Shown here: positions 1 to 64,000 of the stretch, in pieces | How the letters are laid out: each line of letters starts with the position of its first letter | How positions within the stretch are numbered: the stretch's first letter is position 1 | Assembly: GCA_902388495.1 (NCBI GenBank) | Contig: CABMPP010000002.1 | Coordinates: 1 to 64,000, forward strand | Direction: 5' to 3' | DNA from: an uncultured Bacteroides sp. | GTDB taxonomy: Bacteria > Bacteroidota > Bacteroidia > Bacteroidales > Bacteroidaceae | Length of the DNA: 64,000 bases | Notes under the pieces: model-generated | What the model was told of the DNA's origin: nothing | Databases searched by the model: none | What the model saw: only the letters and a program-made list of their open reading frames with translations | Made by a program: the position numbers and the translations under genes

Positions 1-128
1 TACGGGCACCTCCCCTTTCAGGCGGAGGAGTTTGAGATACTCTTGCTCATATCCTGTCAGAAGTGAATGAAATGTCAACCAGTAGTAGCTTAAAACACCA
101 GGTTTCGCGGCTGATCCAGAATAGGCAT

Positions 129-1340
129 TTAAAAGTCCATATTTGCATTGGAATCAAACGGAGGCAGCGAAACCGTGAATTCGCTGTACTTCCCTTCCCG
201 GCTTTCTACACTGACGTAGCCTCCGTGCGCACGGGCTACGTTCATCACATAGTTCAATCCCAGTCCGAAGCCGGAAACCTTTTTGGTATTTTCACCGGGT
301 TTGGCAACCACACGTTCGAACTTGTCGAAGATGGTGCGCTGGGCAGCAAGAGGAATGCCGATACCGTTATCTCTGACTTTGATTTGAGTGTAGTTGTTGT
401 AAAGACAAGAAGAAATTTGTATGTCAACGGTCTCTTTGGAGTATTTTATGGCATTGTCTATCAGATTGCTTAATGCTTCTTTCAAGTATTCTTCATCAGC
501 GTACACACCTGTTTCTGCCAGGTCGAGACGGAACGAAATGGGTTTGCCGGCTTTGGCTGTGAAGGTATCTATCAGCGGCTCCAATATGGGACGAAGCTCT
601 ATCCAGTTCTTATCCAAAAGCAACTGACCGTGCTCCAGTTTGGAGATAGTCAGCACCTTGTTGGCAAGAGCAAGCAGATGCTGGGATTCGGTTTCGAGTA
701 TGTCGAAGTACTTTTCACGTTTCTCGGGTTTGTCGTCTACTTTGCCGCTACGCAGCACTTTGAGTCCCATCAGGATGGAACTGATAGGGTTCTTCATGTC
801 GTGAATCATGGCATAAGAGAAATCTTCGCGTATTCGTGCCAGTTCGTCTTGCCGCTGGATGATGTTGACTTGTTTGCGGATGGCATACAAAAGGATGCAC
901 AAAGCCAGTATCGTTGCAAAGAAATAATAAAGCAACTTACCTATAAACTCGGCACGGAAGTTAAGAATATGCGCACGCACACCTTGAGTAGCATTAATAG
1001 GACATACAAAGGTATAATGCCGGTCTATCAACTTCTGATAATCGGCAAAGTAGTACAAGTCTTGTTTCAATACGACGGAACTGCCTTGAAGTGACACCGT
1101 ATCCATGCGGAACTTGATTCGATTCAGTTTGACTTTGCTCAGTTCATCGCGGAAGAGGGAGGAAAGATTCTTTGCGCTGTCAGTTTCGTAAGCATCCGTA
1201 GCATGGCAATAGGCCTCGTGTATGCCACGTATCACTTGTTGTTTGTTTAGCGCAATGCTTCGCCCCATCCAGTTGCCCAGCATGAACAGAACAGCAGCGG
1301 TTGCAACAAAAGTCAAAAGTATATAATAGGATTTCTTCAT
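129..1340 (-). CDS. Membrane sensor histidine kinase
   Basis: Two-component sensor kinase of 403 aa counted from the MKKSYY start. The longer reading starting at 1364 is rejected because a TAnnTTTG promoter element (1362-1369, minus strand) overlaps that start. A first membrane helix lies at about residues 4-22, an extracytoplasmic domain of about 110 residues follows, and a second helix lies near residues 140-160. The DHp domain has the H-box MIHDMKNPIS with the phospho-acceptor His, and the ATPase domain has the N-box NLIDNAIKYS, G1 DNGIGIP and G2 GFGLGLNYV. Gene order resembles Bacteroides RprX-type kinases, but no partner response regulator is visible in the 128 bp that remain downstream. 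The sensed signal is unknown. Confidence 0.9.
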   Translation of the reverse strand: MKKSYYILLTFVATAAVLFMLGNWMGRSIALNKQQVIRGIHEAYCHATDAYETDSAKNLSSLFRDELSKVKLNRIKFRMDTVSLQGSSVVLKQDLYYFADYQKLIDRHYTFVCPINATQGVRAHILNFRAEFIGKLLYYFFATILALCILLYAIRKQVNIIQRQDELARIREDFSYAMIHDMKNPISSILMGLKVLRSGKVDDKPEKREKYFDILETESQHLLALANKVLTISKLEHGQLLLDKNWIELRPILEPLIDTFTAKAGKPISFRLDLAETGVYADEEYLKEALSNLIDNAIKYSKETVDIQISSCLYNNYTQIKVRDNGIGIPLAAQRTIFDKFERVVAKPGENTKKVSGFGLGLNYVMNVARAHGGYVSVESREGKYSEFTVSLPPFDSNANMDF

Positions 1341-1361
1341 TGCACATCCAGTATTTGGAGG

Positions 1362-1369
1362 CAAATATA
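1362..1369 (-). promoter_or_regulatory. -7 element of the histidine kinase promoter
   Basis: Minus-strand TATATTTG matches the Bacteroides -7 consensus TAnnTTTG. It lies about 20 bp before the MKK start codon and so decides that start. Confidence 0.6.
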
Positions 1370-1438
1370 AACAAACTTTTCCGTTCGTCTTAACATAAAG
1401 ATAACATTCCGATAACCTGATATTATTTCGGAGGTACG

Positions 1439-1446
1439 TATCTTTG
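1439..1446 (+). promoter_or_regulatory. -7 element of the DUF3267-like gene
   Basis: TATCTTTG matches TAnnTTTG and lies 26 bp before the ATG at 1473. It is divergent from the histidine kinase promoter. Confidence 0.6.
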
Positions 1447-1472
1447 CAAAGTAGAAACTAATAAGAAGAAAG

Positions 1473-2081
1473 ATGGAAAACCAAGAAACAAATACAGAAG
1501 TACTCAGCCGCCCGGAAGGAGTGGAAGTGAAACTCTCGGCAAAGGGTATTAATATAGTAGCATTCATTGGGGGCCTCTTCTTACTCTTGGTAGGAACCCT
1601 GCTATTTGTATATATATGGGGAGAATTTTCGGCCTACGGCGTAGGATATGAAATAGGTGATGCAGCCAAAAAGATCTACGGCGCAAATATATTGTTCTAT
1701 GTGGTTTTACTTTTCATTGCTTACATATTTCTCCAGGCAGGAATCCTCTACTGGTTCAGCGGAAAAGATAGAAAGCTATTCCGCTGGCTGAACAGCTGGA
1801 CCGCAATGGGTTTCTATCTGACTTGCCCGATTGCCTTAAAGTACTATCGGATTTCTCTATTGCTACCGGGCATATTGGTGGGAGCATTTCCCGCTATCCA
1901 TGGTTTCTGCACCGGGAATGCAAGCATTTTCTACATAGGATTATGCGGAATAATAAGTGCCTCGGCCGATATTACTTTCTGGTACAAACTCCGTGCTTTT
2001 GATGACGAAGATCTGCTTCAGTTGCGCAAAGACAGTGGCTTTCAGGCCACTATTATCAAGCGCAATTACAGGAAAGGATAA
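1473..2081 (+). CDS. DUF3267-like membrane protein lacking HExxH
   Basis: Integral membrane protein of 202 aa with hydrophobic segments near residues 27-48, 73-95 and 125-165. The second half (LKYYRISLLLPGILVGAFP, then an FTG-like turn, then a W-Y-L ending) resembles DUF3267 proteins, a membrane family that normally carries a zinc-peptidase HExxH motif in the preceding helix. Here the corresponding stretch reads FLQAGILYWF and no HExxH occurs anywhere, so a protease role is unlikely. It is transcribed divergently from the sensor kinase from its own TAnnTTTG promoter. Family assignment is from memory of the family pattern and is moderate. The function is not known. Confidence 0.6.
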   Translation: MENQETNTEVLSRPEGVEVKLSAKGINIVAFIGGLFLLLVGTLLFVYIWGEFSAYGVGYEIGDAAKKIYGANILFYVVLLFIAYIFLQAGILYWFSGKDRKLFRWLNSWTAMGFYLTCPIALKYYRISLLLPGILVGAFPAIHGFCTGNASIFYIGLCGIISASADITFWYKLRAFDDEDLLQLRKDSGFQATIIKRNYRKG

Positions 2082-2212
2082 CCGGGTACATCATCTTACC
2101 CCCTTCATACCACCGACATTTTAATATATCTTAAGACTCCTCCGATAGGGAGATTGCCGGATGCGGCTGTCTTTAATGAAACAGATTAACTAAACTATAA
2201 ATATCGGTTTCA

Positions 2213-3652
2213 ATGAAAGACTATCGAAACGACCTGACAGGCGATATTGTCAAAGCCCTGGACAAGTATGCGGAACGCCCTGCATTTGTCATCAACGACA
2301 CAACCTATACCTATAGGCAGCTGTCGGCAACCATACAACGAATATCCTCCTTCCTAAGCAGCAGGGAAGATAAAATCATCGGCATCGTGGCTGAAGACAA
2401 ACTGGAAACCTACGCCTCCATACTGTCCGTATTGATTTGCGGCAAGACATACGTCATTCTTCATCCCGCCTACCCCAAGCACAGAAACAAAAAGATTTCC
2501 GACCTTGCAGGCATCCGCCTGGTGCTTGACTCAACTTCCTGCATTCAGCAAGCAGCAACGCTCCCTACCGTTCCCCACGTTGCAGAAGATGAAAACGCAT
2601 ACATCATCTTCACCTCCGGCAGTACCGGCGAACCCAAAGGCGTACCCATCTCCCGCCGCAACCTCAACGCATTCTACGCTGCCTACAGCCGCCTGGGCTG
2701 GCAACTGGACGAGCACGACCGCATGTTACAAATGTTCGAGCTCACTTTCGACGTATCCGTCGTATCCTTCTTATACCCTCTGACTTTGGGAGCATGTATA
2801 TATACGGTATCTCCTGAAGGTGTGAAGTACGTCAATGTCATCGAAGTCCTCGAAAAGTACAACCTTACATTTGCCGCCGTAGCGCCTTCCTTGCTTCAGC
2901 TGCTGTTGCCCTACTTCCCGGAAATAAACCTGCCCGCACTGCGATACCTGATAGTCACCGCCGAGGCTTCGGACGTAGAACTGCTGTCGGCTTTCAGAAG
3001 ATGCGCCCCCAATGCATCTTTTGTCAACCTGTACGGACCCACGGAAGGAACCATTTATTGCACCGCCTACCAGATACCCGCCTCTGCATGCAAGCACCAC
3101 AACGGAATGGCTGCCATCGGCAAGCCCTTCTACGGAATAGATGCCGTGATAATGGACAGCAACGCCACTCCGCTACCCACAGGAGAAACCGGAGAGCTCT
3201 GGATCAGCGGTAACCAGGTGATGAGCGGCTATTGGAACAACCCGGAGAAAAGCAGGGAATGCCTTGTGCAGACTGCCGGCGGAAAGACCTATTACAAGAC
3301 CGGCGACCTCTGCCGGATGGATGCCGACGGAGATATCATCTACTGCGGACGTAAAGACTCGCAGATAAAAATGCAGGGATTCCGCATAGAACTGAGCGAG
3401 ATAGAGCACGTGGCGAAGAACTTCTTCAACGGTGAACACCGCGTGGTAGTCATCCCCAAATACAACGAGAGCAACCAGTGCGAGCTGCATCTGGTGATAG
3501 AGAAAAGAGACCTCGACAAGCAGCGCATGGAAGAGTATATGTGCAGCAGGCTACCCTTCTACATGATTCCCAAGTACATACACTGCTTGGAACAATTCCC
3601 GCTGAACACCAGCAGCAAGACGGACAGAAAGAAAATACAAGAACTAATTTAG
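2213..3652 (+). CDS. DltA-like AMP-forming amino acid/acyl-carrier ligase
   Basis: Adenylate-forming ligase of 479 aa, about the length of DltA. The P-loop-like A3 motif IIFTSGSTGEPKGVP is at residues 131-145, followed by NLYGPTEGT near 272, the adenylate-binding YKTGDL motif near 361, GRKDSQIKMQGFRIE, and a C-terminal SSKTDRK with the catalytic Lys. It should activate an amino or carboxylic acid as acyl-AMP and load it on the carrier protein encoded 8 bp downstream. With the following MBOAT and SGNH-like genes it forms a dlt-like set. D-alanine is the family's usual substrate but is not proven here, since Gram-negative Bacteroides have no teichoic acid. First gene of the operon 2213-6343. 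Confidence 0.85.
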   Translation: MKDYRNDLTGDIVKALDKYAERPAFVINDTTYTYRQLSATIQRISSFLSSREDKIIGIVAEDKLETYASILSVLICGKTYVILHPAYPKHRNKKISDLAGIRLVLDSTSCIQQAATLPTVPHVAEDENAYIIFTSGSTGEPKGVPISRRNLNAFYAAYSRLGWQLDEHDRMLQMFELTFDVSVVSFLYPLTLGACIYTVSPEGVKYVNVIEVLEKYNLTFAAVAPSLLQLLLPYFPEINLPALRYLIVTAEASDVELLSAFRRCAPNASFVNLYGPTEGTIYCTAYQIPASACKHHNGMAAIGKPFYGIDAVIMDSNATPLPTGETGELWISGNQVMSGYWNNPEKSRECLVQTAGGKTYYKTGDLCRMDADGDIIYCGRKDSQIKMQGFRIELSEIEHVAKNFFNGEHRVVVIPKYNESNQCELHLVIEKRDLDKQRMEEYMCSRLPFYMIPKYIHCLEQFPLNTSSKTDRKKIQELI

Positions 3653-3660
3653 ACTTAACA

Positions 3661-3903
3661 ATGGATACACAGACTATTTTGAACGAACTGGAACTGATCT
3701 TCCGCGAAGTACTGAAGCGAGACAACATCGCCCTTGCAGACAACACCACCGCCCAGGATGTGGAAGGCTGGGACTCACTGACCAATATGCAGCTGATAAG
3801 CAAGATAGAGAAGCGGTTCAACGTCCGCTTCACCTTCAGGGACATCATGAAGTTGAAGAATGTAGGAGATATCTGCAACGCCATTCTAACCAAAGCCCAA
3901 TAA
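3661..3903 (+). CDS. Acyl/aminoacyl carrier protein (DltC-like)
   Basis: Carrier protein of 80 aa with the phosphopantetheine attachment motif GWDSLTNMQLI and Ser39 as the modified residue. The start at ATG 3661, eight bases after the ligase stop, gives a normal carrier-protein length; the open frame continues upstream inside the ligase gene but that part is not needed. It would carry the acyl group made by the upstream ligase to the membrane O-acyltransferase that begins 3 bp downstream. Confidence 0.88.
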   Translation: MDTQTILNELELIFREVLKRDNIALADNTTAQDVEGWDSLTNMQLISKIEKRFNVRFTFRDIMKLKNVGDICNAILTKAQ

Positions 3904-3906
3904 AAG

Positions 3907-5295
3907 ATGTCGTTCATATCCCTGAATTTCGTCGCGCTGTTTGCGTGTACTTTCATCTTATATCACGTACTGCCTCCCCGATGCAAGAAAGCGGTATTGC
4001 TGGCGGCAAGTTTCGTTTTCATCGGTTTCTATCACGTTGCCTTCCTGGGGGTAGCACTGCTGATATCGATTGCCACTTACCTCTTCGGCCTATGGATGGG
4101 GCGGGTGAAAGATGAAAGGGAAGTAAAGAGAATCTATTTTTCAAGTGTGTGTTTTTTAGTTGCGAGTTGGCTGGCATCCCGGTATGCCGGCCAGCTTATC
4201 GGCTGCAACTTCATCTTTCCGCTGGGTATTTCGTTCTATACCTTCCAAGCCATCTCCTACCTGACGGAAATCTACTGGCAGGAAGAAGAACCGGAACGCA
4301 ACCTGCCCGACTTCCTGGTGTATATGCTCTTCTTTATGAAGTTCCTTTCGGGACCTATCGAGAGAGCCGGGGATATGCTTCCCCAACTGAAGTCCGGCAA
4401 GGCAGTGGACTATCAGTCCATGGTCTACGGGCTGGAGCTGATTGTAGTGGGGCTGGTGAAGAAACTGATGCTTGCCGATTCTATAGGTTCCTATATAGAC
4501 GGCATCTTCAACTCCCCGCATACCGCCTCGGGCATACAGTTGCTGACGGCATGCCTGCTATATCCGATAGAACTATACGGAGACTTCTCGGGATATACCG
4601 ACATTGCGCTGGGAGGGGCGCGGATGCTGGGATTCAGACTCAGTCCCAACTTCAACCGTCCGTTCATTGCGCAGACCACTGCCGACTTTTGGAGAAGGTG
4701 GCACATGTCGCTTTCGTTCTGGGTGAGGGATTACCTGTATCTTCCTCTGTCTTCGGTCATGCGGGGATGGGGACAGTGGGGCGTGTTTCTTAGCCTGGTC
4801 CTGACATTCACCGGATTGGGCATCTGGCACGGCGCCGGATGGAACTTTGCCGTCTACGGACTGATACAAGGCATCATCATCTTCTATGAAATGAAGACTA
4901 TGGCATTCCGCAATAAAGCAAGAAGCCGGTTGGGGAGACCGTTGTTTTCAACGCTGTCCGTCGTCAGGACGTATCTTATCTTTGCCCTTTCACTGATATT
5001 CTTCCGGGCAGCGTCTCTTTCCGAAGCATTCTATTACATCAGCCACATATCCTTCGATGTTCATTACAGCTGGAAAGAGATGGACTTGGGAATGCCGGAC
5101 CACAACTGCATAGTGGCAGGCGGCGCCCTTGTACTGATTCTGGCCTATGAGTATTTTATGTCCAAGCGCGATCTGCTGGAAGCTTTGGGAAGACAGCCTG
5201 CGGTGGTGAGATGGAGCGTATATTACTTGCTGGCTATCATGCTTTTCACATTGGGGCAGTTCAACTCGGACAGCTTTATATATTTACAATTCTGA
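3907..5295 (+). CDS. MBOAT-family O-acyltransferase (DltB/AlgI-like)
   Basis: Polytopic membrane protein of 462 aa, typical of DltB/AlgI-type MBOAT enzymes, with about ten to eleven hydrophobic segments. The conserved region from FNRPFIAQTTADFWRRWH to GLGIWHGAGWNF is present, and His308 in IWHGAGW is the expected catalytic residue. It should move the acyl group from the carrier protein through the membrane onto an extracytoplasmic acceptor. It lies 3 bp after the carrier gene and 13 bp before the SGNH-like gene, so all four are co-transcribed. The acceptor is unknown; LPS, capsule or another surface glycan are candidates. Confidence 0.88.
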   Translation: MSFISLNFVALFACTFILYHVLPPRCKKAVLLAASFVFIGFYHVAFLGVALLISIATYLFGLWMGRVKDEREVKRIYFSSVCFLVASWLASRYAGQLIGCNFIFPLGISFYTFQAISYLTEIYWQEEEPERNLPDFLVYMLFFMKFLSGPIERAGDMLPQLKSGKAVDYQSMVYGLELIVVGLVKKLMLADSIGSYIDGIFNSPHTASGIQLLTACLLYPIELYGDFSGYTDIALGGARMLGFRLSPNFNRPFIAQTTADFWRRWHMSLSFWVRDYLYLPLSSVMRGWGQWGVFLSLVLTFTGLGIWHGAGWNFAVYGLIQGIIIFYEMKTMAFRNKARSRLGRPLFSTLSVVRTYLIFALSLIFFRAASLSEAFYYISHISFDVHYSWKEMDLGMPDHNCIVAGGALVLILAYEYFMSKRDLLEALGRQPAVVRWSVYYLLAIMLFTLGQFNSDSFIYLQF

Positions 5296-5308
5296 CAACC
5301 GAAACAAC

Positions 5309-6343
5309 ATGATAAAGAAATACAGCGAACGAAAGGCAGCAGTACGTTTCGTAATGAAACTCTCCCTACTCTTCATACCTTTTATTGCCATATTAGCGGT
5401 GTACTTGCTGACCGATCCTTTTATGGTTCTGAAGCATTACAACCGATACGACCAGTCTCCGGTAATGTTAAACGAGGGCTATGTAGGATGGCAAACGTAT
5501 ATGAACAATCGGGATTCCATCCCCTTCGATTCCTTCATCATGGGGAACTCCTGCACAATGGCCTATCCCTGCCGGGAATGGGAGAAGTATCTCAATGGCG
5601 GTCGTGCCATCCGTCTCTTCGGGAATGCAGAAGGTATAGCTGCCGTTTCCCTGAAGTTACAGGCTCTGGATAAGGTCGGTGCAGACATCAAAAACCTGCT
5701 ATTGATTGTAGACAAAGGAGCATTGCAGACCGACAGACTGCTGTCGGGGCACACCAATATACTGCCGCCTACCCTGTCGGGCATGAGCAACCTGGCATTT
5801 CAGGAGAAGTTCTGCCAGGCATTCTGTTTCCCGGATGTTCTGTTTCCGTACCTTGACTACAGGCTGTTCCATCAATACCGTCCTTATATGAAAGGAGTGA
5901 TAAATCCTTATGGGCCTATCCGCGACCCTATAACCAATGACATGCTGAATCCCAGAGAGGAAATAATAAAAAAGGAAGGAGAAAAGTACTGGGAGAACCG
6001 GAAGAATGAATTTACCAAGAAAAGAGAGAAAGATTACAGAAACGGAAAGTACAAAGAAGACCTGAAAGTAATTGGGGACAAACAGCTTGAGTACCTGAAA
6101 GAGATAGCACAAATCTGCCAAACACACGGCACTGCTGTAAAAATCATCGTCAGCCCCAACTACAACCAAATCAATCTGAACCCCGCAGATGTACAGATAC
6201 TCAAAAACCTTTTCGGCACCGGAAACGTCTTTGATTTCAGCGGCATCAACGAGTACACCGAGGACATCCACAACTACTATGAGAAGGGACATTACAGGCC
6301 TGTGCTCGGTGTACGGTTGATGGAAAGAATCTATTCTCTTTAA
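5309..6343 (+). CDS. SGNH/DltD-like membrane-anchored acyl-transfer partner
   Basis: Protein of 344 aa with one N-terminal membrane anchor (residues 14-36) and an extracytoplasmic domain. FIMGNSCT places Ser81 in a GNS block like the nucleophile of SGNH hydrolases, and the C-terminal EDIHNYYEKGHYRP resembles the Asp/His block that ends DltD and AlgJ/AlgX-like proteins. The middle is rich in Lys and Glu (about residues 213-265). It probably completes extracytoplasmic acyl transfer with the MBOAT. It is not a close DltD homologue by eye, and the catalytic reading is an inference. Its stop codon overlaps that of upp on the other strand. Confidence 0.65.
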   Translation: MIKKYSERKAAVRFVMKLSLLFIPFIAILAVYLLTDPFMVLKHYNRYDQSPVMLNEGYVGWQTYMNNRDSIPFDSFIMGNSCTMAYPCREWEKYLNGGRAIRLFGNAEGIAAVSLKLQALDKVGADIKNLLLIVDKGALQTDRLLSGHTNILPPTLSGMSNLAFQEKFCQAFCFPDVLFPYLDYRLFHQYRPYMKGVINPYGPIRDPITNDMLNPREEIIKKEGEKYWENRKNEFTKKREKDYRNGKYKEDLKVIGDKQLEYLKEIAQICQTHGTAVKIIVSPNYNQINLNPADVQILKNLFGTGNVFDFSGINEYTEDIHNYYEKGHYRPVLGVRLMERIYSL

Positions 6344-6999
6344 ATCTTATCGCCGAACGCCAGGTCTCCCGCATCTCCCAAGCCGGGGACAATGTAGGAA
6401 TGCTCGTTCATCTCCGGATCGATGGCTGCGCACCACAGTGTTACGTCATCTCCGGGGAAGAGATTCTTCAAATGGTCTACTCCCTGTTGGCTGGCAATGA
6501 CACAGGCTATCTGCAACTTGGCAGGCATGCCCTTCGTGATAAAAGCCTTCCAGGCAAGTTCCATGCTCTCGCCCGTGGCAAGCATTGGGTCTACCAGCAG
6601 CAAGGTCTTCTTCGACAAATCCGGAGTGGCAATGTACTCGATGTGCACATCCACCGTGCGGCATTCCTTGTCCTTATAATAACGATAGGCAGAAACGAAT
6701 GCATTCCCGGCACGGTCGAACATGTTGAGGAAGCCGGTATGCAGAGGCAGTCCGGCACGGAACACCGTAGCAATCACTACCTCGTCATCGGGTGTGCTGG
6801 CCGGCGCTACCCCCAGCGGAGTCTGCACCTGCTTGACGGAGTACGTCAGTTCCTTACTCATTTCATACGCCATAATCTCTCCGATGCGCTCGATGTTACG
6901 GCGGAAACGCATCCGGTCGCGCTGTATTTCCACGTCACGAATCTCCGCCACGTATTGGTTCAAGACAGAGTTTGTCTCGGCAAAGTTGATAACTTTCAT
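6340..6999 (-). CDS. upp: Uracil phosphoribosyltransferase
   Basis: Enzyme of 219 aa that converts uracil and PRPP to UMP in pyrimidine salvage. The PRPP-binding loop LLLVDPMLATGES and the C-terminal uracil-binding stretch YIVPGLGDAGD are intact. The length is normal for Upp. The gene is monocistronic and converges on the acyl-transfer operon with overlapping stop codons (TTA at 6340 on the minus strand, TAA at 6341 on the plus strand), so transcription from either side can run antisense into the other. Confidence 0.95.
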   Translation of the reverse strand: MKVINFAETNSVLNQYVAEIRDVEIQRDRMRFRRNIERIGEIMAYEMSKELTYSVKQVQTPLGVAPASTPDDEVVIATVFRAGLPLHTGFLNMFDRAGNAFVSAYRYYKDKECRTVDVHIEYIATPDLSKKTLLLVDPMLATGESMELAWKAFITKGMPAKLQIACVIASQQGVDHLKNLFPGDDVTLWCAAIDPEMNEHSYIVPGLGDAGDLAFGDKI

Positions 7000-7143
7000 A
7001 TAAATGTAATGTATTTGTGTGCAAAGTAAACGATTTCCACTTAATTTGCAACGTTCAGTTTGCAGATATTGTTACGGTTTAATAAAAGATTTCCCATTAA
7101 AGAAAAATTTCTCTAATACGGCTTTTCTTTAAAAAGAAAGTAT

Positions 7144-7151
7144 TACTTTTG
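7144..7151 (+). promoter_or_regulatory. -7 element of the pckA promoter
   Basis: TACTTTTG matches TAnnTTTG. It predicts a start about 6-7 bases later and a 5' leader of about 120 nt before the pckA ATG. Confidence 0.6.
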
Positions 7152-7280
7152 TAGTCGAAAAACGAGGGGCCTACTAAAAGGCAACCGAAAAGAGAGCTTT
7201 TTCAGGCAGATTTCCTTCCCCTTGTAAGGCAAACAAAGAGAGATTATAAACCAAAATACCAATTTAAAATCTTAAAAAAA

Positions 7281-8888
7281 ATGGCAAATTTAGATTTAAG
7301 CAAGTACGGTATCAAAGACGTAGTGGAAATCATCCACAACCCGTCTTATGATGTATTGTTCGCTGAAGAGACCAAACCGGGTCTGGAAGGCTTCGAAAAA
7401 GGTCAAGTAACTGAACTGGGTGCTGTGAACGTAATGACTGGTATCTATACCGGACGTTCTCCTAAAGATAAATTCTTCGTTATGAATGAAGCCAGCAAGG
7501 ATTCTGTATGGTGGACTTCAGACGAATACAAAAACGACAACAAACCTTGCTCTGAAGAAGCTTGGGCTGACCTGAAAGAGAAAGCTGTTAAGCAGCTGAG
7601 CGGCAAGCGTCTGTTCGTTGTTGATACTTTCTGCGGTGCTAACGAAGCTACTCGTATGAAAGTACGTTTCATCATGGAAGTAGCATGGCAGGCTCACTTC
7701 GTAACTAACATGTTCATCCGCCCGACTGCTGAAGAACTTGCTAACTACGGAGAACCTGATTTCGTATCATTCAACGCTTCTAAAGCAAAAGTTGACAACT
7801 ACAAGGAACTGGGTCTGAACTCTGAAACAGCTACTGTATTCAACTTGAAGACTAACGAACAAGTTATCCTGAACACTTGGTACGGTGGTGAAATGAAGAA
7901 GGGTATGTTCTCTATCATGAACTACAAGAACCCGCTTCGTGGCATCGCTTCTATGCACTGCTCTGCCAACACTAACATGGAAGGCACTGACTCTGCTATC
8001 TTCTTCGGTCTGTCCGGTACAGGTAAGACTACTTTGTCTACCGACCCGAAACGTAAGTTGATCGGTGACGACGAACACGGATGGGACGACGAAGGTGTAT
8101 TCAACTACGAAGGTGGTTGCTACGCTAAGACTATCAACCTGGATAAAGAAAGCGAACCCGATATCTACGCTGCTATCAAACGTGACGCTCTGTTGGAGAA
8201 CGTAACAGTTGATGCTAACGGTAAGATTGACTTCGCAGACAAGAGCGTAACTGAAAACACTCGTGTTTCTTATCCTATCTACCACATCGAGAATATCGTT
8301 AAGCCTATCTCTAAGGGTCCTCACGCTCACCAAGTAATCTTCTTGTCAGCTGACGCCTTTGGTGTATTGCCTCCGGTATCTATCCTGAACCCGGAACAAG
8401 CTCAGTACTACTTCCTGTCTGGTTTCACTGCTAAGTTGGCTGGTACAGAACGTGGTATCACTGAACCGACTCCGACATTCTCTGCTTGCTTTGGTGCTGC
8501 TTTCTTGAGCTTGCATCCTACTAAATATGCAGAAGAACTGGTTAAGAAGATGAATAAGGTTGGTGCTAAGGCATACTTGGTTAACACTGGTTGGAACGGT
8601 AGCGGCAAGCGTATCTCTATCAAAGATACTCGTGGTATCATCGACGCTATCCTTGACGGTTCTATCGACAAGGCTCCGACTAAGGTTATTCCTTACTTCG
8701 ATTTCGTTGTTCCGACTGAATTGCCGAACGTTGATCCGAAGATCCTTGATCCTCGCGACACTTACGAATGTGCTTGCAAGTGGGAAGAAAAAGCTAAAGA
8801 CTTGGCTGGCCGCTTCATCAAGAACTTCTCTAAGTTCACCGGTAACGAAGCTGGTAAAGCTTTGGTTGCTGCTGGTCCGAAACTCTAA
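7281..8888 (+). CDS. pckA: Phosphoenolpyruvate carboxykinase (ATP)
   Basis: Enzyme of 535 aa interconverting oxaloacetate and PEP. In Bacteroides this enzyme runs mainly in the CO2-fixing direction toward succinate/propionate. The kinase-1a P-loop [11 protein letters not shown] and the metal/PEP-binding GDDEHGW are present, as is the N-terminal [10 protein letters not shown] motif. Codons are strongly biased to a narrow high-expression set, unlike neighbours such as the acyl-transfer cluster, which fits a very abundant central enzyme. A strong hairpin terminator follows 26 bp downstream. Confidence 0.97.
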
Positions 8889-8913
8889 TAGAACCAGATT
8901 ACATATTTTTAAG

Positions 8914-8944
8914 GCGGCTTCCGGCAACGGAAGCCGCTTTTTTT
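8914..8944 (+). terminator. Intrinsic terminator of pckA
   Basis: Perfect 10-bp stem (GCGGCTTCCG / CGGAAGCCGC) with a GCAA loop followed by seven T. Confidence 0.92.
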
Positions 8945-8945
8945 G

Positions 8946-8971
8946 TTAGATTTGCAGTGAAGCAAATCTAA
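8946..8971. repeat. 10-bp perfect inverted repeat overlapping a promoter
   Basis: TTAGATTTGC at 8946-8955 is exactly inverted as GCAAATCTAA at 8962-8971, with a 6-base loop. The left arm contains the -7 element TAGATTTG (8947-8954) of the nitroreductase gene. The palindrome could be an operator or a hairpin at the mRNA 5' end. Confidence 0.75.
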
Positions 8972-8984
8972 TATACAACAGATT

Positions 8985-9632
8985 ATGAAGAGTTTAAAGT
9001 TAATGTTACTAGGCGCAAGCCTGCTATTGTGTGCCGGATGCGGCGCACAGGCACAAAAAGGAAGTGAAAGCACAAGTGCGGAAAACAGTAAAGAAAATGC
9101 AGTGGTAGAAACCATCATGTCACGCCGCAGCATCCGCAAGTACAAACCGCAAGCAGTGAACCGGGACACTATGCAGATTATCCTGGATTGCGGTATCAAT
9201 GCCCCCAACGGACAGAACAAACAATCCTGGGAAATACGCGTAGTGGATAATCCGGAGTTCATCAACGGCATTACGGAAATCTACAAGAAGGAAAATCCGA
9301 ATGCTGCCAGCGATCCTGACTTCAAGAATATGTTCCGCAACGCCTCTACGGTAGTATTCATTGCCAACGATCCTTCGTATGACCTTTCGCAGATAGACTG
9401 CGGCCTGCTGGGCGAGAATATGATTCTTTCGGCATGGTCCATGGGTATCGGCTCCTGTTGTTTGGGAGGTCCTACACGCTTTATGACTTCTACCCCGGCC
9501 GCTGCCGAATACATCAAGAAGCTCGATATCCCCGAAGGGTACCAACTGCTTTACTGCATTGCCTTCGGCTATCCGGACGAAGCGCCTGCTGCCAGACCGA
9601 GAAATGCAGCAAAAGCGAAGTTCATCGACTGA
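8985..9632 (+). CDS. Nitroreductase-family lipoprotein
   Basis: Protein of 215 aa with a lipoprotein signal peptide (LLLCAGC, acylated Cys19) and a nitroreductase domain from about residue 40. RRSIRKYKP and NAPNGQNKQSWEI are the FMN-binding hallmarks, and MGIGSCCLGGP lies near residue 160. An FMN-dependent NAD(P)H reductase of unknown substrate is likely, unusually sited at the membrane as a lipoprotein. Promoter element TAGATTTG lies inside a palindrome just upstream, and a bidirectional terminator follows. It is transcribed alone. Confidence 0.85.
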   Translation: MKSLKLMLLGASLLLCAGCGAQAQKGSESTSAENSKENAVVETIMSRRSIRKYKPQAVNRDTMQIILDCGINAPNGQNKQSWEIRVVDNPEFINGITEIYKKENPNAASDPDFKNMFRNASTVVFIANDPSYDLSQIDCGLLGENMILSAWSMGIGSCCLGGPTRFMTSTPAAAEYIKKLDIPEGYQLLYCIAFGYPDEAPAARPRNAAKAKFID

Positions 9633-9667
9633 TACATTCGTTCTCATTCCGAATGATGGAAAATTAA

Positions 9668-9703
9668 GAAGGAGTGCTCCACCTTGCGGCGGGGCACTCC
9701 TTC
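9668..9703. terminator. Bidirectional terminator between the nitroreductase gene and typA
   Basis: GAAGGAGTGCTCC (9668-9680) pairs with GGGGCACTCCTTC (9691-9703) apart from a central mismatch. It lies between two convergent genes. Confidence 0.8.
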
Positions 9704-9733
9704 TATTTATATAACAACTAAAAAATGTACTTA

Positions 9734-11533
9734 TCAGTTCTTATTGGCACGTTTGCGCTCTATCTCATCCAGAATTACTTTGCGCATACGCATTGATTTA
9801 GGCGTCACCTCTACGTACTCATCTTCCTTGATATACTCCAAGGCCTCTTCGAGTGAGAACTGCACGGGAGGTATCAGACGGACTTTGTCATCCGAACCGG
9901 AAGCGCGCATATTGGTCAACTTCTTAGACTTAGTCACGTTCACCACCAGGTCATTCTCATGAGAATGTTCACCTACCACCTGACCGGCATAAACTTCCTC
10001 TTGCGGGAAGACAAAGAACTTACCACGGTCCTGCAGTTTGTCGATGGCGTATGCAAAAGCTGTACCCGACTCCATAGCAATCATAGAGCCATTGGTACGA
10101 CGTTCTATCTCACCCTTGTACGGCTGATATTCCTTAAAGCGATGCGCCATGATGGCCTCACCGGCAGAAGCAGTCAACACATTGGTACGCAAACCGATGA
10201 TACCACGTGAAGGCATGTCAAATTCCAGGTTCACACGTTCGCCTGCACTTTCCATTTTCACCATCTCACCTTTGCGACGAGTCACCATATCAATCATCTT
10301 GCTGGAATACTCTTCGGGAACATTGATTGTCAGTTCCTCGATAGGTTCGCATTTCACGCCATCAATCTCCTTGAAGATTACCTGCGGCTGACCTACCTGC
10401 AACTCATATCCTTCGCGGCGCATTGTCTCTATCAATACGGAAAGATGAAGCACACCGCGACCGGAAACAACCCATTTGCCGTCTTCTTCACTCTTGCGCA
10501 CACGCAAAGCAAGGTTTTTATCCAACTCCTTCATCAGGCGGTCATGAATATGACGGGAAGTCACAAACTTACCTTCCTTGCCGAAGAACGGAGAATCGTT
10601 GATAGTGAAGAGCATACTCATGGTAGGCTCGTCAATGGCGATAGGCGGCAATGCTTCGGGATTCTCAAAATCGCAGATTGTATCTCCGATTTCGAATCCT
10701 TCGATACCGACCAAAGCACAGATGTCACCGGAAGATACTTCCTGCACCTTCACGCGGCCCATACCTTCGAAGGTATGCAGTTCCTTGATTTTTGATTTTG
10801 TAATGCGTCCGTCGCGTTTGGCCAAAGACACGTTCATGCCTTCTCTCAAAGTACCGCGATGCACACGTCCTACGGCAATACGACCGGTATAGGAAGAATA
10901 ATCCAAAGATGTAACCAACATCTGCGGAGTACCTTCCAACTGTGTGGGCGCAGGAATGTTTTCCAGAATGCAGTCCAGCAAAGCGTAGATATTATCGGTC
11001 GGCTTCTGCCAGTCCGTACTCATCCAGCCGTTCTTGGCGGAACCGTAGATTACCGGGAAGTCCAACTGATCTTCGGTAGCCTCCAGGCTGAACATCAAGT
11101 CGAACACCATTTCGTAAACTTCTTCCGGACGGCAATTCGGTTTATCTACCTTGTTCACCACAACGATAGGCTTCAGACCTATCTGCAATGCCTTTTGCAA
11201 TACAAAGCGTGTCTGCGGCATGGGGCCTTCGAAGGCATCCACAAGCAAGATACAGCCGTCGGCCATATTCAGCACACGTTCCACTTCTCCTCCGAAGTCA
11301 CTATGTCCCGGAGTATCAATAATGTTAATCTTGGTGTCTTTGTAATTGATTGAAACGTTCTTGGATAGAATCGTTATACCTCGTTCACGTTCCAGGTCGT
11401 TGTTATCCAGCATTAATTCACCTGTGCTCTGGTTACTGCGGAAGAGGTTTCCTGCCAGAAGCATCTTGTCAACGAGCGTCGTTTTCCCATGGTCGACATG
11501 GGCAATGATTGCAATGTTTCTAATATTTTGCAT
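9734..11533 (-). CDS. typA: Ribosome-associated GTPase TypA/BipA
   Basis: Translational GTPase of 599 aa. G1 AHVDHGKTT, the switch/G2 region ERERGITI, G3 [11 protein letters not shown] and G4 NKVDKP are all present, followed by EF-G-like domains and the BipA-specific C-terminal domain. The start at 11533 ([10 protein letters not shown]) is preferred over 11575 because it matches the family N-terminus and a TAnnTTTG element lies at 11556-11563. BipA assists ribosome assembly and stress adaptation. It is divergent from rpsO. Confidence 0.95.
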
Positions 11534-11555
11534 ATAATACCTATTATTTCGGCAA

Positions 11556-11563
11556 CAAAGGTA
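11556..11563 (-). promoter_or_regulatory. -7 element of typA
   Basis: Minus-strand TACCTTTG, 22 bp before the chosen typA start. Confidence 0.55.
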
Positions 11564-11637
11564 CGAATTTTGCATTAGATATACAGTATAGAGGAGAAAA
11601 AATTGCTGAATATCATTGCCGTATAAAAGATAATGTC

Positions 11638-11645
11638 TATCTTTG
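11638..11645 (+). promoter_or_regulatory. -7 element of rpsO
   Basis: TATCTTTG with a TTGC -33-like element at 11616-11619. Confidence 0.65.
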
Positions 11646-11690
11646 CACGCTCGAAAGAGAGAAATATTATCAACTTTTTAATTAAACATT

Positions 11691-11960
11691 ATGTATTTAG
11701 ACGCTGCTAAAAAGCAAGAAATCTTTGGCAAGTACGGAAAGTCTAACTCTGATACTGGCTCAGCTGAGGCCCAGATAGCTTTGTTTTCATACCGTATTTC
11801 CCACCTGACTGAGCACCTTAAGCTCAACAGAAAAGATTATAGTACTGAAAGAGCTTTGACAATGTTGGTAGGTAAACGCCGTGCGTTGCTGACTTACCTG
11901 AAAGACCGCGACATCAACAGATATCGTGCCATCGTTAAAGAACTCGGCTTGCGTAAGTAA
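11691..11960 (+). CDS. rpsO: 30S ribosomal protein S15
   Basis: Protein of 89 aa, the standard S15 length. The conserved core is present: TGSAEAQIALFSYRISHLTEHL, cited here as T20-L41, and GKRRALLTYLK. It binds 16S rRNA in the platform of the small subunit. It is a single-gene unit with its own promoter and terminator, divergent from typA. Confidence 0.97.
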   Translation: MYLDAAKKQEIFGKYGKSNSDTGSAEAQIALFSYRISHLTEHLKLNRKDYSTERALTMLVGKRRALLTYLKDRDINRYRAIVKELGLRK

Positions 11961-11983
11961 TCACTTACGGGCAAAAACATTAA

Positions 11984-12020
11984 AAAGAGGTTTCCTTTTC
12001 AAGAAGGAAGCCTCTTTTTT
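11984..12020 (+). terminator. Intrinsic terminator of rpsO
   Basis: AGAGGTTTCCTT pairs with AAGGAAGCCTCT (one G-T pair) and is followed by a T-run. Confidence 0.88.
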
Positions 12021-12022
12021 TA

Positions 12023-12030
12023 TAACTTTG
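12023..12030 (+). promoter_or_regulatory. -7 element only 5 bp before a start codon
   Basis: TAACTTTG ends at 12030 and the ATG is at 12036. The predicted transcription start falls on or next to the start codon, so the mRNA would have no leader. Confidence 0.5.
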
Positions 12031-12035
12031 TCTCC

Positions 12036-12932
12036 ATGAAACGGATTATTTCAGCAGCAAACCTATCCACGGCACTCACATTCTTGCTGGTGGTGCTTGC
12101 ATTCGGCTTCGGATATCGCAGTTATTCGCAGGCAGAGCGGCGCGTCGTTTCGGACTTGAACCAGGCACTGCGGCGCACCGTGCTGCAAAACGAAGATTTG
12201 TGGCTGAATGCAGATACCGTCCGCACCTACGCCAAGTTGCAGGAAGTGATGGGCGCTCCCGTCTCCGTCAGCAGTTCCAACCGGAAATTTGCGGCGGCAT
12301 TGTATCTGCCGAAGTTAAGGGATGTTTCTACGCTATCGCTGCATATCTTAAAGAAAGATGATCCGGGCACTGTATTCAATGAGATTCCCGCCGGTTATCT
12401 GGCCAGTGACACCTTGATATGGCTTTCCACCACTGCCGATGCTTCGGGGCTGACGCTCTCCTTCCGGGGATATGCACGCTGCTCGACCACACTGATTTTC
12501 AGTATCTCCAAGCAGACGATTCCCGCTTTATTGCTGTTGGCAGCACTGATTTGGGGAACTTTCTCCTTCTTTTACTTCCACTACAGAAAACCTGCAGCCC
12601 AAGGCAACGGGCAGGAAAGTATCATCACTTTCGGCAATCTCTCACTCTCCCTCCGAGAAGCTTGTTTCTACAATGAACATCGGGAAAGGCTAAAACTCAC
12701 CCCCATGCAATATGCACTGATGGAGATGTTTTATCTTTCGTCCTCGCATCTGCTCCCTAAACCCGATATCTGCCAATCCTTATGGCCGGGAAAAGACAAC
12801 GCAGATGAAACCCTCTATACACTGATACGACGGTTGAAACCCATCGTTGAAGCGAACAGCAACCTGAAGATTATTACCGACCGCGGACGAGCCTATGGTC
12901 TGGCAATCGCAACTCCCTTACCCACCCTCTGA
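12036..12932 (+). CDS. Membrane-tethered winged-helix regulator (ToxR-like layout)
   Basis: Protein of 298 aa with membrane helices at about 8-27 and 161-182, an extracytoplasmic domain between them, and a cytoplasmic C-terminal OmpR/PhoB-type winged helix at about 205-292 (LTPMQYALMEMFY, then TLYTLIRRLKPIVE, then ITDRGRAYGL). No receiver or kinase domain is present, so it should act as a one-component sensor-regulator bound to the inner membrane. An outer-membrane barrel gene follows in the same direction. The gap holds a three-copy 22-bp array and a three-copy 11-bp direct repeat, spacings that suit OmpR-type proteins, so the barrel is a plausible target. No ligand is known. Confidence 0.75.
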   Translation: MKRIISAANLSTALTFLLVVLAFGFGYRSYSQAERRVVSDLNQALRRTVLQNEDLWLNADTVRTYAKLQEVMGAPVSVSSSNRKFAAALYLPKLRDVSTLSLHILKKDDPGTVFNEIPAGYLASDTLIWLSTTADASGLTLSFRGYARCSTTLIFSISKQTIPALLLLAALIWGTFSFFYFHYRKPAAQGNGQESIITFGNLSLSLREACFYNEHRERLKLTPMQYALMEMFYLSSSHLLPKPDICQSLWPGKDNADETLYTLIRRLKPIVEANSNLKIITDRGRAYGLAIATPLPTL

Positions 12933-12954
12933 AACACTATTCCCTTTGATGCAC

Positions 12955-13020
12955 AAGATGCCATCTTGTGTAGCATAAGATGCCATCTTGAACAGCACAA
13001 GATGCCATCTTGTGCATCAT
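12955..13020. repeat. Three tandem 22-bp repeats, each a palindrome
   Basis: Units at 12955-12976, 12977-12998 and 12999-13020 all begin AAGATGCCATCTTG. The palindromes centre on 12961, 12983 and 13005, exactly 22 bp apart. The first extends to CACAAGATG/CATCTTGTG and the third to 10-bp arms. It lies between a winged-helix regulator gene and the outer-membrane gene. Confidence 0.9.
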
Positions 13021-13138
13021 GACAATAAAGCTTCGGGATGACAACAAAGGGAGATACACCCGAAAGGAGTGTATGTTTCAGACGGCAGTAACCTGCGATT
13101 GAGTAGATAAGCACTAATAAAAGGCCTGCCAGACGGCA

Positions 13139-13171
13139 TTGTCAGACTATTGTCAGGCAAATGTCAGACAA
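13139..13171. promoter_or_regulatory. Three 11-bp direct repeats upstream of the outer-membrane barrel
   Basis: TTGTCAGACTA, TTGTCAGGCAA and ATGTCAGACAA lie head to tail at 13139, 13150 and 13161. Eleven-base direct repeats upstream of a promoter are the usual binding layout of OmpR/PhoB-type winged helices. The -33/-7 region (GTTG 13191, TACCTTCG 13212) follows by 20 bp. Confidence 0.65.
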
Positions 13172-13211
13172 TTATCCGCCTTTTGTTTCTGTTGTCTTCT
13201 CCAGAAGCCGA

Positions 13212-13219
13212 TACCTTCG
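13212..13219 (+). promoter_or_regulatory. -7-like element of the outer-membrane barrel gene
   Basis: TACCTTCG differs from TAnnTTTG at one position, with GTTG 18 bp upstream. It supports the start at 13249. Confidence 0.45.
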
Positions 13220-13248
13220 TGTCCCGAAAACAAAAAACAATTCGGAAC

Positions 13249-15585
13249 ATGAAACAGACAGTATGTATCATCACCCTACTCATAGGGTATATCGCAACCG
13301 CAATGGCACAAAAGGAACCGGTAACAGCAAGTATCCGGGGAAGAGTATTCACGGAAGACCGGCAACCGATAGAATTCGCCAACATCGCATTGCTGGCACC
13401 GGACTCCGCCTTCGTGCAAGGCACTTGCAGCCGCAGTGACGGAAGCTTTGAAATCATTCCCGCCACTCCCGGAGATTATCTGCTTCAAATCTCATCCATC
13501 GGTTACAAAACCCTTTGCCGCCCCTGCCGGACGAGCAGCACCGGCGAAGCAAGCAACTGGACATTGGAAACCGATGCCGTGCTACTGGACGAAACAGTGA
13601 TAACCGCCGCCCGCCCCGTCTTCAAACTGAAAGGCGGCCGACTCGAAACGAAAATACAACAAACCCTGCTCGCCTCCCTGAACAATGCCAATGACGTGCT
13701 GAAGCACATCCCCGGACTCCGCTCTTCGGAAGAAGAAGGCTACACTGTCTTCGGAAAAGGTGCACCTATTATATACATAGACAACCGCCTCCTGCAAGAC
13801 AACACCGAACTGGAGCGCCTCTCCGCCGCCGACATCGAGAAGGTGGAGCTCATCACCAACCCGGGAGCCGAGTACGACGCCACCGTAAAGGCCGTTGTCC
13901 GCATCCGCACCGTGCGGGGCCGCAACGACGGTTTCGGCGGAAACCTCCGTGCAGGCATCATGCAGCGCCGACGCACCAGCCATAACGAGCAACTCAGCAT
14001 GAACTATCAGAAGAAGGGACTTTCCCTGCTGGGTATGCTCTACACAAATTATCAGAATACCAAGCGACTGCAGGATGTACGTTATCAGATACCGGCGGAT
14101 GTGCAATGGGACATCAACAACCACGTGAACCTGGTCAACAAAGGACTCCTTGCCGGCGGAAGGGCGAGCATCAGCTACGACTTCAATCCGAAACACAGCC
14201 TCGGTGCTTCCTATGAATTCCGCCGCACCCCCGACTTCCATTCCAGCGACCACTCCGAATATACCGTCCGCGCAGACGACAACCTGACCGATCTCACCGC
14301 CTACACCTCCCAAAGTTTGCAACAAGACAGCAGGCATCAACTGAACGCCTATTATCAAGGAAATATCAAGCAACTGCAAATCAACTTCACCGCCGACCTG
14401 GTGCGCGGCCAAAGCTACAATCATCAGGAGGCACACGAAGAGAGCCGGACGGAAGGCAACCGCGACATCAGCTCCTTCAACCATGCCAAGAACCGCTTCT
14501 ACGCCGCCAAACTAATCCTGACGCATCCCCTCTGGAAAGGCGAACTGAAAGCCGGTGCCGACTACACCTTCATCCGCCGCGAAGACAACTTCCTGAACCT
14601 GCAGGATATCCTCCCCAATACCGACAGCCGCATTGACGAAAACAAATCCGCCGCCTTCGCCGAGTACTCCCTGCCGCTGGGCAAGGTCAGCCTTCTTGCA
14701 GGGCTCCGCTTCGAACACGCCGTGTCCGACTATTGGGAACAGGGCGAATACATCCCCGGACAAAGCCGCATCTACAACGACTGGTGTCCCAGTCTTTCAA
14801 TAGATTTCCCCGTCGGGCAGCTCCAAACCAGCCTCAGCTACACAACAAAAACCAATCGTCCCGTTTTCTCCCAACTGCGCAGCACACTGAACTACAACAA
14901 CCGCTTCATCTACGAAGGCGGTAATCCGCTGCTCATCCCCGAAACCAACCACGACCTGCAACTGACCACCCTCTACAAATGGGTACAGTTCAGCTTCAAC
15001 TACCAATACCGCCGCAACGCCATCGCCTTCATGACCAAAGAGTACGAAGAAAATCCGGATGTCGTCATCTTCACCACCGGCAACTTCAAGCGGATGCAGT
15101 ACCTCACCGCCTCCGTCCATCTCTCCCCTACCATCAATTTCTGGAAACCGGAGCTCGGCATCTACTTTGCCCAACCTTTCTTCAAAGTAACCAATCAAGG
15201 AGTCAGCAAAAACATGAACCGTTCCAGCATTTACCTTTTCTGGCAGAACAGCCTGAGCCTGCCGAACGAATGGATTCTCTCTTTTGATATCGACTACCAA
15301 AGCGAAGGCAACTTCGGCGCCATGCTGCAACGTTCCTATTGGGGAGTGGATGCGGGTATCCGCAAGACATTCTTCAACAAGAAGCTCACCCTCAACCTGC
15401 AAGCCAACGACTTGTGGAACTCCCGCTACAGTTCTTTTATGCTGTTCGGTCCCCGGCTGACTTATACAAAGGAAGCCAATCCGGACTCGCGCAGCTTCTC
15501 GGTAAATATTAGTTATCGTTTCAACGCTACTGGCAAGGCTTATAAAGGGAGGCATGCTTCGGAGGAAGATTTGAGGAGATTATAG
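13249..15585 (+). CDS. Outer-membrane beta-barrel protein, TonB-receptor-like
   Basis: Protein of 778 aa starting at MKQTVC, with a signal peptide cut after about AMA-Q. The 33 upstream codons are excluded because they overlap the promoter. A carboxypeptidase-regulatory-like beta-sandwich lies at about 30-105 (GRVFTEDRQPIEFANI), followed by a plug-like segment (NDVLKHIPGLR, IEKVELITNPGAEYD) and a long beta-barrel ending in alternating aromatic residues (SFSVNISYRF). This matches the OMP_b-brl_3 family, which resembles TonB-dependent receptors. No SusD partner is adjacent. The substrate is unknown. Control by the preceding membrane-bound winged-helix protein is suggested by the direct repeats in front of the promoter. 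Confidence 0.85.
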   Translation: MKQTVCIITLLIGYIATAMAQKEPVTASIRGRVFTEDRQPIEFANIALLAPDSAFVQGTCSRSDGSFEIIPATPGDYLLQISSIGYKTLCRPCRTSSTGEASNWTLETDAVLLDETVITAARPVFKLKGGRLETKIQQTLLASLNNANDVLKHIPGLRSSEEEGYTVFGKGAPIIYIDNRLLQDNTELERLSAADIEKVELITNPGAEYDATVKAVVRIRTVRGRNDGFGGNLRAGIMQRRRTSHNEQLSMNYQKKGLSLLGMLYTNYQNTKRLQDVRYQIPADVQWDINNHVNLVNKGLLAGGRASISYDFNPKHSLGASYEFRRTPDFHSSDHSEYTVRADDNLTDLTAYTSQSLQQDSRHQLNAYYQGNIKQLQINFTADLVRGQSYNHQEAHEESRTEGNRDISSFNHAKNRFYAAKLILTHPLWKGELKAGADYTFIRREDNFLNLQDILPNTDSRIDENKSAAFAEYSLPLGKVSLLAGLRFEHAVSDYWEQGEYIPGQSRIYNDWCPSLSIDFPVGQLQTSLSYTTKTNRPVFSQLRSTLNYNNRFIYEGGNPLLIPETNHDLQLTTLYKWVQFSFNYQYRRNAIAFMTKEYEENPDVVIFTTGNFKRMQYLTASVHLSPTINFWKPELGIYFAQPFFKVTNQGVSKNMNRSSIYLFWQNSLSLPNEWILSFDIDYQSEGNFGAMLQRSYWGVDAGIRKTFFNKKLTLNLQANDLWNSRYSSFMLFGPRLTYTKEANPDSRSFSVNISYRFNATGKAYKGRHASEEDLRRL

Positions 15586-15657
15586 CATGAAAGGACTTAT
15601 CAAAACATAAAACCAAACTTTTCACCAAAGATAGTTGCATCAAGTAAAACTTTATCT

Positions 15658-15665
15658 TATTTTTG
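15658..15665 (+). promoter_or_regulatory. -7 element of the XRE-cupin/ligase operon
   Basis: TATTTTTG, with a TTG at 15635-15637 at the -33 distance. Confidence 0.55.
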
Positions 15666-15715
15666 CGGTTTAGCAACTATAAATCATAACCTTTTAGACT
15701 GAAAATACTATCATT

Positions 15716-16291
15716 ATGGATACAAGTAAGATTGTAGGAGAAAAGATCAAGTCGCTCCGCGAAAGCCAATCCATCAGCATGGAAGAGCTGGCACAACGTT
15801 CGGGACTCGCCATCGAACAGATTGAACGTATTGAAACCAACATCGACCTTCCGTCGTTGGCTCCCCTCATCAAGATAGCACGCGTGCTGGGCGTCCGTCT
15901 GGGCACCTTCCTCGACGACCAGGACGAAAACGGCCCTGTAGTCTGCCGCAAGAACGAAGCGCAAAACAGCATCAGCTTCTCCAACAATGCCATCCAGAGC
16001 CGACGCCACATGGTCTATCACTCCCTCTCAAAGTCCAAAGCCGACCGCCACATGGAACCGTTCATCATCGACGTAGCTCCTACAGACGACAGTGACTTCG
16101 TACTCTCTTCCCATGAAGGCGAAGAATTCATCATGGTGATGGAAGGCACGATGGAAATCAGCTACGGCAAGCATACCTACTTGCTCGAAGAGGGCGACAG
16201 CATCTATTACGACTCCATCGTCCCCCATCATGTACATGCTTACGAAGGAAAAGCGGCAAAAATACTTGCAGTAATATATACACCCATTTAA
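15716..16291 (+). CDS. XRE-family regulator with C-terminal cupin
   Basis: Protein of 191 aa. A helix-turn-helix of the Cro/C1 type lies at about residues 9-64 (IKSLRESQSISMEELAQRSG), and a cupin sensor domain at about 110-188 (GEEFIMVMEGTMEISYG, then IYYDSIVPHHVHAYEG). This architecture commonly controls a neighbouring metabolic gene in response to a small ligand. It lies 13 bp before an acyl-CoA ligase gene and is co-transcribed with it, so it probably regulates fatty- or aryl-acid activation. The ligand is not known. Confidence 0.88.
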   Translation: MDTSKIVGEKIKSLRESQSISMEELAQRSGLAIEQIERIETNIDLPSLAPLIKIARVLGVRLGTFLDDQDENGPVVCRKNEAQNSISFSNNAIQSRRHMVYHSLSKSKADRHMEPFIIDVAPTDDSDFVLSSHEGEEFIMVMEGTMEISYGKHTYLLEEGDSIYYDSIVPHHVHAYEGKAAKILAVIYTPI

Positions 16292-16304
16292 TTGACCGAC
16301 ACAC

Positions 16305-17951
16305 ATGCTATACGAAAGAACGCTCGGCCAGTGGTTGGAGCATTGGGCGGAGACAACGCCGGATAAAGAATACATTGTTTACTCCGACCGCAACCTGCGT
16401 TTCACCTGGAGCCAATTCAACCGTCGTGTAGACGACATGGCCAAAGGACTTATCGCCATTGGCGTGGAACGCGGAACGCACGTCGGCATTTGGGCAGCCA
16501 ATGTACCCGACTGGCTTACGTTGTTGTATGCCTGCGCCAAGATAGGCGCCGTTTATGTAACTGTAAACACGAACTACAAACAAGCCGAGTTGGAATATCT
16601 CTGCCAGAACTCGGACATGCATACCCTTTGCATCGTCAACGGCGAAAAGGACAGTGACTTTGTGCAGATGACCTACGCCATGCTCCCCGAACTGAAGACC
16701 TGTGAGCGCGGACACCTGAAAAGTGAACGCTTCCCCTACATGAGGAACGTGGTATACGTAGGCCAGGAAAAGCACCGGGGCATGTACAACACTGCCGAGA
16801 TACTACTGCTGGGCGACAATGTAGAAGAAAGCCGTCTGAGCGAACTCAAAAGCCAGGTTACCTGCCACGATGTGGTGAACATGCAATACACTTCCGGTAC
16901 CACCGGCTTCCCGAAAGGCGTGATGCTGACGCACTATAACATAGCCAACAACGGCTTCCTGACGGGCGAACACATGAAGTTCACCGCCAATGACAAACTC
17001 TGTGTCTGCGTTCCGTTGTTCCACTGCTTCGGCGTGGTACTTGCCACGATGAACTGTCTGACGCACGGTTGCACGGAGGTGATGGTGGAACGCTTCGACC
17101 CGTTGGTAGTGCTGGCATCCATCCACAAAGAACGTTGTACGGCACTCTATGGTGTACCCACTATGTTCATAGCCGAACTGAATCATCCGATGTTCGATAT
17201 GTTCGACATGTCCAGCCTGCGCACGGGCATCATGGCAGGCTCCCTCTGCCCGGTAGAGTTGATGAAACGTGTGGAAGAAAAGATGTATATGAAGGTAACC
17301 AGCGTCTACGGACTGACGGAAGCCTCTCCCGGTATGACTGCCAGCCGCATCGACGACCCGTTCGATGCACGTTGCAACACGGTAGGACGAGACTTTGAAC
17401 ATACCGAGGTTAGAGTCATCGACCCCGAAACCGGAGAAGAATGTCCCGTAGGCGTACAAGGAGAAATGTGCAACCGGGGTTACAATACCATGAAAGGTTA
17501 TTATAAGAATCCGGAGGCTACTGCCGAAGTCATTGATAAAAACGGTTTCCTGCATTCCGGTGATTTGGGAATAAAAGACGAAGACGGATATTACCGCATT
17601 ACCGGACGCATCAAGGATATGATTATCCGCGGCGGCGAAAATATCTATCCTCGCGAGATAGAGGAATTCCTCTACAAGCTGGAAGGCGTGAAAGACGTAC
17701 AGGTGGCCGGTATTCCTTCCAAGAAATACGGCGAAGCTGTCGGTGCTTTCATCATCCTGCACGAGGGAGCGGATCTGCACGAATCGGATGTCCGCGACTT
17801 CTGCATCGGCAAGATATCGCGCTACAAAATACCGAAGTATATCTTCTTTGTCGACGAGTTCCCAATGACGGGAAGCGGTAAGATACAGAAGTTCAGACTG
17901 AAAGATCTGGGATTGCAACTTTGCAAGGAGCAAGGGATCGAAATCATATAA
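16305..17951 (+). CDS. Acyl-CoA synthetase (AMP-forming)
   Basis: Adenylate-forming enzyme of 548 aa, the length of medium/long-chain acyl-CoA ligases. [15 protein letters not shown] is the AMP-binding motif near residues 195-209; [18 protein letters not shown] and [20 protein letters not shown] follow, and the C-terminal Lys motif is [11 protein letters not shown]. It should convert a carboxylic acid to its acyl-CoA. It is in an operon with the XRE-cupin regulator. The chain length preference cannot be read from the sequence. Confidence 0.9.
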
Positions 17952-18050
17952 TTCGACCTGTAGATAGAATAGAGGTTCTATTATTCACCCATGCAACATA
18001 ATGACCCGTCTTTGGAAACTATTGATATGGGCATAACGGGCATAATGCGC

Positions 18051-18058
18051 TAATTTTG
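18051..18058 (+). promoter_or_regulatory. -7 element of the GH35-like gene
   Basis: TAATTTTG, 30 bp before the start codon. The heptamer GGCATAA occurs twice directly upstream (18030 and 18039). Confidence 0.55.
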
Positions 18059-18088
18059 CAAACATAAACTTAATTCAAAACAAGATTT

Positions 18089-19696
18089 ATGAAAAACAAT
18101 GCAAAATGGCTAATCTGCCAAATGCTCGTAGCAATGATGGTAGCAGGGCAGTATGTTCAGGCACAGACCTCTACTCCGGTGCCCCGGATCATCCGGAAAG
18201 GCAATCATCACACTCTCGAAGTTGATGGAAAACCGTTTTTTATGTTAGGTGGCCAGGTTGGAAACTCATCCAACTGGCCCAGCATGCTCCCCGGTGTATG
18301 GGATACCATGAAAACGATGCATGCCAATACGCTGGAAATTCCTATTTATTGGGAAGAAGTAGAACCGGTGCAAGGGAGTTATGACTTCTCATCTGTCCAG
18401 CGCATACTGGACCAAGCAAGAGAGAACAAGGTACGCCTGATATTGCTTTGGTTCGCAACATGGAAGAACGGAAGCAACCACTATATGCCGGAGTGGATGA
18501 AGAAGGATTCGAAGCAATATTATAATGTAACTTCCATAAAAGGAACTCCGGTAGACTCTCCAAGTCCTCATGCCAAAGCAACCATGGAGGCTGATGCAAA
18601 AGCCTTCAGGGAATTTATGGCCTATCTCAAGGAAAAAGATCCGCAACATACCGTTATCATGGTTCAGGTAGAAAATGAACCGGGGACATGGGGAAGTATT
18701 CGTGACTATGGCAAAGAAGCCCAAAAGCTTTTCGCACAGCAGGTTCCTTCAGAAGTGTTCACTACATCTGTCTGCAAAGAACTGGGAGTAGATAAAAATG
18801 CAAAGGGTTCATGGGCACAAGTTTTCGGCGAAAGAGCTGACGAATATTTCCATGCATGGCATGTTGCCAAATACATCAACTATGTAGCACAAGCCGGCAA
18901 AGAAGTTAATCCTTTGCCACTATTTGTAAATGTAGCCTTGCGTGACCCGCTGACCAATCCTACGGCAGACAATTATGAAAGCGGAGGTGCCACAGACAAT
19001 GTTATCTCACTCTGGAAAGCGGCAGCACCATGCATCGACATGGTTAGCCCCGACATTTACCTCAGAGGAGACGAGACAGTACTCAAGGTGATTGATCTTT
19101 ATGCAAGAGATGATAATGCACTGATGGTTCCGGAAACCGGAAGCGCTAATTCAAAATACTTGTATAAGGTAATAGAAAAAGGCATCGGTTTCTCGCCTTT
19201 CGGCGTTGACAAAAGGAGACAGGCGCTTGGTAACGCCACACGAGACGCCCTTTCCTACGAATATGAATTGCTCGATCCGATGAATCAGGAACTGGCCCGC
19301 TGGGCAGCTGAAGGGAGAATACAGACTGTAATCGAACCGGAAGACCACAGCGAACAACATATCTCACTGGGAGAATGGGAGGCCATAATCATTTTTGGCG
19401 GCGGTCGTGGAAACAACAGTGCACAGTCGGCAGAGCGTGCTGCTAATGGTAAAGCCATGATCATCCGGCTTTCGGATAATGAATTCCTTGGCATCGGGAC
19501 AAACTGCCGCTTCACCTTCAATACAGCAGGAAAGAACAAAGGTCGTGCATGGCAGTACCTGAAGGTCAAAGAAGGGAAATGGGAAAACGGGGAATTCAAA
19601 ATGAGCCGGATTCTTAACGGTGACGAAACCGATTGGGGAGGGCCTCAAGTTGGTGAAATTCCTAATCTGCTTCACTTCACTCTCGTTGCACGATAA
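18089..19696 (+). CDS. Secreted GH35-like beta-galactosidase with DUF5597-type C-terminus
   Basis: Protein of 535 aa with a signal peptide ending near YVQA-Q. An N-terminal (beta/alpha)8 domain contains the clan GH-A acid/base motif VQVENEPG (Glu197) and a nucleophile candidate Glu349 in LMVPETG; IYWEEVEPVQG is also typical of GH35. The C-terminal ~150 residues form a separate beta-rich domain as in DUF5597 glycosidases. It should release beta-linked galactose from oligosaccharides in the periplasm. It is monocistronic, with its own promoter and a strong terminator. Substrate linkage is not determinable. Confidence 0.85.
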   Translation: MKNNAKWLICQMLVAMMVAGQYVQAQTSTPVPRIIRKGNHHTLEVDGKPFFMLGGQVGNSSNWPSMLPGVWDTMKTMHANTLEIPIYWEEVEPVQGSYDFSSVQRILDQARENKVRLILLWFATWKNGSNHYMPEWMKKDSKQYYNVTSIKGTPVDSPSPHAKATMEADAKAFREFMAYLKEKDPQHTVIMVQVENEPGTWGSIRDYGKEAQKLFAQQVPSEVFTTSVCKELGVDKNAKGSWAQVFGERADEYFHAWHVAKYINYVAQAGKEVNPLPLFVNVALRDPLTNPTADNYESGGATDNVISLWKAAAPCIDMVSPDIYLRGDETVLKVIDLYARDDNALMVPETGSANSKYLYKVIEKGIGFSPFGVDKRRQALGNATRDALSYEYELLDPMNQELARWAAEGRIQTVIEPEDHSEQHISLGEWEAIIIFGGGRGNNSAQSAERAANGKAMIIRLSDNEFLGIGTNCRFTFNTAGKNKGRAWQYLKVKEGKWENGEFKMSRILNGDETDWGGPQVGEIPNLLHFTLVAR

Positions 19697-19734
19697 AGTA
19701 TCTGAAACTTATATCTGATTTTTGTATGAAGAAA

Positions 19735-19773
19735 GAGGGCTGCCTAACTTTGTATTGTTAGACAGCCCCCTCG
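19735..19773. terminator. Bidirectional terminator
   Basis: GAGGGCTGCCTAAC pairs with GTTAGACAGCCCCCTC with minor bulges, between the convergent glycosidase and methyltransferase genes. Confidence 0.8.
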
Positions 19774-19797
19774 TTTAAAGTTCAGCCTTGCCTTTCT

Positions 19798-20583
19798 TTA
19801 CTTCGCTTGCTCTATCTTCTTTGCAATATAGAACACATAACCGTAGAACTCCTTATACTTGGCGTATAATTCTTCTTCATAATGCTGAAACTTCACCAAT
19901 TCTTCGGCTGTATCGTTTCCTGCATACTTATCAAGAAATAGTTCGCGGGCTCCGGCCAGCGGAGCAAAGTAATGTTCGGTCCAGCACGTTTCCGGCAAAA
20001 CGAAGGTAGCAACGGGAAGATAACCCGCTTTCTGCACTTGAGCCACCTTATTGGGAATCGTATCTACCTCCGGGTAACTCTCCATCCAGAAATTATGAAT
20101 CTCTGCCGGACGTTCTTCGGTAAACCATGAACATTCGGAAACGGCGATATATCCGCCTGTTTTCAGATAGTTACGCCATTCGTTCAGTCCCCGTTCAAAG
20201 CCGATGTTGTAAATGGCCCCTTCCGACCAAATCAAGTCCAAAGACTCCTCTTCGAAAGGAAGGTTATCCATTGAGCCGACGATACCTTTCACCCTGTCCT
20301 GAAGATTCAGCTTTCCGGCATTGCAATTGAACCGGTCAACGAACCCCGGAAAAAAGTCAAGACCGGTGATATGTCCCGGCGCATGCTGAGCCAGTACCAT
20401 CGTCTGTCCACCCGTTCCGCAGCCCAGGTCGGCAATGAGGGAATCCTTGGTAAGATTATCTATAAAGCTTAAAGCCTTAAGGGTGACCTCGGGACTTCCG
20501 GGTCCTTGCCGTTCTGTATTCAAAAAGAAATTGCAGATTAAATCAACGTCGATTCCGAAAATAGTATTGTTATCGTTATTCAT
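19798..20583 (-). CDS. Class I SAM-dependent methyltransferase
   Basis: Protein of 261 aa from [10 protein letters not shown]; the 20 extra upstream codons to 20643 are ignored because the family begins here. The SAM-binding motif [11 protein letters not shown] is near residues 44-53, motif [10 protein letters not shown] and the motif [13 protein letters not shown] follow. It is a UbiE-like small-molecule methyltransferase of unknown substrate. It is divergent from ahcY, whose enzyme removes the SAH product of methylation. The TAnnTTTG at 20782-20789 predicts a structured leader of about 190 nt. Confidence 0.85.
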
Positions 20584-20900
20584 TATCTTAATGTATATAG
20601 CGTACATGCTCCAAGCACACCAATGCTTCCGGGCACTGCACACTGGTTAAAAATTAAATTTATAAAGACATAGAAATTCCTCCCAAAAAGAATCATCCGG
20701 GAGTAAACGAAAGGACAATCTGCATCAAAAGAACAGATTGTTTACAACACCAAATCCGATAATGTAGTTCTTAGCATGGCGCAAATATACAGAATCTATT
20801 GTTTAGTTGAAAGCTTTTCTTTAAAAAATGACAAAGCTTTTGCCCTACTAATCAGAATGCTCTATCTTTGCATCACTTTTTATTTTAAAATCAAATAGAT
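20584..20900. promoter_or_regulatory. Divergent methyltransferase/ahcY intergenic region
   Basis: It holds a minus-strand -7 element TATATTTG (20782-20789) and a plus-strand promoter with TTTG at 20839-20842 and TATCTTTG at 20863-20870, spaced as in the Bacteroides consensus. The methyltransferase leader contains an 8-bp hairpin (ACAATCTG 20715-20722 with CAGATTGT 20734-20741). I could not match it to a known SAM or SAH riboswitch. Confidence 0.6.
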
Positions 20901-22319
20901 ATGTCTAAAGAATTATTCTCTACTCTGCCCTATAAGGTGGCAGACATTACGCTTGCCGACTTCGGTCGCAAGGAAATCGATCTGGCAGAAAAAGAAATGC
21001 CCGGCCTTATGGCTCTTCGCGAAAAGTATGGAGAAACAAAGCCGTTGAAAGGTGCACGCATCATGGGTTCGCTGCACATGACCATCCAGACGGCGGTATT
21101 GATTGAAACTCTCGTAGCACTGGGTGCCGAAGTACGCTGGTGCTCTTGCAATATTTATTCCACCCAAGACCATGCCGCTGCTGCCATTGCCGCAAGCGGC
21201 GTACCGGTATTTGCCTGGAAGGGCGAAACGCTGGCCGAATATTGGTGGTGCACACTCCAGGCACTGAGCTTTGCCGGCGGCAAAGGTCCTACGGTGATTG
21301 TAGACGATGGTGGCGATGCAACCATGATGATACACGTAGGCTACGAAGCCGAAAGCAATGCAGCCGTACTGGACAAGGAAGTACATGCCGAAGACGAAAT
21401 TGAACTGAACGCCATCCTGAAGCAGGTGTTGGCCGAAGACCAGGACCGCTGGCATCGTGTAGCCGCCGAAGTCCGCGGTGTATCGGAAGAAACGACCACC
21501 GGCGTACACCGCCTCTACCAGATGCAGGAAGAAGGCAAACTGCTGTTTCCGGCATTCAACGTAAACGACTCCGTAACGAAGTCCAAGTTCGACAACCTGT
21601 ACGGCTGCCGCGAGTCTTTGGCCGACGGCATCAAGCGTGCCACGGACGTGATGATAGCCGGCAAGGTAGTGGTAGTCTGCGGCTATGGCGACGTGGGCAA
21701 AGGCTGCTCCCACTCCATGCGCTCTTACGGTGCCCGTGTATTGGTGACCGAAGTAGACCCCATCTGCGCCCTGCAGGCTGCCATGGAAGGCTTCGAAGTC
21801 GTTACAATGGAAGAAGCCTGCACAGAAGGCAATATCTTCGTGACGACAACAGGTAACATCGACATCATCCGCATCGACCACATGGAGAAGATGAAGGACC
21901 AGGCCATTGTCTGCAACATCGGTCACTTCGACAACGAAATCCAGGTAGATGCCCTGAAGCACTACCCCGGCATCCGCTGCGTCAACATCAAGCCGCAGGT
22001 AGACCGCTACTACTTCCCGGACGGACACAGCATCATCCTGCTCGCCGACGGTCGTCTGGTAAACCTGGGCTGCGCCACCGGCCACCCGTCTTTCGTCATG
22101 AGCAACTCCTTCACCAACCAGACGCTGGCACAAATCGAACTCTTCAACAAGAAGTACGAAACCGGCGTTTACCGTCTGCCCAAGCACCTGGACGAAGAAG
22201 TAGCCCGCCTGCACCTCGAAAAGATAGGCGTGAAACTGACCAAGCTCACCCCCGCACAAGCTGCCTATATCGGCGTAAGCGTAGACGGACCGTATAAGGC
22301 AGACCACTATCGTTATTAA
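20901..22319 (+). CDS. ahcY: Adenosylhomocysteinase
   Basis: Enzyme of 472 aa that hydrolyses S-adenosylhomocysteine to adenosine and homocysteine in the methyl cycle. The NAD-binding glycine motif [12 protein letters not shown] is near residues 254-265, with catalytic-region blocks [17 protein letters not shown] and CNIGHFDNE, and the C-terminal HYRY. Length and motifs are complete. It has a clean -33/-7 promoter upstream and is divergent from a methyltransferase. Confidence 0.97.
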
Positions 22320-22320
22320 C

Positions 22321-22413
22321 GAAGTTGAAAGTTGAAAGTTGAAAGTTGAAAATTACTATGCAGCCTGATAGCGCAGCCTAATTTTCAACTTTCAACTTTC
22401 AACTTTCAACTTC
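22321..22413. repeat. 35-bp perfect inverted repeat built from GTTGAAA heptamers
   Basis: The left arm 22321-22355 has four GTTGAAA-type heptamers in tandem. The right arm 22379-22413 is its exact reverse complement. The 23-base loop (22356-22378) itself has a direct repeat of GCAGCC. It begins just after the ahcY stop and could act as a bidirectional terminator-like hairpin or be a dispersed intergenic repeat. Confidence 0.9.
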
Positions 22414-22433
22414 ATAAAATCTTCGATTTTATG
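22413..22433 (+). promoter_or_regulatory. Hairpin enclosing a start codon
   Basis: CATAAAATC (22413-22421) pairs with GATTTTATG (22425-22433) around a 3-base loop. The right arm ends with the ATG of the YfhO-like gene. Confidence 0.5.
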
Positions 22434-24947
22434 AAAAAGATTCTCCCCGACCTCATTGCCATCCTGGCATTTGCCCTGCTCTCGTTTGCCTACTTCTTCC
22501 CCGCAGACATAGAGAACCGTATTCTGTTCCAGCACGACACCGCTGCCGGAGCGGGTGCCGGACAAGAAGCGATACAGTATCATGAACAAACGGGCGAGCG
22601 TACCCGTTGGACCAACTCCCTCTTCGGCGGCATGCCGACGTACCAGATAGCTCCTTCGTACGACTCCACCAAGCCACTGCAATGGGTACAGAAAGTCTAC
22701 CAGCTTTTTCTGCCCAACTATGTATACCTCACGTTCATACTGATGCTCGGCTTCTACATCCTCTTGCGGGCATTCGGCATACCCGCCTGGCTGGCAGCAT
22801 TGGGAGGAATCATGTGGGCGTTTTCGTCCTACTTCTTCATCCTGATATCCGCCGGACACATCTGGAAGTTCATCACATTGGCCTATGTGCCGCCAACCAT
22901 AGCGGGTATCGTACTTGCCTACCGGGGCAAGTTGTTGCTGGGAGGCATCGTCACAGCCCTGTTCATCGCCCTGCAAGTAACGTCGAACCACGTACAGATG
23001 TCGTACTACTTCCTTTTCGTCATCCTCTTCTTTGTAGGAGCGTACTTCGAGAAGGCGTGGCGCAACAAGACGCTACCACAGTTCTTCCGTGCAAGCGCCG
23101 TACTGGTAGTGGCAGCCCTCATCGGTGTGGCAGCCAACATTTCGAACCTTTACCACACCTATACTTATAGCAAAGAAACCATGCGAGGCAAGAGCGAACT
23201 GGTGCAAACCGGCGATGCCGCCAAGCAAACCAGCAGTGGCCTGGACCGCGACTACATCACCAACTGGAGTTATGGCATCGGCGAAACGCTGACCCTGCTT
23301 GTCCCCAATTTCAAAGGCGGATCATCGGCCGCCACCCTCGCCCAAAGTGAAACCGCGATGGAAAAGGCCAATCCGATGTACGCCGGACTTTACAACTCAT
23401 TCCCGCAATACTTCGGCGACCAGCCCTGGACGGCAGGCCCCGTCTATGTAGGCGCTTTCGTATTGTTCCTGTTCGTCCTGGGATGTTTCATTGTGAAAGG
23501 CCCTCTGAAGTGGGCATTGGTAGGAGCCACCTTCTTCTCCATCGTTCTGGCATGGGGCAAGAACTTTATGCCGCTGACGGATTTCTTTATCGACTACATC
23601 CCGATGTACAACAAGTTCCGTGCAGTATCGTCCATCCTCGTCATTGCAGAGTTTACCATACCGCTGCTGGCAATCTTCGCCCTGAAACGCGTTCTGGACG
23701 AACCGGAGATCGTGAAGAAAGACCGGAAAGCCTTCGGCATCAGCATCCTCCTGACGGCAGGCATCGCCCTGCTGCTCGTCATTGCACCGGGCAGCCTCAA
23801 TTCCGGCTTTGTACCTGCACAAGAAGCGCAGATGTTGCAAAATGCAGTGAACCAGCAGATGATACCCGCCAACGAGCTATCCGGTATTCTTGCCAATCTG
23901 CAGGAAATGCGTGCCGAACTTGTCAGCGCCGATGCCTTGCGGAGCTTCATCATAATAGCTATCGGCTGCGCCCTGCTTTTACTCTACACAAGAGGCAAAC
24001 TGCGCAGTTCGCTGACCATCGCAGGTATCACACTGCTTTGCATCGTCGACATGTGGGGCATCAACAAGCGCTATCTGCACGACGATCAGTTCGTTCCCAA
24101 ATCCATCCAGACGGAAACCTTCACCAAAACGAAAACGGATGAACAGATTCTTCAGGACACCTCGCTGGACTATCGCGTGCTGAACTTTGCAACCAGCACA
24201 TTCAACGAGAACAACACTTCATACTGGCATAAGAATGTAGGAGGCTATCATGCCGCCAAGCTGCGCCGTTACCAGGAGATGATAGACCATCACATTTCTC
24301 CCGAAATGCAGGCTGCCTACGGAGCCATTGCTGCTGCCGGCGGCGAGATGGACAGTGTGGATGCCGCCAAATTCCGCGTACTGAACATGCTGAACACGAA
24401 GTACTTTATCTTCCCCGCAGGACAGCAGGGAGGAACAGTGCCTATCCTCAACCCCTACGCCTACGGCAATGCCTGGTTTGTGGACAAAGTGCAATACGTG
24501 GATAACGCTAATCAGGAGATCGATGCACTGAACACCATTCTGCCCACGGAAACGGCTGTGGTAGACGTCCGTTTCAAAGATATTCTGAAAGGTGCGACCG
24601 ACGTTCATAAGGACAGTCTTTCCACTATCCGCCTGACGAGCTATGCTCCGAACCGGTTGGTATACGAAACCGACAATGCCCGGGACGGCGTTGCCGTATT
24701 CTCCGAAATCTATTACCCCGACGGCTGGCAAGTCACCATCGACGGACAGCCCGCCGAGCTGGCCCGCGCAGATTATATCCTGCGCAGTATGTATGTCCCC
24801 GCCGGCAAGCATACCATCGAAATGCGCTTCGACCCGAAGAGCCTGCACGTAACAGAAGGCATCGCCTATGCTGCCCTGGCATTATTGATAATCGGAGTAA
24901 TGGCGGCAGTGCTGATAGCACGAAAGAAGTATTCCACCAAAAAGTAA
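22431..24947 (+). CDS. YfhO-like polytopic membrane protein
   Basis: Protein of 838 aa with about twelve to fourteen membrane helices across residues 8-530, an extracytoplasmic region at about 545-800 and a final helix near 808-828. The N-terminus (FPADIENRILFQHD, then GGMPTYQ) and general layout match the YfhO family, polytopic proteins related to GT-C glycosyltransferases and implicated in glycosylating cell-surface polymers. The substrate is unknown. Its start codon lies in a small hairpin, and a large inverted repeat separates it from ahcY. Confidence 0.8.
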   Translation: MKKILPDLIAILAFALLSFAYFFPADIENRILFQHDTAAGAGAGQEAIQYHEQTGERTRWTNSLFGGMPTYQIAPSYDSTKPLQWVQKVYQLFLPNYVYLTFILMLGFYILLRAFGIPAWLAALGGIMWAFSSYFFILISAGHIWKFITLAYVPPTIAGIVLAYRGKLLLGGIVTALFIALQVTSNHVQMSYYFLFVILFFVGAYFEKAWRNKTLPQFFRASAVLVVAALIGVAANISNLYHTYTYSKETMRGKSELVQTGDAAKQTSSGLDRDYITNWSYGIGETLTLLVPNFKGGSSAATLAQSETAMEKANPMYAGLYNSFPQYFGDQPWTAGPVYVGAFVLFLFVLGCFIVKGPLKWALVGATFFSIVLAWGKNFMPLTDFFIDYIPMYNKFRAVSSILVIAEFTIPLLAIFALKRVLDEPEIVKKDRKAFGISILLTAGIALLLVIAPGSLNSGFVPAQEAQMLQNAVNQQMIPANELSGILANLQEMRAELVSADALRSFIIIAIGCALLLLYTRGKLRSSLTIAGITLLCIVDMWGINKRYLHDDQFVPKSIQTETFTKTKTDEQILQDTSLDYRVLNFATSTFNENNTSYWHKNVGGYHAAKLRRYQEMIDHHISPEMQAAYGAIAAAGGEMDSVDAAKFRVLNMLNTKYFIFPAGQQGGTVPILNPYAYGNAWFVDKVQYVDNANQEIDALNTILPTETAVVDVRFKDILKGATDVHKDSLSTIRLTSYAPNRLVYETDNARDGVAVFSEIYYPDGWQVTIDGQPAELARADYILRSMYVPAGKHTIEMRFDPKSLHVTEGIAYAALALLIIGVMAAVLIARKKYSTKK

Positions 24948-24972
24948 TTCATATTATTACCCTTCATCCTTT

Positions 24973-25004
24973 CACCCACCCTTGCAGCAGCCTGCGGGTG
25001 GGTG
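24973..25004. terminator. Hairpin between convergent genes
   Basis: CACCCACCC (24973-24981) pairs with GGGTGGGTG (24996-25004), with an inner GCAG/CTGC stem. There is no T-run, but the position between two converging genes suits a terminator. Confidence 0.55.
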
Positions 25005-25062
25005 ATGCGGGTGAAAGCGGGGCGATATGCCCGGTTTCAAGGGTTCACCCTATTATTTAATC

Positions 25063-25701
25063 TCACCGCCCCTGCGCCCCATCGCGCGACATCCCGTAAT
25101 AGCCGGGTGCCGGGCGGTAAATGGGCTGTGTGCGCCGTCCCACATTTATCAGCTTGCCCTCGTCCTGAAGGCGACGCAGGTGTCCGTTGGCAGTAGTACG
25201 GGACATGCAGCACAATTCTTGAAAGTCATAGCGTATCATCACGTCGTGTTCGGCAAAGTAATCCTTCAGGCACATATCTATTTCCACTTCCGACAAATGC
25301 TGCGCAGAGCGGGTGTATTTGCTCCGGGTGATTTTAACCCCTGCCAACGCTGACTTCAGCCGGACGTCCGGCCGAAAGCTGATACTTTTCAACCGCAACT
25401 TTGTACTCTTATTTGAGGTTTTGCGGGTCACCTTCTCCGTGGCTTGCAGCGTGGGGGCAAAGTATCCCAACCCTTCAATGTGCACTTCCCGACCTTCGCG
25501 CAGTTCTTCGCCGAAGAGTTGCGCCAGTGTGTTCAGAGCGCTTTGGGCATCGCCCACGGTCAGCGAACTGCGTGCGTGTATCCATTCGCACAGTTGGGCT
25601 GTGCTCACTTTGCCGTTGAGAAAAGGACGCGGATGCAATCCCTTCTCCTCTGAATCCCCTTCGGCATTGGGGTTCTCATACCAATCGTAAACAATAGACA
25701 T
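25063..25701 (-). CDS. HU-like DNA-binding protein with a C-terminal helix-turn-helix
   Basis: Protein of 212 aa from MSIVYDWYEN. Residues 25-120 resemble the Bacteroidales HU-related DNA-binding fold (TAQLCEWIHARSSLTVGDAQ, then GREVHIEGLGYFAPTL). Residues 140-205 look like a winged helix (YDFQELCCMSRTTANGHLRRL, then GKLINVGRR). The reading that starts at 25884 runs through a promoter and a tandem-repeat array and is rejected. A TAnnTTTG element at 25860-25867 predicts a ~150-nt leader carrying four 22-bp repeats. Function beyond DNA binding is unknown. Confidence 0.75.
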   Translation of the reverse strand: MSIVYDWYENPNAEGDSEEKGLHPRPFLNGKVSTAQLCEWIHARSSLTVGDAQSALNTLAQLFGEELREGREVHIEGLGYFAPTLQATEKVTRKTSNKSTKLRLKSISFRPDVRLKSALAGVKITRSKYTRSAQHLSEVEIDMCLKDYFAEHDVMIRYDFQELCCMSRTTANGHLRRLQDEGKLINVGRRTQPIYRPAPGYYGMSRDGAQGR

Positions 25702-25759
25702 AGGCTTTTTACGTTTAAAAGATTCTTGATTTTCAGGTTGAAAGCGCCGAATTAGAAGT

Positions 25760-25847
25760 GAACGACTCCAGTCGGCCGATCGACCGACTCCAGTTGTTCG
25801 ATCGAACGACTTCAGTCGGTCAGCTGAACAACTCCAGTCGGTCACTT
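25760..25847. repeat. Four tandem 22-bp repeats in the leader of the HU-like gene
   Basis: Units begin at 25760, 25782, 25804 and 25826. Each contains a variant of CGACTCCAGTCGG and the junctions form palindromes such as GTTCGATCGAAC. The array sits between the minus-strand -7 element (25860-25867) and the start codon at 25701, so it would be transcribed. Confidence 0.9.
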
Positions 25848-25859
25848 CTAACTCACCGT

Positions 25860-25867
25860 CAAAGATA
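25860..25867 (-). promoter_or_regulatory. -7 element of the HU-like gene
   Basis: Minus-strand TATCTTTG, immediately upstream of the 22-bp repeat array. No other gene lies between 25702 and 26033. Confidence 0.55.
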
Positions 25868-26033
25868 GGATAAAAATAAGACATTTACACCTTAAAAGGC
25901 TATGTTTCTCACGACAAACATTTTTATAATAATTTTCAGGCAATCGCTTGCAAAACGCCTCCCGACAGTAGTAACTTCGTGGCATCGGTACCGACAAAAC
26001 TAAGTTTATAAATCATCAAAAAGAACAACTGAA

Positions 26034-26950
26034 ATGAGAAAAAAAACAATGACACTGGAACAACACTGCCTCCTGAGAGAGGTGAAACAACTGATAACAG
26101 ATTCCAAAGCAGACGGCAAACATGCCAAAGCAAAAACGATCCGTTCTGGACAAGAAGTTTCCATACCTGGATGCTTGCCCTGACCGCACAGTGGGCAGGT
26201 ATGCAGAACATACACGCCAACAGTGTAGCCCCCATCCTCGTCAGCAGCGAACAGGGACGGCAAAAATCCACCTTTTGCAAGGCATTGATGCCACCCGCTT
26301 TGCAGCGCTATTATTCCGACAACCTGAAACTGTCCGCACAAGGCAATCCCGAACGCCTGCTGGCAGAAATGGGACTGCTGAACATGGACGAGTTCGACAA
26401 ATACGGCGCCCGGAAGATGCCTTTGCTGAAGAATCTGATGCAAATGTCCAACCTCAACATCTGCAAGGCCTATCAGAAGAATTTCCGTAACCTGCCGCGC
26501 ATAGCCTCTTTCATCGGGACCAGCAACCGCTTCGACCTGCTCAGCGACCCCACCGGCAGCCGTCGGTTCATCTGCGTCGAAGTGAAGCATGTGATAGATT
26601 GCAGTAACATAGAGCACGGACAAATCTATGCGCAGCTGAAGGCCGAATTGCTGGCAGGGGCACGCAGTTGGTTTACGAAGGAGGAAGAACATGAGTTGCA
26701 GCGCCGCAATGCCGCCTTCTACCACACCCCTCCCGCCGAGGAAGTATTTCACACCTGCTTTCGCCCCGCCGCCCCCGAAGAGAAGTGCGAGCAGCTTTCT
26801 GCCGCCGATATATACAAAGCGTTGAAGACCCGCAATGCTGCCGCCATGCATGGCAGCAATCCGGCTACCTTCGGGCAGGTGCTCCTGGCAATCGGGGTAA
26901 AACGGAAGCATACCAAGTATGGGAATGTGTATCTGGTGGTGCGGCAATAG
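26034..26950 (+). pseudogene. Truncated, frameshifted VirE/DUF3874-type ATPase
   Basis: The intact frame from 26171 encodes the C-terminal part of the Bacteroides VirE-like family: SSEQGRQKSTFCKALMP (P-loop-like), LLNMDEFDKYG, NLPRIASFIGTSNR, DPTGSRRFICVEVK and a C-terminal DUF3874-like domain. The same frame continues upstream of that ATG as NDPFWTRSFHTW, which belongs to the family, so 26171 is not a true start. The ATG at 26034 opens another frame (MRKKTMTLEQ to 26183). The two join at an A5 run (26132-26136), where one extra A would restore a continuous frame. The usual N-terminal ~300 residues are absent. This looks like a decayed mobile-element gene. Confidence 0.7.
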
Positions 26951-26982
26951 AAGTCAGTACCGCTATATACCTGCTATTTCAC

Positions 26983-27065
26983 AATGAACTTTTTCGCAAG
27001 GAAACGATGATAGCCAAGCAATAAATCCTATCTTTGCGAAAAAGTTCGCATTGAAAAAGTTCGCA
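26983..27065. repeat. Inverted and direct repeats around an ATPase promoter
   Basis: The 13-mer GAAAAAGTTCGCA occurs directly at 27038 and 27053. An inverted, 2-base-shorter copy lies at 26983-26999. The -7 element TATCTTTG (27029-27036) is between them. Confidence 0.8.
27029..27036 (+). promoter_or_regulatory. -7 element of the first AAA ATPase
   Basis: TATCTTTG, 32 bp before the start codon and flanked by the repeats. The preceding 37 bases closely match the promoter at 29536-29572. Confidence 0.6.
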
Positions 27066-27067
27066 AG

Positions 27068-28159
27068 ATGGAAAACCCCTTTAAATTCGGTACAATAGTG
27101 GATGGTAGCTACTTCACAGACAGAGTGGAAGAGCAACAAAAAGTAAAGCAAGTCATATCGAGTGAGAATCATTTGATATTGATAAGTCCCCGTCGTTTTG
27201 GCAAGACAAGTCTTGTGCAAAAAGTAATGAAAGGACTCGCACGTCCGGTTTTTCAGTTGAACCTGCAGTTGGTGACAGACACGGAAGACTTTGCCTCCCA
27301 TCTGCTTAAGCAGGTGCTTCACAAATACCCTTTGGAACGTTTAAAACATTTGCTGTCTCATTTCCGCTTCATCCCTACCATTGCCACCAATCCGATGACA
27401 GACGGCATAGAGCTGTCGTTTCAGCCTTCTGTAGATAGTTTCGTGCTTTTGGAGGATGTTTTTACGCTTATTGATAGAATAGGTGAAAAGGGAGAAAAAC
27501 CGATTGTGGTCTTAGACGAGTTTCAAGAGGTAAAGACATTAGACAAGAATCTTGACAAGAAGATGCGTTCCATACTTCAGTTACATAGTCATGCCAACTA
27601 CATCTTTTTAGGCAGTCAGGAATCTATGATGGAGGAAATATTCGAGAAGAAGAAATCTCCTTTCTATCATTTTGGCTATCTGATGAAATTGAATAAAATT
27701 CCTTATGATGATTTCTTCCAGTTTCTGAAGAAAGGTTTTCTGTTGCTTGGTGGAGAGGCAGAAGTAGAGAATATGAGTCGGCAAGTGCTTTCGTTTACTC
27801 AATGCCACCCATATTATACTCAACAATTGGCTTTTCAGGTTTGGGCACTTTGGCAGCAGAAAGGGTATGCAGATACATTGGTGCCCGATGCAATTCTCCA
27901 GTTGACGCAAGTGCACGATATGGATTACGAACGGTTGTGGGCAACTTTTAACCGTACCGACAAGAAAGTCTTGATAGGTTTGAATATGAACCTCGGCTCT
28001 CCTACCAGTTCTTCTTTTCTTAGAAAACAAGGCATAGAATCTTCCAGCACAGCTTTCAGTAGCTTGAAGCGATTGAGTAAACTGGGCTATGTCATCAAGA
28101 ATGATGTGTATGAAATGGATGATCCTTTCTTTGCACAGTGGATTATGAATCACAGGTAA
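27068..28159 (+). CDS. AAA-type ATPase (archaeal-ATPase-like, STAND-related)
   Basis: Protein of 363 aa with Walker A SPRRFGKTSL near residues 40-49, Walker B PIVVLDEFQEV near residues 144-154, sensor region NYIFLGSQ, and a C-terminal winged-helix-like part (SSTAFSSLKRLSKLGYVIKND). This family is numerous and variable between Bacteroides strains, and its function is generally unknown. It converges on a second, unrelated-type AAA gene. Low G+C compared with the flanking core genes is consistent with horizontal gain. Confidence 0.82.
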   Translation: MENPFKFGTIVDGSYFTDRVEEQQKVKQVISSENHLILISPRRFGKTSLVQKVMKGLARPVFQLNLQLVTDTEDFASHLLKQVLHKYPLERLKHLLSHFRFIPTIATNPMTDGIELSFQPSVDSFVLLEDVFTLIDRIGEKGEKPIVVLDEFQEVKTLDKNLDKKMRSILQLHSHANYIFLGSQESMMEEIFEKKKSPFYHFGYLMKLNKIPYDDFFQFLKKGFLLLGGEAEVENMSRQVLSFTQCHPYYTQQLAFQVWALWQQKGYADTLVPDAILQLTQVHDMDYERLWATFNRTDKKVLIGLNMNLGSPTSSSFLRKQGIESSSTAFSSLKRLSKLGYVIKNDVYEMDDPFFAQWIMNHR

Positions 28160-28175
28160 CCATAAAAAAACAGCA

Positions 28176-29378
28176 TCAATACAGGAAACCGAAAAGCCAA
28201 AGAGGAACTCTGTTTCCTGTACCGTATTCCACACCATCTATTGCCAAATAGCTATCAGGGATATCTTTTACCTGCTCAAAGGTCTTGTATTTCCCACCCA
28301 CTTCAAACGTATAAGTATCGTCTATCCTAAAGTCTCCCTGCCCGGAGAATGCTATTTGATGGTTCTGTTTCAATTGATTGGCAAAGAATGTTTCACGGAT
28401 GTTACCGATATCTGAAGTTGGAGAAAGCGCATACATCAGATTGGTATTATCCAAATAAACTTTCTCCGGCTTGGCAAGCTGCTGCATATTGCTCTTCCCG
28501 GAATATAGCGTAATAAGCAAGGCTGCGCGTTCCAGAATCTGAAACATGCGGACTACCGACTGGCGTGTCGTTTCTATACTCTCGCCCACCTTAGTCATAT
28601 TAGGTGTAAAAGGAACCATCTGCGAAAGAATTACCAACAAACGCTTCATCTTTTTGATAGAAACATATTCTACCTTTTCTACAGCAGGCAAATCATTTTC
28701 AAGTATAGTAGTGACAACTTGTTGCAGCCGCAGTGGATAAGAAGCAGGAGCTTCCTTGTAGAAAGGATAATAACCATGCTTCAAGTATTCCTCAAATAGC
28801 GGAATAATTGTAACCTGCGAAACTACATCCGATGCAATCGCCAGATGTTCCTTCAATATCTGCTCTAAAGTGAAAGCAGGAAAGACACCTTTCTCTTCAA
28901 ATGCCAAAAACTCTCTGAACGATAGTCCTTGAAGAGTATAAAAAACACATCTACGAGACAAATCGGCTAACGAAAAATCTATTTGCAATAAGGAAGAACC
29001 GGTAAATACGATATGAAGGCCTGGATAACGATCATAAATATTCTTTAGTTCCTGTATCCAGTTATCATAAGGATAGCGATGCACTTCATCTACAAACAGA
29101 TGTGTTCCACCATGAAGGAAGTGATATTCTGCCAGGTCTATCAACCGATGTTCCGTGAACCAAAGATCATCCAAAGATATATAGACAGCTTGTTCTGTCT
29201 TAGGAAACAACTGCTTGATGCGTTGCAGCATAAGCGTAGTTTTTCCAACGCCACGCGCTCCTTTTATACAAATCATACGCGAGTCCCAATCTATTGCATC
29301 ATACAAGTAACGGATGTGGGACATGCCAACCGAATTGACCAAACGGGTAGAATTAATATAAATGTCTGTTATTTCCAT
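28176..29378 (-). CDS. AAA_14/DUF4143-type ATPase
   Basis: Protein of 400 aa from MEITDIYINS. Walker A is GARGVGKTTLML near residues 38-49 and Walker B LFVDEVHRYP near residues 94-103; VFTGSSLLQID is a sensor-like motif, and the C-terminal half resembles the DUF4143 nuclease-like domain (LDNTNLMYAL, then DYTFEVGGK-type ending). The start is placed 20 codons inside the open frame because a TAnnTTTG element (29405-29412) overlaps the longer version. Upstream lie repeated AAAAACGTG-TTTACAGATAAC motifs. The role is unknown; these genes are common in accessory regions. Confidence 0.8.
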   Translation of the reverse strand: MEITDIYINSTRLVNSVGMSHIRYLYDAIDWDSRMICIKGARGVGKTTLMLQRIKQLFPKTEQAVYISLDDLWFTEHRLIDLAEYHFLHGGTHLFVDEVHRYPYDNWIQELKNIYDRYPGLHIVFTGSSLLQIDFSLADLSRRCVFYTLQGLSFREFLAFEEKGVFPAFTLEQILKEHLAIASDVVSQVTIIPLFEEYLKHGYYPFYKEAPASYPLRLQQVVTTILENDLPAVEKVEYVSIKKMKRLLVILSQMVPFTPNMTKVGESIETTRQSVVRMFQILERAALLITLYSGKSNMQQLAKPEKVYLDNTNLMYALSPTSDIGNIRETFFANQLKQNHQIAFSGQGDFRIDDTYTFEVGGKYKTFEQVKDIPDSYLAIDGVEYGTGNRVPLWLFGFLY

Positions 29379-29404
29379 CTTTACACACTTATTATTTGTA
29401 AAGG

Positions 29405-29412
29405 CAAAGATA
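29405..29412 (-). promoter_or_regulatory. -7 element of the DUF4143-type ATPase
   Basis: Minus-strand TATCTTTG, 27 bp before the chosen start codon. Confidence 0.6.
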
Positions 29413-29424
29413 AGAAATGTTTTT

Positions 29425-29500
29425 TGTAAAGCACACATTTACTCCAAAAACGTGCTTTACAGATAACGTTTATGCGAGAAAAACGTGTTTTACAGATAAC
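29425..29500. repeat. 22-base direct repeat plus inverted half-sites
   Basis: Copies at 29446-29467 and 29479-29500 differ at one base and share AAAAACGTG and TTTACAGATAAC. TGTAAAGCAC at 29425-29434 is the exact inverse of GTGCTTTACA at 29452-29461. They lie directly upstream of the minus-strand ATPase promoter. Confidence 0.85.
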
Positions 29501-29563
29501 AGTTCGGTTACTATTCTATGAATTTTTTCAGTGTAGAAACGATGAAAACCAAGTAGTAAATCT

Positions 29564-29571
29564 TATCTTTG
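29564..29571 (+). promoter_or_regulatory. -7 element of the TPR regulator gene
   Basis: TATCTTTG, 28 bp before the ATG. The 37 bases 29536-29572 match 27001-27037 at 32 positions. Confidence 0.65.
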
Positions 29572-29599
29572 CAATAGACGAATCAATAACAAACCGACT

Positions 29600-31327
29600 A
29601 TGAACCTACGCTTAATACTTGTATCAATACTTACTATCTTGCTTGCTGCCTGCACAACACGACCCGACTACAATAAAGTGTTGGTACAAGCAGACTCACT
29701 AATGATATCACGACCCGACAGTGCGCTGCACTTGCTGAAAGATTACGCAGTAAATAACTTAAAAACAAAGGCAGACAAAGCCTATTATGCACTACTGCTG
29801 ACGGAAGCACAGGATAAAAACTACATTCAGCAAACGGATGATTCACTGATACGGACAGCCGTGCGCTACTATGACGCACAAGAGGATGCCGCTATGCAGG
29901 CGCGAGCATATTACCTTTGGGGAAGCGTTTACCGAGACAAGAACAAACAAGCAGAAGCTGTAGAGAAATATCTCAAGGCGACCGGTTTTGCACAAAAAGC
30001 AGAAGACAAAGCATTACTTGGACGAATATACGCCAATGCGGGCTACATTTATTACCTGCAAGAGTTCTATGAAAAAGCAGATTCCGCTTATAGGCAAGCT
30101 GAGCAAATAGGTCTCCAGCTAAGAGACACTTCCCTTTGGATTTCAAGCCTCACCATGCAAGGAGAAATGCAACTTTATCAGAAGCACTATCTGCAAGCAG
30201 AAGAAAAACTGCGGCAAGCGCTAAAGATTTCAAAAGGCTTTAAACAGAATGAGATAAAAGCAGGCATTTATTCTGCACTAAGTTCGCTATATGCCAGAAC
30301 CGGAAAAGACTTGAAATCACTACACTATGCCAAGCAGAACTTCAGCCTGCAAAGAGACACAATGCATTGTTATCGCACTTTCTTGAAATTAGGAGACGCT
30401 TATTACCAAACGGGACAATACGACTCGGCCACCATATATATAAGGAAAAGCTTGTCATCACCCAGTCATACCACTAAAGCCGGAGCATATATGCGCCTGG
30501 CTGATATCGCAAAAGCTCAAGGCGATGTCGCACTGTCTCTTAACATGGAACGACTATATTCAGCCTATAAAGACAGTGCAAACTTATCTCGGCAAAAAGC
30601 CGAAATCATAGAAGCCGAACAAACCATAAAGATACAACATCAACGGACACGACACGAATATTACTTGAAAGAATATCGTTATTACATCCTCATTTTGATA
30701 CTCATTGGTATTCTAAGCATTTGTCTACTACGAAAGCGCTATCTGAAGAAACTCAACAGACAAAGAGAAAAAAACCTCTTAAAAGAAAGAGAGCTGCACC
30801 AACAATACCTTTTATCGAAAGAAGAAACGAAACGGAAAGAAGAACAAATAGCCATCTTGCAACAAAAAATTGAACAGCACTACTTAGACGAAGTTCAAAA
30901 AGAACAAATGCAGAAGAAACTAAAGGAATTGAACAAGCAACACACCTTGCTGCTAAAGAAAACGCTGCAATATTCCGATGTCTATACCAAAATGAAACGA
31001 ATTATTTCAGACTACAGAGAATACAGGAAGTCCAAGGAATCATTAACAGACGACGAATGGAGTAGATTCATGGTAGAAACAGATAAAAGCGGCTTTCTCC
31101 TGAAACTGGCCGCCGAACATAAACTTAATAAAAAGGAAATCTATTATTGCCATTTACTATTAGCCGACTTTTCTATAGAGGAAAGAATGCTGATTTTGCA
31201 AATTGCCCGTGCCACTATCTATCGGATAGAGCAACAAATCTTTCAGAAAATAGGCGTCCCCTATCAGGCAAAAGAATTACCCAAGCTACTAAGAGGCATA
31301 ATAAGCAGCGTTTCTACCAATGTATGA
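29600..31327 (+). CDS. TPR lipoprotein with membrane helix, coiled coil and C-terminal regulatory domain
   Basis: Protein of 575 aa with a lipobox-like LLAAC18, tetratricopeptide repeats over about residues 30-320, one membrane helix at 361-378, a Lys/Glu-rich coiled coil at about 380-455, and a C-terminal helical domain (residues 480-570; KLNKKEIYYCHLLLADFSIE, then QIARATIYRIEQQI) that resembles a degenerate helix-turn-helix. Bacteroidales carry many such TPR-membrane-HTH proteins next to peptide export loci, where a one-component regulator role is presumed. It heads the peptide secretion cluster. Its stop codon overlaps the first ATGAGACA box upstream of the next gene, suggesting it may act there. 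Confidence 0.75.
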   Translation: MNLRLILVSILTILLAACTTRPDYNKVLVQADSLMISRPDSALHLLKDYAVNNLKTKADKAYYALLLTEAQDKNYIQQTDDSLIRTAVRYYDAQEDAAMQARAYYLWGSVYRDKNKQAEAVEKYLKATGFAQKAEDKALLGRIYANAGYIYYLQEFYEKADSAYRQAEQIGLQLRDTSLWISSLTMQGEMQLYQKHYLQAEEKLRQALKISKGFKQNEIKAGIYSALSSLYARTGKDLKSLHYAKQNFSLQRDTMHCYRTFLKLGDAYYQTGQYDSATIYIRKSLSSPSHTTKAGAYMRLADIAKAQGDVALSLNMERLYSAYKDSANLSRQKAEIIEAEQTIKIQHQRTRHEYYLKEYRYYILILILIGILSICLLRKRYLKKLNRQREKNLLKERELHQQYLLSKEETKRKEEQIAILQQKIEQHYLDEVQKEQMQKKLKELNKQHTLLLKKTLQYSDVYTKMKRIISDYREYRKSKESLTDDEWSRFMVETDKSGFLLKLAAEHKLNKKEIYYCHLLLADFSIEERMLILQIARATIYRIEQQIFQKIGVPYQAKELPKLLRGIISSVSTNV

Positions 31328-31373
31328 GACATGTCTCATGCTAAATGAGACAAATTACACCCAAAATGAGACA
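31324..31373. promoter_or_regulatory. Three ATGAGACA boxes at 21-bp spacing
   Basis: ATGAGACA occurs at 31324, 31345 and 31366, exactly 21 bp apart. The first is part of the perfect palindrome ATGAGACATGTCTCAT (31324-31339). The last ends 7 bp before the -33 TTTG at 31381, a position suited to an activator. Confidence 0.75.
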
Positions 31374-31380
31374 TTTTCTA

Positions 31381-31413
31381 TTTGACAAATACAAAAAAAT
31401 CACACTAACTTTG
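31381..31413 (+). promoter_or_regulatory. Promoter of the peptide export operon
   Basis: TTTG at 31381-31384 and TAACTTTG at 31406-31413 have the consensus Bacteroides spacing. The ATG at 31436 follows by 22 bp. Confidence 0.7.
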
Positions 31414-31435
31414 CCATAACAAAAAACAAAGAAGC

Positions 31436-31861
31436 ATGAAACGAATCTTATACCTAACAGCTTTAGCTTTGCTCTTTATAATAACGAGCACAACAACTTC
31501 CAAAGCCGAAGAACTCGTTAATAACAGCAGAGAGATTACACTCACTGTAACCCAAGATGACACAAGAGATTTAGGGCAAGGACATGATGTGGAACCGGAC
31601 GATATTAAAGTACCCCGTAGCATCATTCTTCAACCTGCTTATGCTTATCTATATAATAATGTGGTAAGTCTTGATTTCACTGAGACATTCTCTGCTGTCA
31701 TCGTCACTATAACCAATAATGCAACCGGTGAAACCGTCTATTCAGAGACCTGTAGCAACCCTGCCACTCTTAACATAGACCTAAGTAGTGAAAGCAGTGG
31801 GAACTATCTCATTGAGATAGAAGCAGATGACACCCGATTGGAAGGAAATTTCTCTCTATAA
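31436..31861 (+). CDS. Secreted DUF3244 protein
   Basis: Protein of 141 aa with a signal peptide (residues 1-24, ending SKA-E). The mature part has a short acidic linker and a beta-sandwich of about 85 residues (SIILQPAYAYLYNNVVSLDF, then VIVTITNNATGETVYSE, then GNYLIEIEAD) typical of DUF3244. Members are small periplasmic or surface proteins of unknown role, often coded near TPR regulators in Bacteroides. Here it is the first gene behind the ATGAGACA-controlled promoter, 24 bp before the VKOR fusion. A receptor or immunity role is possible but unsupported. Confidence 0.75.
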   Translation: MKRILYLTALALLFIITSTTTSKAEELVNNSREITLTVTQDDTRDLGQGHDVEPDDIKVPRSIILQPAYAYLYNNVVSLDFTETFSAVIVTITNNATGETVYSETCSNPATLNIDLSSESSGNYLIEIEADDTRLEGNFSL

Positions 31862-31885
31862 CAACATTAATATTTAGAATCACTT

Positions 31886-33427
31886 ATGACGGCAGTTGAT
31901 AACACCGGCATCGTTCTTTATCGCTATTTGCGGGCTTTGTCCGTAAAAGTGAGCCGGAGCACTGTGTCCCGCCTGCTCGATACCCCCGTAGGCAGTAGCA
32001 TACGGGGTGTCAGCGATGCACTGGACGCACTGCACATAAAGAACGAGGTGTATCAACTCCCACCGTCACCCGATTACTTTTTCCAATTGGATGCACCCTT
32101 CATCACAATGCTGCAAGTGGACAAAAATCCATTCTGCGTAGTGACAAAAAAGGACGATTTCATCGTAGAATTCTCCCGTTCGGAGGGCAGAACGCAATGC
32201 ATAAAAGTGGACACTTTTCTGAAGAAATGGGCAGGAACAGTGCTACTGGGAGAAACTACCGGAGAAACTCCTTCCGATTCTTTCTATATCTGGAAGAACA
32301 TCGGCTACCGCCTCTTTAAGTTTAAAGCCGTAATTGCCCTATTCTTAATCTTGGCTTTGGGTTTTCTCTGTACGTTCCGACAAGAATATTCCCCAACCTT
32401 AATTGCTTATTTAGCAACATTAAGCCTTGGCATATTTGTATCCATTGCCATTATCTATAAAGAACAGTTCAATGACAGCTTTCTGGAACGTTTCTGTCAT
32501 ATCGGGCGAGCAGTGGACTGTAATAAAGTACTCCGTTCCAAGGGAGCAAACATAGCAGGAGTAAGTTTAGGAGAACTTTCCTTACTCTATTTCTCCACTT
32601 TATTCCTTTTCAGTACTTTGTGCCCAACGGACTTCTACGGTATAGCCTCCCTTTGTTGTGCGGCAGCCCTTTGCTTCACCCTCTATTCCGTCATCTATCA
32701 AATTTTCATCTTCCGCAAAGGTTGCATGCTCTGTATGCTGGTGAACATTACGATATGGATAAGTGCCGCTATACTCTACGGAAGCAGTCGCAATCTGACA
32801 TTCCCAATTTCTTTGTCTGCTTTATCAACGTTAGCAGCTATCGGATGTATTTGTTTGATTACCGGAATATCCATAAAGGCTTTACTCAAAGACCGCAAAG
32901 AAAAAATTGCATTGCAACGTAGGATAACATCCTTACTAAAGCCTGAAGTATTTCAACGCTTGCTACCGATCGAAGCACATATAGAAAAACCGATAGCAGC
33001 GGAATTAGCTTTATCAAATCAAGGCGGGAACAGCAATCGCCTGATGATTGTCACTAATCCGAATTGCGGAAACTGCGCTAAAGTACACCGGCATATCAAG
33101 GAACTCGCATCAGCCGTTCCCATGGCAATGGTGTTACTGACTTTTCCGAACGACAAAGTGGGTGAGCACGTTGCACAGACCATCATCACAGCCTACCGGG
33201 CGGAAGGATGGCAGCGCGCCATGCAAATGCTGGAAGAGTGGTATAAAAACAAACGGATAAGCGAAGCGGACAAATATCCCGTTACTCCCGAAGCCGAACA
33301 GATTTGGAGAGAGCAGCAGGAGTACTGCCGGAAGCAAGGGATAAACAAAACCCCCGTTGGTATAGTTGCTGGGTATTATATATCGGATGTATATCCGCTA
33401 TCGGAATTAAAATATGTATTAACATAA
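31886..33427 (+). CDS. C39-like / VKOR / thioredoxin fusion protein
   Basis: Protein of 513 aa with three parts. Residues 1-125 look like a peptidase-C39 fold but lack the DCGPTCL-type catalytic Cys and the catalytic His (NPFCVV stands where HFVVV is expected), so this part may only bind leader peptides. Residues 140-340 form a vitamin-K-epoxide-reductase-like membrane domain with loop cysteines C204 and C212 and the CxxC pair C280/C283. Residues 375-510 form a thioredoxin-like domain with CGNC (C394/C397). The protein should create disulfides, probably in the two-Cys peptide encoded 90 bp downstream. All redox cysteines are intact. Confidence 0.82.
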   Translation: MTAVDNTGIVLYRYLRALSVKVSRSTVSRLLDTPVGSSIRGVSDALDALHIKNEVYQLPPSPDYFFQLDAPFITMLQVDKNPFCVVTKKDDFIVEFSRSEGRTQCIKVDTFLKKWAGTVLLGETTGETPSDSFYIWKNIGYRLFKFKAVIALFLILALGFLCTFRQEYSPTLIAYLATLSLGIFVSIAIIYKEQFNDSFLERFCHIGRAVDCNKVLRSKGANIAGVSLGELSLLYFSTLFLFSTLCPTDFYGIASLCCAAALCFTLYSVIYQIFIFRKGCMLCMLVNITIWISAAILYGSSRNLTFPISLSALSTLAAIGCICLITGISIKALLKDRKEKIALQRRITSLLKPEVFQRLLPIEAHIEKPIAAELALSNQGGNSNRLMIVTNPNCGNCAKVHRHIKELASAVPMAMVLLTFPNDKVGEHVAQTIITAYRAEGWQRAMQMLEEWYKNKRISEADKYPVTPEAEQIWREQQEYCRKQGINKTPVGIVAGYYISDVYPLSELKYVLT

Positions 33428-33432
33428 AGATA

Positions 33433-33449
33433 TTGGTTTCGCGAACCAA
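33433..33449. promoter_or_regulatory. Small hairpin before the peptide gene
   Basis: TTGGTT and AACCAA flank TCGCG. It lies in the 89-bp gap between the VKOR fusion and the peptide gene. Its role is unknown; mRNA processing is possible. Confidence 0.4.
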
Positions 33450-33516
33450 GCAGGAGATTAAGGGACGCCAAGAATCTCAAGTTAACTTAATTATTAATCT
33501 TAAAATAATTCGTATT

Positions 33517-33717
33517 ATGAAAGATTTTGCTAAATTTGAAGCATTTAGACTTGAAAAGAGTCAGATGGCTAAAGTAAGTGGAGGTGTAACCTGCCAAGTA
33601 TATTACAGCGATGGAATGGGAGGTTCTTTTGCTCAATCTTACGATACTACTGATGCAAAGGCTATGCAGGAAGCTTTACAGAAACAACATCCGGATGGAA
33701 AAGCCTCTTGTTGGTAA
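33517..33717 (+). CDS. Double-glycine-leader secreted peptide with two core cysteines
   Basis: Peptide of 66 aa starting MKDFAKFEAF. The leader ends QMAKVSGG (residues 1-23), the classic double-glycine processing signal with hydrophobic residues at spaced positions. The predicted core is 43 aa, begins VTCQVYYSDGMGG and ends KASCW, with Cys at core positions 3 and 42, so one disulfide could close almost the whole chain. The start at 33517 is chosen because it gives a normal leader; the open frame extends upstream to 33304 within the previous gene. It is followed by a thioredoxin, a C39 exporter and an adaptor. A class-II-like bacteriocin or signalling peptide is likely; no immunity gene was recognised. 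Confidence 0.85.
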   Translation: MKDFAKFEAFRLEKSQMAKVSGGVTCQVYYSDGMGGSFAQSYDTTDAKAMQEALQKQHPDGKASCW

Positions 33718-33755
33718 CAAGTGCCCGTTACAATCTACGTAACTTGCCAAAGAAT

Positions 33756-33785
33756 TCGGGGAAGATGGTTATCCCTTTTCCCCGA
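33756..33785 (+). terminator. Stem-loop between the peptide and thioredoxin genes
   Basis: TCGGGGAA (33756-33763) pairs with TTCCCCGA (33778-33785), with an inner GAT/ATC pair. No T-run follows, so it may protect or partly terminate the peptide mRNA rather than end the operon. Confidence 0.45.
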
Positions 33786-33819
33786 TATTTACAACAATTT
33801 CACAACAACATACAACGTC

Positions 33820-35028
33820 ATGAAATATTTTATTTATTTATTCGCAGTGCTAATGTTCTCCTTTGGATTTCATCCTAACGAAACTTCCAAAGACAAAGAG
33901 TTAGTGTACAAAAACACGAAAGTGATTCTAAATGTAGATGATTATATTTGCAGCGAAGATCAGTGGGTATATGTTCATGACTATAAATGTTGGATTTCCG
34001 GAAATGAACATTTTTTTTTCGATTCGGCGTTTATTGCAAAAGGTCAACACCAAGTAGAACTCAACTTTAAAATTCCGTGTGCTATAAAAGCTAGATTATC
34101 ATTTTCCAAAAATGGCCCTTTGGATCTTGGATTTGTAGCAGAGCGAGACTCTTGTCTTATTCTGAATATAGATGAATCTTCTCCTTATCTAAATATTGAT
34201 TGCTGCATAAAGGCAGTTCAAGGAACTCTACATAACTTCTTCTACAAATTGACTCAAGAAACTAGTAAGTTTAGAAACAAGATACAACTTTACGCAGAAA
34301 AAGATCAGATAGACAGTATTCGCATATTAAGTGACCATTACCTTCAGCAGCTAACAAAGTGTATAGATGAAACAACTGAACCTGCAGTAGCATACGAGTG
34401 TCTTGCAATTATGAAATACGTTATTCCGGGTGTAAATACAAGTGAACTCTTTCCTAAATATGCTTCGAAATTTGATTGGTATCCTGCCCTAAAATCATTT
34501 TATGATCCATCGGCTGTCGTACCGCCTTCCGAAGAAGCCCGAAAATCATCTGCCCGATATGGAAAGTTACGTAAAGAAAGAATGCAATGTACTCTGATAA
34601 ATAAAGATTTAGGCAATCATTTGGACTTAACCTTTAAAGATGTCAATGGAAAGGAAATTGCCACCAAGGATATTAGCACTCCCTATATATTTGTGGATTT
34701 TTGGGCAAGTTGGTGCAGGCCTTGCAGAAAAGAAATTCCCAACATAAAACAGGCTGTAGCCAAATATAAAGATGACCTGACCATTTATGCCGTTTCTTTG
34801 GACAATAAACGGGAGGCTTGGCAAAAAGCCATAAAGGAGGACAGCACTCAAGAATTCCTGCAAGTGATAGGAACTCTCCGAAACGAGTCACCCACACTCC
34901 TGCTGAGACAACTGGACATACAAACAATTCCCGCAAACTTCTTGCTGGATAAAGAAAGGCGCATTGTAGCCAAAGACTTACGTGGTGAACAACTGATGCA
35001 AACACTTGACAGCCTTATCAATCAATGA
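33820..35028 (+). CDS. Periplasmic TlpA-like thiol-disulfide protein
   Basis: Protein of 402 aa from MKYFIYLFAV with an N-terminal signal peptide. Residues 25-250 are a DUF4369-like or unassigned beta-rich/helical region with several Cys. Residues 262-400 form a thioredoxin domain with FWASWCRPCRKE (C299/C302) and the cis-Pro segment IQTIPANFLLD. It likely reduces or isomerises disulfides of exported substrates, working with the VKOR fusion. Codon use is AT-rich compared with the exporter that follows. Its stop overlaps the start of the exporter by four bases (ATGA). Confidence 0.85.
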   Translation: MKYFIYLFAVLMFSFGFHPNETSKDKELVYKNTKVILNVDDYICSEDQWVYVHDYKCWISGNEHFFFDSAFIAKGQHQVELNFKIPCAIKARLSFSKNGPLDLGFVAERDSCLILNIDESSPYLNIDCCIKAVQGTLHNFFYKLTQETSKFRNKIQLYAEKDQIDSIRILSDHYLQQLTKCIDETTEPAVAYECLAIMKYVIPGVNTSELFPKYASKFDWYPALKSFYDPSAVVPPSEEARKSSARYGKLRKERMQCTLINKDLGNHLDLTFKDVNGKEIATKDISTPYIFVDFWASWCRPCRKEIPNIKQAVAKYKDDLTIYAVSLDNKREAWQKAIKEDSTQEFLQVIGTLRNESPTLLLRQLDIQTIPANFLLDKERRIVAKDLRGEQLMQTLDSLINQ

Positions 35029-37211
35029 AATCTTTCCCCCATTACATCCAGCACGATGTCATGGATTGCGGCCCCACCTGCCTACGTATGGTCTCCGCCT
35101 TCTACGGAAAGCGTTATTCATTGGAAGGATTGAGGGAAAAGTCATTCATCACCCGCGAAGGAGTCTCCATGCTGGGTATCAGCGAAGCGGCGGAGAAACT
35201 CGGCCTGCGGAGCATCTGCGTGCAAGTAAGTTATGAAATGCTGCTGGAAGCTCCCCTGCCCTGCATCGTGCATTGGAACCAGCAACACTTCGTAGTAGTC
35301 TACCGAATAAACAGCAAGCATGTTTGGGTAGCTGACCCCGGGGCAGGGAAACTGAAATATACCCGTGAAGAATTCTGCCGTTGCTGGCTGAGCGCAAAGA
35401 AAGACGGAGAAGACACGGGAGTGGCATTATTGCTGGAGCCGACACCGGAATTCTACATCATGGAAGATGAAGGAGAAGCGGTGAACTATAAAGGTTTCGG
35501 CTTTCTGTACTCATACCTAAAACCTTACAAACAACTGGTGGGGCAACTGCTATTGGGCTTGTTGCTGGGCAGCATGATACAACTTATGCTGCCCTTCCTC
35601 ACGCAGAGCATCGTAGATTTCGGTATTAACAACCAGAATCTCGGCTTCATCTATCTGGTACTCATCGCTCAACTGATGCTCACCTTCAGCAGCAGCGCCG
35701 TAGAGTTCATCCGAGGATGGATATTGCTGCACCTGGGCACACGCATCAACATCGCCCTTATCTCCGATTTCCTTATCAAACTGATGAAGCTCCCTATGGG
35801 ATACTTCGACACCAAAATGACGGGCGACATCCTGCAACGCATCAACGACCACACCCGCATACAAAACTTCCTGACAGGAAGCAGCCTCAGCGTAGTGTTC
35901 TCTACCTTCAACATCGTGATATTCGGCATTGTACTGCTGGTGTACAGCGGCATGATATTCCTTATCTTCATGGGAGGAAGCGCCCTCTACATAGCCTACG
36001 TATGGCTCTTCATGAAGAAGCGCGCGGAGCTGGACCACAAGCGTTTTGCACAACAAAGCGCCAACCAGAGCACCGTAGTGCAACTGGTGAACGGAATGCA
36101 GGAAATAAAGCTGAGTGCCTGCGAGAGGCAGAAGCGCTGGGAATGGGAGCGCATCCAGGCGCGGCTGTTCAAAGTAAATATCAAAAGCCTTGCCTTGAGG
36201 CAATATCAGGATTCGGGAGCAGTGCTCATCAACCAGACAAAGAATATCGTGATTACAGGTTTGGTGGCCTCGCTGGTGGTGCAAGGACAAATGACGCTGG
36301 GTATGATGCTTTCCGTGCAGTACATCATCGGGCAGCTGAACAGCCCGATAAACGACCTCATCGCCTTTGCCCGTGACATGCAAGACGCACGCCTCAGCAC
36401 AAACCGGTTGAGCGAGGTACGGGACAAGCCCGACGAGGAAGATCCGGCAAAGGAGTTGATAAGGGAGATACCTATAGGGAAAGACCTCAGGATAGAAAAA
36501 CTAAGCTTCAAATATGATCCGCTGAATGAAACACCCACGCTGGACAACATCAGCCTGGATATAGGATCGGGCAAGCAGACCGCCATCGTAGGCATGAGCG
36601 GGAGCGGAAAAACCACATTGGTAAAACTGCTGCTGGGGTTCTATCCGCCTGCAAGCGGGCAAATATTGCTGGGCGATATACCTTTGGAGAACTTCAGCAT
36701 CAGGGAGTGGAGAAAACGCTGCGGCGTAGTGATGCAGGACGGCTTCATCTTCTCGGACAGCATCGCGGGAAACATTGCCCCCGGAGTGGAGCACATCGAC
36801 AAGGCACGGTTGCAGCATGCGGCAGAAGTGGCGAACATACAGGGATTTATCGGAGACTTGCCGCTGGGCTACAATACCCGGATAGGCCAGGAAGGACACG
36901 GACTGAGCCAGGGGCAGAAGCAGCGTATTCTCATTGCCCGCGCCGTATACAAGAATCCGGAATTCATCTTCTTTGATGAAGCCACCAACGCACTGGACGC
37001 CAACAACGAACGCATCATCATGGAGAACCTGCAAAAGTTCTTTGAAGGAAGAACATCGGTAATAGTAGCCCATCGGCTGAGCACTGTGCGCCATGCAGAC
37101 CGGATCGTAGTAATAGAACAGGGACGGATAGCCGAAGAGGGAACACATGAGGAACTGATTGCAAGGGAAGGAAGATATTACAAGCTGGTGAAGAATCAGT
37201 TGGAGCTATAA
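35025..37211 (+). CDS. Peptidase-containing ABC transporter (C39-ABC exporter)
   Basis: Protein of 728 aa, the standard length for bacteriocin-type peptidase-containing ABC transporters. The C39 protease domain (1-130) has Gln9, Cys15 in MDCGPTCL, His88 in QQHFVVV and Asp104 in WVADP. About six membrane helices span 160-440. The ATPase has Walker A GMSGSGKTT near 523, an LSQGQ signature near 626 and Walker B FIFFDEATN near 647. It should cut the leader after Gly-Gly and export the core across the inner membrane. Its substrate is most likely the 66-aa peptide encoded upstream. It lies 10 bp before the adaptor gene. Confidence 0.95.
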   Translation: MKSFPHYIQHDVMDCGPTCLRMVSAFYGKRYSLEGLREKSFITREGVSMLGISEAAEKLGLRSICVQVSYEMLLEAPLPCIVHWNQQHFVVVYRINSKHVWVADPGAGKLKYTREEFCRCWLSAKKDGEDTGVALLLEPTPEFYIMEDEGEAVNYKGFGFLYSYLKPYKQLVGQLLLGLLLGSMIQLMLPFLTQSIVDFGINNQNLGFIYLVLIAQLMLTFSSSAVEFIRGWILLHLGTRINIALISDFLIKLMKLPMGYFDTKMTGDILQRINDHTRIQNFLTGSSLSVVFSTFNIVIFGIVLLVYSGMIFLIFMGGSALYIAYVWLFMKKRAELDHKRFAQQSANQSTVVQLVNGMQEIKLSACERQKRWEWERIQARLFKVNIKSLALRQYQDSGAVLINQTKNIVITGLVASLVVQGQMTLGMMLSVQYIIGQLNSPINDLIAFARDMQDARLSTNRLSEVRDKPDEEDPAKELIREIPIGKDLRIEKLSFKYDPLNETPTLDNISLDIGSGKQTAIVGMSGSGKTTLVKLLLGFYPPASGQILLGDIPLENFSIREWRKRCGVVMQDGFIFSDSIAGNIAPGVEHIDKARLQHAAEVANIQGFIGDLPLGYNTRIGQEGHGLSQGQKQRILIARAVYKNPEFIFFDEATNALDANNERIIMENLQKFFEGRTSVIVAHRLSTVRHADRIVVIEQGRIAEEGTHEELIAREGRYYKLVKNQLEL

Positions 37212-37221
37212 GTGGGAGTGG

Positions 37222-38517
37222 ATGGAAAAAGAGACGAAAGACATAGAATTGAGATGCGAGGAAGTGCAGGAGATACTGACACGACCGCCGCATACGCTGA
37301 TACGGTGGGGCATCACGGTGTTCTTCATCGTGCTGGCCCTCTTCTTTATCGGCGGCTGCTTCTTTAAATATCCCGACGTGATAAGCGCCCCGGTCACCAT
37401 CACCACGGAGCATCCGCCCGTATGGATTGTGGCACGGGGAAACGGAAAGATAAAAGAAGTGTATCACAAGGACCGGGATTCGGTATGGACCGAAGACATC
37501 ATTGCCGTGCTCGAGAATCCGGCTGCAACGGAAGATGTGCTGCTGCTGAAAAAGGAATTGGATGCCTTCAGCCCGGCAGACAGCAGCGTATGCACAAAGT
37601 TGTTTCCCGAAAGACTGATATTGGGAAGCATACAGAATGCATACGCCTCATTCCTGAAAAGCCTGACGGATTACCGGAATTTCCTTTCGCTGGACCTCTA
37701 TAAGCAGAAGATAGAGGCCACCCGAAAAGAATTGCAGGAATACCGGAACTACATAGCCCACCTGAAAAAGCAGGCGGAACTGGATAAGGAGCAGGTGCAG
37801 ATAGCCGAGACTTCGCACCGCAGGGAAAAGAAACTCTTCGACGAAGGGCTGACCGCACAGTCGGAATACGAAGAAGCCAAACAGACCTTCCTGAACAAAC
37901 AGCAGGGGCGGGAGCAGTTAATGACTTCCCTCTCGTCCGCCAAAATACAGGAAGCGCAACTGCAACAGAACATCGTAGAAACCCAAATGGAGCAAAGCCG
38001 CGAAGCCAACAACCTGCTGACGGCATTGAAGGCCGCCCGCAATGAGTTACAGGTCAGCATCAACGACTGGGAACTGGCATATCTGTTCACGAGCCCGGCA
38101 AGCGGCATACTGTCCTACAACAATATCTGGCAAAAGAACCAGAACGTCAACAGTGGAGACAAGGTATTCTCGATAGTGGCACAGGAGACAGGGGACATCA
38201 TCGGAAAGATAAAACTCCCCGTCGGCGGTTCGGGAAAAGTGATGCCCGGTCAGCGGGTGAACATCAGTGTAACGGGTTATCCGTACATGGAATTCGGCTT
38301 CCTCACAGGCAAGGTTATGTCTGTCTCCCTGCTGGCAGATGACGAGAGTACCTATACCGTCACCATAAGCCTGCCGCAGGATTTACGCACTTCATACAAC
38401 AAGACGTTGGAGTTCAAAGGAGAAATGACTGGCACAGCGGAGGTGATGACAGACGAACGGAGCGTAACCGAGAGATTGCTCAGTCCGCTACGCTATTTGT
38501 GGGAGAAGTATTTATAA
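37222..38517 (+). CDS. HlyD-family periplasmic adaptor
   Basis: Protein of 431 aa with one N-terminal membrane helix (about 32-52), a barrel-sandwich domain (VWIVARGNGKIKEVYHKDRD), a long coiled-coil hairpin at about 140-280 and a second beta domain (SGILSYNNIW, GQRVNISVTGYPYMEFG). It should link the C39-ABC exporter to an outer-membrane channel. No TolC-like gene is in the cluster, so a shared TolC elsewhere is implied. Last clear gene of the secretion operon. Confidence 0.9.
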   Translation: MEKETKDIELRCEEVQEILTRPPHTLIRWGITVFFIVLALFFIGGCFFKYPDVISAPVTITTEHPPVWIVARGNGKIKEVYHKDRDSVWTEDIIAVLENPAATEDVLLLKKELDAFSPADSSVCTKLFPERLILGSIQNAYASFLKSLTDYRNFLSLDLYKQKIEATRKELQEYRNYIAHLKKQAELDKEQVQIAETSHRREKKLFDEGLTAQSEYEEAKQTFLNKQQGREQLMTSLSSAKIQEAQLQQNIVETQMEQSREANNLLTALKAARNELQVSINDWELAYLFTSPASGILSYNNIWQKNQNVNSGDKVFSIVAQETGDIIGKIKLPVGGSGKVMPGQRVNISVTGYPYMEFGFLTGKVMSVSLLADDESTYTVTISLPQDLRTSYNKTLEFKGEMTGTAEVMTDERSVTERLLSPLRYLWEKYL

Positions 38518-38525
38518 AAAAAGTA

Positions 38526-38557
38526 AACCGTTTCTGCCCTCGCGGGTAAAAACGGTT
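38526..38557 (+). terminator. Hairpin at the end of the secretion operon
   Basis: AACCGTTT (38526-38533) pairs with AAACGGTT (38550-38557), with an inner CCC/GGG stem. It is not followed by a T-run, so termination strength is uncertain. Confidence 0.5.
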
Positions 38558-38570
38558 AAGTCAATAATAC

Positions 38571-38714
38571 ATGAAAAAACGCTATTTAGAGAGAGTCTCT
38601 TCTATTATGAATAATCTATATCAAGATTGTTCTCAGACCGGAAGAACTTTCATAAAGTATCAATTCTTCAAATCCGATACAAAGGTAAAGAATCCCGAAG
38701 AGACTAACAAATAA
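38571..38714 (+). CDS. Possible 47-aa small protein downstream of the adaptor gene
   Basis: An ATG-started frame of 47 codons, basic (MKKRYLERVS start) and ending KVKNPEETNK, with one Cys and no membrane helix or double-glycine leader. It lies between the hairpin after the HlyD gene and the rbfA promoter, in the only gap of over 300 bp in this stretch. It could be a small immunity or accessory protein or a chance frame. No homology is recognised. Confidence 0.3.
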   Translation: MKKRYLERVSSIMNNLYQDCSQTGRTFIKYQFFKSDTKVKNPEETNK

Positions 38715-38806
38715 AATCTACCAATTGGCAAATATTATCGACCAAAAGCCTCCGGAGTGCAAATGAAAAAAAAAGTATAAATAGCGCACTGAATAATATA
38801 TTTACG

Positions 38807-38814
38807 TAACTTTG
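38807..38814 (+). promoter_or_regulatory. -7 element of rbfA
   Basis: TAACTTTG, 26 bp before the rbfA ATG. Confidence 0.6.
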
Positions 38815-38840
38815 CTCTCTAATTCAAAAAAGAGAATCGT

Positions 38841-39173
38841 ATGGAAACTACCAGACAGAACAAAATAGCCCGCCTGCTCCAAAAAGAGTTGAGCGACATC
38901 TTCTTGTTGCAAACCAAGTCAATGCCCGGTATACTGATTTCGGTCAGTGCCGTACGCATCAGCCCCGATATGAGTGTGGCACGTGCCTACCTCAGCGTAT
39001 TCCCTTCGGAAAAGAGCGAAGAAATCATCAAGAACGTCAATGCGAACATGAAGTCCATCCGCTTTGAACTGGGCACACGTGTACGCCACCAGTTGCGCAT
39101 CATTCCCGAGCTGAAGTTCTTCGTGGACGATTCGCTGGACTACCTGGAACGGATTGATGAATTGCTGAAATAG
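38841..39173 (+). CDS. rbfA: Ribosome-binding factor A
   Basis: Protein of 110 aa of the KH-like RbfA fold: TRQNKIARLLQKELSDIF start, VSAVRISPDMSVARAYLSVF core and ELKFFVDDSLDYLERIDELL end. It helps mature the 30S subunit 5' end of 16S rRNA. Its stop TAG shares its last base with the GTG start of the downstream permease, so the two are translationally coupled. Confidence 0.95.
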   Translation: METTRQNKIARLLQKELSDIFLLQTKSMPGILISVSAVRISPDMSVARAYLSVFPSEKSEEIIKNVNANMKSIRFELGTRVRHQLRIIPELKFFVDDSLDYLERIDELLK

Positions 39174-40399
39174 TGAATCTTCCGTTCTACATAGCCCGCC
39201 GGTATCTCTTCTCCAAGAAGAAGCACAATGCCATCAATATCATCTCCGGTATTTCGGTATGCGGGGTGGCGTTGGCAACTTTGGCGCTGGTGTGTACCCT
39301 CTCCGTGTTCAACGGCTTTCAGGATATGGTAGCGGGGTTCTTTACCGCCTTCGACCCCGAACTGAAGATTACCATCCGGGAAGGAAAAGTATTCGACCCG
39401 AATGAAGGGCGCGTCCGGCAAGTACGCGCCCTGCCCGAGATTGACATCTGGACGGAAACCCTGGAAGAGAACGCCATGGTGCAGTATAAAGATCGCCAGG
39501 CCATGGCCGTCATCAAGGGAGTGGAAGATAACTTCGAACAGCTCACCTCCATTGACAGTTTGCTGTACGGCACGGGAGAATTTATACTGAAAGATTCTCT
39601 GGTAGATTACGGCGTGCTGGGAGTGGAGCTGATATCCGAACTGGGAACGGGCATCCAGTTTGTAGACCCGCTGCAAGTCTATGCTCCCAAGCGAAACGTA
39701 CGGGTAAACATAGCCAACCCTACCGCTGCTTTCAACCGGGATTACCTCTTCTCGCCCGGAGCAGTCTTTGTAGTGAACCAGCAAAAGTACGATGCCCGCT
39801 ATATACTGACCTCCCTCAGCTTTGCACGCCGTCTGTTCAATTATGATACGGAGGTTTCTGCCATCGAACTAAAGCTGAAACCCGGTTCCAACGTCAACGC
39901 TGTGCAAAAGAAAATGGAGAATATACTTGGCGACCGCTTTGTCGTGCTGAATCGTTATGAACAGCAGGCCGACGTTTTCCGCATCATGGAAATCGAAAAG
40001 TTCATTTCTTACCTCTTCCTTACCTTTATACTTGCCATTGCATGCTTCAACGTCATCGGCTCACTGTCCATGCTGATACTGGACAAACGTGAAGACGTGG
40101 AAACACTCCGCAACTTGGGAGCGGACGACCGTCTCATTGCCCGCATATTCCTTTTTGAAGGACGACTGATTTCCGTCTTCGGTGCATTTTTCGGTATCAT
40201 TTTAGGATTGCTACTATGCTTCCTGCAACAACACTTCGGACTCATTTCATTGGGAGGAGGCAACGGTAGCTTCGTGGTCGATGCCTATCCGGTAAGTGTA
40301 CACCTGACGGATGTGATACTGGTATTTGTGACTGTCATCGCCGTAGGTTTCCTGTCTGTCTGGTACCCGGTAAGGTATCTCAGCAAACGGTTACTTTAG
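39173..40399 (+). CDS. ABC transporter permease, LolC/LolE-like
   Basis: Protein of 408 aa with a GTG start that overlaps the rbfA stop (TAGTG). One membrane helix near residues 20-45 (INIISGISVCGVALATLALVC), a large periplasmic domain at 50-265 and three C-terminal helices form the MacB/FtsX-like layout of lipoprotein-releasing permeases. The N-terminal FYIARRYLFSKKKHNAINIIS is characteristic. It likely releases lipoproteins from the inner membrane with an ATPase coded elsewhere. The overlap with rbfA is the reason for preferring the GTG. Confidence 0.88.
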   Translation: MNLPFYIARRYLFSKKKHNAINIISGISVCGVALATLALVCTLSVFNGFQDMVAGFFTAFDPELKITIREGKVFDPNEGRVRQVRALPEIDIWTETLEENAMVQYKDRQAMAVIKGVEDNFEQLTSIDSLLYGTGEFILKDSLVDYGVLGVELISELGTGIQFVDPLQVYAPKRNVRVNIANPTAAFNRDYLFSPGAVFVVNQQKYDARYILTSLSFARRLFNYDTEVSAIELKLKPGSNVNAVQKKMENILGDRFVVLNRYEQQADVFRIMEIEKFISYLFLTFILAIACFNVIGSLSMLILDKREDVETLRNLGADDRLIARIFLFEGRLISVFGAFFGIILGLLLCFLQQHFGLISLGGGNGSFVVDAYPVSVHLTDVILVFVTVIAVGFLSVWYPVRYLSKRLL

Positions 40400-40482
40400 T
40401 ACTTTTTTACAAGGAAAGCAGGCATTCCTATTACGCTACACATCTTTTAACGCTTATTCTCACTTTATTTGAATTTAATTCG

Positions 40483-40490
40483 TACTTTTG
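40483..40490 (+). promoter_or_regulatory. -7 element of the paired kinase operon
   Basis: TACTTTTG, 27 bp before the start codon of the histidine kinase. Confidence 0.55.
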
Positions 40491-40517
40491 TAAAAGATAC
40501 AACAAAACACAAATTGT

Positions 40518-41594
40518 ATGAGATTCTATATTTCCCTATTACTGTTAGTATTTCTTCCTTCTGTTGGTTATGCCATCAATGACAGCTTACAGATAGAAGC
40601 CGATAAATATATGCAGGCACAACAGTATGAAGCGGCTGCAAAGTTATACGAAGAGATCGGGAATAAATCGGATTCCGCTTACCAAGAGGCAAACTCAAAA
40701 AAAATAAATGACCTACGCAAGGCTTATTCCATCAAAGAACTGGAGCTTGCCAATAAGCAACAACAAAATCATATCCTGCTACTAGCACTAATCATTCTGC
40801 CTATCGGCATTTTTATTGCCGTCGGCAGCATCATCTTCCTGAGCAAACAAAGAAAGAAACTCACCCTCTCGCAACGGAAACTCCAAGAGGCGCAGAAGGA
40901 AGTGGAAAAATCCATATACAATAAAAGCCTGTTCCTGTCGAATATGAGCCACGAGATACGCACTCCTTTGAATGCGTTGTCCGGCTTCTCGGATATACTG
41001 ACGACTCCGGGCATCGACGAAGAAACACGCAAACAATGTAATGACATCATCCAGCTGAACTCCCGCTTGCTGTTGAATTTGGTAAACGACATAGTGGACA
41101 TCTCCTGTCTGGACCTGACGAACATAAAGTTTAACCTCACAACGTGCGATGCAATTCCTCTTTGCGAAGGCATCATCCAGACACTGGAAGGCATCAAGCA
41201 AACACAGGCGGAAATCTCTTTCGAATCGTCACTTTCCGCACTGGAGATAGAAACCGATACCATGAGGCTGCATCAAGTGCTCATCAACATATTGGTGAAT
41301 GCAACAAAGTTTACCAAAGAGGGCAGCATCGTCTTGGGACTTGAACTGAACGAACAGGGCATGGCCCAGTTCTCCGTGACCGACACCGGCTGCGGCATTC
41401 CGCCGGAGAAACAAGGCAAGATATTCGAACGCTTCGAGCGCGTCAATGAGAAGGCACAGGGAACAGGACTCGGTCTGTCCATCTGCCAACTTATCATCAC
41501 CCGTCTCGGAGGGGAAATTTGGATCGATCCGGAATACACAGACGGATGCCGTTTCGTCTTTACTCATCCTTTAAAGCAGGAGGAAAAGAAATGA
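40518..41594 (+). CDS. Sensor histidine kinase, active-type
   Basis: Protein of 358 aa with a signal peptide (to about Ala19), a short TPR-like helical region (22-80), a membrane helix (85-108), a coiled linker and a complete kinase core. FLSNMSHEIRTPLNAL carries His145, then the N-box NILVNATKFT, G1 DTGCGIP and G2 GTGLGLSI. No receiver domain is attached. It overlaps the following pseudo-kinase gene by four bases (ATGA), so the two products probably work as a pair. A cognate regulator is not visible nearby. Confidence 0.9.
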   Translation: MRFYISLLLLVFLPSVGYAINDSLQIEADKYMQAQQYEAAAKLYEEIGNKSDSAYQEANSKKINDLRKAYSIKELELANKQQQNHILLLALIILPIGIFIAVGSIIFLSKQRKKLTLSQRKLQEAQKEVEKSIYNKSLFLSNMSHEIRTPLNALSGFSDILTTPGIDEETRKQCNDIIQLNSRLLLNLVNDIVDISCLDLTNIKFNLTTCDAIPLCEGIIQTLEGIKQTQAEISFESSLSALEIETDTMRLHQVLINILVNATKFTKEGSIVLGLELNEQGMAQFSVTDTGCGIPPEKQGKIFERFERVNEKAQGTGLGLSICQLIITRLGGEIWIDPEYTDGCRFVFTHPLKQEEKK

Positions 41595-43540
41595 AGAAAG
41601 CAATACTCATCCTCCTATTTTTGAACGCCGTTCTTTGCGGAGGAAAGATACAAGCATCAGAATCCGACACTGATCAGTCACGCGACAGCATCTTCCGGGT
41701 AGCTGCCTCGCAGCCTAACGACACATTGCGTTCCAAGTTCCTCAGGGGGATATTCGAACAGCAAATCAGCCGGGAATCGGCTATGGAATATCTGGATTCG
41801 GCGTACGCACTCAGCATCAGGAAGCAGTTGAATACTGAAGAACTATGGGCACTCTTCGACTATTGCCGCCGCTATGAATTCTGCAGCGACATAGTCAATA
41901 TGGATAAGTATCTTCAACTGCTGAAAGATGCCAGCAGCCGATATAAGATATATACATTTTACTATACTGCATGGATGGCGATGCTCCAGATGCGATGTAT
42001 GCAGGGAGACACCGAGTACGCCATCCTGGAAGCCAAAAAAGTGCGTGAAGAAGCCGCTTCCTTAAAACAAGAGAACGGCGTTTTCATCGCTTCCCTTGCA
42101 TTGGCGCAGGCATATTACTTTGCCAAACAAGATAAAGACGCCATCGAAGTCTACGAACGGGTTTTAAAAGAAAATCCCGACGCAAACAACAACGCATTGT
42201 TGTCTATTTACGGCAGACTGGCCGAACTCTATAAAAAAGAAAAGAAGTATCCGGAAGCTCTTCATAAATTGCAGCAACGACTTGATGTAATGAACAAGAT
42301 AAGTGGAGGAGCTCCGCTATCGGATACGTACAGAAGTGTATTCTTAGGAATAGAGAATGCGTTCTGCACCATCTATATGGAAACCGGAGATAGAGAAAAG
42401 ATGAGACAGCATCTGGAACAGGCCCGGAAATATTGCGATGAAAGCAGTTTCTTTGCAGGGATGATGGACTATTATGCTTTGTGGGGAGATTACTATCGAC
42501 TCAACAAAGAGTGGGACAAGTCTCTCGCAGAATTCGACCGGGCGCTTTCTATATGTCGGGAAACGGCCCCCCTCCGCACAAACAATATACTCAAAATGAA
42601 AGCGGGAACCCTCATGGAAAGTGGCCGTTATAAAGAAGCTGCCGAAATATATCGGGTAGCCGCCCAAAAGAGCGACTCCCTCAACCGGGACATCATACTC
42701 CGCCACGAAGAGACTTATGACGCCAACTATACGATACAAAATGCACTGCTTCAAAAAGAAGAACTAAAGAAAGGATATCGACTCGGACAAGTAATTACCG
42801 CCGGCATCATTCTAATCTTTTTAATTGTCGTCATAGTCCGCGCCATACATTTAAGAGAATTGTTGCACCGCTCGGAAAAGCAGACCCGCGAAGCGTTCGA
42901 AATGATGAAAGCCTGCGACAAAATGAAGGAGCGCTTTTTGCATAACATCACCTTCGAGATACGCATACCGCTGAATAGCGTAGTGGGTTTCTCCGAATTG
43001 TTGTCTTCGGAAAGTGGTTTGCAGGAGAGCGAAATAGAGGAATATTCGCTTGCAATAAAAAAGAATTCCATCAAGTTGCTGGCATTGATTAACAATATCC
43101 TCGATTTATCGCGCCTGGAAGCCGGCATGATGCGCTTCAATGTGCAGGAATGCGACATCGTACAACTTTGCAAAGAAGCCAAAATGATGATAAACATGCA
43201 GTTCCCTCAAATCGTAGAACTGAACTTCCGAACAGACTTGGAGGAATTGATGATCCAAGCGGACAGCAAATGGTTTCTGAAGTTACTGACTGCTCTCTTC
43301 TCCGTCCCCGGAGATTATACAGGGGAAGGGTGCAAAGTAGAATATACATTAAGTAAAGCCGGCAAATATCTGACTGTTGTTGTGAAAGGAAGCCCGCTCT
43401 ACCAATGCTGGGAGGATGAACAAGAACAACGCATCCTGCACGACATAAACCGCCTGTATGTGGAAACTTTCAAAGGGAGCTATCGGGTACTTGGAAAAGA
43501 AAATGAGAAGATAGTAGATATTACCTATCCTATCTCCTGA
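41591..43540 (+). CDS. TPR sensor with a degenerate histidine kinase domain
   Basis: Protein of 649 aa from MKKAILILLF. A signal peptide is followed by TPR helices at about 45-375, a membrane helix at 400-417 and a DHp-like region. The H-box reads HNITFEIRIPLNSV, so Phe455 replaces the phospho-acceptor His of SHEIRTPLN. The ATPase part lacks N-, G1- and G2-box motifs (LLTALFSVPGDYTGEG stands where the N-box would be). It cannot be an ordinary kinase and may act as a regulatory partner for the active kinase coded just before it. The start is set by the ATGA overlap; an upstream ATG at 41519 lies inside the previous gene. Confidence 0.8.
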   Translation: MKKAILILLFLNAVLCGGKIQASESDTDQSRDSIFRVAASQPNDTLRSKFLRGIFEQQISRESAMEYLDSAYALSIRKQLNTEELWALFDYCRRYEFCSDIVNMDKYLQLLKDASSRYKIYTFYYTAWMAMLQMRCMQGDTEYAILEAKKVREEAASLKQENGVFIASLALAQAYYFAKQDKDAIEVYERVLKENPDANNNALLSIYGRLAELYKKEKKYPEALHKLQQRLDVMNKISGGAPLSDTYRSVFLGIENAFCTIYMETGDREKMRQHLEQARKYCDESSFFAGMMDYYALWGDYYRLNKEWDKSLAEFDRALSICRETAPLRTNNILKMKAGTLMESGRYKEAAEIYRVAAQKSDSLNRDIILRHEETYDANYTIQNALLQKEELKKGYRLGQVITAGIILIFLIVVIVRAIHLRELLHRSEKQTREAFEMMKACDKMKERFLHNITFEIRIPLNSVVGFSELLSSESGLQESEIEEYSLAIKKNSIKLLALINNILDLSRLEAGMMRFNVQECDIVQLCKEAKMMINMQFPQIVELNFRTDLEELMIQADSKWFLKLLTALFSVPGDYTGEGCKVEYTLSKAGKYLTVVVKGSPLYQCWEDEQEQRILHDINRLYVETFKGSYRVLGKENEKIVDITYPIS

Positions 43541-43543
43541 TGC

Positions 43544-44173
43544 CTATTTCTTACGGATGATAGTCAGACCATCACGAAGGGGAAGAATGACTTTCTCGAC
43601 GCGGACGTCTTGCGCCACCAGGTCGTTGAATGCTTTGATGCCGATAGTTTGCAAGTCTGTGCGGTGGGGGTGCTCTTCGAGCACATGACCGTCCCATAAA
43701 GTATTATCGGCGATAATATAGCCACCATCGGAAAGGCGGGCAAGTACCATTTCATAATAATCGATATACTTGCGCTTATCTCCGTCAATGAAAGCAAGAT
43801 CGAAAGTAAGATCCAACCGAGGCACAAGTTTCAGGGCATCACCAATGTAGAATTTTATTTTATCGGCATAGGGAGACCGCTCCAACCAGGGACGGGTAAA
43901 GTCTTCCTGCTCGTCATTGATTTCGAACGTATGCAGTATTCCGTCCCCGGGCAGCCCCTCGGCAATGCAAAGGGCGGAATAGCCGCTATAAGTTCCTATC
44001 TCCAACACCTGACGCGGACGTATCATCCTGACAAACATTTTGAGCATGCGTCCCTGCAAATGACCCGAAGCCATGCGGGGATACAGCAATTTGACATGCG
44101 TATCGCGATAGAGGGCTTTCAGATAATCGCCCTCTTCGTCGATATGTTGCAGGATATATTCGTCGAGTGTCAT
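43544..44173 (-). CDS. O-methyltransferase (caffeoyl-CoA OMT-like family)
   Basis: Class I SAM-dependent O-methyltransferase of 209 aa. RQVLEIGTYSGYSALCIAEGL is motif I (residues 53-73), HTFEINDEQ the acidic SAM-ribose site, FDLAFIDGDKRKYIDYYE a metal-site-like motif, and IIADNTLWDGHV follows. Substrate is unknown; bacterial members often act on catechol-like compounds. It is the last gene of aroQ-pyk-OMT, 6 bp after pyk, and converges on the pseudo-kinase gene with a 3-bp gap. Confidence 0.88.
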   Translation of the reverse strand: MTLDEYILQHIDEEGDYLKALYRDTHVKLLYPRMASGHLQGRMLKMFVRMIRPRQVLEIGTYSGYSALCIAEGLPGDGILHTFEINDEQEDFTRPWLERSPYADKIKFYIGDALKLVPRLDLTFDLAFIDGDKRKYIDYYEMVLARLSDGGYIIADNTLWDGHVLEEHPHRTDLQTIGIKAFNDLVAQDVRVEKVILPLRDGLTIIRKK

Positions 44174-44179
44174 AGTGGG

Positions 44180-45637
44180 TTATAAGTATCTGTTGCTGTT
44201 GGGCAACACGCTATCTTCGGCATGCTTCAAAGCATCTTCTACTACATTGATTTCGAGGAAAGAAGTCTGTGTACCTTCTTTGCCGCTACTCAAATAACCC
44301 ACCATATCGGTAGGACACAAGCGGCCTTCCTTCAACAGGCGGCGCAAAGCGGCAAAGTAATATTCCTGTCCGTTGGCAAGTTCGGGCATATAAATAGCCT
44401 CTACACCGTAAGAAAGGGCAAGGTGACGCATCGTCTTTTCCTTGTAGCAAATAGCAAGTACCGGATATTTACCGCGGAAAGCAGCAAGATTGCGAGCGGT
44501 ACGTCCGCTGTAGCTATCTGTAATAATGGCACGGATTTTCAACTTGGAAGTAGCTTTAACGGCTTGCTTGGCCAGGAAGGCAGTCACGTCGTTACTGTTC
44601 TCATCCAAAGGAATACGTATGTCATTATCGGCCAGTTTATCCTTCTCTGCCTGGGCGGCAACCTTGGTCATGGTCTTGACGGCTTCTACAGGATACTTTC
44701 CGTAAGCAGTTTCACCACTCAGCATCAAGGCATCCGTACGGTAGTAGATGGCGTTAGCAATATCCGTTACTTCTGCACGGGTGGGACGTGGGTTGGAAAT
44801 CATGGTGTGAAGCATCTGAGTGGCAACAATAACCGGCTTCTTGGCAAGAATACACTTGCGAATCAGCATACGCTGGATGCCGGGAATACGTTCCTGCGGT
44901 ACTTCAATGCCGAGGTCGCCACGAGCCACCATCACACCATCCGCTACTTCGAGGATTTCGTCGATATTGTCTACACCTTCCTGGTTCTCGATCTTGGCAA
45001 CGATACGGATGTCGCTGTTATGAGCATCGAGAATAGCCTTGATATCAAGAATATCCTGCTTGTTGCGTACAAAAGAGTGGGCAATGAAGTCGATGTTCTT
45101 CTCGATGGCATAAAGGATATTGATACGGTCTTTCTCCGTCAAGGAAGGCAAATTGATGCGGACACCCGGTACGTTGACACTCTTGCGGCTGCCCAAAGTA
45201 GCCTCGTTCTGCACTTCGCAAAGCAGGTAGTCGGGAGTTTTCTCTACAACAACCAGCTCCAGGTCACCATCATCAATCAGGATATGCCCGTCTATATTCA
45301 AATCGTGTACAAAGTTGGGATAAGAAACGGATATGCACTCACGTGTAGTTTCCTGATCGGGATTGCCCACTACCTTTACACGGTCGCCCGTCTTAAAAGG
45401 AATAGGCTCGGCAAGGATAGTTGTACGCACCTCAGGGCCTTTGGTATCCATCAGAATGGCAATACGGTTGGACACCGCACGTACATTATTTATCAACTTC
45501 TCGGAACCTTCGCGGCCAAGATGCGCAGTGTTCATACGCACTACATTCATGCCGGCTTCGAACAACTGCCTTATAAAATCGACATCACAACGCTGGTCAG
45601 AAATCGTTGCGACAATTTTGGTTTGCTTTAATAACAT
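44180..45637 (-). CDS. pyk: Pyruvate kinase
   Basis: Enzyme of 485 aa converting PEP and ADP to pyruvate and ATP. TKIVATISDQRCD at the N-terminus, NTAHLGREG, MDTKGPEVRT, the catalytic-Lys region AKIENQEGVDNIDEIL, MVARGDLGIEVP and the LSGETAYGKYP loop are present. It lies between aroQ (29 bp upstream) and an O-methyltransferase (6 bp downstream) in one minus-strand unit. Confidence 0.96.
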   Translation of the reverse strand: MLLKQTKIVATISDQRCDVDFIRQLFEAGMNVVRMNTAHLGREGSEKLINNVRAVSNRIAILMDTKGPEVRTTILAEPIPFKTGDRVKVVGNPDQETTRECISVSYPNFVHDLNIDGHILIDDGDLELVVVEKTPDYLLCEVQNEATLGSRKSVNVPGVRINLPSLTEKDRINILYAIEKNIDFIAHSFVRNKQDILDIKAILDAHNSDIRIVAKIENQEGVDNIDEILEVADGVMVARGDLGIEVPQERIPGIQRMLIRKCILAKKPVIVATQMLHTMISNPRPTRAEVTDIANAIYYRTDALMLSGETAYGKYPVEAVKTMTKVAAQAEKDKLADNDIRIPLDENSNDVTAFLAKQAVKATSKLKIRAIITDSYSGRTARNLAAFRGKYPVLAICYKEKTMRHLALSYGVEAIYMPELANGQEYYFAALRRLLKEGRLCPTDMVGYLSSGKEGTQTSFLEINVVEDALKHAEDSVLPNSNRYL

Positions 45638-45666
45638 AATCTATACCTATCTTATTTACTAATTTA

Positions 45667-46092
45667 TTACTTGGAATGATCCAGCAGCGCTTCCAGAGCC
45701 AGACGGTAGGAATTCAATCCGAAACCGAGAATAACTCCCTTGCACGCGCAGGAAATCATGGATACATGGCGAAACGACTCGCGGGCATGCACATTAGAGA
45801 TATGCACCTCAATCACCGGAGAAGTGACCGAACGGATAGCATCTTGCAGAGCAATGGACGTATGGGTGTAAGCACCCGCATTCAAAATGATGCCGTCCAC
45901 ATCAAAACCTACTTGCTGTATCTTGTCTATCAGCTCTCCTTCAATGTTGGACTGGAAATAGTCAATCTGTACATCCGCATACTTTGTGCGAAGTTCGGCA
46001 AGGTAGTCTTCAAAAGTAACACTACCATAAATGGAAGGTTCACGCTTACCCAACAGATTTATGTTGGGACCGTTGATAATTTGTATCCTCAT
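45667..46092 (-). CDS. aroQ: 3-dehydroquinate dehydratase, type II
   Basis: Enzyme of 141 aa in the shikimate pathway, starting MRIQIINGPNINLLGKREP. The catalytic Tyr of IYGSVTF, NAGAYTHTS and EVHISNVHARESFR are intact. The longer frame to 46164 is rejected because the family begins at MRI. A minus-strand -7 element TACCTTTG at 46180-46187 predicts an ~80-nt leader that runs antisense to the leader of xerD. Confidence 0.96.
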   Translation of the reverse strand: MRIQIINGPNINLLGKREPSIYGSVTFEDYLAELRTKYADVQIDYFQSNIEGELIDKIQQVGFDVDGIILNAGAYTHTSIALQDAIRSVTSPVIEVHISNVHARESFRHVSMISCACKGVILGFGLNSYRLALEALLDHSK

Positions 46093-46106
46093 AACACAAT
46101 TTTTTA

Positions 46107-46187
46107 TACCTTTGTCTCTGAAAGGAATCCGATGCATATCAAGCACGACTGAAATTCCTTCCATACTAAATCAGGCTGCAAAGGTAG
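46107..46187. promoter_or_regulatory. Overlapping, face-to-face promoters of aroQ and xerD
   Basis: Plus-strand TACCTTTG (46107-46114) serves xerD. Minus-strand TACCTTTG (46180-46187) serves aroQ. Each transcript would run across the other's promoter, so about 50 nt of the two 5' leaders would be complementary. Confidence 0.5.
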
Positions 46188-46196
46188 AAAAAAGAA

Positions 46197-47147
46197 ATGA
46201 AATCAGAAGAAAAATCAACGAATAAGGAGAGACAAGCGCTGATAATCAGAAAGTACCAGCAATACTTGAAGTTGGAAAAATCATTTTCAGCCAACACACT
46301 GAATGCTTATCAAGCGGACTTGGAAAAGCTGTTGCATTTCTTGGAAGGAGAAAATATAGGTGTCCTGGACGTCACATTGGACGACTTGCAACGCTTTGCC
46401 GCCGGACTGCACGATATCGGCATCCATCCCCGTTCGCAAGCACGTATTTTGTCCGGCATCAAATCGTTCTTTCACTTCCTTGTCATAGCTGATTACCTGG
46501 AAGGAGATCCCAGCGAACTGCTCGAAGGCCCCAAAATAGGATTCAAACTGCCGGAAGTATTGACCGTAGAGGAGATAGACCGGATTATAGAAACCGTAGA
46601 TATGGATAAGAAAGAAGGACAAAGAAACCGTGCCATTCTTGAAACGCTCTATAGCTGCGGTCTGCGTGTATCTGAACTCTGCAATCTGAAACTATCCGAT
46701 TTATACTTCGACGAAGGCTTCATCAAAGTAGAAGGGAAAGGAAGCAAGCAAAGGCTTGTCCCCATTTCTCCACGCGCCATCAAGGAAATAAAATACTGGC
46801 TCATTGACCGCAATCTGGGTAAAATCAAAACAGGATTTGAGGATTATGTGTTCCTGGCACGCTGGGGCAACAACATTTCACGTATCATGGTCTTCCACCT
46901 GATTAAGGAATTGGCAGAAAAAGCAGGTATCACCAAAAACATCAGCCCGCACACTTTCCGCCACTCTTTCGCCACCCACCTGCTGGAAGGTGGGGCGAAC
47001 TTGCGCGCCATACAAAGCATGTTAGGACATGAATCCATCGCTACAACAGAAATTTACACCCACATAGACCGTAATATGCTGCGCAGTGAAATCATAGAAC
47101 ATCATCCACGCAACATAAAATACCACAAAGAGCAGGGAATTCATTAA
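46197..47147 (+). CDS. xerD: Tyrosine recombinase XerD
   Basis: Site-specific recombinase of 316 aa. The N-terminal SAM-like DNA-binding domain ends near residue 110. The catalytic domain shows Arg in YSCGLRVSEL, Lys in VEGKGSKQRLVPI, the HTFRHSFATHLL box with His and Arg, HESI and the nucleophile Tyr in TTEIYTHID. It resolves chromosome dimers with XerC at dif. No mobile-element context is nearby, which fits the housekeeping member rather than a phage integrase. Confidence 0.92.
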   Translation: MKSEEKSTNKERQALIIRKYQQYLKLEKSFSANTLNAYQADLEKLLHFLEGENIGVLDVTLDDLQRFAAGLHDIGIHPRSQARILSGIKSFFHFLVIADYLEGDPSELLEGPKIGFKLPEVLTVEEIDRIIETVDMDKKEGQRNRAILETLYSCGLRVSELCNLKLSDLYFDEGFIKVEGKGSKQRLVPISPRAIKEIKYWLIDRNLGKIKTGFEDYVFLARWGNNISRIMVFHLIKELAEKAGITKNISPHTFRHSFATHLLEGGANLRAIQSMLGHESIATTEIYTHIDRNMLRSEIIEHHPRNIKYHKEQGIH

Positions 47148-47195
47148 ATTATGATAAAATAGGCTCGCGAGTTAACAAATTGTAAAGGGATTTAA

Positions 47196-47203
47196 TATCT
47201 TTG
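47196..47203 (+). promoter_or_regulatory. -7 element of the abundant lipoprotein gene
   Basis: TATCTTTG; the transcript would start about 47209, next to a stable stem-loop. Confidence 0.65.
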
Positions 47204-47204
47204 C

Positions 47205-47239
47205 GTTGTTGTGCGCGCACAAAGACAGTGCACAACAAC
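47205..47239 (+). promoter_or_regulatory. 5'-leader stem-loop
   Basis: GTTGTTGTGC (47205-47214) and GCACAACAAC (47230-47239) are a perfect 10-bp inverted repeat with a 15-base loop, located at the predicted mRNA 5' end. It may stabilise the mRNA. Confidence 0.6.
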
Positions 47240-47283
47240 AGAATAGACAAATTTCAATTACAAACAATTAATTTATACCTAAA

Positions 47284-48978
47284 ATGACGAAGAAGTTGTA
47301 TTTGCCTTTGTTAATGGCTATGTTCGTTGCATTGCTAACATCATGCAGCAGCAAAATGGGTGAATTGTCATCAGACTATTTCACAGTGACTCCCCAAGTA
47401 TTGGAAGCAGTAGGCGGTAAAGTACCTGCTACTATCAACGGTAAATTCCCCGAAAAGTACTTCAACAAGAAAGCAGTGGTAGAAGTAACCCCTGTCCTGA
47501 AGTGGAACGGTGGCGAAGCCAAAGGCCAGTCAGCTGTATTCCAGGGAGAAAAAGTGGAAGGTAACGACCAGACTATCTCTTACAAAATGGGTGGTAACTA
47601 CACCATGAAGACTGTTTTCGACTATGTACCCGAAATGGCTAAGTCTGAACTGTATCTGGAATTTAAAGCTACTGTCGGCAAAAAGACAATCACGATCCCT
47701 GCCGTAAAGGTAGCCGATGGTGTAATCGCAACTTCCGAGATGATCGGACAAACACTGGGCAGTGCCAATCCTGCTAACGGTGACGATGCTTTCCAACGCA
47801 TCATCAAAGAAAAGCATGACGCTAACATTATGTTCTTGATCCAACAAGCCAACGTACGTGCCAGCGAGTTGAAGACTGCCAAGGAATTCGGCAAAGAAGT
47901 ACAGGATGTGAACAATGCTGCCAACAAGCAAATCAGCAATATCGAAATCTCAGCTTATGCTTCTCCTGATGGTGGTGTAGGTCTGAATACCAAGTTGGCT
48001 GAAAATCGCCAGGACAATACTGCAAAGATCATCAGCAAAGATCTGAAGAAGTCTAAGATTGATGCAGCAGTAGATACCAAATATACTGCTCAGGACTGGG
48101 AAGGTTTCCAGGAACTGGTTTCCAAATCAAACATCCAGGATAAGGAACTGATCCTCCGTGTTCTGTCCATGTATTCTGATCCCGAACAAAGAGAACAGGA
48201 AATCAAGAATATCTCTTCTGTTTACAAGACTCTGGCTGACGAAATCCTGCCGCAACTGCGTCGTTCTCGTCTGACTTTGAACTATGAAATCATCGGTAAG
48301 TCTGACGACGAAATCGCAAGTCTGGCTGACAGCGATGCCAAGCAACTGAACATCGAAGAACTGCTCTACGCTACAACGCTGACAAAAGATCCGGCTAAGC
48401 AAGAAGTTATCTTCACGAAAGCTACTCAGATCTATCCGAACGACTTCCGTGCTTATAATAACTTAGGTAAGTTGGCTTATCAGGCAGGCAACCTTGACAA
48501 GGCTGAAAGCTATTTCAAGAAAGCCGCTTCTGTGAAGGATGCTCCCGAAGTAAATATGAACCTCGGTCTGATTGCTTTGACTAAGGGTGACAAGGCTGCT
48601 GCTGAAACTTACATGAGCAAGGCTTCCGGTTCTAAAGAACTGAACGAAGCGCTGGGTAACCTGTACGTAGCTCAAGGACAATATGACAAGGCAGTAAGCT
48701 CATTCGGCGACACGAAGACCAACAGCGCAGCTCTGGCACAAATCCTGGCTAAGGACTACAACAAAGCTAAGAGCACACTGGCAAGCGTTGAAAAACCGGA
48801 TGCTTACACCGACTACCTGATGGCTGTACTTGGCGCAAGAACCAACAACACTTCTATGGTAACCAGCAGTTTGAAGAATGCTGTTGCCAAAAAACCGGCG
48901 TTGGCTAAGAAAGCTGCTTCTGATTTGGAATTCTCCAAATACTTCACGAATGCTGACTTTATGAATATCATCAAATAA
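47284..48978 (+). CDS. Abundant TPR-containing outer-membrane lipoprotein
   Basis: Lipoprotein of 564 aa with lipobox ALLTSC20. Residues 25-180 are beta-rich, and residues about 185-330 include an OmpA-like segment (NIEISAYASPDGGVGLNTKLAENRQ, cited as I219-Q243). Residues 345-545 contain tetratricopeptide repeats (NDFRAYNNLGKLAYQAGNLD). Codon usage is the narrow high-expression type also seen in pckA, so the protein is probably very abundant. The OmpA-like stretch suggests attachment to peptidoglycan. The precise function is unknown. It has a strong terminator downstream and is monocistronic. Confidence 0.8.
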   Translation: MTKKLYLPLLMAMFVALLTSCSSKMGELSSDYFTVTPQVLEAVGGKVPATINGKFPEKYFNKKAVVEVTPVLKWNGGEAKGQSAVFQGEKVEGNDQTISYKMGGNYTMKTVFDYVPEMAKSELYLEFKATVGKKTITIPAVKVADGVIATSEMIGQTLGSANPANGDDAFQRIIKEKHDANIMFLIQQANVRASELKTAKEFGKEVQDVNNAANKQISNIEISAYASPDGGVGLNTKLAENRQDNTAKIISKDLKKSKIDAAVDTKYTAQDWEGFQELVSKSNIQDKELILRVLSMYSDPEQREQEIKNISSVYKTLADEILPQLRRSRLTLNYEIIGKSDDEIASLADSDAKQLNIEELLYATTLTKDPAKQEVIFTKATQIYPNDFRAYNNLGKLAYQAGNLDKAESYFKKAASVKDAPEVNMNLGLIALTKGDKAAAETYMSKASGSKELNEALGNLYVAQGQYDKAVSSFGDTKTNSAALAQILAKDYNKAKSTLASVEKPDAYTDYLMAVLGARTNNTSMVTSSLKNAVAKKPALAKKAASDLEFSKYFTNADFMNIIK

Positions 48979-49003
48979 TAAAGGTCAAAAAATGAAAAGA
49001 ACT

Positions 49004-49038
49004 TGCCCGGCATAGAAATATGTCGGGCATTTTTTTTT
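49004..49038 (+). terminator. Intrinsic terminator
   Basis: TGCCCGGCAT pairs with ATGTCGGGCA (one G-T pair), followed by nine T. Confidence 0.9.
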
Positions 49039-49056
49039 ATTCACACCAAAAAGAAG

Positions 49057-49064
49057 TACTTTCG
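49057..49064 (+). promoter_or_regulatory. -7-like element
   Basis: TACTTTCG, one mismatch from TAnnTTTG, 27 bp before the thioredoxin-like lipoprotein start. Confidence 0.45.
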
Positions 49065-49091
49065 CAGCAAAGTATCAGTAAAAGAACCGGA

Positions 49092-50156
49092 ATGAAGAAA
49101 ATCTACCTTGCATACTTTCTGCTTATCGCCTTGTCTGCCTGTAGCAACAAGGATGCAAACTCTGTCAGCCTCAACGGTGAAATAAAAGGACTGGGGAACG
49201 ATACTCTTTACATCTATGGAACGGACAAGCTATACAACCGTATGGATACATTGTTCGCCAAGGACGACAAATTCTCTGCTACCCTTACCACCGATACATT
49301 GGTTTCCACCTGGCTACAGTTCAGTGACGGAACGGAATACCCCCTCTTCCTGAACAAAGGAAACAAGATAAAAATCAAAGGCTCTGCCACCGACCTAACT
49401 GCACTGGAGATAACGGGAAACACCCCGAATGAAGAGCTGACCGCCTTCCAAAATGAGATGAAAGGTTTGGGCAAACCTTCAGAAAAGGTACTGGAGGAAA
49501 AGGTGAAAACATTTATCAGCAGCCATCCCTCCTCATTGGTGAGCATCTATCTGCTGGAGAAATACTTCGTACAGAAGCCTCAACCCGATTTCACTGTTAT
49601 CCAACAATTGACAGACCGCATGACCGGTGAGCTAAAAGACCGTCCCTACATAGATGAACTGCTTGACCGCATCCAGGAGGAAGAAAAAGTATCTATCGGG
49701 AAAACGGTTCCTTACATCCATCTGCCCAATGTCAAAGGCGAACAAATCAGTCGTAATAATTTTAAAGATAAATATCTGTTAGTCCACTTCTGGGCATCTT
49801 GGGACCTTCAAAGCCAAGAGGCAAATGCCACCTTACGTCGTATCTATAAAAAAACAGAGAAGAACAAGAAATTTGCACTTTGGGGGATTTCTCTGGACAT
49901 TGACAAGAAAGAGTGGGAAGAGGCTATCAAAAGGGATACGTTGAAATGGGAACAAAGTTGCGATTTCTCCGGTTGGAATACATCATCGGTAAAACAACTT
50001 GCCATACAGACATTGCCCGCCAATATATTGCTCAATCCTTCCGGAAAGATCGAAGGCAAAAATATGAGTGAAGAGGCAATAGAGAAGAAGTTGAAAGAAA
50101 TAGAACAAAAAGAGAAGGAGAAAAAAGAAGCGGAAAAGAAAAAAATAAAACGCTAA
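49092..50156 (+). CDS. Thioredoxin-fold lipoprotein lacking both catalytic cysteines
   Basis: Lipoprotein of 354 aa (LIALSAC17) starting MKKIYLAYFL; the open frame from 49020 is longer but the signal peptide fixes this start. Residues 25-110 match DUF4369. Residues 205-335 have a TlpA thioredoxin fold, but the active site reads FWASWDLQSQE, with Asp238 and Ser241 where CxxC is expected. The cis-Pro segment IQTLPANILLN is kept. A Lys/Glu-rich coiled tail occupies 320-354. A redox role is unlikely; a binding or structural role is more probable. It lies 41 bp upstream of the YifB gene. Confidence 0.8.
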   Translation: MKKIYLAYFLLIALSACSNKDANSVSLNGEIKGLGNDTLYIYGTDKLYNRMDTLFAKDDKFSATLTTDTLVSTWLQFSDGTEYPLFLNKGNKIKIKGSATDLTALEITGNTPNEELTAFQNEMKGLGKPSEKVLEEKVKTFISSHPSSLVSIYLLEKYFVQKPQPDFTVIQQLTDRMTGELKDRPYIDELLDRIQEEEKVSIGKTVPYIHLPNVKGEQISRNNFKDKYLLVHFWASWDLQSQEANATLRRIYKKTEKNKKFALWGISLDIDKKEWEEAIKRDTLKWEQSCDFSGWNTSSVKQLAIQTLPANILLNPSGKIEGKNMSEEAIEKKLKEIEQKEKEKKEAEKKKIKR

Positions 50157-50197
50157 AGTTTTTCTCTGATTTTATAACTCAAAATAAATCATTTAAC

Positions 50198-51736
50198 GTG
50201 CTGATTAAAGTTTTTGGAGCGGCTGTTCAAGGTATTGATGCCACCCTTATCACTATCGAAGTCAACAGTTCCAGAGGTTGTATGTTTTATCTGGTCGGCC
50301 TACCGGACTCTGCAGTTAAGGAAAGCCACCAACGCATCATTTCGGCCTTGCAAGTCAATGGCTACAAAATGCCTACCAGCAATATCGTCATCAATATGGC
50401 TCCGGCAGATATCCGTAAAGAAGGTTCGGCATACGATTTACCTTTAGCTATCGGTATGCTGGCTGCCAGTGAAGTAATCCAATCCGACAAGTTAAGCAAG
50501 TATCTGCTGATGGGCGAGCTTAGCCTTGACGGTAGCCTGCACCCCATCAAAGGCGTACTCCCGATCGCTATCAAGGCCAGGGAATTGGGATTTGAAGGAA
50601 TGATCGTACCTTTTTCGAATGCACGCGAAGCTGCCGTTGTGAACAATCTCAAGGTCTATGGAGTAAACAATCTCAAAGAGGTCATTGAGTTTTTCAACGA
50701 GAAACGGGAACTATCACCGACGCAAGTCAATACGCGTGAAGAATTCTACGCCCAACAAAGTAATTTTGATTTAGACTTTGCCGAAGTAAAAGGACAAGAG
50801 AACGTGAAGCGTGCTTTAGAAGTTGCCGCAGCCGGAAGCCACAATATTCTTCTCGTTGGTGCACCTGGAAGCGGTAAGTCCATGTTAGCAAAGCGCCTTC
50901 CGTCCATACTCCCTCCATTATCATTAGGAGAAAGCCTTGAAACAACCAAGATACATTCCGTTGCCGGAAAATTGGGCAGAGACGGTGGACTCATCTCCAA
51001 ACGTCCGTTCCGCGATCCGCATCACACCATCTCAACAGTAGCCATGACCGGTGGAGGGAGTTTTCCCCAACCGGGTGAAATAAGTCTGGCTCATAATGGA
51101 ATTTTATACCTGGATGAATTACCCGAATATAACCGCAGTGTACTGGAAGTGCTTCGCCAACCGCTGGAGGATCGGAAAATTACTGTAGCCCGCATCAAAT
51201 GCAACGTTGAATATCCGGCCAGTTTTATGCTGGTTGCTTCAATGAACCCCTGCCCCTGCGGATATTACAACCATCCAACAAAAGCCTGCGTGTGCAGCCC
51301 GGGGCAAGTGCAGAAATACCTGAACCGTATATCGGGACCTTTGCTCGACCGCATAGACCTCCAAATAGAAGTTACCCCACTCCCATTCGAGAAGATGTCC
51401 GATAACCATCCCGGGGAATCGAGTGCCACAATACGGGAACGCGTAATGCGTGCCCGCCAGATTCAGGAAAAAAGATATGCCGACATTCCCGGAGTCTATT
51501 GCAATGCCCAGATGAGCAGTAAACTGCTTTCCCTGTACGCCCGCCCCGATGAGAAAGGACTCACCCTGCTCAAGAATGCAATGAACCGGCTCAATCTTTC
51601 AGCGCGCGCCTATGACCGCATCCTGAAAGTATCACGCACCATCGCCGACCTCGAAGGCTGCGAGGCAATACAACCTTCACATCTGGCAGAGGCTATTGGG
51701 TATAGGAATTTGGATAGGGAGGATTGGGCAGGCTAA
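50198..51736 (+). CDS. YifB/ComM-family Mg-chelatase-like AAA ATPase
   Basis: Protein of 512 aa with a GTG start (MLIKVFGAAVQGIDA). The N-terminal Lon-like S5 domain is at residues 1-170 and the AAA domain has Walker A GAPGSGKSMLAKR near residues 222-234, Walker B ILYLDELPEY and the conserved MNPCPCGY zinc-like motif. The C-terminal Mg-chelatase helical domain follows. ComM is a helicase that extends heteroduplex during natural transformation and is widespread in bacteria. Its stop overlaps that of the M81 gene on the other strand. Confidence 0.92.
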   Translation: MLIKVFGAAVQGIDATLITIEVNSSRGCMFYLVGLPDSAVKESHQRIISALQVNGYKMPTSNIVINMAPADIRKEGSAYDLPLAIGMLAASEVIQSDKLSKYLLMGELSLDGSLHPIKGVLPIAIKARELGFEGMIVPFSNAREAAVVNNLKVYGVNNLKEVIEFFNEKRELSPTQVNTREEFYAQQSNFDLDFAEVKGQENVKRALEVAAAGSHNILLVGAPGSGKSMLAKRLPSILPPLSLGESLETTKIHSVAGKLGRDGGLISKRPFRDPHHTISTVAMTGGGSFPQPGEISLAHNGILYLDELPEYNRSVLEVLRQPLEDRKITVARIKCNVEYPASFMLVASMNPCPCGYYNHPTKACVCSPGQVQKYLNRISGPLLDRIDLQIEVTPLPFEKMSDNHPGESSATIRERVMRARQIQEKRYADIPGVYCNAQMSSKLLSLYARPDEKGLTLLKNAMNRLNLSARAYDRILKVSRTIADLEGCEAIQPSHLAEAIGYRNLDREDWAG

Positions 51737-53244
51737 ATACCTGCCTTCCACTCCATTTCCAGATCAAGAGGGTAAGCCGGACGTCTCACCTTAGTAAAAG
51801 GTAAAGAAGGCATATCCAAATTACAAAATCCTGAAGTAAGGGCCATTAAATGAGCAGGAGCAATATCACGCAGTTCCGGATAAAGATAACCAAGCTTCAC
51901 CACCACAATTTTGAAGTCTAACGGATTAAGGCCTATCTCTTCAAAATCTTTAAGAGAAACAAACGAGCGCCGACTATTAATGATTGCTATTTTTACACCC
52001 TCAGAGTGCACCAACGCTACTCCATGCGAAGTAGAAAGAAGAGAATCTGGTGATAAAGCGTCCACCGTAATATCCAAAGTTAAAGGAGAACCGAACACTG
52101 TGTCCTTCTTTCCTCCCATTGTCAGACGAATCGTATTGCCAACACCGGCTTCAATGCACTTCTGGTAGGCTTCCTCGTCTACCAACCCGGCCACCAATGC
52201 ATCATGCGCATTATTTTTAAGTAACGCCCGAATGACCTGAGGATTATCTCCTGGTGCTCCGGCAGTAGTATTATCACCCGAATCAGATATAAATACAGTT
52301 TTCTGTGGTAACTGATAAGCACGTTTTATCATTTCATCAATATTGCCGGCCTCGACATCCAGTTCCAATCGATGCCGTACATCCCAAATATTCTGCGCCA
52401 AACTATATGCCTCATGCTTCGCCTTATCGAGATAAACAGAATCTTGAGCCACAACAAATACCCGCATTGCAGAACGAGGAAGATCAGCCCAGGCATATCC
52501 TACAAAAATAGATGCATCCAGAATTCCTTTCTGTTTCTCCAATGTATCCAGTCTGGCATAGATAGAATGGAGTGGTTCTACCTCGGTGATGCTCTTTTCA
52601 CCCGGAACAAGAATAGGTATGTCTACATGTATAATCCGAGGATGCTCATGTTGGCGAAGCACTCTTACCAGATTTTTCACAGCCCGAAGTTTTGTTTCCT
52701 CTCCATCACGATGTGGGGCTGTACGAAATCCCGTAACCAGATTCAGTTCTTTTACAAACTCATCGGACAAATTACCATGAAGATCAAAACTACCACTAAT
52801 AACGACCTCACTACCCACAATTTTACGGATTGCTTTTATCAAATCGGCCTGCGCATCTTCATAACCATCGACGTGTAAAGCACCATGCATATCCATATAT
52901 ACGCCATCCAGATCGCCAGCTTTTCTTATACCTTCCAAAATTTCACTCTTGAAGGTTTCATATGCTTCTTTCGACACAACTCCACCTGGCCATGCATAGG
53001 CATGAAGAGTGGGTATTATTTCTACATTCTCGGCTTTCAAATACTCGCTCCACAAATGTGTATCCTGAAGAATTTCCTCACCACGCAAAACATTAAAAAC
53101 ATCTATATCTGTTACCAAAGTGGAAAAAGTATTCGACTCATGGCGAATACCACAAGTAAGAATACGCAATTTCTTCTCATCAAGCCGAGTATTGCAAGAT
53201 GCAATAATCAAACCTGCTAACAACAAAAAAATTAACTTTTTCAT
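51733..53244 (-). CDS. M81 (MlrC-like) family lipoprotein
   Basis: Lipoprotein of 503 aa (LIIASC17). The M81/MlrC N-terminal domain has GIRHESNTFS near residues 32-41, DMHGALHVDGYEDAQADL and SFDLHGNLSDEF, which supply the usual metal-binding Asp/His residues, and the C-terminal domain has DSGDNTTAGAPGD. MlrC-type metallopeptidases were first known from microcystin breakdown, but most bacterial members act on unknown cyclic or amidated compounds. It is the last gene of the minus-strand sugar operon, 24 bp after the M24-like gene. Confidence 0.88.
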   Translation of the reverse strand: MKKLIFLLLAGLIIASCNTRLDEKKLRILTCGIRHESNTFSTLVTDIDVFNVLRGEEILQDTHLWSEYLKAENVEIIPTLHAYAWPGGVVSKEAYETFKSEILEGIRKAGDLDGVYMDMHGALHVDGYEDAQADLIKAIRKIVGSEVVISGSFDLHGNLSDEFVKELNLVTGFRTAPHRDGEETKLRAVKNLVRVLRQHEHPRIIHVDIPILVPGEKSITEVEPLHSIYARLDTLEKQKGILDASIFVGYAWADLPRSAMRVFVVAQDSVYLDKAKHEAYSLAQNIWDVRHRLELDVEAGNIDEMIKRAYQLPQKTVFISDSGDNTTAGAPGDNPQVIRALLKNNAHDALVAGLVDEEAYQKCIEAGVGNTIRLTMGGKKDTVFGSPLTLDITVDALSPDSLLSTSHGVALVHSEGVKIAIINSRRSFVSLKDFEEIGLNPLDFKIVVVKLGYLYPELRDIAPAHLMALTSGFCNLDMPSLPFTKVRRPAYPLDLEMEWKAGI

Positions 53245-53268
53245 ATATTCCTCATTATGTTCTTAGAA

Positions 53269-54666
53269 TCATATAAAACTTAAAACAGAACGGTACCTCA
53301 GGAAAAATGGCACAACAATACCAGCCATATTAGATAAAGGCAAGATTTCTTCAGGTAGTTCAAATCCCAAACTTTCCATAAATCGGCGCCTGGCCATGCA
53401 GCGTTCATATACTTCAGGATAGCAGTTTTTTATCATACAACGGAGTGTATAGTCTGCAATAACAACCCCTTCTTCCATACGTGAAGATGAAAACTGCGGC
53501 GACCTGGGAATAATATCTATTTGCATATACATGCCGGAATGTATTATTTCTTCAGACCCCTCATAAATAGGAGAACTTATCCATTCATCCAAGTGTATCA
53601 GATGTCCGGGATTAAGAAACACTGCAAATTGCTCAAATGGCAACATATCTGCAATCAACCGATACAATCGCCCACCCGAAGTACCAATCCTCAGATGCTT
53701 AAGCCATTCTCGAATAGCCAGAAAATAAGGAGCTGCAAACTTCTCTATATAGCCTTTTGCATGATTGGGTAAATCTTCCTCACTTTCGGCAACCCACCCT
53801 GCCCGACAAATGTTACTGCCCCAATGAGCAATACTTACAGAACAAGGGTCGCCTCTGTAAATAATGCTACCTACAGGGCTGGACAGCCCATAATGCTGAT
53901 TTCCGCTGCTCTTGATACTTATATGACAAGACAATGGGAAACCACTATATTGCAAAGCTTTTATCTGCTCAAAGTCTGTAATACCTTCTTTAAAATCTCT
54001 CAGAAGAGATTTCATCGCCTCAGAACCCAGCACATTTGAAAACTCAAAGAAAGCAACTTCATAAGGAGACAGAAAAGTACGCATACCATAAGACGGCGCA
54101 GTAAACAGATCAGTTGCATTTATGAGCCTATTAACAGGCACCAATGTCCTCAAAACATCTATTATATAATTAGGAACATCGCTGGCATACAAAGGAAAAT
54201 CAAATTCTGAATCGGAATAGTATTTCCAGCCAACTATACCGATATATGCTTCTTCAGTGATTCCCTCCTCACGGAAAATGACATCAAGACGTCGGCTTGC
54301 ATTCCGAGGCTGATTCATCAAAGAGAAGGTCTGAAAACGTTCATGTCGCAATTCTTTTGCCAAGTGTAAAGGAGAGATTCCCAAATGTCCTTCACATTCA
54401 TTGCCAACCAAAACAAGCGGTTTTTCTGTCAATCGTAGAACCAACAATGCTTCCTCAAACCTCGGATCAAAGTTTGTCAGATACATCAGATTAGCAAAAT
54501 GCTCCCGATCGCCGTATACCAATAAATGAGTCAGCCCCCGTTGCTCCATCATTTCCCGGCAACGAATTATCCGACAACTCAGCTCCTCCACAGTAGGAGG
54601 AGGCAAAGTTGAAGGTTGAGAATAAACCGGATAATCAATATCTTTGATAATAACCTTTGGCTTCAT
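53269..54666 (-). CDS. M24-fold (creatinase/aminopeptidase-like) protein with lost metal ligands
   Basis: Protein of 465 aa with an N-terminal creatinase-like domain (residues 20-185) and a C-terminal pita-bread fold (about 200-440). In active M24 enzymes two Asp, one His and two Glu bind metals. Here the first Asp position reads SIAHWGS, the second NICRAG, the Glu positions read MQIDIIP and VVIADY; only the His in NPGHLIHLDEW seems kept. Catalytic activity as a metal-peptidase is therefore doubtful. It is co-transcribed with an M81 gene and a glycosidase. The role in this operon is unknown. Confidence 0.72.
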   Translation of the reverse strand: MKPKVIIKDIDYPVYSQPSTLPPPTVEELSCRIIRCREMMEQRGLTHLLVYGDREHFANLMYLTNFDPRFEEALLVLRLTEKPLVLVGNECEGHLGISPLHLAKELRHERFQTFSLMNQPRNASRRLDVIFREEGITEEAYIGIVGWKYYSDSEFDFPLYASDVPNYIIDVLRTLVPVNRLINATDLFTAPSYGMRTFLSPYEVAFFEFSNVLGSEAMKSLLRDFKEGITDFEQIKALQYSGFPLSCHISIKSSGNQHYGLSSPVGSIIYRGDPCSVSIAHWGSNICRAGWVAESEEDLPNHAKGYIEKFAAPYFLAIREWLKHLRIGTSGGRLYRLIADMLPFEQFAVFLNPGHLIHLDEWISSPIYEGSEEIIHSGMYMQIDIIPRSPQFSSSRMEEGVVIADYTLRCMIKNCYPEVYERCMARRRFMESLGFELPEEILPLSNMAGIVVPFFLRYRSVLSFI

Positions 54667-54677
54667 TGTATGTTATT

Positions 54678-57344
54678 TCAGAAACGGATGATCGTCAGAT
54701 AATCAATAAACCAGTCATTCAGGTTTTCTTTATTGAAGGACATATTGTTATCAAAGCCGCGTTGTTCCGGATTAACCGTCAAAGACACAGTATGCTTTCC
54801 GGCCGACAGATTACGCAACTGAATATGGTTGGTATGTGTCCACTCACTCCAATCTCCATAGGCTTCCAAAATCACAGTAGCATAATCCTTTCCATCCAAA
54901 GATAGTGAGCGGATAGTGCAGAAAGTGTCATGTGGTCCATTTCCATTGGAACCGGTGAAGCGAATCATGTAATCACCTGTCTCAGGCACTTCAATATCTA
55001 TTGAAAGATTGGCGGGAGCAGCAGAACAGTCTTTTACATAACCGCTACCGGAATATCCTTTTGATTTCGCCTCAATAAAAGATGATTTGGCAAAATCTTC
55101 AGCCTCATACCGCCTTTCATAGAAGGTATAAAGTACCGGATTAGAAAGATCGGATTCCACTCCTTTCTCATCTACTGCACAAACAGCGTAGTATCCGGGT
55201 TTCTCTTTCCGCAGATTATAGGGAGAGCGCACTTCCTTGTTTACTCCTATACCCTTTAGACGATATGTTACTCCTGGCTGCATAGACCAATGAATGTATT
55301 GATTCTCAAGGCGAATAACCGGTTCTATAGGTGACCAGCAGTTACGCGGCCCTGCAGTAACCATATTAATATCTGCGTTGCTATCAGTATCTCCGGTCAC
55401 CGTCATGACAATATTATAAACTCCTTTCGCATTAGCAGGCAGTACATAAGAGGGCTTCTTTTTCTGTCCATTTACAATAAACGATGTTACTTTTGTCCCT
55501 TCCCCCTTCACTGTGATATTAAGAATAGCATTTCGATACTTGAAATTATCCAATTTGATTTCATTCCCCACCCAAGCAGGCAATACAGGATTAAAACGTA
55601 CCCCTTCCATCGTCAACTCCATTCCGAAAAGTACACGATATACCATACTGATGTAAGAAGCAACCGACCAAAGTTGCCGGTCAGAGTTCAACGCAGTATT
55701 ACGGTCATAGCCCGTATCATAAGTCATATTCTCTTTATGCGTCAGAAAAAGAGCCGACTGGCGGACAAGCGACTTCATCAAATGTTCTGTCACAGCAAAG
55801 TTTCCAGAGGTCTTGGCAGCATACATCAACGGAGTCTCCCAAACCGGCCATACACTTTTATTATGATAGGCAAAATCATCCGGAATACTCGGATAAAGAA
55901 CTGCTGCGCCATACGCATACATCGGTGAGTTCTTAACAACCTTATCAATCTGCTCGGAAGAAGCCACTCCTAAGATGGCAGCCAAACCATTGGACATACA
56001 ACCCACCCTTTGTGAAGGTATATACCCTAAGAATCCGGGATATAAATAGCATTCAAACAAACCTTTTTCTTCATTCCAAAAATGTTCATTCATTCCTTGC
56101 TTCAGCTTTTCACCTGTGTTTTTCCATAACATCTGCTCTTCCGCCGGAACTTTAAGAATACTCCCGGCATTAGCCAAAAAGCGATAAAGAAAGAAATGCA
56201 ACGCATTGGTACCACTGGAAAAAGACTCACCGATATTCACATTCGTAAACCAGTTGGGGTATGTATGAGTACGCCAATCCATGGAACAAGTTTCTCCTTT
56301 GAAAAGATTGGCATCCGCGTCAAAAGCTATATGCAGGTCCTTTAAAGCCGTATTGCGTAGCCCTTCATAGGCCTCTTGCAGCCAAACCTTGTCACCCGTC
56401 ACCAGATAATACTCCCAGGCGGCAACAGCCCATACCACACGATCGGTAGAGATAGGATAAGAGCCACCACTGCCGGTATCTTGCAAAGCTTCACGTGGAT
56501 TTCTCAGTGTCTGCTTCTCTAAGGTACGACGGGAAACTTCAGGCATAATCCATGAATAGGAGAAATAAATGCTATACACAGCATCACGTGTCCAGGTATC
56601 AGGCCATAAAGCCCCGGCCATATACGTAGAATCCTTACGAATATCCAACAACATTTCCTCCAGTGCCATATTATAGAGAGCAGGAACTAACAGATTACTT
56701 TTAGCTGTGAATTTTGGGAAAGCAGATATATCACGCGAAAGCTTCCAACGGTTAGTACCATGATAGTTCGATACAATTTCCTTTTCAGAAATAGCCTTGG
56801 CCATACGTTCTCCCAAAAAAGAAGATTCTACAACCTCATTTGGAGCCAAAGTAAATGGAAGACTTGCACTGTTCTGGCGGACCGGAGTCCAATGGGCATT
56901 AAAATCTGCATATCGTTCTATCGGCAAATATCGGATTTCTCCATTCCGGACTACAAGATATGAAGCTTTATCCCCTTTTGCATTGCTCAAAGTAAACCAG
57001 CCACAATTAGTCATATATTTATGAGTAAAACCTTCATAAGACCAGATAAAAGAACTGTCCCATGTAATCGGCATCGGTGAAAGCCGCACATTATTATTAT
57101 CATCCAGCCTCAAGTACTCTCCTGTCTGTTTATTGCGGATACGTACAGATTCACTGTCAGTAGCTTCTATCAGCCAAAGGTAACTTGCATCATGCGGTTC
57201 TTTTCCCACTTTCAAGTCCTTCCCACTTCCATACATATACTCATCAGTTCCACGAATATGGAACATCCATTCAGATACTGTTTGTGCAGTCATTTGCAAA
57301 GCAGCTGCACAAAGCAGTAAAAACATAAATATGAGTTTCTTCAT
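54678..57344 (-). CDS. Secreted six-hairpin glycosidase with C-terminal CBM
   Basis: Protein of 888 aa with signal peptide (to about MTA-Q). Residues 25-160 form a beta-rich domain, about 185-590 an (alpha/alpha)6 barrel (GALWPDTWTRDAVYSIYF, DRQLWSVASYISMVYRVLFG, WPVWETPLMYAAKTSG), then a beta-sandwich, and residues about 745-886 a CBM6/35-like module (YEAEDFAKSS, SGNGNGPHDT-like loop, FIDYLTIIRF end). The Asp in TWTRDA and the Glu in VWETPLM are acid/base candidates. It cleaves an oligosaccharide of unknown linkage in the periplasm or at the surface. Exact GH family is not assigned. Confidence 0.75.
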   Translation of the reverse strand: MKKLIFMFLLLCAAALQMTAQTVSEWMFHIRGTDEYMYGSGKDLKVGKEPHDASYLWLIEATDSESVRIRNKQTGEYLRLDDNNNVRLSPMPITWDSSFIWSYEGFTHKYMTNCGWFTLSNAKGDKASYLVVRNGEIRYLPIERYADFNAHWTPVRQNSASLPFTLAPNEVVESSFLGERMAKAISEKEIVSNYHGTNRWKLSRDISAFPKFTAKSNLLVPALYNMALEEMLLDIRKDSTYMAGALWPDTWTRDAVYSIYFSYSWIMPEVSRRTLEKQTLRNPREALQDTGSGGSYPISTDRVVWAVAAWEYYLVTGDKVWLQEAYEGLRNTALKDLHIAFDADANLFKGETCSMDWRTHTYPNWFTNVNIGESFSSGTNALHFFLYRFLANAGSILKVPAEEQMLWKNTGEKLKQGMNEHFWNEEKGLFECYLYPGFLGYIPSQRVGCMSNGLAAILGVASSEQIDKVVKNSPMYAYGAAVLYPSIPDDFAYHNKSVWPVWETPLMYAAKTSGNFAVTEHLMKSLVRQSALFLTHKENMTYDTGYDRNTALNSDRQLWSVASYISMVYRVLFGMELTMEGVRFNPVLPAWVGNEIKLDNFKYRNAILNITVKGEGTKVTSFIVNGQKKKPSYVLPANAKGVYNIVMTVTGDTDSNADINMVTAGPRNCWSPIEPVIRLENQYIHWSMQPGVTYRLKGIGVNKEVRSPYNLRKEKPGYYAVCAVDEKGVESDLSNPVLYTFYERRYEAEDFAKSSFIEAKSKGYSGSGYVKDCSAAPANLSIDIEVPETGDYMIRFTGSNGNGPHDTFCTIRSLSLDGKDYATVILEAYGDWSEWTHTNHIQLRNLSAGKHTVSLTVNPEQRGFDNNMSFNKENLNDWFIDYLTIIRF

Positions 57345-57376
57345 TTTCAGTTATTTATTACGTTTAACAAAGTCTG

Positions 57377-58816
57377 TTACTTAAGATTACGCGGTTTGCC
57401 ACCTTTACGCCAAAAATCTTCAATCTTCTCCAAGGATACACCTTTAGTTTCGGGCACAAAGAAGTACCCCCATACGAGAGCCAGTAATGCAATGATTCCA
57501 TAGAAGCCAAATGCTCCTGCCGGATTCCCCACTTGCTCCTCACCTATCATGATTTCAGTACCGGGTATGGTCAATGCATTGACAATCTTGAAGAAAGTGA
57601 AAGAAACAATACTGTTAAATACCCACACTGAAAGCGAGCCTACTGATGCACCCAATCCACGTACTTTCTGCGGAAAAACTTCCGAAATGATCAACCAGCC
57701 AAGTGGTCCTATGCTGATAGCAAAGAAAGCAACATAAAGAAACATGAAAATAACCGTCATCCATTGGCCGGTGCCACCCAGTTCGCCAGCAAATACAAAA
57801 CTCATGGACAAAGCAATCAGAGACAGCACAATCCCCGTCAATCCGGTAAAATAAAGTTTACGACGCCCCAATCTATCCACGAAATAGATTGAAACAAGCG
57901 TAGCTACAACATTAACTACCCCCACACCAACAGCAGCCCAAATGGCAGAGATTGCTCCGTCAAAACCAGCCATAAAAAAAATTTTGGGACTATAATAAAT
58001 AACAGTATTAATGCCCACAAACTGCTGAAAGAACATGATTCCTACAGCTATAAAAAGTGGTGTACGCAGCCCCGGCTTTATCAACTCGCTCCACTTTGAG
58101 ATCTCATCCTTACTTTTTTCTATTTCCTCGCTAATGGCATGTGCAACTTCTTCAGCATTACTTTCTCCTTCTATCCTATTCAAAATATGCATCGCCTCTT
58201 CCCTGCGTCCTCTACTCATTAACCACCTCGGACTCTCAGGCATAAAGATCATCCCAATCAATAAAATAAGAGCCGGAAGCACACCTGCATAGAACATAGG
58301 ACGCCAACAAGTAATATCCGTTTCATCGGCAAAAAACAGATCGGACAGGTATGAAACCAGCACTCCCAATGTCACCATCAACTGAAACATGGACACTAAA
58401 GTTCCACGAATATTTGTTGGTGATATTTCTGCAATATAAAGAGGAACTGCAAATGATGACACACCTATTGCTACCCCCAGAAAAAGACGAGCCAGAATCA
58501 AATTCATAGAATCCGGGGCCAGCCCCGACCAGACAGCACCTATTGCAAATATTACAGCCGATGCAAATATCACTTTTTTACGTCCCAAATAGTCGGTAAC
58601 CTTACCACAAAACAATGCACCCGCAATTGCTCCTACAAGTCCGGCAGTAGTAATAAGCTCTATCGTACCGTCATCAATGCCAAAGTCTTTTTGCAAAAAA
58701 GGGATGGCTCCCGAAATAACACCGGTATCGAATCCAAACAGTAATCCTCCTGTAGCTGCAATAATAGCTATTACATAGACTATCATTGGATTTTTATGTT
58801 GACATATTGGTTTCAT
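57377..58816 (-). CDS. MFS sugar porter
   Basis: Sugar:proton symporter-family transporter of 479 aa with 12 membrane helices. GGLLFGFDTGVISGA (helix 1), GRKKVIFASAVIFAIGA, the PESPRWLMSRGRREEA loop between helices 6 and 7, and the QQFVGINTVIYYSPKIF motif that lines the sugar site are all present, as is PETKGVSLEKIEDFW at the C-terminus. It imports a monosaccharide across the inner membrane. It lies between the glycosidase gene and a phosphoglucose isomerase gene. Confidence 0.92.
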   Translation of the reverse strand: MKPICQHKNPMIVYVIAIIAATGGLLFGFDTGVISGAIPFLQKDFGIDDGTIELITTAGLVGAIAGALFCGKVTDYLGRKKVIFASAVIFAIGAVWSGLAPDSMNLILARLFLGVAIGVSSFAVPLYIAEISPTNIRGTLVSMFQLMVTLGVLVSYLSDLFFADETDITCWRPMFYAGVLPALILLIGMIFMPESPRWLMSRGRREEAMHILNRIEGESNAEEVAHAISEEIEKSKDEISKWSELIKPGLRTPLFIAVGIMFFQQFVGINTVIYYSPKIFFMAGFDGAISAIWAAVGVGVVNVVATLVSIYFVDRLGRRKLYFTGLTGIVLSLIALSMSFVFAGELGGTGQWMTVIFMFLYVAFFAISIGPLGWLIISEVFPQKVRGLGASVGSLSVWVFNSIVSFTFFKIVNALTIPGTEIMIGEEQVGNPAGAFGFYGIIALLALVWGYFFVPETKGVSLEKIEDFWRKGGKPRNLK

Positions 58817-58833
58817 TTTCTTAGTATTAGTAA

Positions 58834-59631
58834 TTAAGGTATAAAACTCTTCCAGACATCTTCTTTCAACTGAGGCGAAGGGACATACAAGAATGTATCG
58901 GGATTCTCCTCAAAAGTTTCGTAAATGCTCTTACCCGGCTCTATGCCCAAAGCAGAATAGTCATCCGGAGTCTTACATATCAACTCAGACGTCTGATACC
59001 TTGGGTTAGCTTTCCATTCTATTTTATTTTCCGCATTGAAAACAGGGAACCAGGCAATTCCTCCGTGACCACGGACCCCATCGTAAACAAAACCATAATC
59101 ACGGTCACACCAAGCACCGAACGTTAGCGGACATTCAGGATTTGCACTGATCGTAGCATGTGCCCAATAGGGAGGTACAATAACAACTTCTCCTGCTTTG
59201 GCATGCACGGCAAAACAACGCCCGGGAATATCTTCAGCATATTCTTGCATATAAATAATCGCTTCACCCGACCAAATTTCATACACTTCAGGAGTAGACC
59301 ATCCACTGTAAGCCGAAACCTTATGTATATGTCCTTGGCTACGAATAGGCTCATCCCCCAAACGTCCGGCAGCATAAGTTACAACTCCATATAGCAAATG
59401 CATTTTTTCCAGCAGCGCTTTATGCTTCTTCTTGCCTACATCCATAGCAATGGAATAAACCACCTCAGGACCTTTACAAGCCGGATTCATCAAACTTTTC
59501 CGAATGTCATCCAGCATTCTATTCTCAACTTCAGGACCAAACACATCCTCTCCATATTCAAAGCCCATTGGCAGAAATGTCGGGGTAATATCAAACCCCG
59601 GATTAAAAAGCATCTTTTTACAATCTATCAT
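58834..59631 (-). CDS. Cupin-type glucose-6-phosphate isomerase (first copy)
   Basis: Protein of 265 aa with the archaeal-type phosphoglucose isomerase cupin domain. QGHIHKVSAYSG and PEVYEIWSGEAIIYM hold the metal-binding His/Glu residues, and VIVPPYWAHATIS the second His. It should interconvert glucose-6-P and fructose-6-P or similar phosphosugars. Its start overlaps the end of the ManA-like gene by four bases (ATGA). A second, shorter homologue lies three genes upstream. Confidence 0.82.
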   Translation of the reverse strand: MIDCKKMLFNPGFDITPTFLPMGFEYGEDVFGPEVENRMLDDIRKSLMNPACKGPEVVYSIAMDVGKKKHKALLEKMHLLYGVVTYAAGRLGDEPIRSQGHIHKVSAYSGWSTPEVYEIWSGEAIIYMQEYAEDIPGRCFAVHAKAGEVVIVPPYWAHATISANPECPLTFGAWCDRDYGFVYDGVRGHGGIAWFPVFNAENKIEWKANPRYQTSELICKTPDDYSALGIEPGKSIYETFEENPDTFLYVPSPQLKEDVWKSFIP

Positions 59632-61397
59632 TTTCGTATATATGCTTTAATGGTTGCACATTCTTTTCCTTCCGATTCTCCGTAAGGACGTATAGTATAA
59701 GAACCTACTACTGCCGGAATAATAAATGTTTCGGCATAATGAACTACAAAAGGAGCAAAAGCATTTACGGGACTTTCTACTATAGCTTCACGGCCTTCTA
59801 CCAAATTCAAGACCTGTACTGACCCATTTGTATCATGAGGAACTCTTCCCGTGAACCAATGGCGGCGTGTTTCAATAAACTCACGTTCATGAAGCCCGGT
59901 AGCTTCTTCACGCCACCCTTCGCCTTCAGTAATAGGAACTAAACAGTTAATCGCCTCTTTCTTTACCCAACTTTCCGTACGATTCCATTGAATGACATGT
60001 TTTCCATGCTCGATATTGATGGGACGTGGACGTCCATCCAGTCCTAAACGCCCCCAATCCCAAAGTTTGAAGGTGAAAATATAAGGGGTAGCACTGATTT
60101 CAAGTACCATGCTGTTCGAGCCTGAACAATGTATTGTACCGGGAGGAATCAACACATGGTCGTGCTTCTTCACTGCATGTACTCCTACATGTTTCTCCGC
60201 ATCGAAAACTCCAGTTTCTTGCGCCTGACATAATTCATCTATCATAGCTGCCGGATCAACATTCTCCTTTAGTCCCAGATAAACTTTGGCATCTTCTTCC
60301 GCATCCAAAATATAATAACTCTCCTCCTGAGTATAATGCATTCCAAACTTCTCTTGAATATATTCAATCAAAGGATGAACCTGAAGGCTTAAATTTCCAC
60401 CTTCCATTGTGTCCAAGAAGTCAAAACGAATAGGAAATTCATCGCCAAACCGACCATAAACATTAGGCCCTAATAGCTGAACCGGATGAGTAAATACCAA
60501 ATCAATGGAAGGTAACTCAAAACGTACCTCTCCAAAGCCTAAATAAAGACTGTTTTCTTCAGGAACACAATCAAAGCACCAAGCATAATTCACAGATTCC
60601 TTATCAAGATCACAGACTTCTTTCATCCATTGCCCGCCCCATGGTCCCGGATCGAAAAACGGCACAACACGGAATGGGCGAGATGCAGCAATATCCAATC
60701 CTTTGAAGACAGCAGCAGCAGGTACCATCTTTGGTTCTCCGGCTTTATTCGTATCAATGAAAACATCAATCTGTTTCAGAATCTGCTTTTTCCAACGGTC
60801 GCAAATACGCCAGTCCACGAAAAATGCCTGCTTGTATTGCAATGAAGCACGTTCCGCTTTATTTTGAAATCCCACATTCGAAATCTCGTCACGACGAAAA
60901 CGAAGTTGTATCTCCCAACGTGCCATATCCAGATAGGCAAGAAAAGCAGATTCCTGCCAAACATAAGAAGCCCCTACTCCGTAAACAATAGTACACTTAG
61001 CTAAGGATGCTGCTATCAGACCACGCATACGTTCCACCTTGGCATCATCAAAGTAAATTCCCATCGTATGCCGCGTCATATAACCGAAGATCTCATCGTC
61101 TGTTACATCATCTTTAATTGCATCGTATAAAACATGCTGATCTTTCATTGCCAATGCAGACTCAAAGATGCAGGCTTCCGGAAAGCCGTCACGCAACGCT
61201 TTCAGTACTTCATCTTCATATACCCCTTGATAGCATTCCACAACCAAGATGTGCTGTTGTTGTTGCTGTAACAGAGAACGCAACGCAGCGGTTACGTTCT
61301 CCCAACCTGTTACACAACTATGTTCTTCTCCCGGGACTTGCACTACCGGAAACTTGTCATAATTCGATTTTCTGTTATTCTGCAAATATTTATTCAT
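59628..61397 (-). CDS. ManA-like class I mannose-6-phosphate isomerase with an N-terminal kinase-like domain
   Basis: Protein of 589 aa, much longer than the 300-400 aa usual for class I ManA. Residues about 230-580 contain the cupin isomerase: GPWGGQWM, NLSLQVHPLIEYIQ (the QVHP metal motif), IPPGTIHCSG and VPHDTNGSVQV. Residues 1-225 look like a nucleoside/uridine-kinase-type fold (HILVVECYQGVYEDEVLKA) where the P-loop GxxGxGK has become ECYQGVYEDE, so ATP binding is doubtful; TIVYGVGASYVWQ is also preserved. It should isomerise a phosphosugar from the ROK kinase coded four bases upstream. The domain fusion is the unusual part. Confidence 0.78.
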   Translation of the reverse strand: MNKYLQNNRKSNYDKFPVVQVPGEEHSCVTGWENVTAALRSLLQQQQQHILVVECYQGVYEDEVLKALRDGFPEACIFESALAMKDQHVLYDAIKDDVTDDEIFGYMTRHTMGIYFDDAKVERMRGLIAASLAKCTIVYGVGASYVWQESAFLAYLDMARWEIQLRFRRDEISNVGFQNKAERASLQYKQAFFVDWRICDRWKKQILKQIDVFIDTNKAGEPKMVPAAAVFKGLDIAASRPFRVVPFFDPGPWGGQWMKEVCDLDKESVNYAWCFDCVPEENSLYLGFGEVRFELPSIDLVFTHPVQLLGPNVYGRFGDEFPIRFDFLDTMEGGNLSLQVHPLIEYIQEKFGMHYTQEESYYILDAEEDAKVYLGLKENVDPAAMIDELCQAQETGVFDAEKHVGVHAVKKHDHVLIPPGTIHCSGSNSMVLEISATPYIFTFKLWDWGRLGLDGRPRPINIEHGKHVIQWNRTESWVKKEAINCLVPITEGEGWREEATGLHEREFIETRRHWFTGRVPHDTNGSVQVLNLVEGREAIVESPVNAFAPFVVHYAETFIIPAVVGSYTIRPYGESEGKECATIKAYIRK

Positions 61398-61401
61398 AGT
61401 T

Positions 61402-62343
61402 TTATCTTTTATCGTCTTTTAAATAATACTCTGCAGCAACTAATGCTGCGTCATCACCCAATACAGAAGCTACAATCTCCACCTTTTCGTCAGGGCACCA
61501 AGCCAATGAACCTACTTTCTTACGTATATAAGGCAATATTAAATCTTTACTTTTCACAATTCCACCTCCCAAAATAATAGTTTGAGGGTCGTAAGCATGA
61601 ATGTAGTTCACAATGGCAGCACTCCACACATCCATGCAACCCTCTACTACACACTTGGCATCTGCAACACCAGCAGCAACTTGCACGAATAAACTCTTGA
61701 AGTCATAATTAACTGAATCATTGCGAAATGCCGGACTAAGCTTTTCGTTTTCCCGGATAATCTGTGGCAAGAAAAAGGAAGATGCGTGTGCTTCTACACA
61801 ACCCACATTACCACAAGTGCACTGCCTGCCCTGATAATCTACAATCAGGTGTCCACCCAACGAACCTGCCCGATAATGCTGTCCATAAAGTAATTTACCT
61901 TCAAGAATTACTCCGGTACCAATACCTGTACCAATGGTCATCATTACCACATTCTCTTTTCCACGGGCAACACCAAACTGCCACTCGCCAACAGTCGCTG
62001 CACGGGCATCATTATCAATAGCAAACGGAACATCCCAACGTTCAGAGCACCATTGCTGCAGATTAATGGAAGGAGCATCATCATACTTAGCATTAGTAGA
62101 TACAGCCCGCTTAGTACGAGCATCTACAATACCAGGAAACGCCAGGAATACGCCTTTGAAGGCATTGACGGAAATATTGGCTTCGGCCAACAAGCTATCT
62201 ATAGCACTGGAAATTAGCCCCAAGCGAGGTTCCAAGCCATGTATGGAATCTGCTTCAAGCCTTTTAGTGCCAATGACTTTTCCTTGACTTACCAGCCCCA
62301 CCTTTATAACAGTACCGCCTAAATCTATTCCTATATAATACAT
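61402..62343 (-). CDS. ROK-family sugar kinase
   Basis: Protein of 313 aa with the ATP-binding DLGGTVIKVGLV at the N-terminus, the catalytic Asp in AIDNDARAATVGEW, the glucokinase loop TIGTGIGTGVIL, and the ROK zinc-binding CTCGNVGCVEAH. It should phosphorylate the sugar brought in by the MFS transporter. It lies 4 bp upstream of the ManA-like gene and 12 bp downstream of the second cupin isomerase gene, so it is part of one operon. Confidence 0.92.
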   Translation of the reverse strand: MYYIGIDLGGTVIKVGLVSQGKVIGTKRLEADSIHGLEPRLGLISSAIDSLLAEANISVNAFKGVFLAFPGIVDARTKRAVSTNAKYDDAPSINLQQWCSERWDVPFAIDNDARAATVGEWQFGVARGKENVVMMTIGTGIGTGVILEGKLLYGQHYRAGSLGGHLIVDYQGRQCTCGNVGCVEAHASSFFLPQIIRENEKLSPAFRNDSVNYDFKSLFVQVAAGVADAKCVVEGCMDVWSAAIVNYIHAYDPQTIILGGGIVKSKDLILPYIRKKVGSLAWCPDEKVEIVASVLGDDAALVAAEYYLKDDKR

Positions 62344-62355
62344 TTCAATCTTTCT

Positions 62356-62913
62356 TTAAATCAATTTCGGTTTACCATTCACTTCTTTCAAACGACGCGC
62401 AAATCCTCCCCGGGCTATTGTTTCGTAATTATGCCCCGCATCCGAAGGCCAACTGGCAGCAAACGTCAGCATACCATTACCTACATTAGCCACACGATGG
62501 GCAACCCCTCCCGGAATATAGTGTAAACTCCCCGGATACATACGCTCCGCCCAAACCTCACGCGCCTCATTCATCAGGATAAGCATACCTTCACCTTCCA
62601 CACCCCAATAAAATTCAGCCCGGTCAATATTCGAGTGGAAATGTCCCTTTGTCATAAAGTATTCATCACCCACCTTACCAGGCATCAAGTAAGTGATGCC
62701 CATAAACAAACCTCCCGGTGTCCCCTCCTTTACCGGGAAAGTACTGGACACATGATAAACAACCTGTTCAAGGTCCATAATCTCAAATGCAGTTTCATCT
62801 TCGTAAACTCCTTTTAGATCAATCAGTTTACGAGTAGATTTCTCGACATGTTCTCCAATCAGTTCTTTACCGTTGAAAAACAATTCAGGCATAAATATTT
62901 TTACATTTTCCAT
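62356..62913 (-). CDS. Cupin-type glucose-6-phosphate isomerase (second copy)
   Basis: Protein of 185 aa matching the short archaeal-type GPI cupin. The metal site is formed by TKGHFHSNIDRAEFYWGVEGEG (cited as T109-G130) and YIPGGVAHRVANVG. It is shorter than the 265-aa copy coded downstream. Having two isomerases of the same fold in one operon suggests that two different phosphosugars or steps are handled. Confidence 0.85.
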   Translation of the reverse strand: MENVKIFMPELFFNGKELIGEHVEKSTRKLIDLKGVYEDETAFEIMDLEQVVYHVSSTFPVKEGTPGGLFMGITYLMPGKVGDEYFMTKGHFHSNIDRAEFYWGVEGEGMLILMNEAREVWAERMYPGSLHYIPGGVAHRVANVGNGMLTFAASWPSDAGHNYETIARGGFARRLKEVNGKPKLI

Positions 62914-62933
62914 TGTTGATAGTAAGTTATATA

Positions 62934-64000
62934 TTAATTTTCAAGTTCTATCCTCAAGTTGTTGGAACAGGCTGGGTTCAAGCTAATACTGTTTTTTCCG
63001 TTCACTTTGCCCCAAGACCCCGTATGCACAACCAATTTTTTGCACAAGTTATCGCCTAATGGTTCAACCTTCATTTCGGCTATTTTTCCATCCTGGCTCA
63101 CTTCTATAGAAAAAGATAATGGACCAAACGGAGTAGCTACTCCACGAAGAGCTGTACGCATTCCTGCTTTTAGCCATTCCCGAGGCATCCCTTCCAGAAG
63201 ATGCAAATCATTCCCCCTATCCAACTGGAGCAAATGAACCACTAAACGGATAAACTCCGCACTTCCCCAGTTGTGGGGCATGTCACCTACAAAATCACGT
63301 TGCAAATCGCGTGGATTATGCTCCTCACGCCACAAGTATACAGGAGATGCATGATTTGCAAAAGCATACAATGATGCTATAGCACGTTCCGGCTCCCCCA
63401 TCCATAGACAAGCATGTCCATAGAAACTGGCAAAATAATTCCAAATTCCTTCAATAATCCATCCTGTTCCCATCACCATGCCTTCCTGCAGGGTAGTATG
63501 TAACATCTTCATCGTACCAACTGCAATTGAATCATTCATCTCAAATATCTGTCCCGGATAGATGCTTTGACAAAATGCCCACAATGCACGTTGTGGCAGA
63601 CTCCGGTGTTCAGGAACCATCATATTGTTCAAATAATAATTGCCAAAATCATCAACCGCCATATCTCTATGAGCGGCTTTGTGGAATGCAGCAAAGAAAT
63701 CATCATACTCGGCTTGCCATTTTGCTGCATCTTCCTCAGCGCCAAGCCATCTGGCAGCCTCGATCATACTCTTCAAACCAGCAAGATTCCATACTGTATT
63801 CGAATATTCCGGTTGATCAACTCCACCATTCAATCCTCCGTCAATATACCCGGGAGGGATAAGCCCATCATCCAATGGCGTTTCGTTTTCATAAGAACGC
63901 TGCCGCAAGACTTTGATATAATCAACAGTCTTGCAAAGGGTCGGCCAAACAGCATGCAGCCATTCTTTATCTTGTGTCAACATAGCATGGCGAACACATG
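62934..64000 (-). CDS. Six-hairpin glycosidase, partial at the window edge
   Basis: The C-terminal part of a larger enzyme. The frame stays open to base 64000, so the Met at 63983 is not the true start. An (alpha/alpha)6 barrel is visible (GLIPPGYIDGGLNGG, EYSNTVWNLAGLKSMIEAARWL, WIIEGIWNYFASFYGH), then HNWGSAEFIRLVVHLL and a short beta-rich end as in alpha-L-rhamnosidase- or debranching-type enzymes. The Glu in WIIEGIW is a possible catalytic residue. It is the first visible gene of the minus-strand sugar operon. Family not fixed. Confidence 0.6.
   Translation of the reverse strand, partial: CVRHAMLTQDKEWLHAVWPTLCKTVDYIKVLRQRSYENETPLDDGLIPPGYIDGGLNGGVDQPEYSNTVWNLAGLKSMIEAARWLGAEEDAAKWQAEYDDFFAAFHKAAHRDMAVDDFGNYYLNNMMVPEHRSLPQRALWAFCQSIYPGQIFEMNDSIAVGTMKMLHTTLQEGMVMGTGWIIEGIWNYFASFYGHACLWMGEPERAIASLYAFANHASPVYLWREEHNPRDLQRDFVGDMPHNWGSAEFIRLVVHLLQLDRGNDLHLLEGMPREWLKAGMRTALRGVATPFGPLSFSIEVSQDGKIAEMKVEPLGDNLCKKLVVHTGSWGKVNGKNSISLNPACSNNLRIELEN

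Follow-up and report, generated by a model that had tools for sequence, protein, structure and literature searches.

A conserved, modular operon in Bacteroides predicted to oxidise and export small cysteine-containing peptides

Seven genes lie on the + strand at positions 29600–38517 of the window, the whole 64,000-nucleotide stretch of Bacteroides DNA that was analysed. They encode, in order, a TPR membrane regulator, a DUF3244 protein, a C39-like/VKOR/thioredoxin fusion, a GG-leader peptide, a TlpA-like thioredoxin, a C39-ABC exporter, and an HlyD adaptor (Table 1). The gene list and the domain matches bear out this order, as given in the initial annotation, and Pfam confirmed the domain contents for TPR, DUF3244, VKOR, thioredoxin, C39-ABC, and HlyD. 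The TlpA-like and exporter genes overlap by 4 bases and a gap of 10 bases separates the exporter and adaptor genes, so the run reads as one operon. The start of the peptide gene is corrected to the ATG at 33517, and the TlpA-like gene more probably starts, judging by the sequence, at the ATG at 33820 than at the GTG at 33721. A promoter-like site, read by the −33/−7 consensus of Bacteroides promoters, sits between the TPR and DUF3244 genes. The DUF3244 protein has a solved relative in the structure database (3sd2, E 4.4e-12).

Table 1. Positions of the genes and candidate elements of the unit in the window.
Feature	Positions	Strand	Basis and properties
TPR protein, predicted one-component regulator	29600..31327	+	Pfam TPR_2 2.3e-10, hydrophobic segments, AlphaFold2 model, operator correlation in related loci
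Candidate operator, ATGAGACA x3	31324..31373 (31324-31331, 31345-31352, 31366-31373)	+	21-bp spacing
Candidate operator, one inverted ATGAGACA copy	31332-31339		
Bacteroides-type promoter-like site	31381..31413	+	TTTGAC 31381-31386, 19 nt, then TAACTTTG 31406-31413
DUF3244 protein	31436..31861	+	Pfam 1.7e-16; signal-peptide-like N terminus; one Cys
C39-like (non-catalytic)/VKOR/thioredoxin fusion	31886..33427	+	VKOR 3.6e-10; three Cys pairs 204/212, 280/283, 394/397
Structured spacer	33433..33478	+	Hairpin 33433-33449; hairpin GAGATT 33454-33459 / AATCTC 33473-33478; just 5' of the peptide gene
GG-leader precursor peptide, 66 aa	33517..33717	+	23-aa leader ending SGG, 43-aa core, two Cys, net charge −2
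Secreted TlpA/ResA-like thioredoxin (WCRPC), short type	33820..35028	+	Thioredoxin_8 7.4e-16; ~280-aa N-terminal part
C39 peptidase-containing ABC exporter (PCAT)	35025..37211	+	Peptidase_C39 3.8e-34 plus ABC
HlyD-type periplasmic adaptor	37222..38517	+	HlyD_3 1.7e-08

The precursor has the double-glycine leader and the two cysteines that had been claimed for it, and the predicted monoisotopic mass of its core is 4702.05 in the reduced form and ~4700.0 with one disulfide. A profile search found 96 relatives of the peptide, 89 of which could be cut into leader and core. Among these 89 cores, 81 contain two cysteines, 2 four, 3 one, 2 three, and 1 none, that is to say, 83 of the 89 database relatives have two or four; at least two of the exceptions (P0040 and P0049) were mis-cut by the leader/core rule. 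The cysteine number is even in all 23 precursors compared. Eighty of the 89 cores are acidic, 6 are neutral, and 3 are basic. The leaders of the relatives comprise 21–23 residues. Mean pairwise identity is 0.72 in the leader versus 0.21 in the core (87 relatives with a 23-residue leader), and the cores are <35% identical in 166 of the 277 pairs whose leaders are at least 90% identical. The model of the window peptide, which is of low confidence (pLDDT 67.5, pTM 0.43), consists of a leader helix and a β-β-α-β core with the cysteines on the first and last strands; a structure search with this model returned no match at E ≤ 0.001 (best E 1.3).

The spacer between the VKOR gene and the peptide gene is 89 nt long in the window and 77, 92, 91, 94, and 96 nt long in the related loci L002, L003, L007, L099, and L100, respectively. 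No reading frame is common to these lengths, so translation running on from the VKOR gene to the peptide, by frameshift or by read-through, was rejected. In many loci, a hairpin and then a probable H-type pseudoknot lie between the fusion and peptide genes. In 11 aligned rows of this spacer RNA, 87.9% of cells are paired, both sides change in 4 of the 11 pairs (reached in 2 of 500 shuffles), and the covariation score was reached in none of 500 shuffles; the number of further pair types was not above shuffles (201 of 500). Slid structures gave 23–47% pairing and no double change. A model of the element (R1) matched 14 places at E ≤ 1e-8 in 51 sources, comprising the 11 input rows, a second copy of one of them, and two new places, which precede a second GG peptide gene (L102) and a TlpA gene (L099). 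In ten whole genomes, with 150 candidates scored in each, the spacer model had at least 14 matches; the one new match precedes a gene judged by eye to be a TlpA copy. The element was found before 10 of the 20 peptide genes examined. R1 did not match the window spacer, whose fold has two main hairpins and a third, weaker one. Because a pseudoknot scan of single spacers against shuffles gave p ≤ 0.05 in just 2 of 20, the RNA element rests on the co-variation.

The fusion protein contains five hydrophobic segments and all four VKOR cysteines (the active-site CxxC and the loop pair), and its Pfam matches to C39 (0.0019) and Thioredoxin_2 (0.00076) are weak, both below the cut-off. We aligned 22 fusions, 18 of the close kind and 4 distant. 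All 22 have both CxxC motifs, that of VKOR and that of thioredoxin, as well as the second loop cysteine, and 21 have the first loop cysteine (it is Phe in L100). The VKOR CxxC, the loop cysteine pair, and the thioredoxin CxxC are features of VKOR–thioredoxin oxidases, from which the fusion differs in its additional N-terminal, non-catalytic C39-like domain. The segment with the catalytic C39 cysteine and the catalytic histidine are missing in 22 of 22 fusions; the N-terminal domain thus falls outside Peptidase C39 and should not be a protease. By analogy with HlyB, which carries a C39-like docking domain, the N-terminal part is perhaps a docking domain joined to the oxidase.

The TlpA-like partners are of three types: (i) a short type (392–438 aa); (ii) a long type (462–495 aa), which also takes in a 572-aa frame of L061 that runs into a broken exporter gene; and (iii) a third type (493–494 aa), to which a partial partner in L105 also belongs. 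In 23 of 23 cases, the nearest relative of a partner is of its own type. The cysteine number of the peptide fits the type of the adjacent partner in all 19 cassettes: the short type accompanies two-cysteine peptides whose adjacent partner is complete (10 of 10), the long type four-cysteine cassettes (7 of 7), and the third type six-cysteine cassettes (2 of 2). This count leaves out L105a, whose partner is cut by the contig end, and the partners without a peptide of their own (L003.2, L007.2, L099.2, and L105.0). Loci L003 and L006 are 81% identical in the TPR protein, 71% in DUF3244, 89% in VKOR, 97% in TlpA, 96% in ABC, and 94% in HlyD, and their peptide cores are 21% identical. L003 also retains a second TlpA, a partner of the L006 type that no GG peptide precedes. 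Likewise, L100 and L101 share 79% identity in VKOR and 21% in the core and have different TlpA types. Since cores and partners are swapped where the flanks are kept, the peptide and its TlpA partner appear to move together, and peptide cassettes appear from these comparisons to be exchanged while the flanking genes stay. The match between TlpA type and cysteine number and the swapping of cassettes are new here.

The TPR protein has a signal/lipobox-like N terminus (LLAAC) and hydrophobic segments at residues 1–19 and 359–377, the latter being the transmembrane (TM) segment. In its AlphaFold2 model (pLDDT 81.4, pTM 0.50), a TPR superhelix is followed by a long helical region, which contains the TM segment, and by a helical bundle at the C terminus. 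The protein had been annotated as a TPR/HTH membrane protein; the TPR and the TM segment stand, but the C-terminal domain of the window copy has no HTH family match in Pfam, nor do the copies in L002, L007, and L039. Borderline Pfam HTH matches occur in other relatives (GerE in L104, sigma region 4 in L103, Xre-like in L003 and L006, and TrmB in L101); the GerE match of the L104 copy scores 22.9 bits against a cut-off of 23.5, and the window copy and 7 of 8 other copies have no GerE match. The DNA-binding part is predicted from the related copies, the model, and the operator comparison described below. RRNPPA/RNPP regulators, which are defined by an N-terminal HTH and a cytoplasmic TPR, also join a TPR sensor to a DNA-binding domain. 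The window regulator falls outside this definition, because its DNA-binding-like bundle is C-terminal, the TM segment lies between the two parts, and the sensor is probably extracytoplasmic.

Upstream of the DUF3244 gene, a locus-specific hexamer is repeated at exactly 11 bp in 15 of 18 representative regions and in 23 of all 26 regions. In 1000 dinucleotide shuffles, the mean was 0.51 and the maximum 4 of the 18 representative regions. Such repeats were found upstream of the VKOR gene in 0 of 14 and downstream in 1 of 14 controls, and in 3% of 2000 random 115-base windows from the same loci. Repeat counts allowing one mismatch were mostly not above shuffles; the exact test was framed after this one-mismatch output and was then run with shuffles and controls. 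The three representative regions that lack the exact repeat are the window, with its 21-bp spacing, L001, and L049. The candidate operator of the window is just upstream of the promoter-like site, in the position where other loci have their 11-bp-pitch repeats. Of eight regions that follow more distant TPR genes, seven lack the 11-bp repeat: L057 has it, L058 has 12-bp repeats, and L042, L043, L044, L047, L048, and L049 have neither (L049 belongs to both sets). Across 21 loci with repeats, the window operator being left out, operator similarity correlated with identity in the last 110 residues of the regulator (r 0.81) and in its N-terminal part (r 0.71). The partial correlation was 0.59 for the C-terminal part given the N-terminal part (0 of 2000 permutations) and 0.18 for the reverse (172 of 2000), in permutations that do not remove common ancestry. 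That operator similarity tracks the C-terminal part suggests that this part, not the sensor, most likely reads the operator repeats. These 11-bp-pitch operators, which track the C-terminal domain of the regulator, are also new here.

The regulator and the peptide belong to one unit, and the TPR model resembles, among many TPR folds, the Rap and NprR quorum sensors (ranks 33, 36, and 47). Both observations would suit a peptide that is a pheromone, exported, oxidised, and sensed extracytoplasmically through the TPR domain of the regulator that heads its operon. However, LGN-type and designed TPR structures outrank the quorum sensors in the same structure search, and the TPR part is more conserved than the DNA-binding part between the window and L003 (50 vs 29%), the opposite of what co-variation with a ligand would lead one to expect. 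Between L003 and L006, the sensor part stays 82% identical where the core is replaced. This retention of the sensor took weight from the pheromone reading, which we now regard as unlikely.

The gene order was searched in relatives, as the initial annotation had suggested. Among 149 members of the genus, 38 had any fusion match at E ≤ 0.001, and 18 had a close fusion, meaning 36% identity or more over a long stretch as read from the match table (G001–G008, G048, G061, G073, G077, G084, G100, G107, G117, G143, and G146). The fusion, peptide, TlpA, and exporter genes are contiguous in 13 of these 18 genomes (G001, G002, G003, G005, G006, G007, G061, G073, G084, G100, G107, where the exporter is cut by the contig end, G117, G143); as the loci are related, neither this nor the other counts and permutations are of independent events. 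G008 has the peptide together with a broken exporter gene, G146 is limited by the end of its contig, and in G004, G048 (a short contig), and G077 only TPR–DUF3244–VKOR modules were seen. A scan of a genome collection with the fusion, a single-protein query that finds close relatives only, returned eight relatives, all from Bacteroides, and in the wider taxonomic order 12 of 247 genomes matched, G006 alone closely. Identity to the window is 86–91% for the exporter, 73–83% for the adaptor, and 51–69% for the fusion (L001–L007, where the gene is present), 36–42% for the TPR protein (L002–L008), and 35–47% for DUF3244 (L001–L008). Because the order recurs across species, the unit is not due to chance, and the joint occurrence of exporter and peptide excludes the opposite case, an exporter that never accompanies the peptide. 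Conserved order and co-occurrence together support the earlier claim that a single unit makes a small cysteine peptide, oxidises it, cleaves it, and exports it.

The description of this unit as self-contained went too far. Genes for making, oxidising, cleaving, and exporting the peptide do lie together, but Pfam recognised no TolC-type outer-membrane channel gene and no immunity gene among the seven, the C39-like domain lacks its catalytic residues, and TPR–DUF3244–VKOR modules stand without peptide or exporter in several genomes. Such modules are intact with no adjoining peptide or exporter in L004, L005, L095, L097, L107, and L108, and likewise in the upstream halves of L039–L041 and L096, so the oxidase may have another client. 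Their persistence, with the L095 and L097 modules 89–96% identical to that of L004, is what one would expect of a folding-stress module, in which unfolded or reduced protein in the periplasm is sensed by the TPR protein, the response comes from DUF3244 and the VKOR fusion, and the peptide–exporter half is a passenger. Against so passive a role, the exporter half follows directly in most close-fusion genomes and the peptides have even cysteine numbers as a rule; we give the folding-stress reading only a small chance.

The exporter is similar along its full length, including the C39 domain, to PCAT1 (4ry2, E 5.3e-106) and ComA (8hf4). It has a C39 domain, an ABC permease, and an ATPase, and the segments QHDVMDCGPTC and HFVVVY presumably carry the catalytic cysteine and histidine. 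The exporter is unlike PCAT1 and ComA in that it works with an HlyD adaptor, belongs to a Gram-negative envelope, and is encoded beside a dedicated oxidase. The unit had also been likened to bacteroidetocin (class IIf bacteriocin) loci of Bacteroidales, which are described in PMC6671954 as having four genes, for a 5-TM protein, a peptide, a thiol oxidoreductase, and a C39-ABC, in that order. The likeness holds for the GG leader, the C39-ABC, the thiol oxidoreductase, and a small core with at least two cysteines. It fails in other respects: (i) bacteroidetocin leaders have 15–16 residues with a GG end (PMC6671954), compared with 23 in the window and 21–23 in the family; (ii) bacteroidetocins A and B have basic cores with four cysteines, compared with an acidic two-cysteine core; (iii) the unit adds the VKOR/thioredoxin fusion, DUF3244, the TPR regulator, and HlyD; and (iv) the gene order differs. 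No separate gene for a 5-TM protein is among the seven, and the fusion itself has five hydrophobic segments. On leader length and gene set, the unit is not a bacteroidetocin locus.

RiPP clusters of Bacteroidales were mined in PMC10352776; it lists some clusters that include genes for membrane fusion, outer membrane, and TPR proteins, and the words VKOR, vitamin K, thioredoxin, DUF3244, and HlyD are absent from its main text. The peptide shares a Bacteroidales GG leader with TIGR04149 RiPP precursors and matches them weakly (15.4 bits, E 0.013), but it lies below the curated cut-off of 25 bits and neither a radical SAM partner nor another known RiPP-modifying family is among the seven genes, and a modified RiPP of this kind is very improbable. 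PMC10434189 lists two B. thetaiotaomicron genes, BT2221 of DUF3244 and BT2225 of the DsbA family, which are perhaps a related locus, and PMC4573289 mentions a Bacteroides cluster with a transporter and an HlyD-like protein in which no peptide was found. Among the papers listed by searches of the open literature, none describes this gene set in its title or the opening of its abstract.

Taken together, the unit is a real, conserved, modular export operon, and its mechanism is supported by protein family and by co-variation among sequences. It probably serves to export an acidic mini-protein stabilised by disulfide bonding, and it would belong to a family of Bacteroides operons whose cargo is exchangeable. 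The TPR domain would lie outside the cytoplasm and the C-terminal domain on the DNA, where the TPR protein would bind a locus-private array of short repeats before DUF3244 and switch the operon, as the statistical operator link in related loci suggests. The precursor is made with a conserved leader. By family resemblance, the C39-ABC would cut after Gly-Gly and move the core out with HlyD and an outer-membrane channel encoded elsewhere. The VKOR/thioredoxin fusion would make the disulfides, and oxidation would be coupled to export through its inactive C39-like domain, which probably binds the leader or the exporter. The TlpA-like partner, fitted to the cysteine pattern of its peptide, may correct or chaperone that pattern, a role to which the co-variation points. 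Peptide and partner would be swapped as a cassette against a constant background of regulator, oxidase, and exporter, a pattern that diversifying selection on a secreted effector would be expected to produce. The effector would most likely be used against competing Bacteroidales, the least certain step of this scheme.

A bolder version, which we put forward tentatively and which may well prove wrong, is that of a Bacteroides arsenal: exchangeable acidic disulfide mini-proteins on a common oxidise-and-export chassis, each with its own thioredoxin-type foldase, in which the inactive C39-like domain hands the leader to the exporter and a membrane one-component regulator insulates the system by reading a private operator, typically of 11-bp pitch. 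If true, Bacteroides would possess a large hypervariable set of secreted mini-proteins with a predictable exit route, along with a class of membrane regulators with DNA targets readable from the sequence just behind the regulator gene. The operon would also be a natural case that links an oxidase, a cargo-specific thioredoxin, and an exporter, so that disulfide making during ABC-driven export would be testable in one operon.

The peptide gene of the unit is preceded by a structured RNA element in the spacer that separates it from the VKOR fusion gene (window 33433-33478), and such an element is also present in the spacers of the related loci L001, L003, L006, L007, and L099 to L103. The element comprises a hairpin and a probable H-type pseudoknot, with co-variation; an Rfam search of the window returned no match at gathering score.

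The flanks of the unit are listed below. The second of the 2 histidine kinase genes contains TPR repeats, and the HU-HIG, VapE-like/DUF3874, and AAA ATPase genes possibly mark an island boundary.

Features flanking the seven-gene unit
Feature	Window positions	Location
HU-HIG, VapE-like/DUF3874, and AAA ATPase genes	25063-28159	beside unit
AAA_14 ATPase gene	28176-29438	divergent from TPR gene
Direct repeat ACGTGCTTTACAGATAAC / ACGTGTTTTACAGATAAC	29450-29467 / 29483-29500	5' of TPR gene, between it and the AAA_14 ATPase gene
Two histidine kinase genes	40518-43540	3' of unit

Two further exporter loci, found in the same genomes, carry multi-cassette arrays, in which the double-glycine (GG) peptides are paired with partners other than TlpA: 6-bladed β-propeller proteins in L042 (two tested) and GLPGLI proteins in L046 (two tested).

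In one genome, G008, the exporter gene is broken (L061, 3138-4679), and the peptide and the fusion are retained. The database protein P0042 combines the C39-like beginning of a VKOR fusion with a peptide core, a form that reflects either a natural deletion or an assembly error. The spacer copies of L099 and L002 contain an apparent relic of the VKOR 3' end, which hints that the cassette was duplicated.
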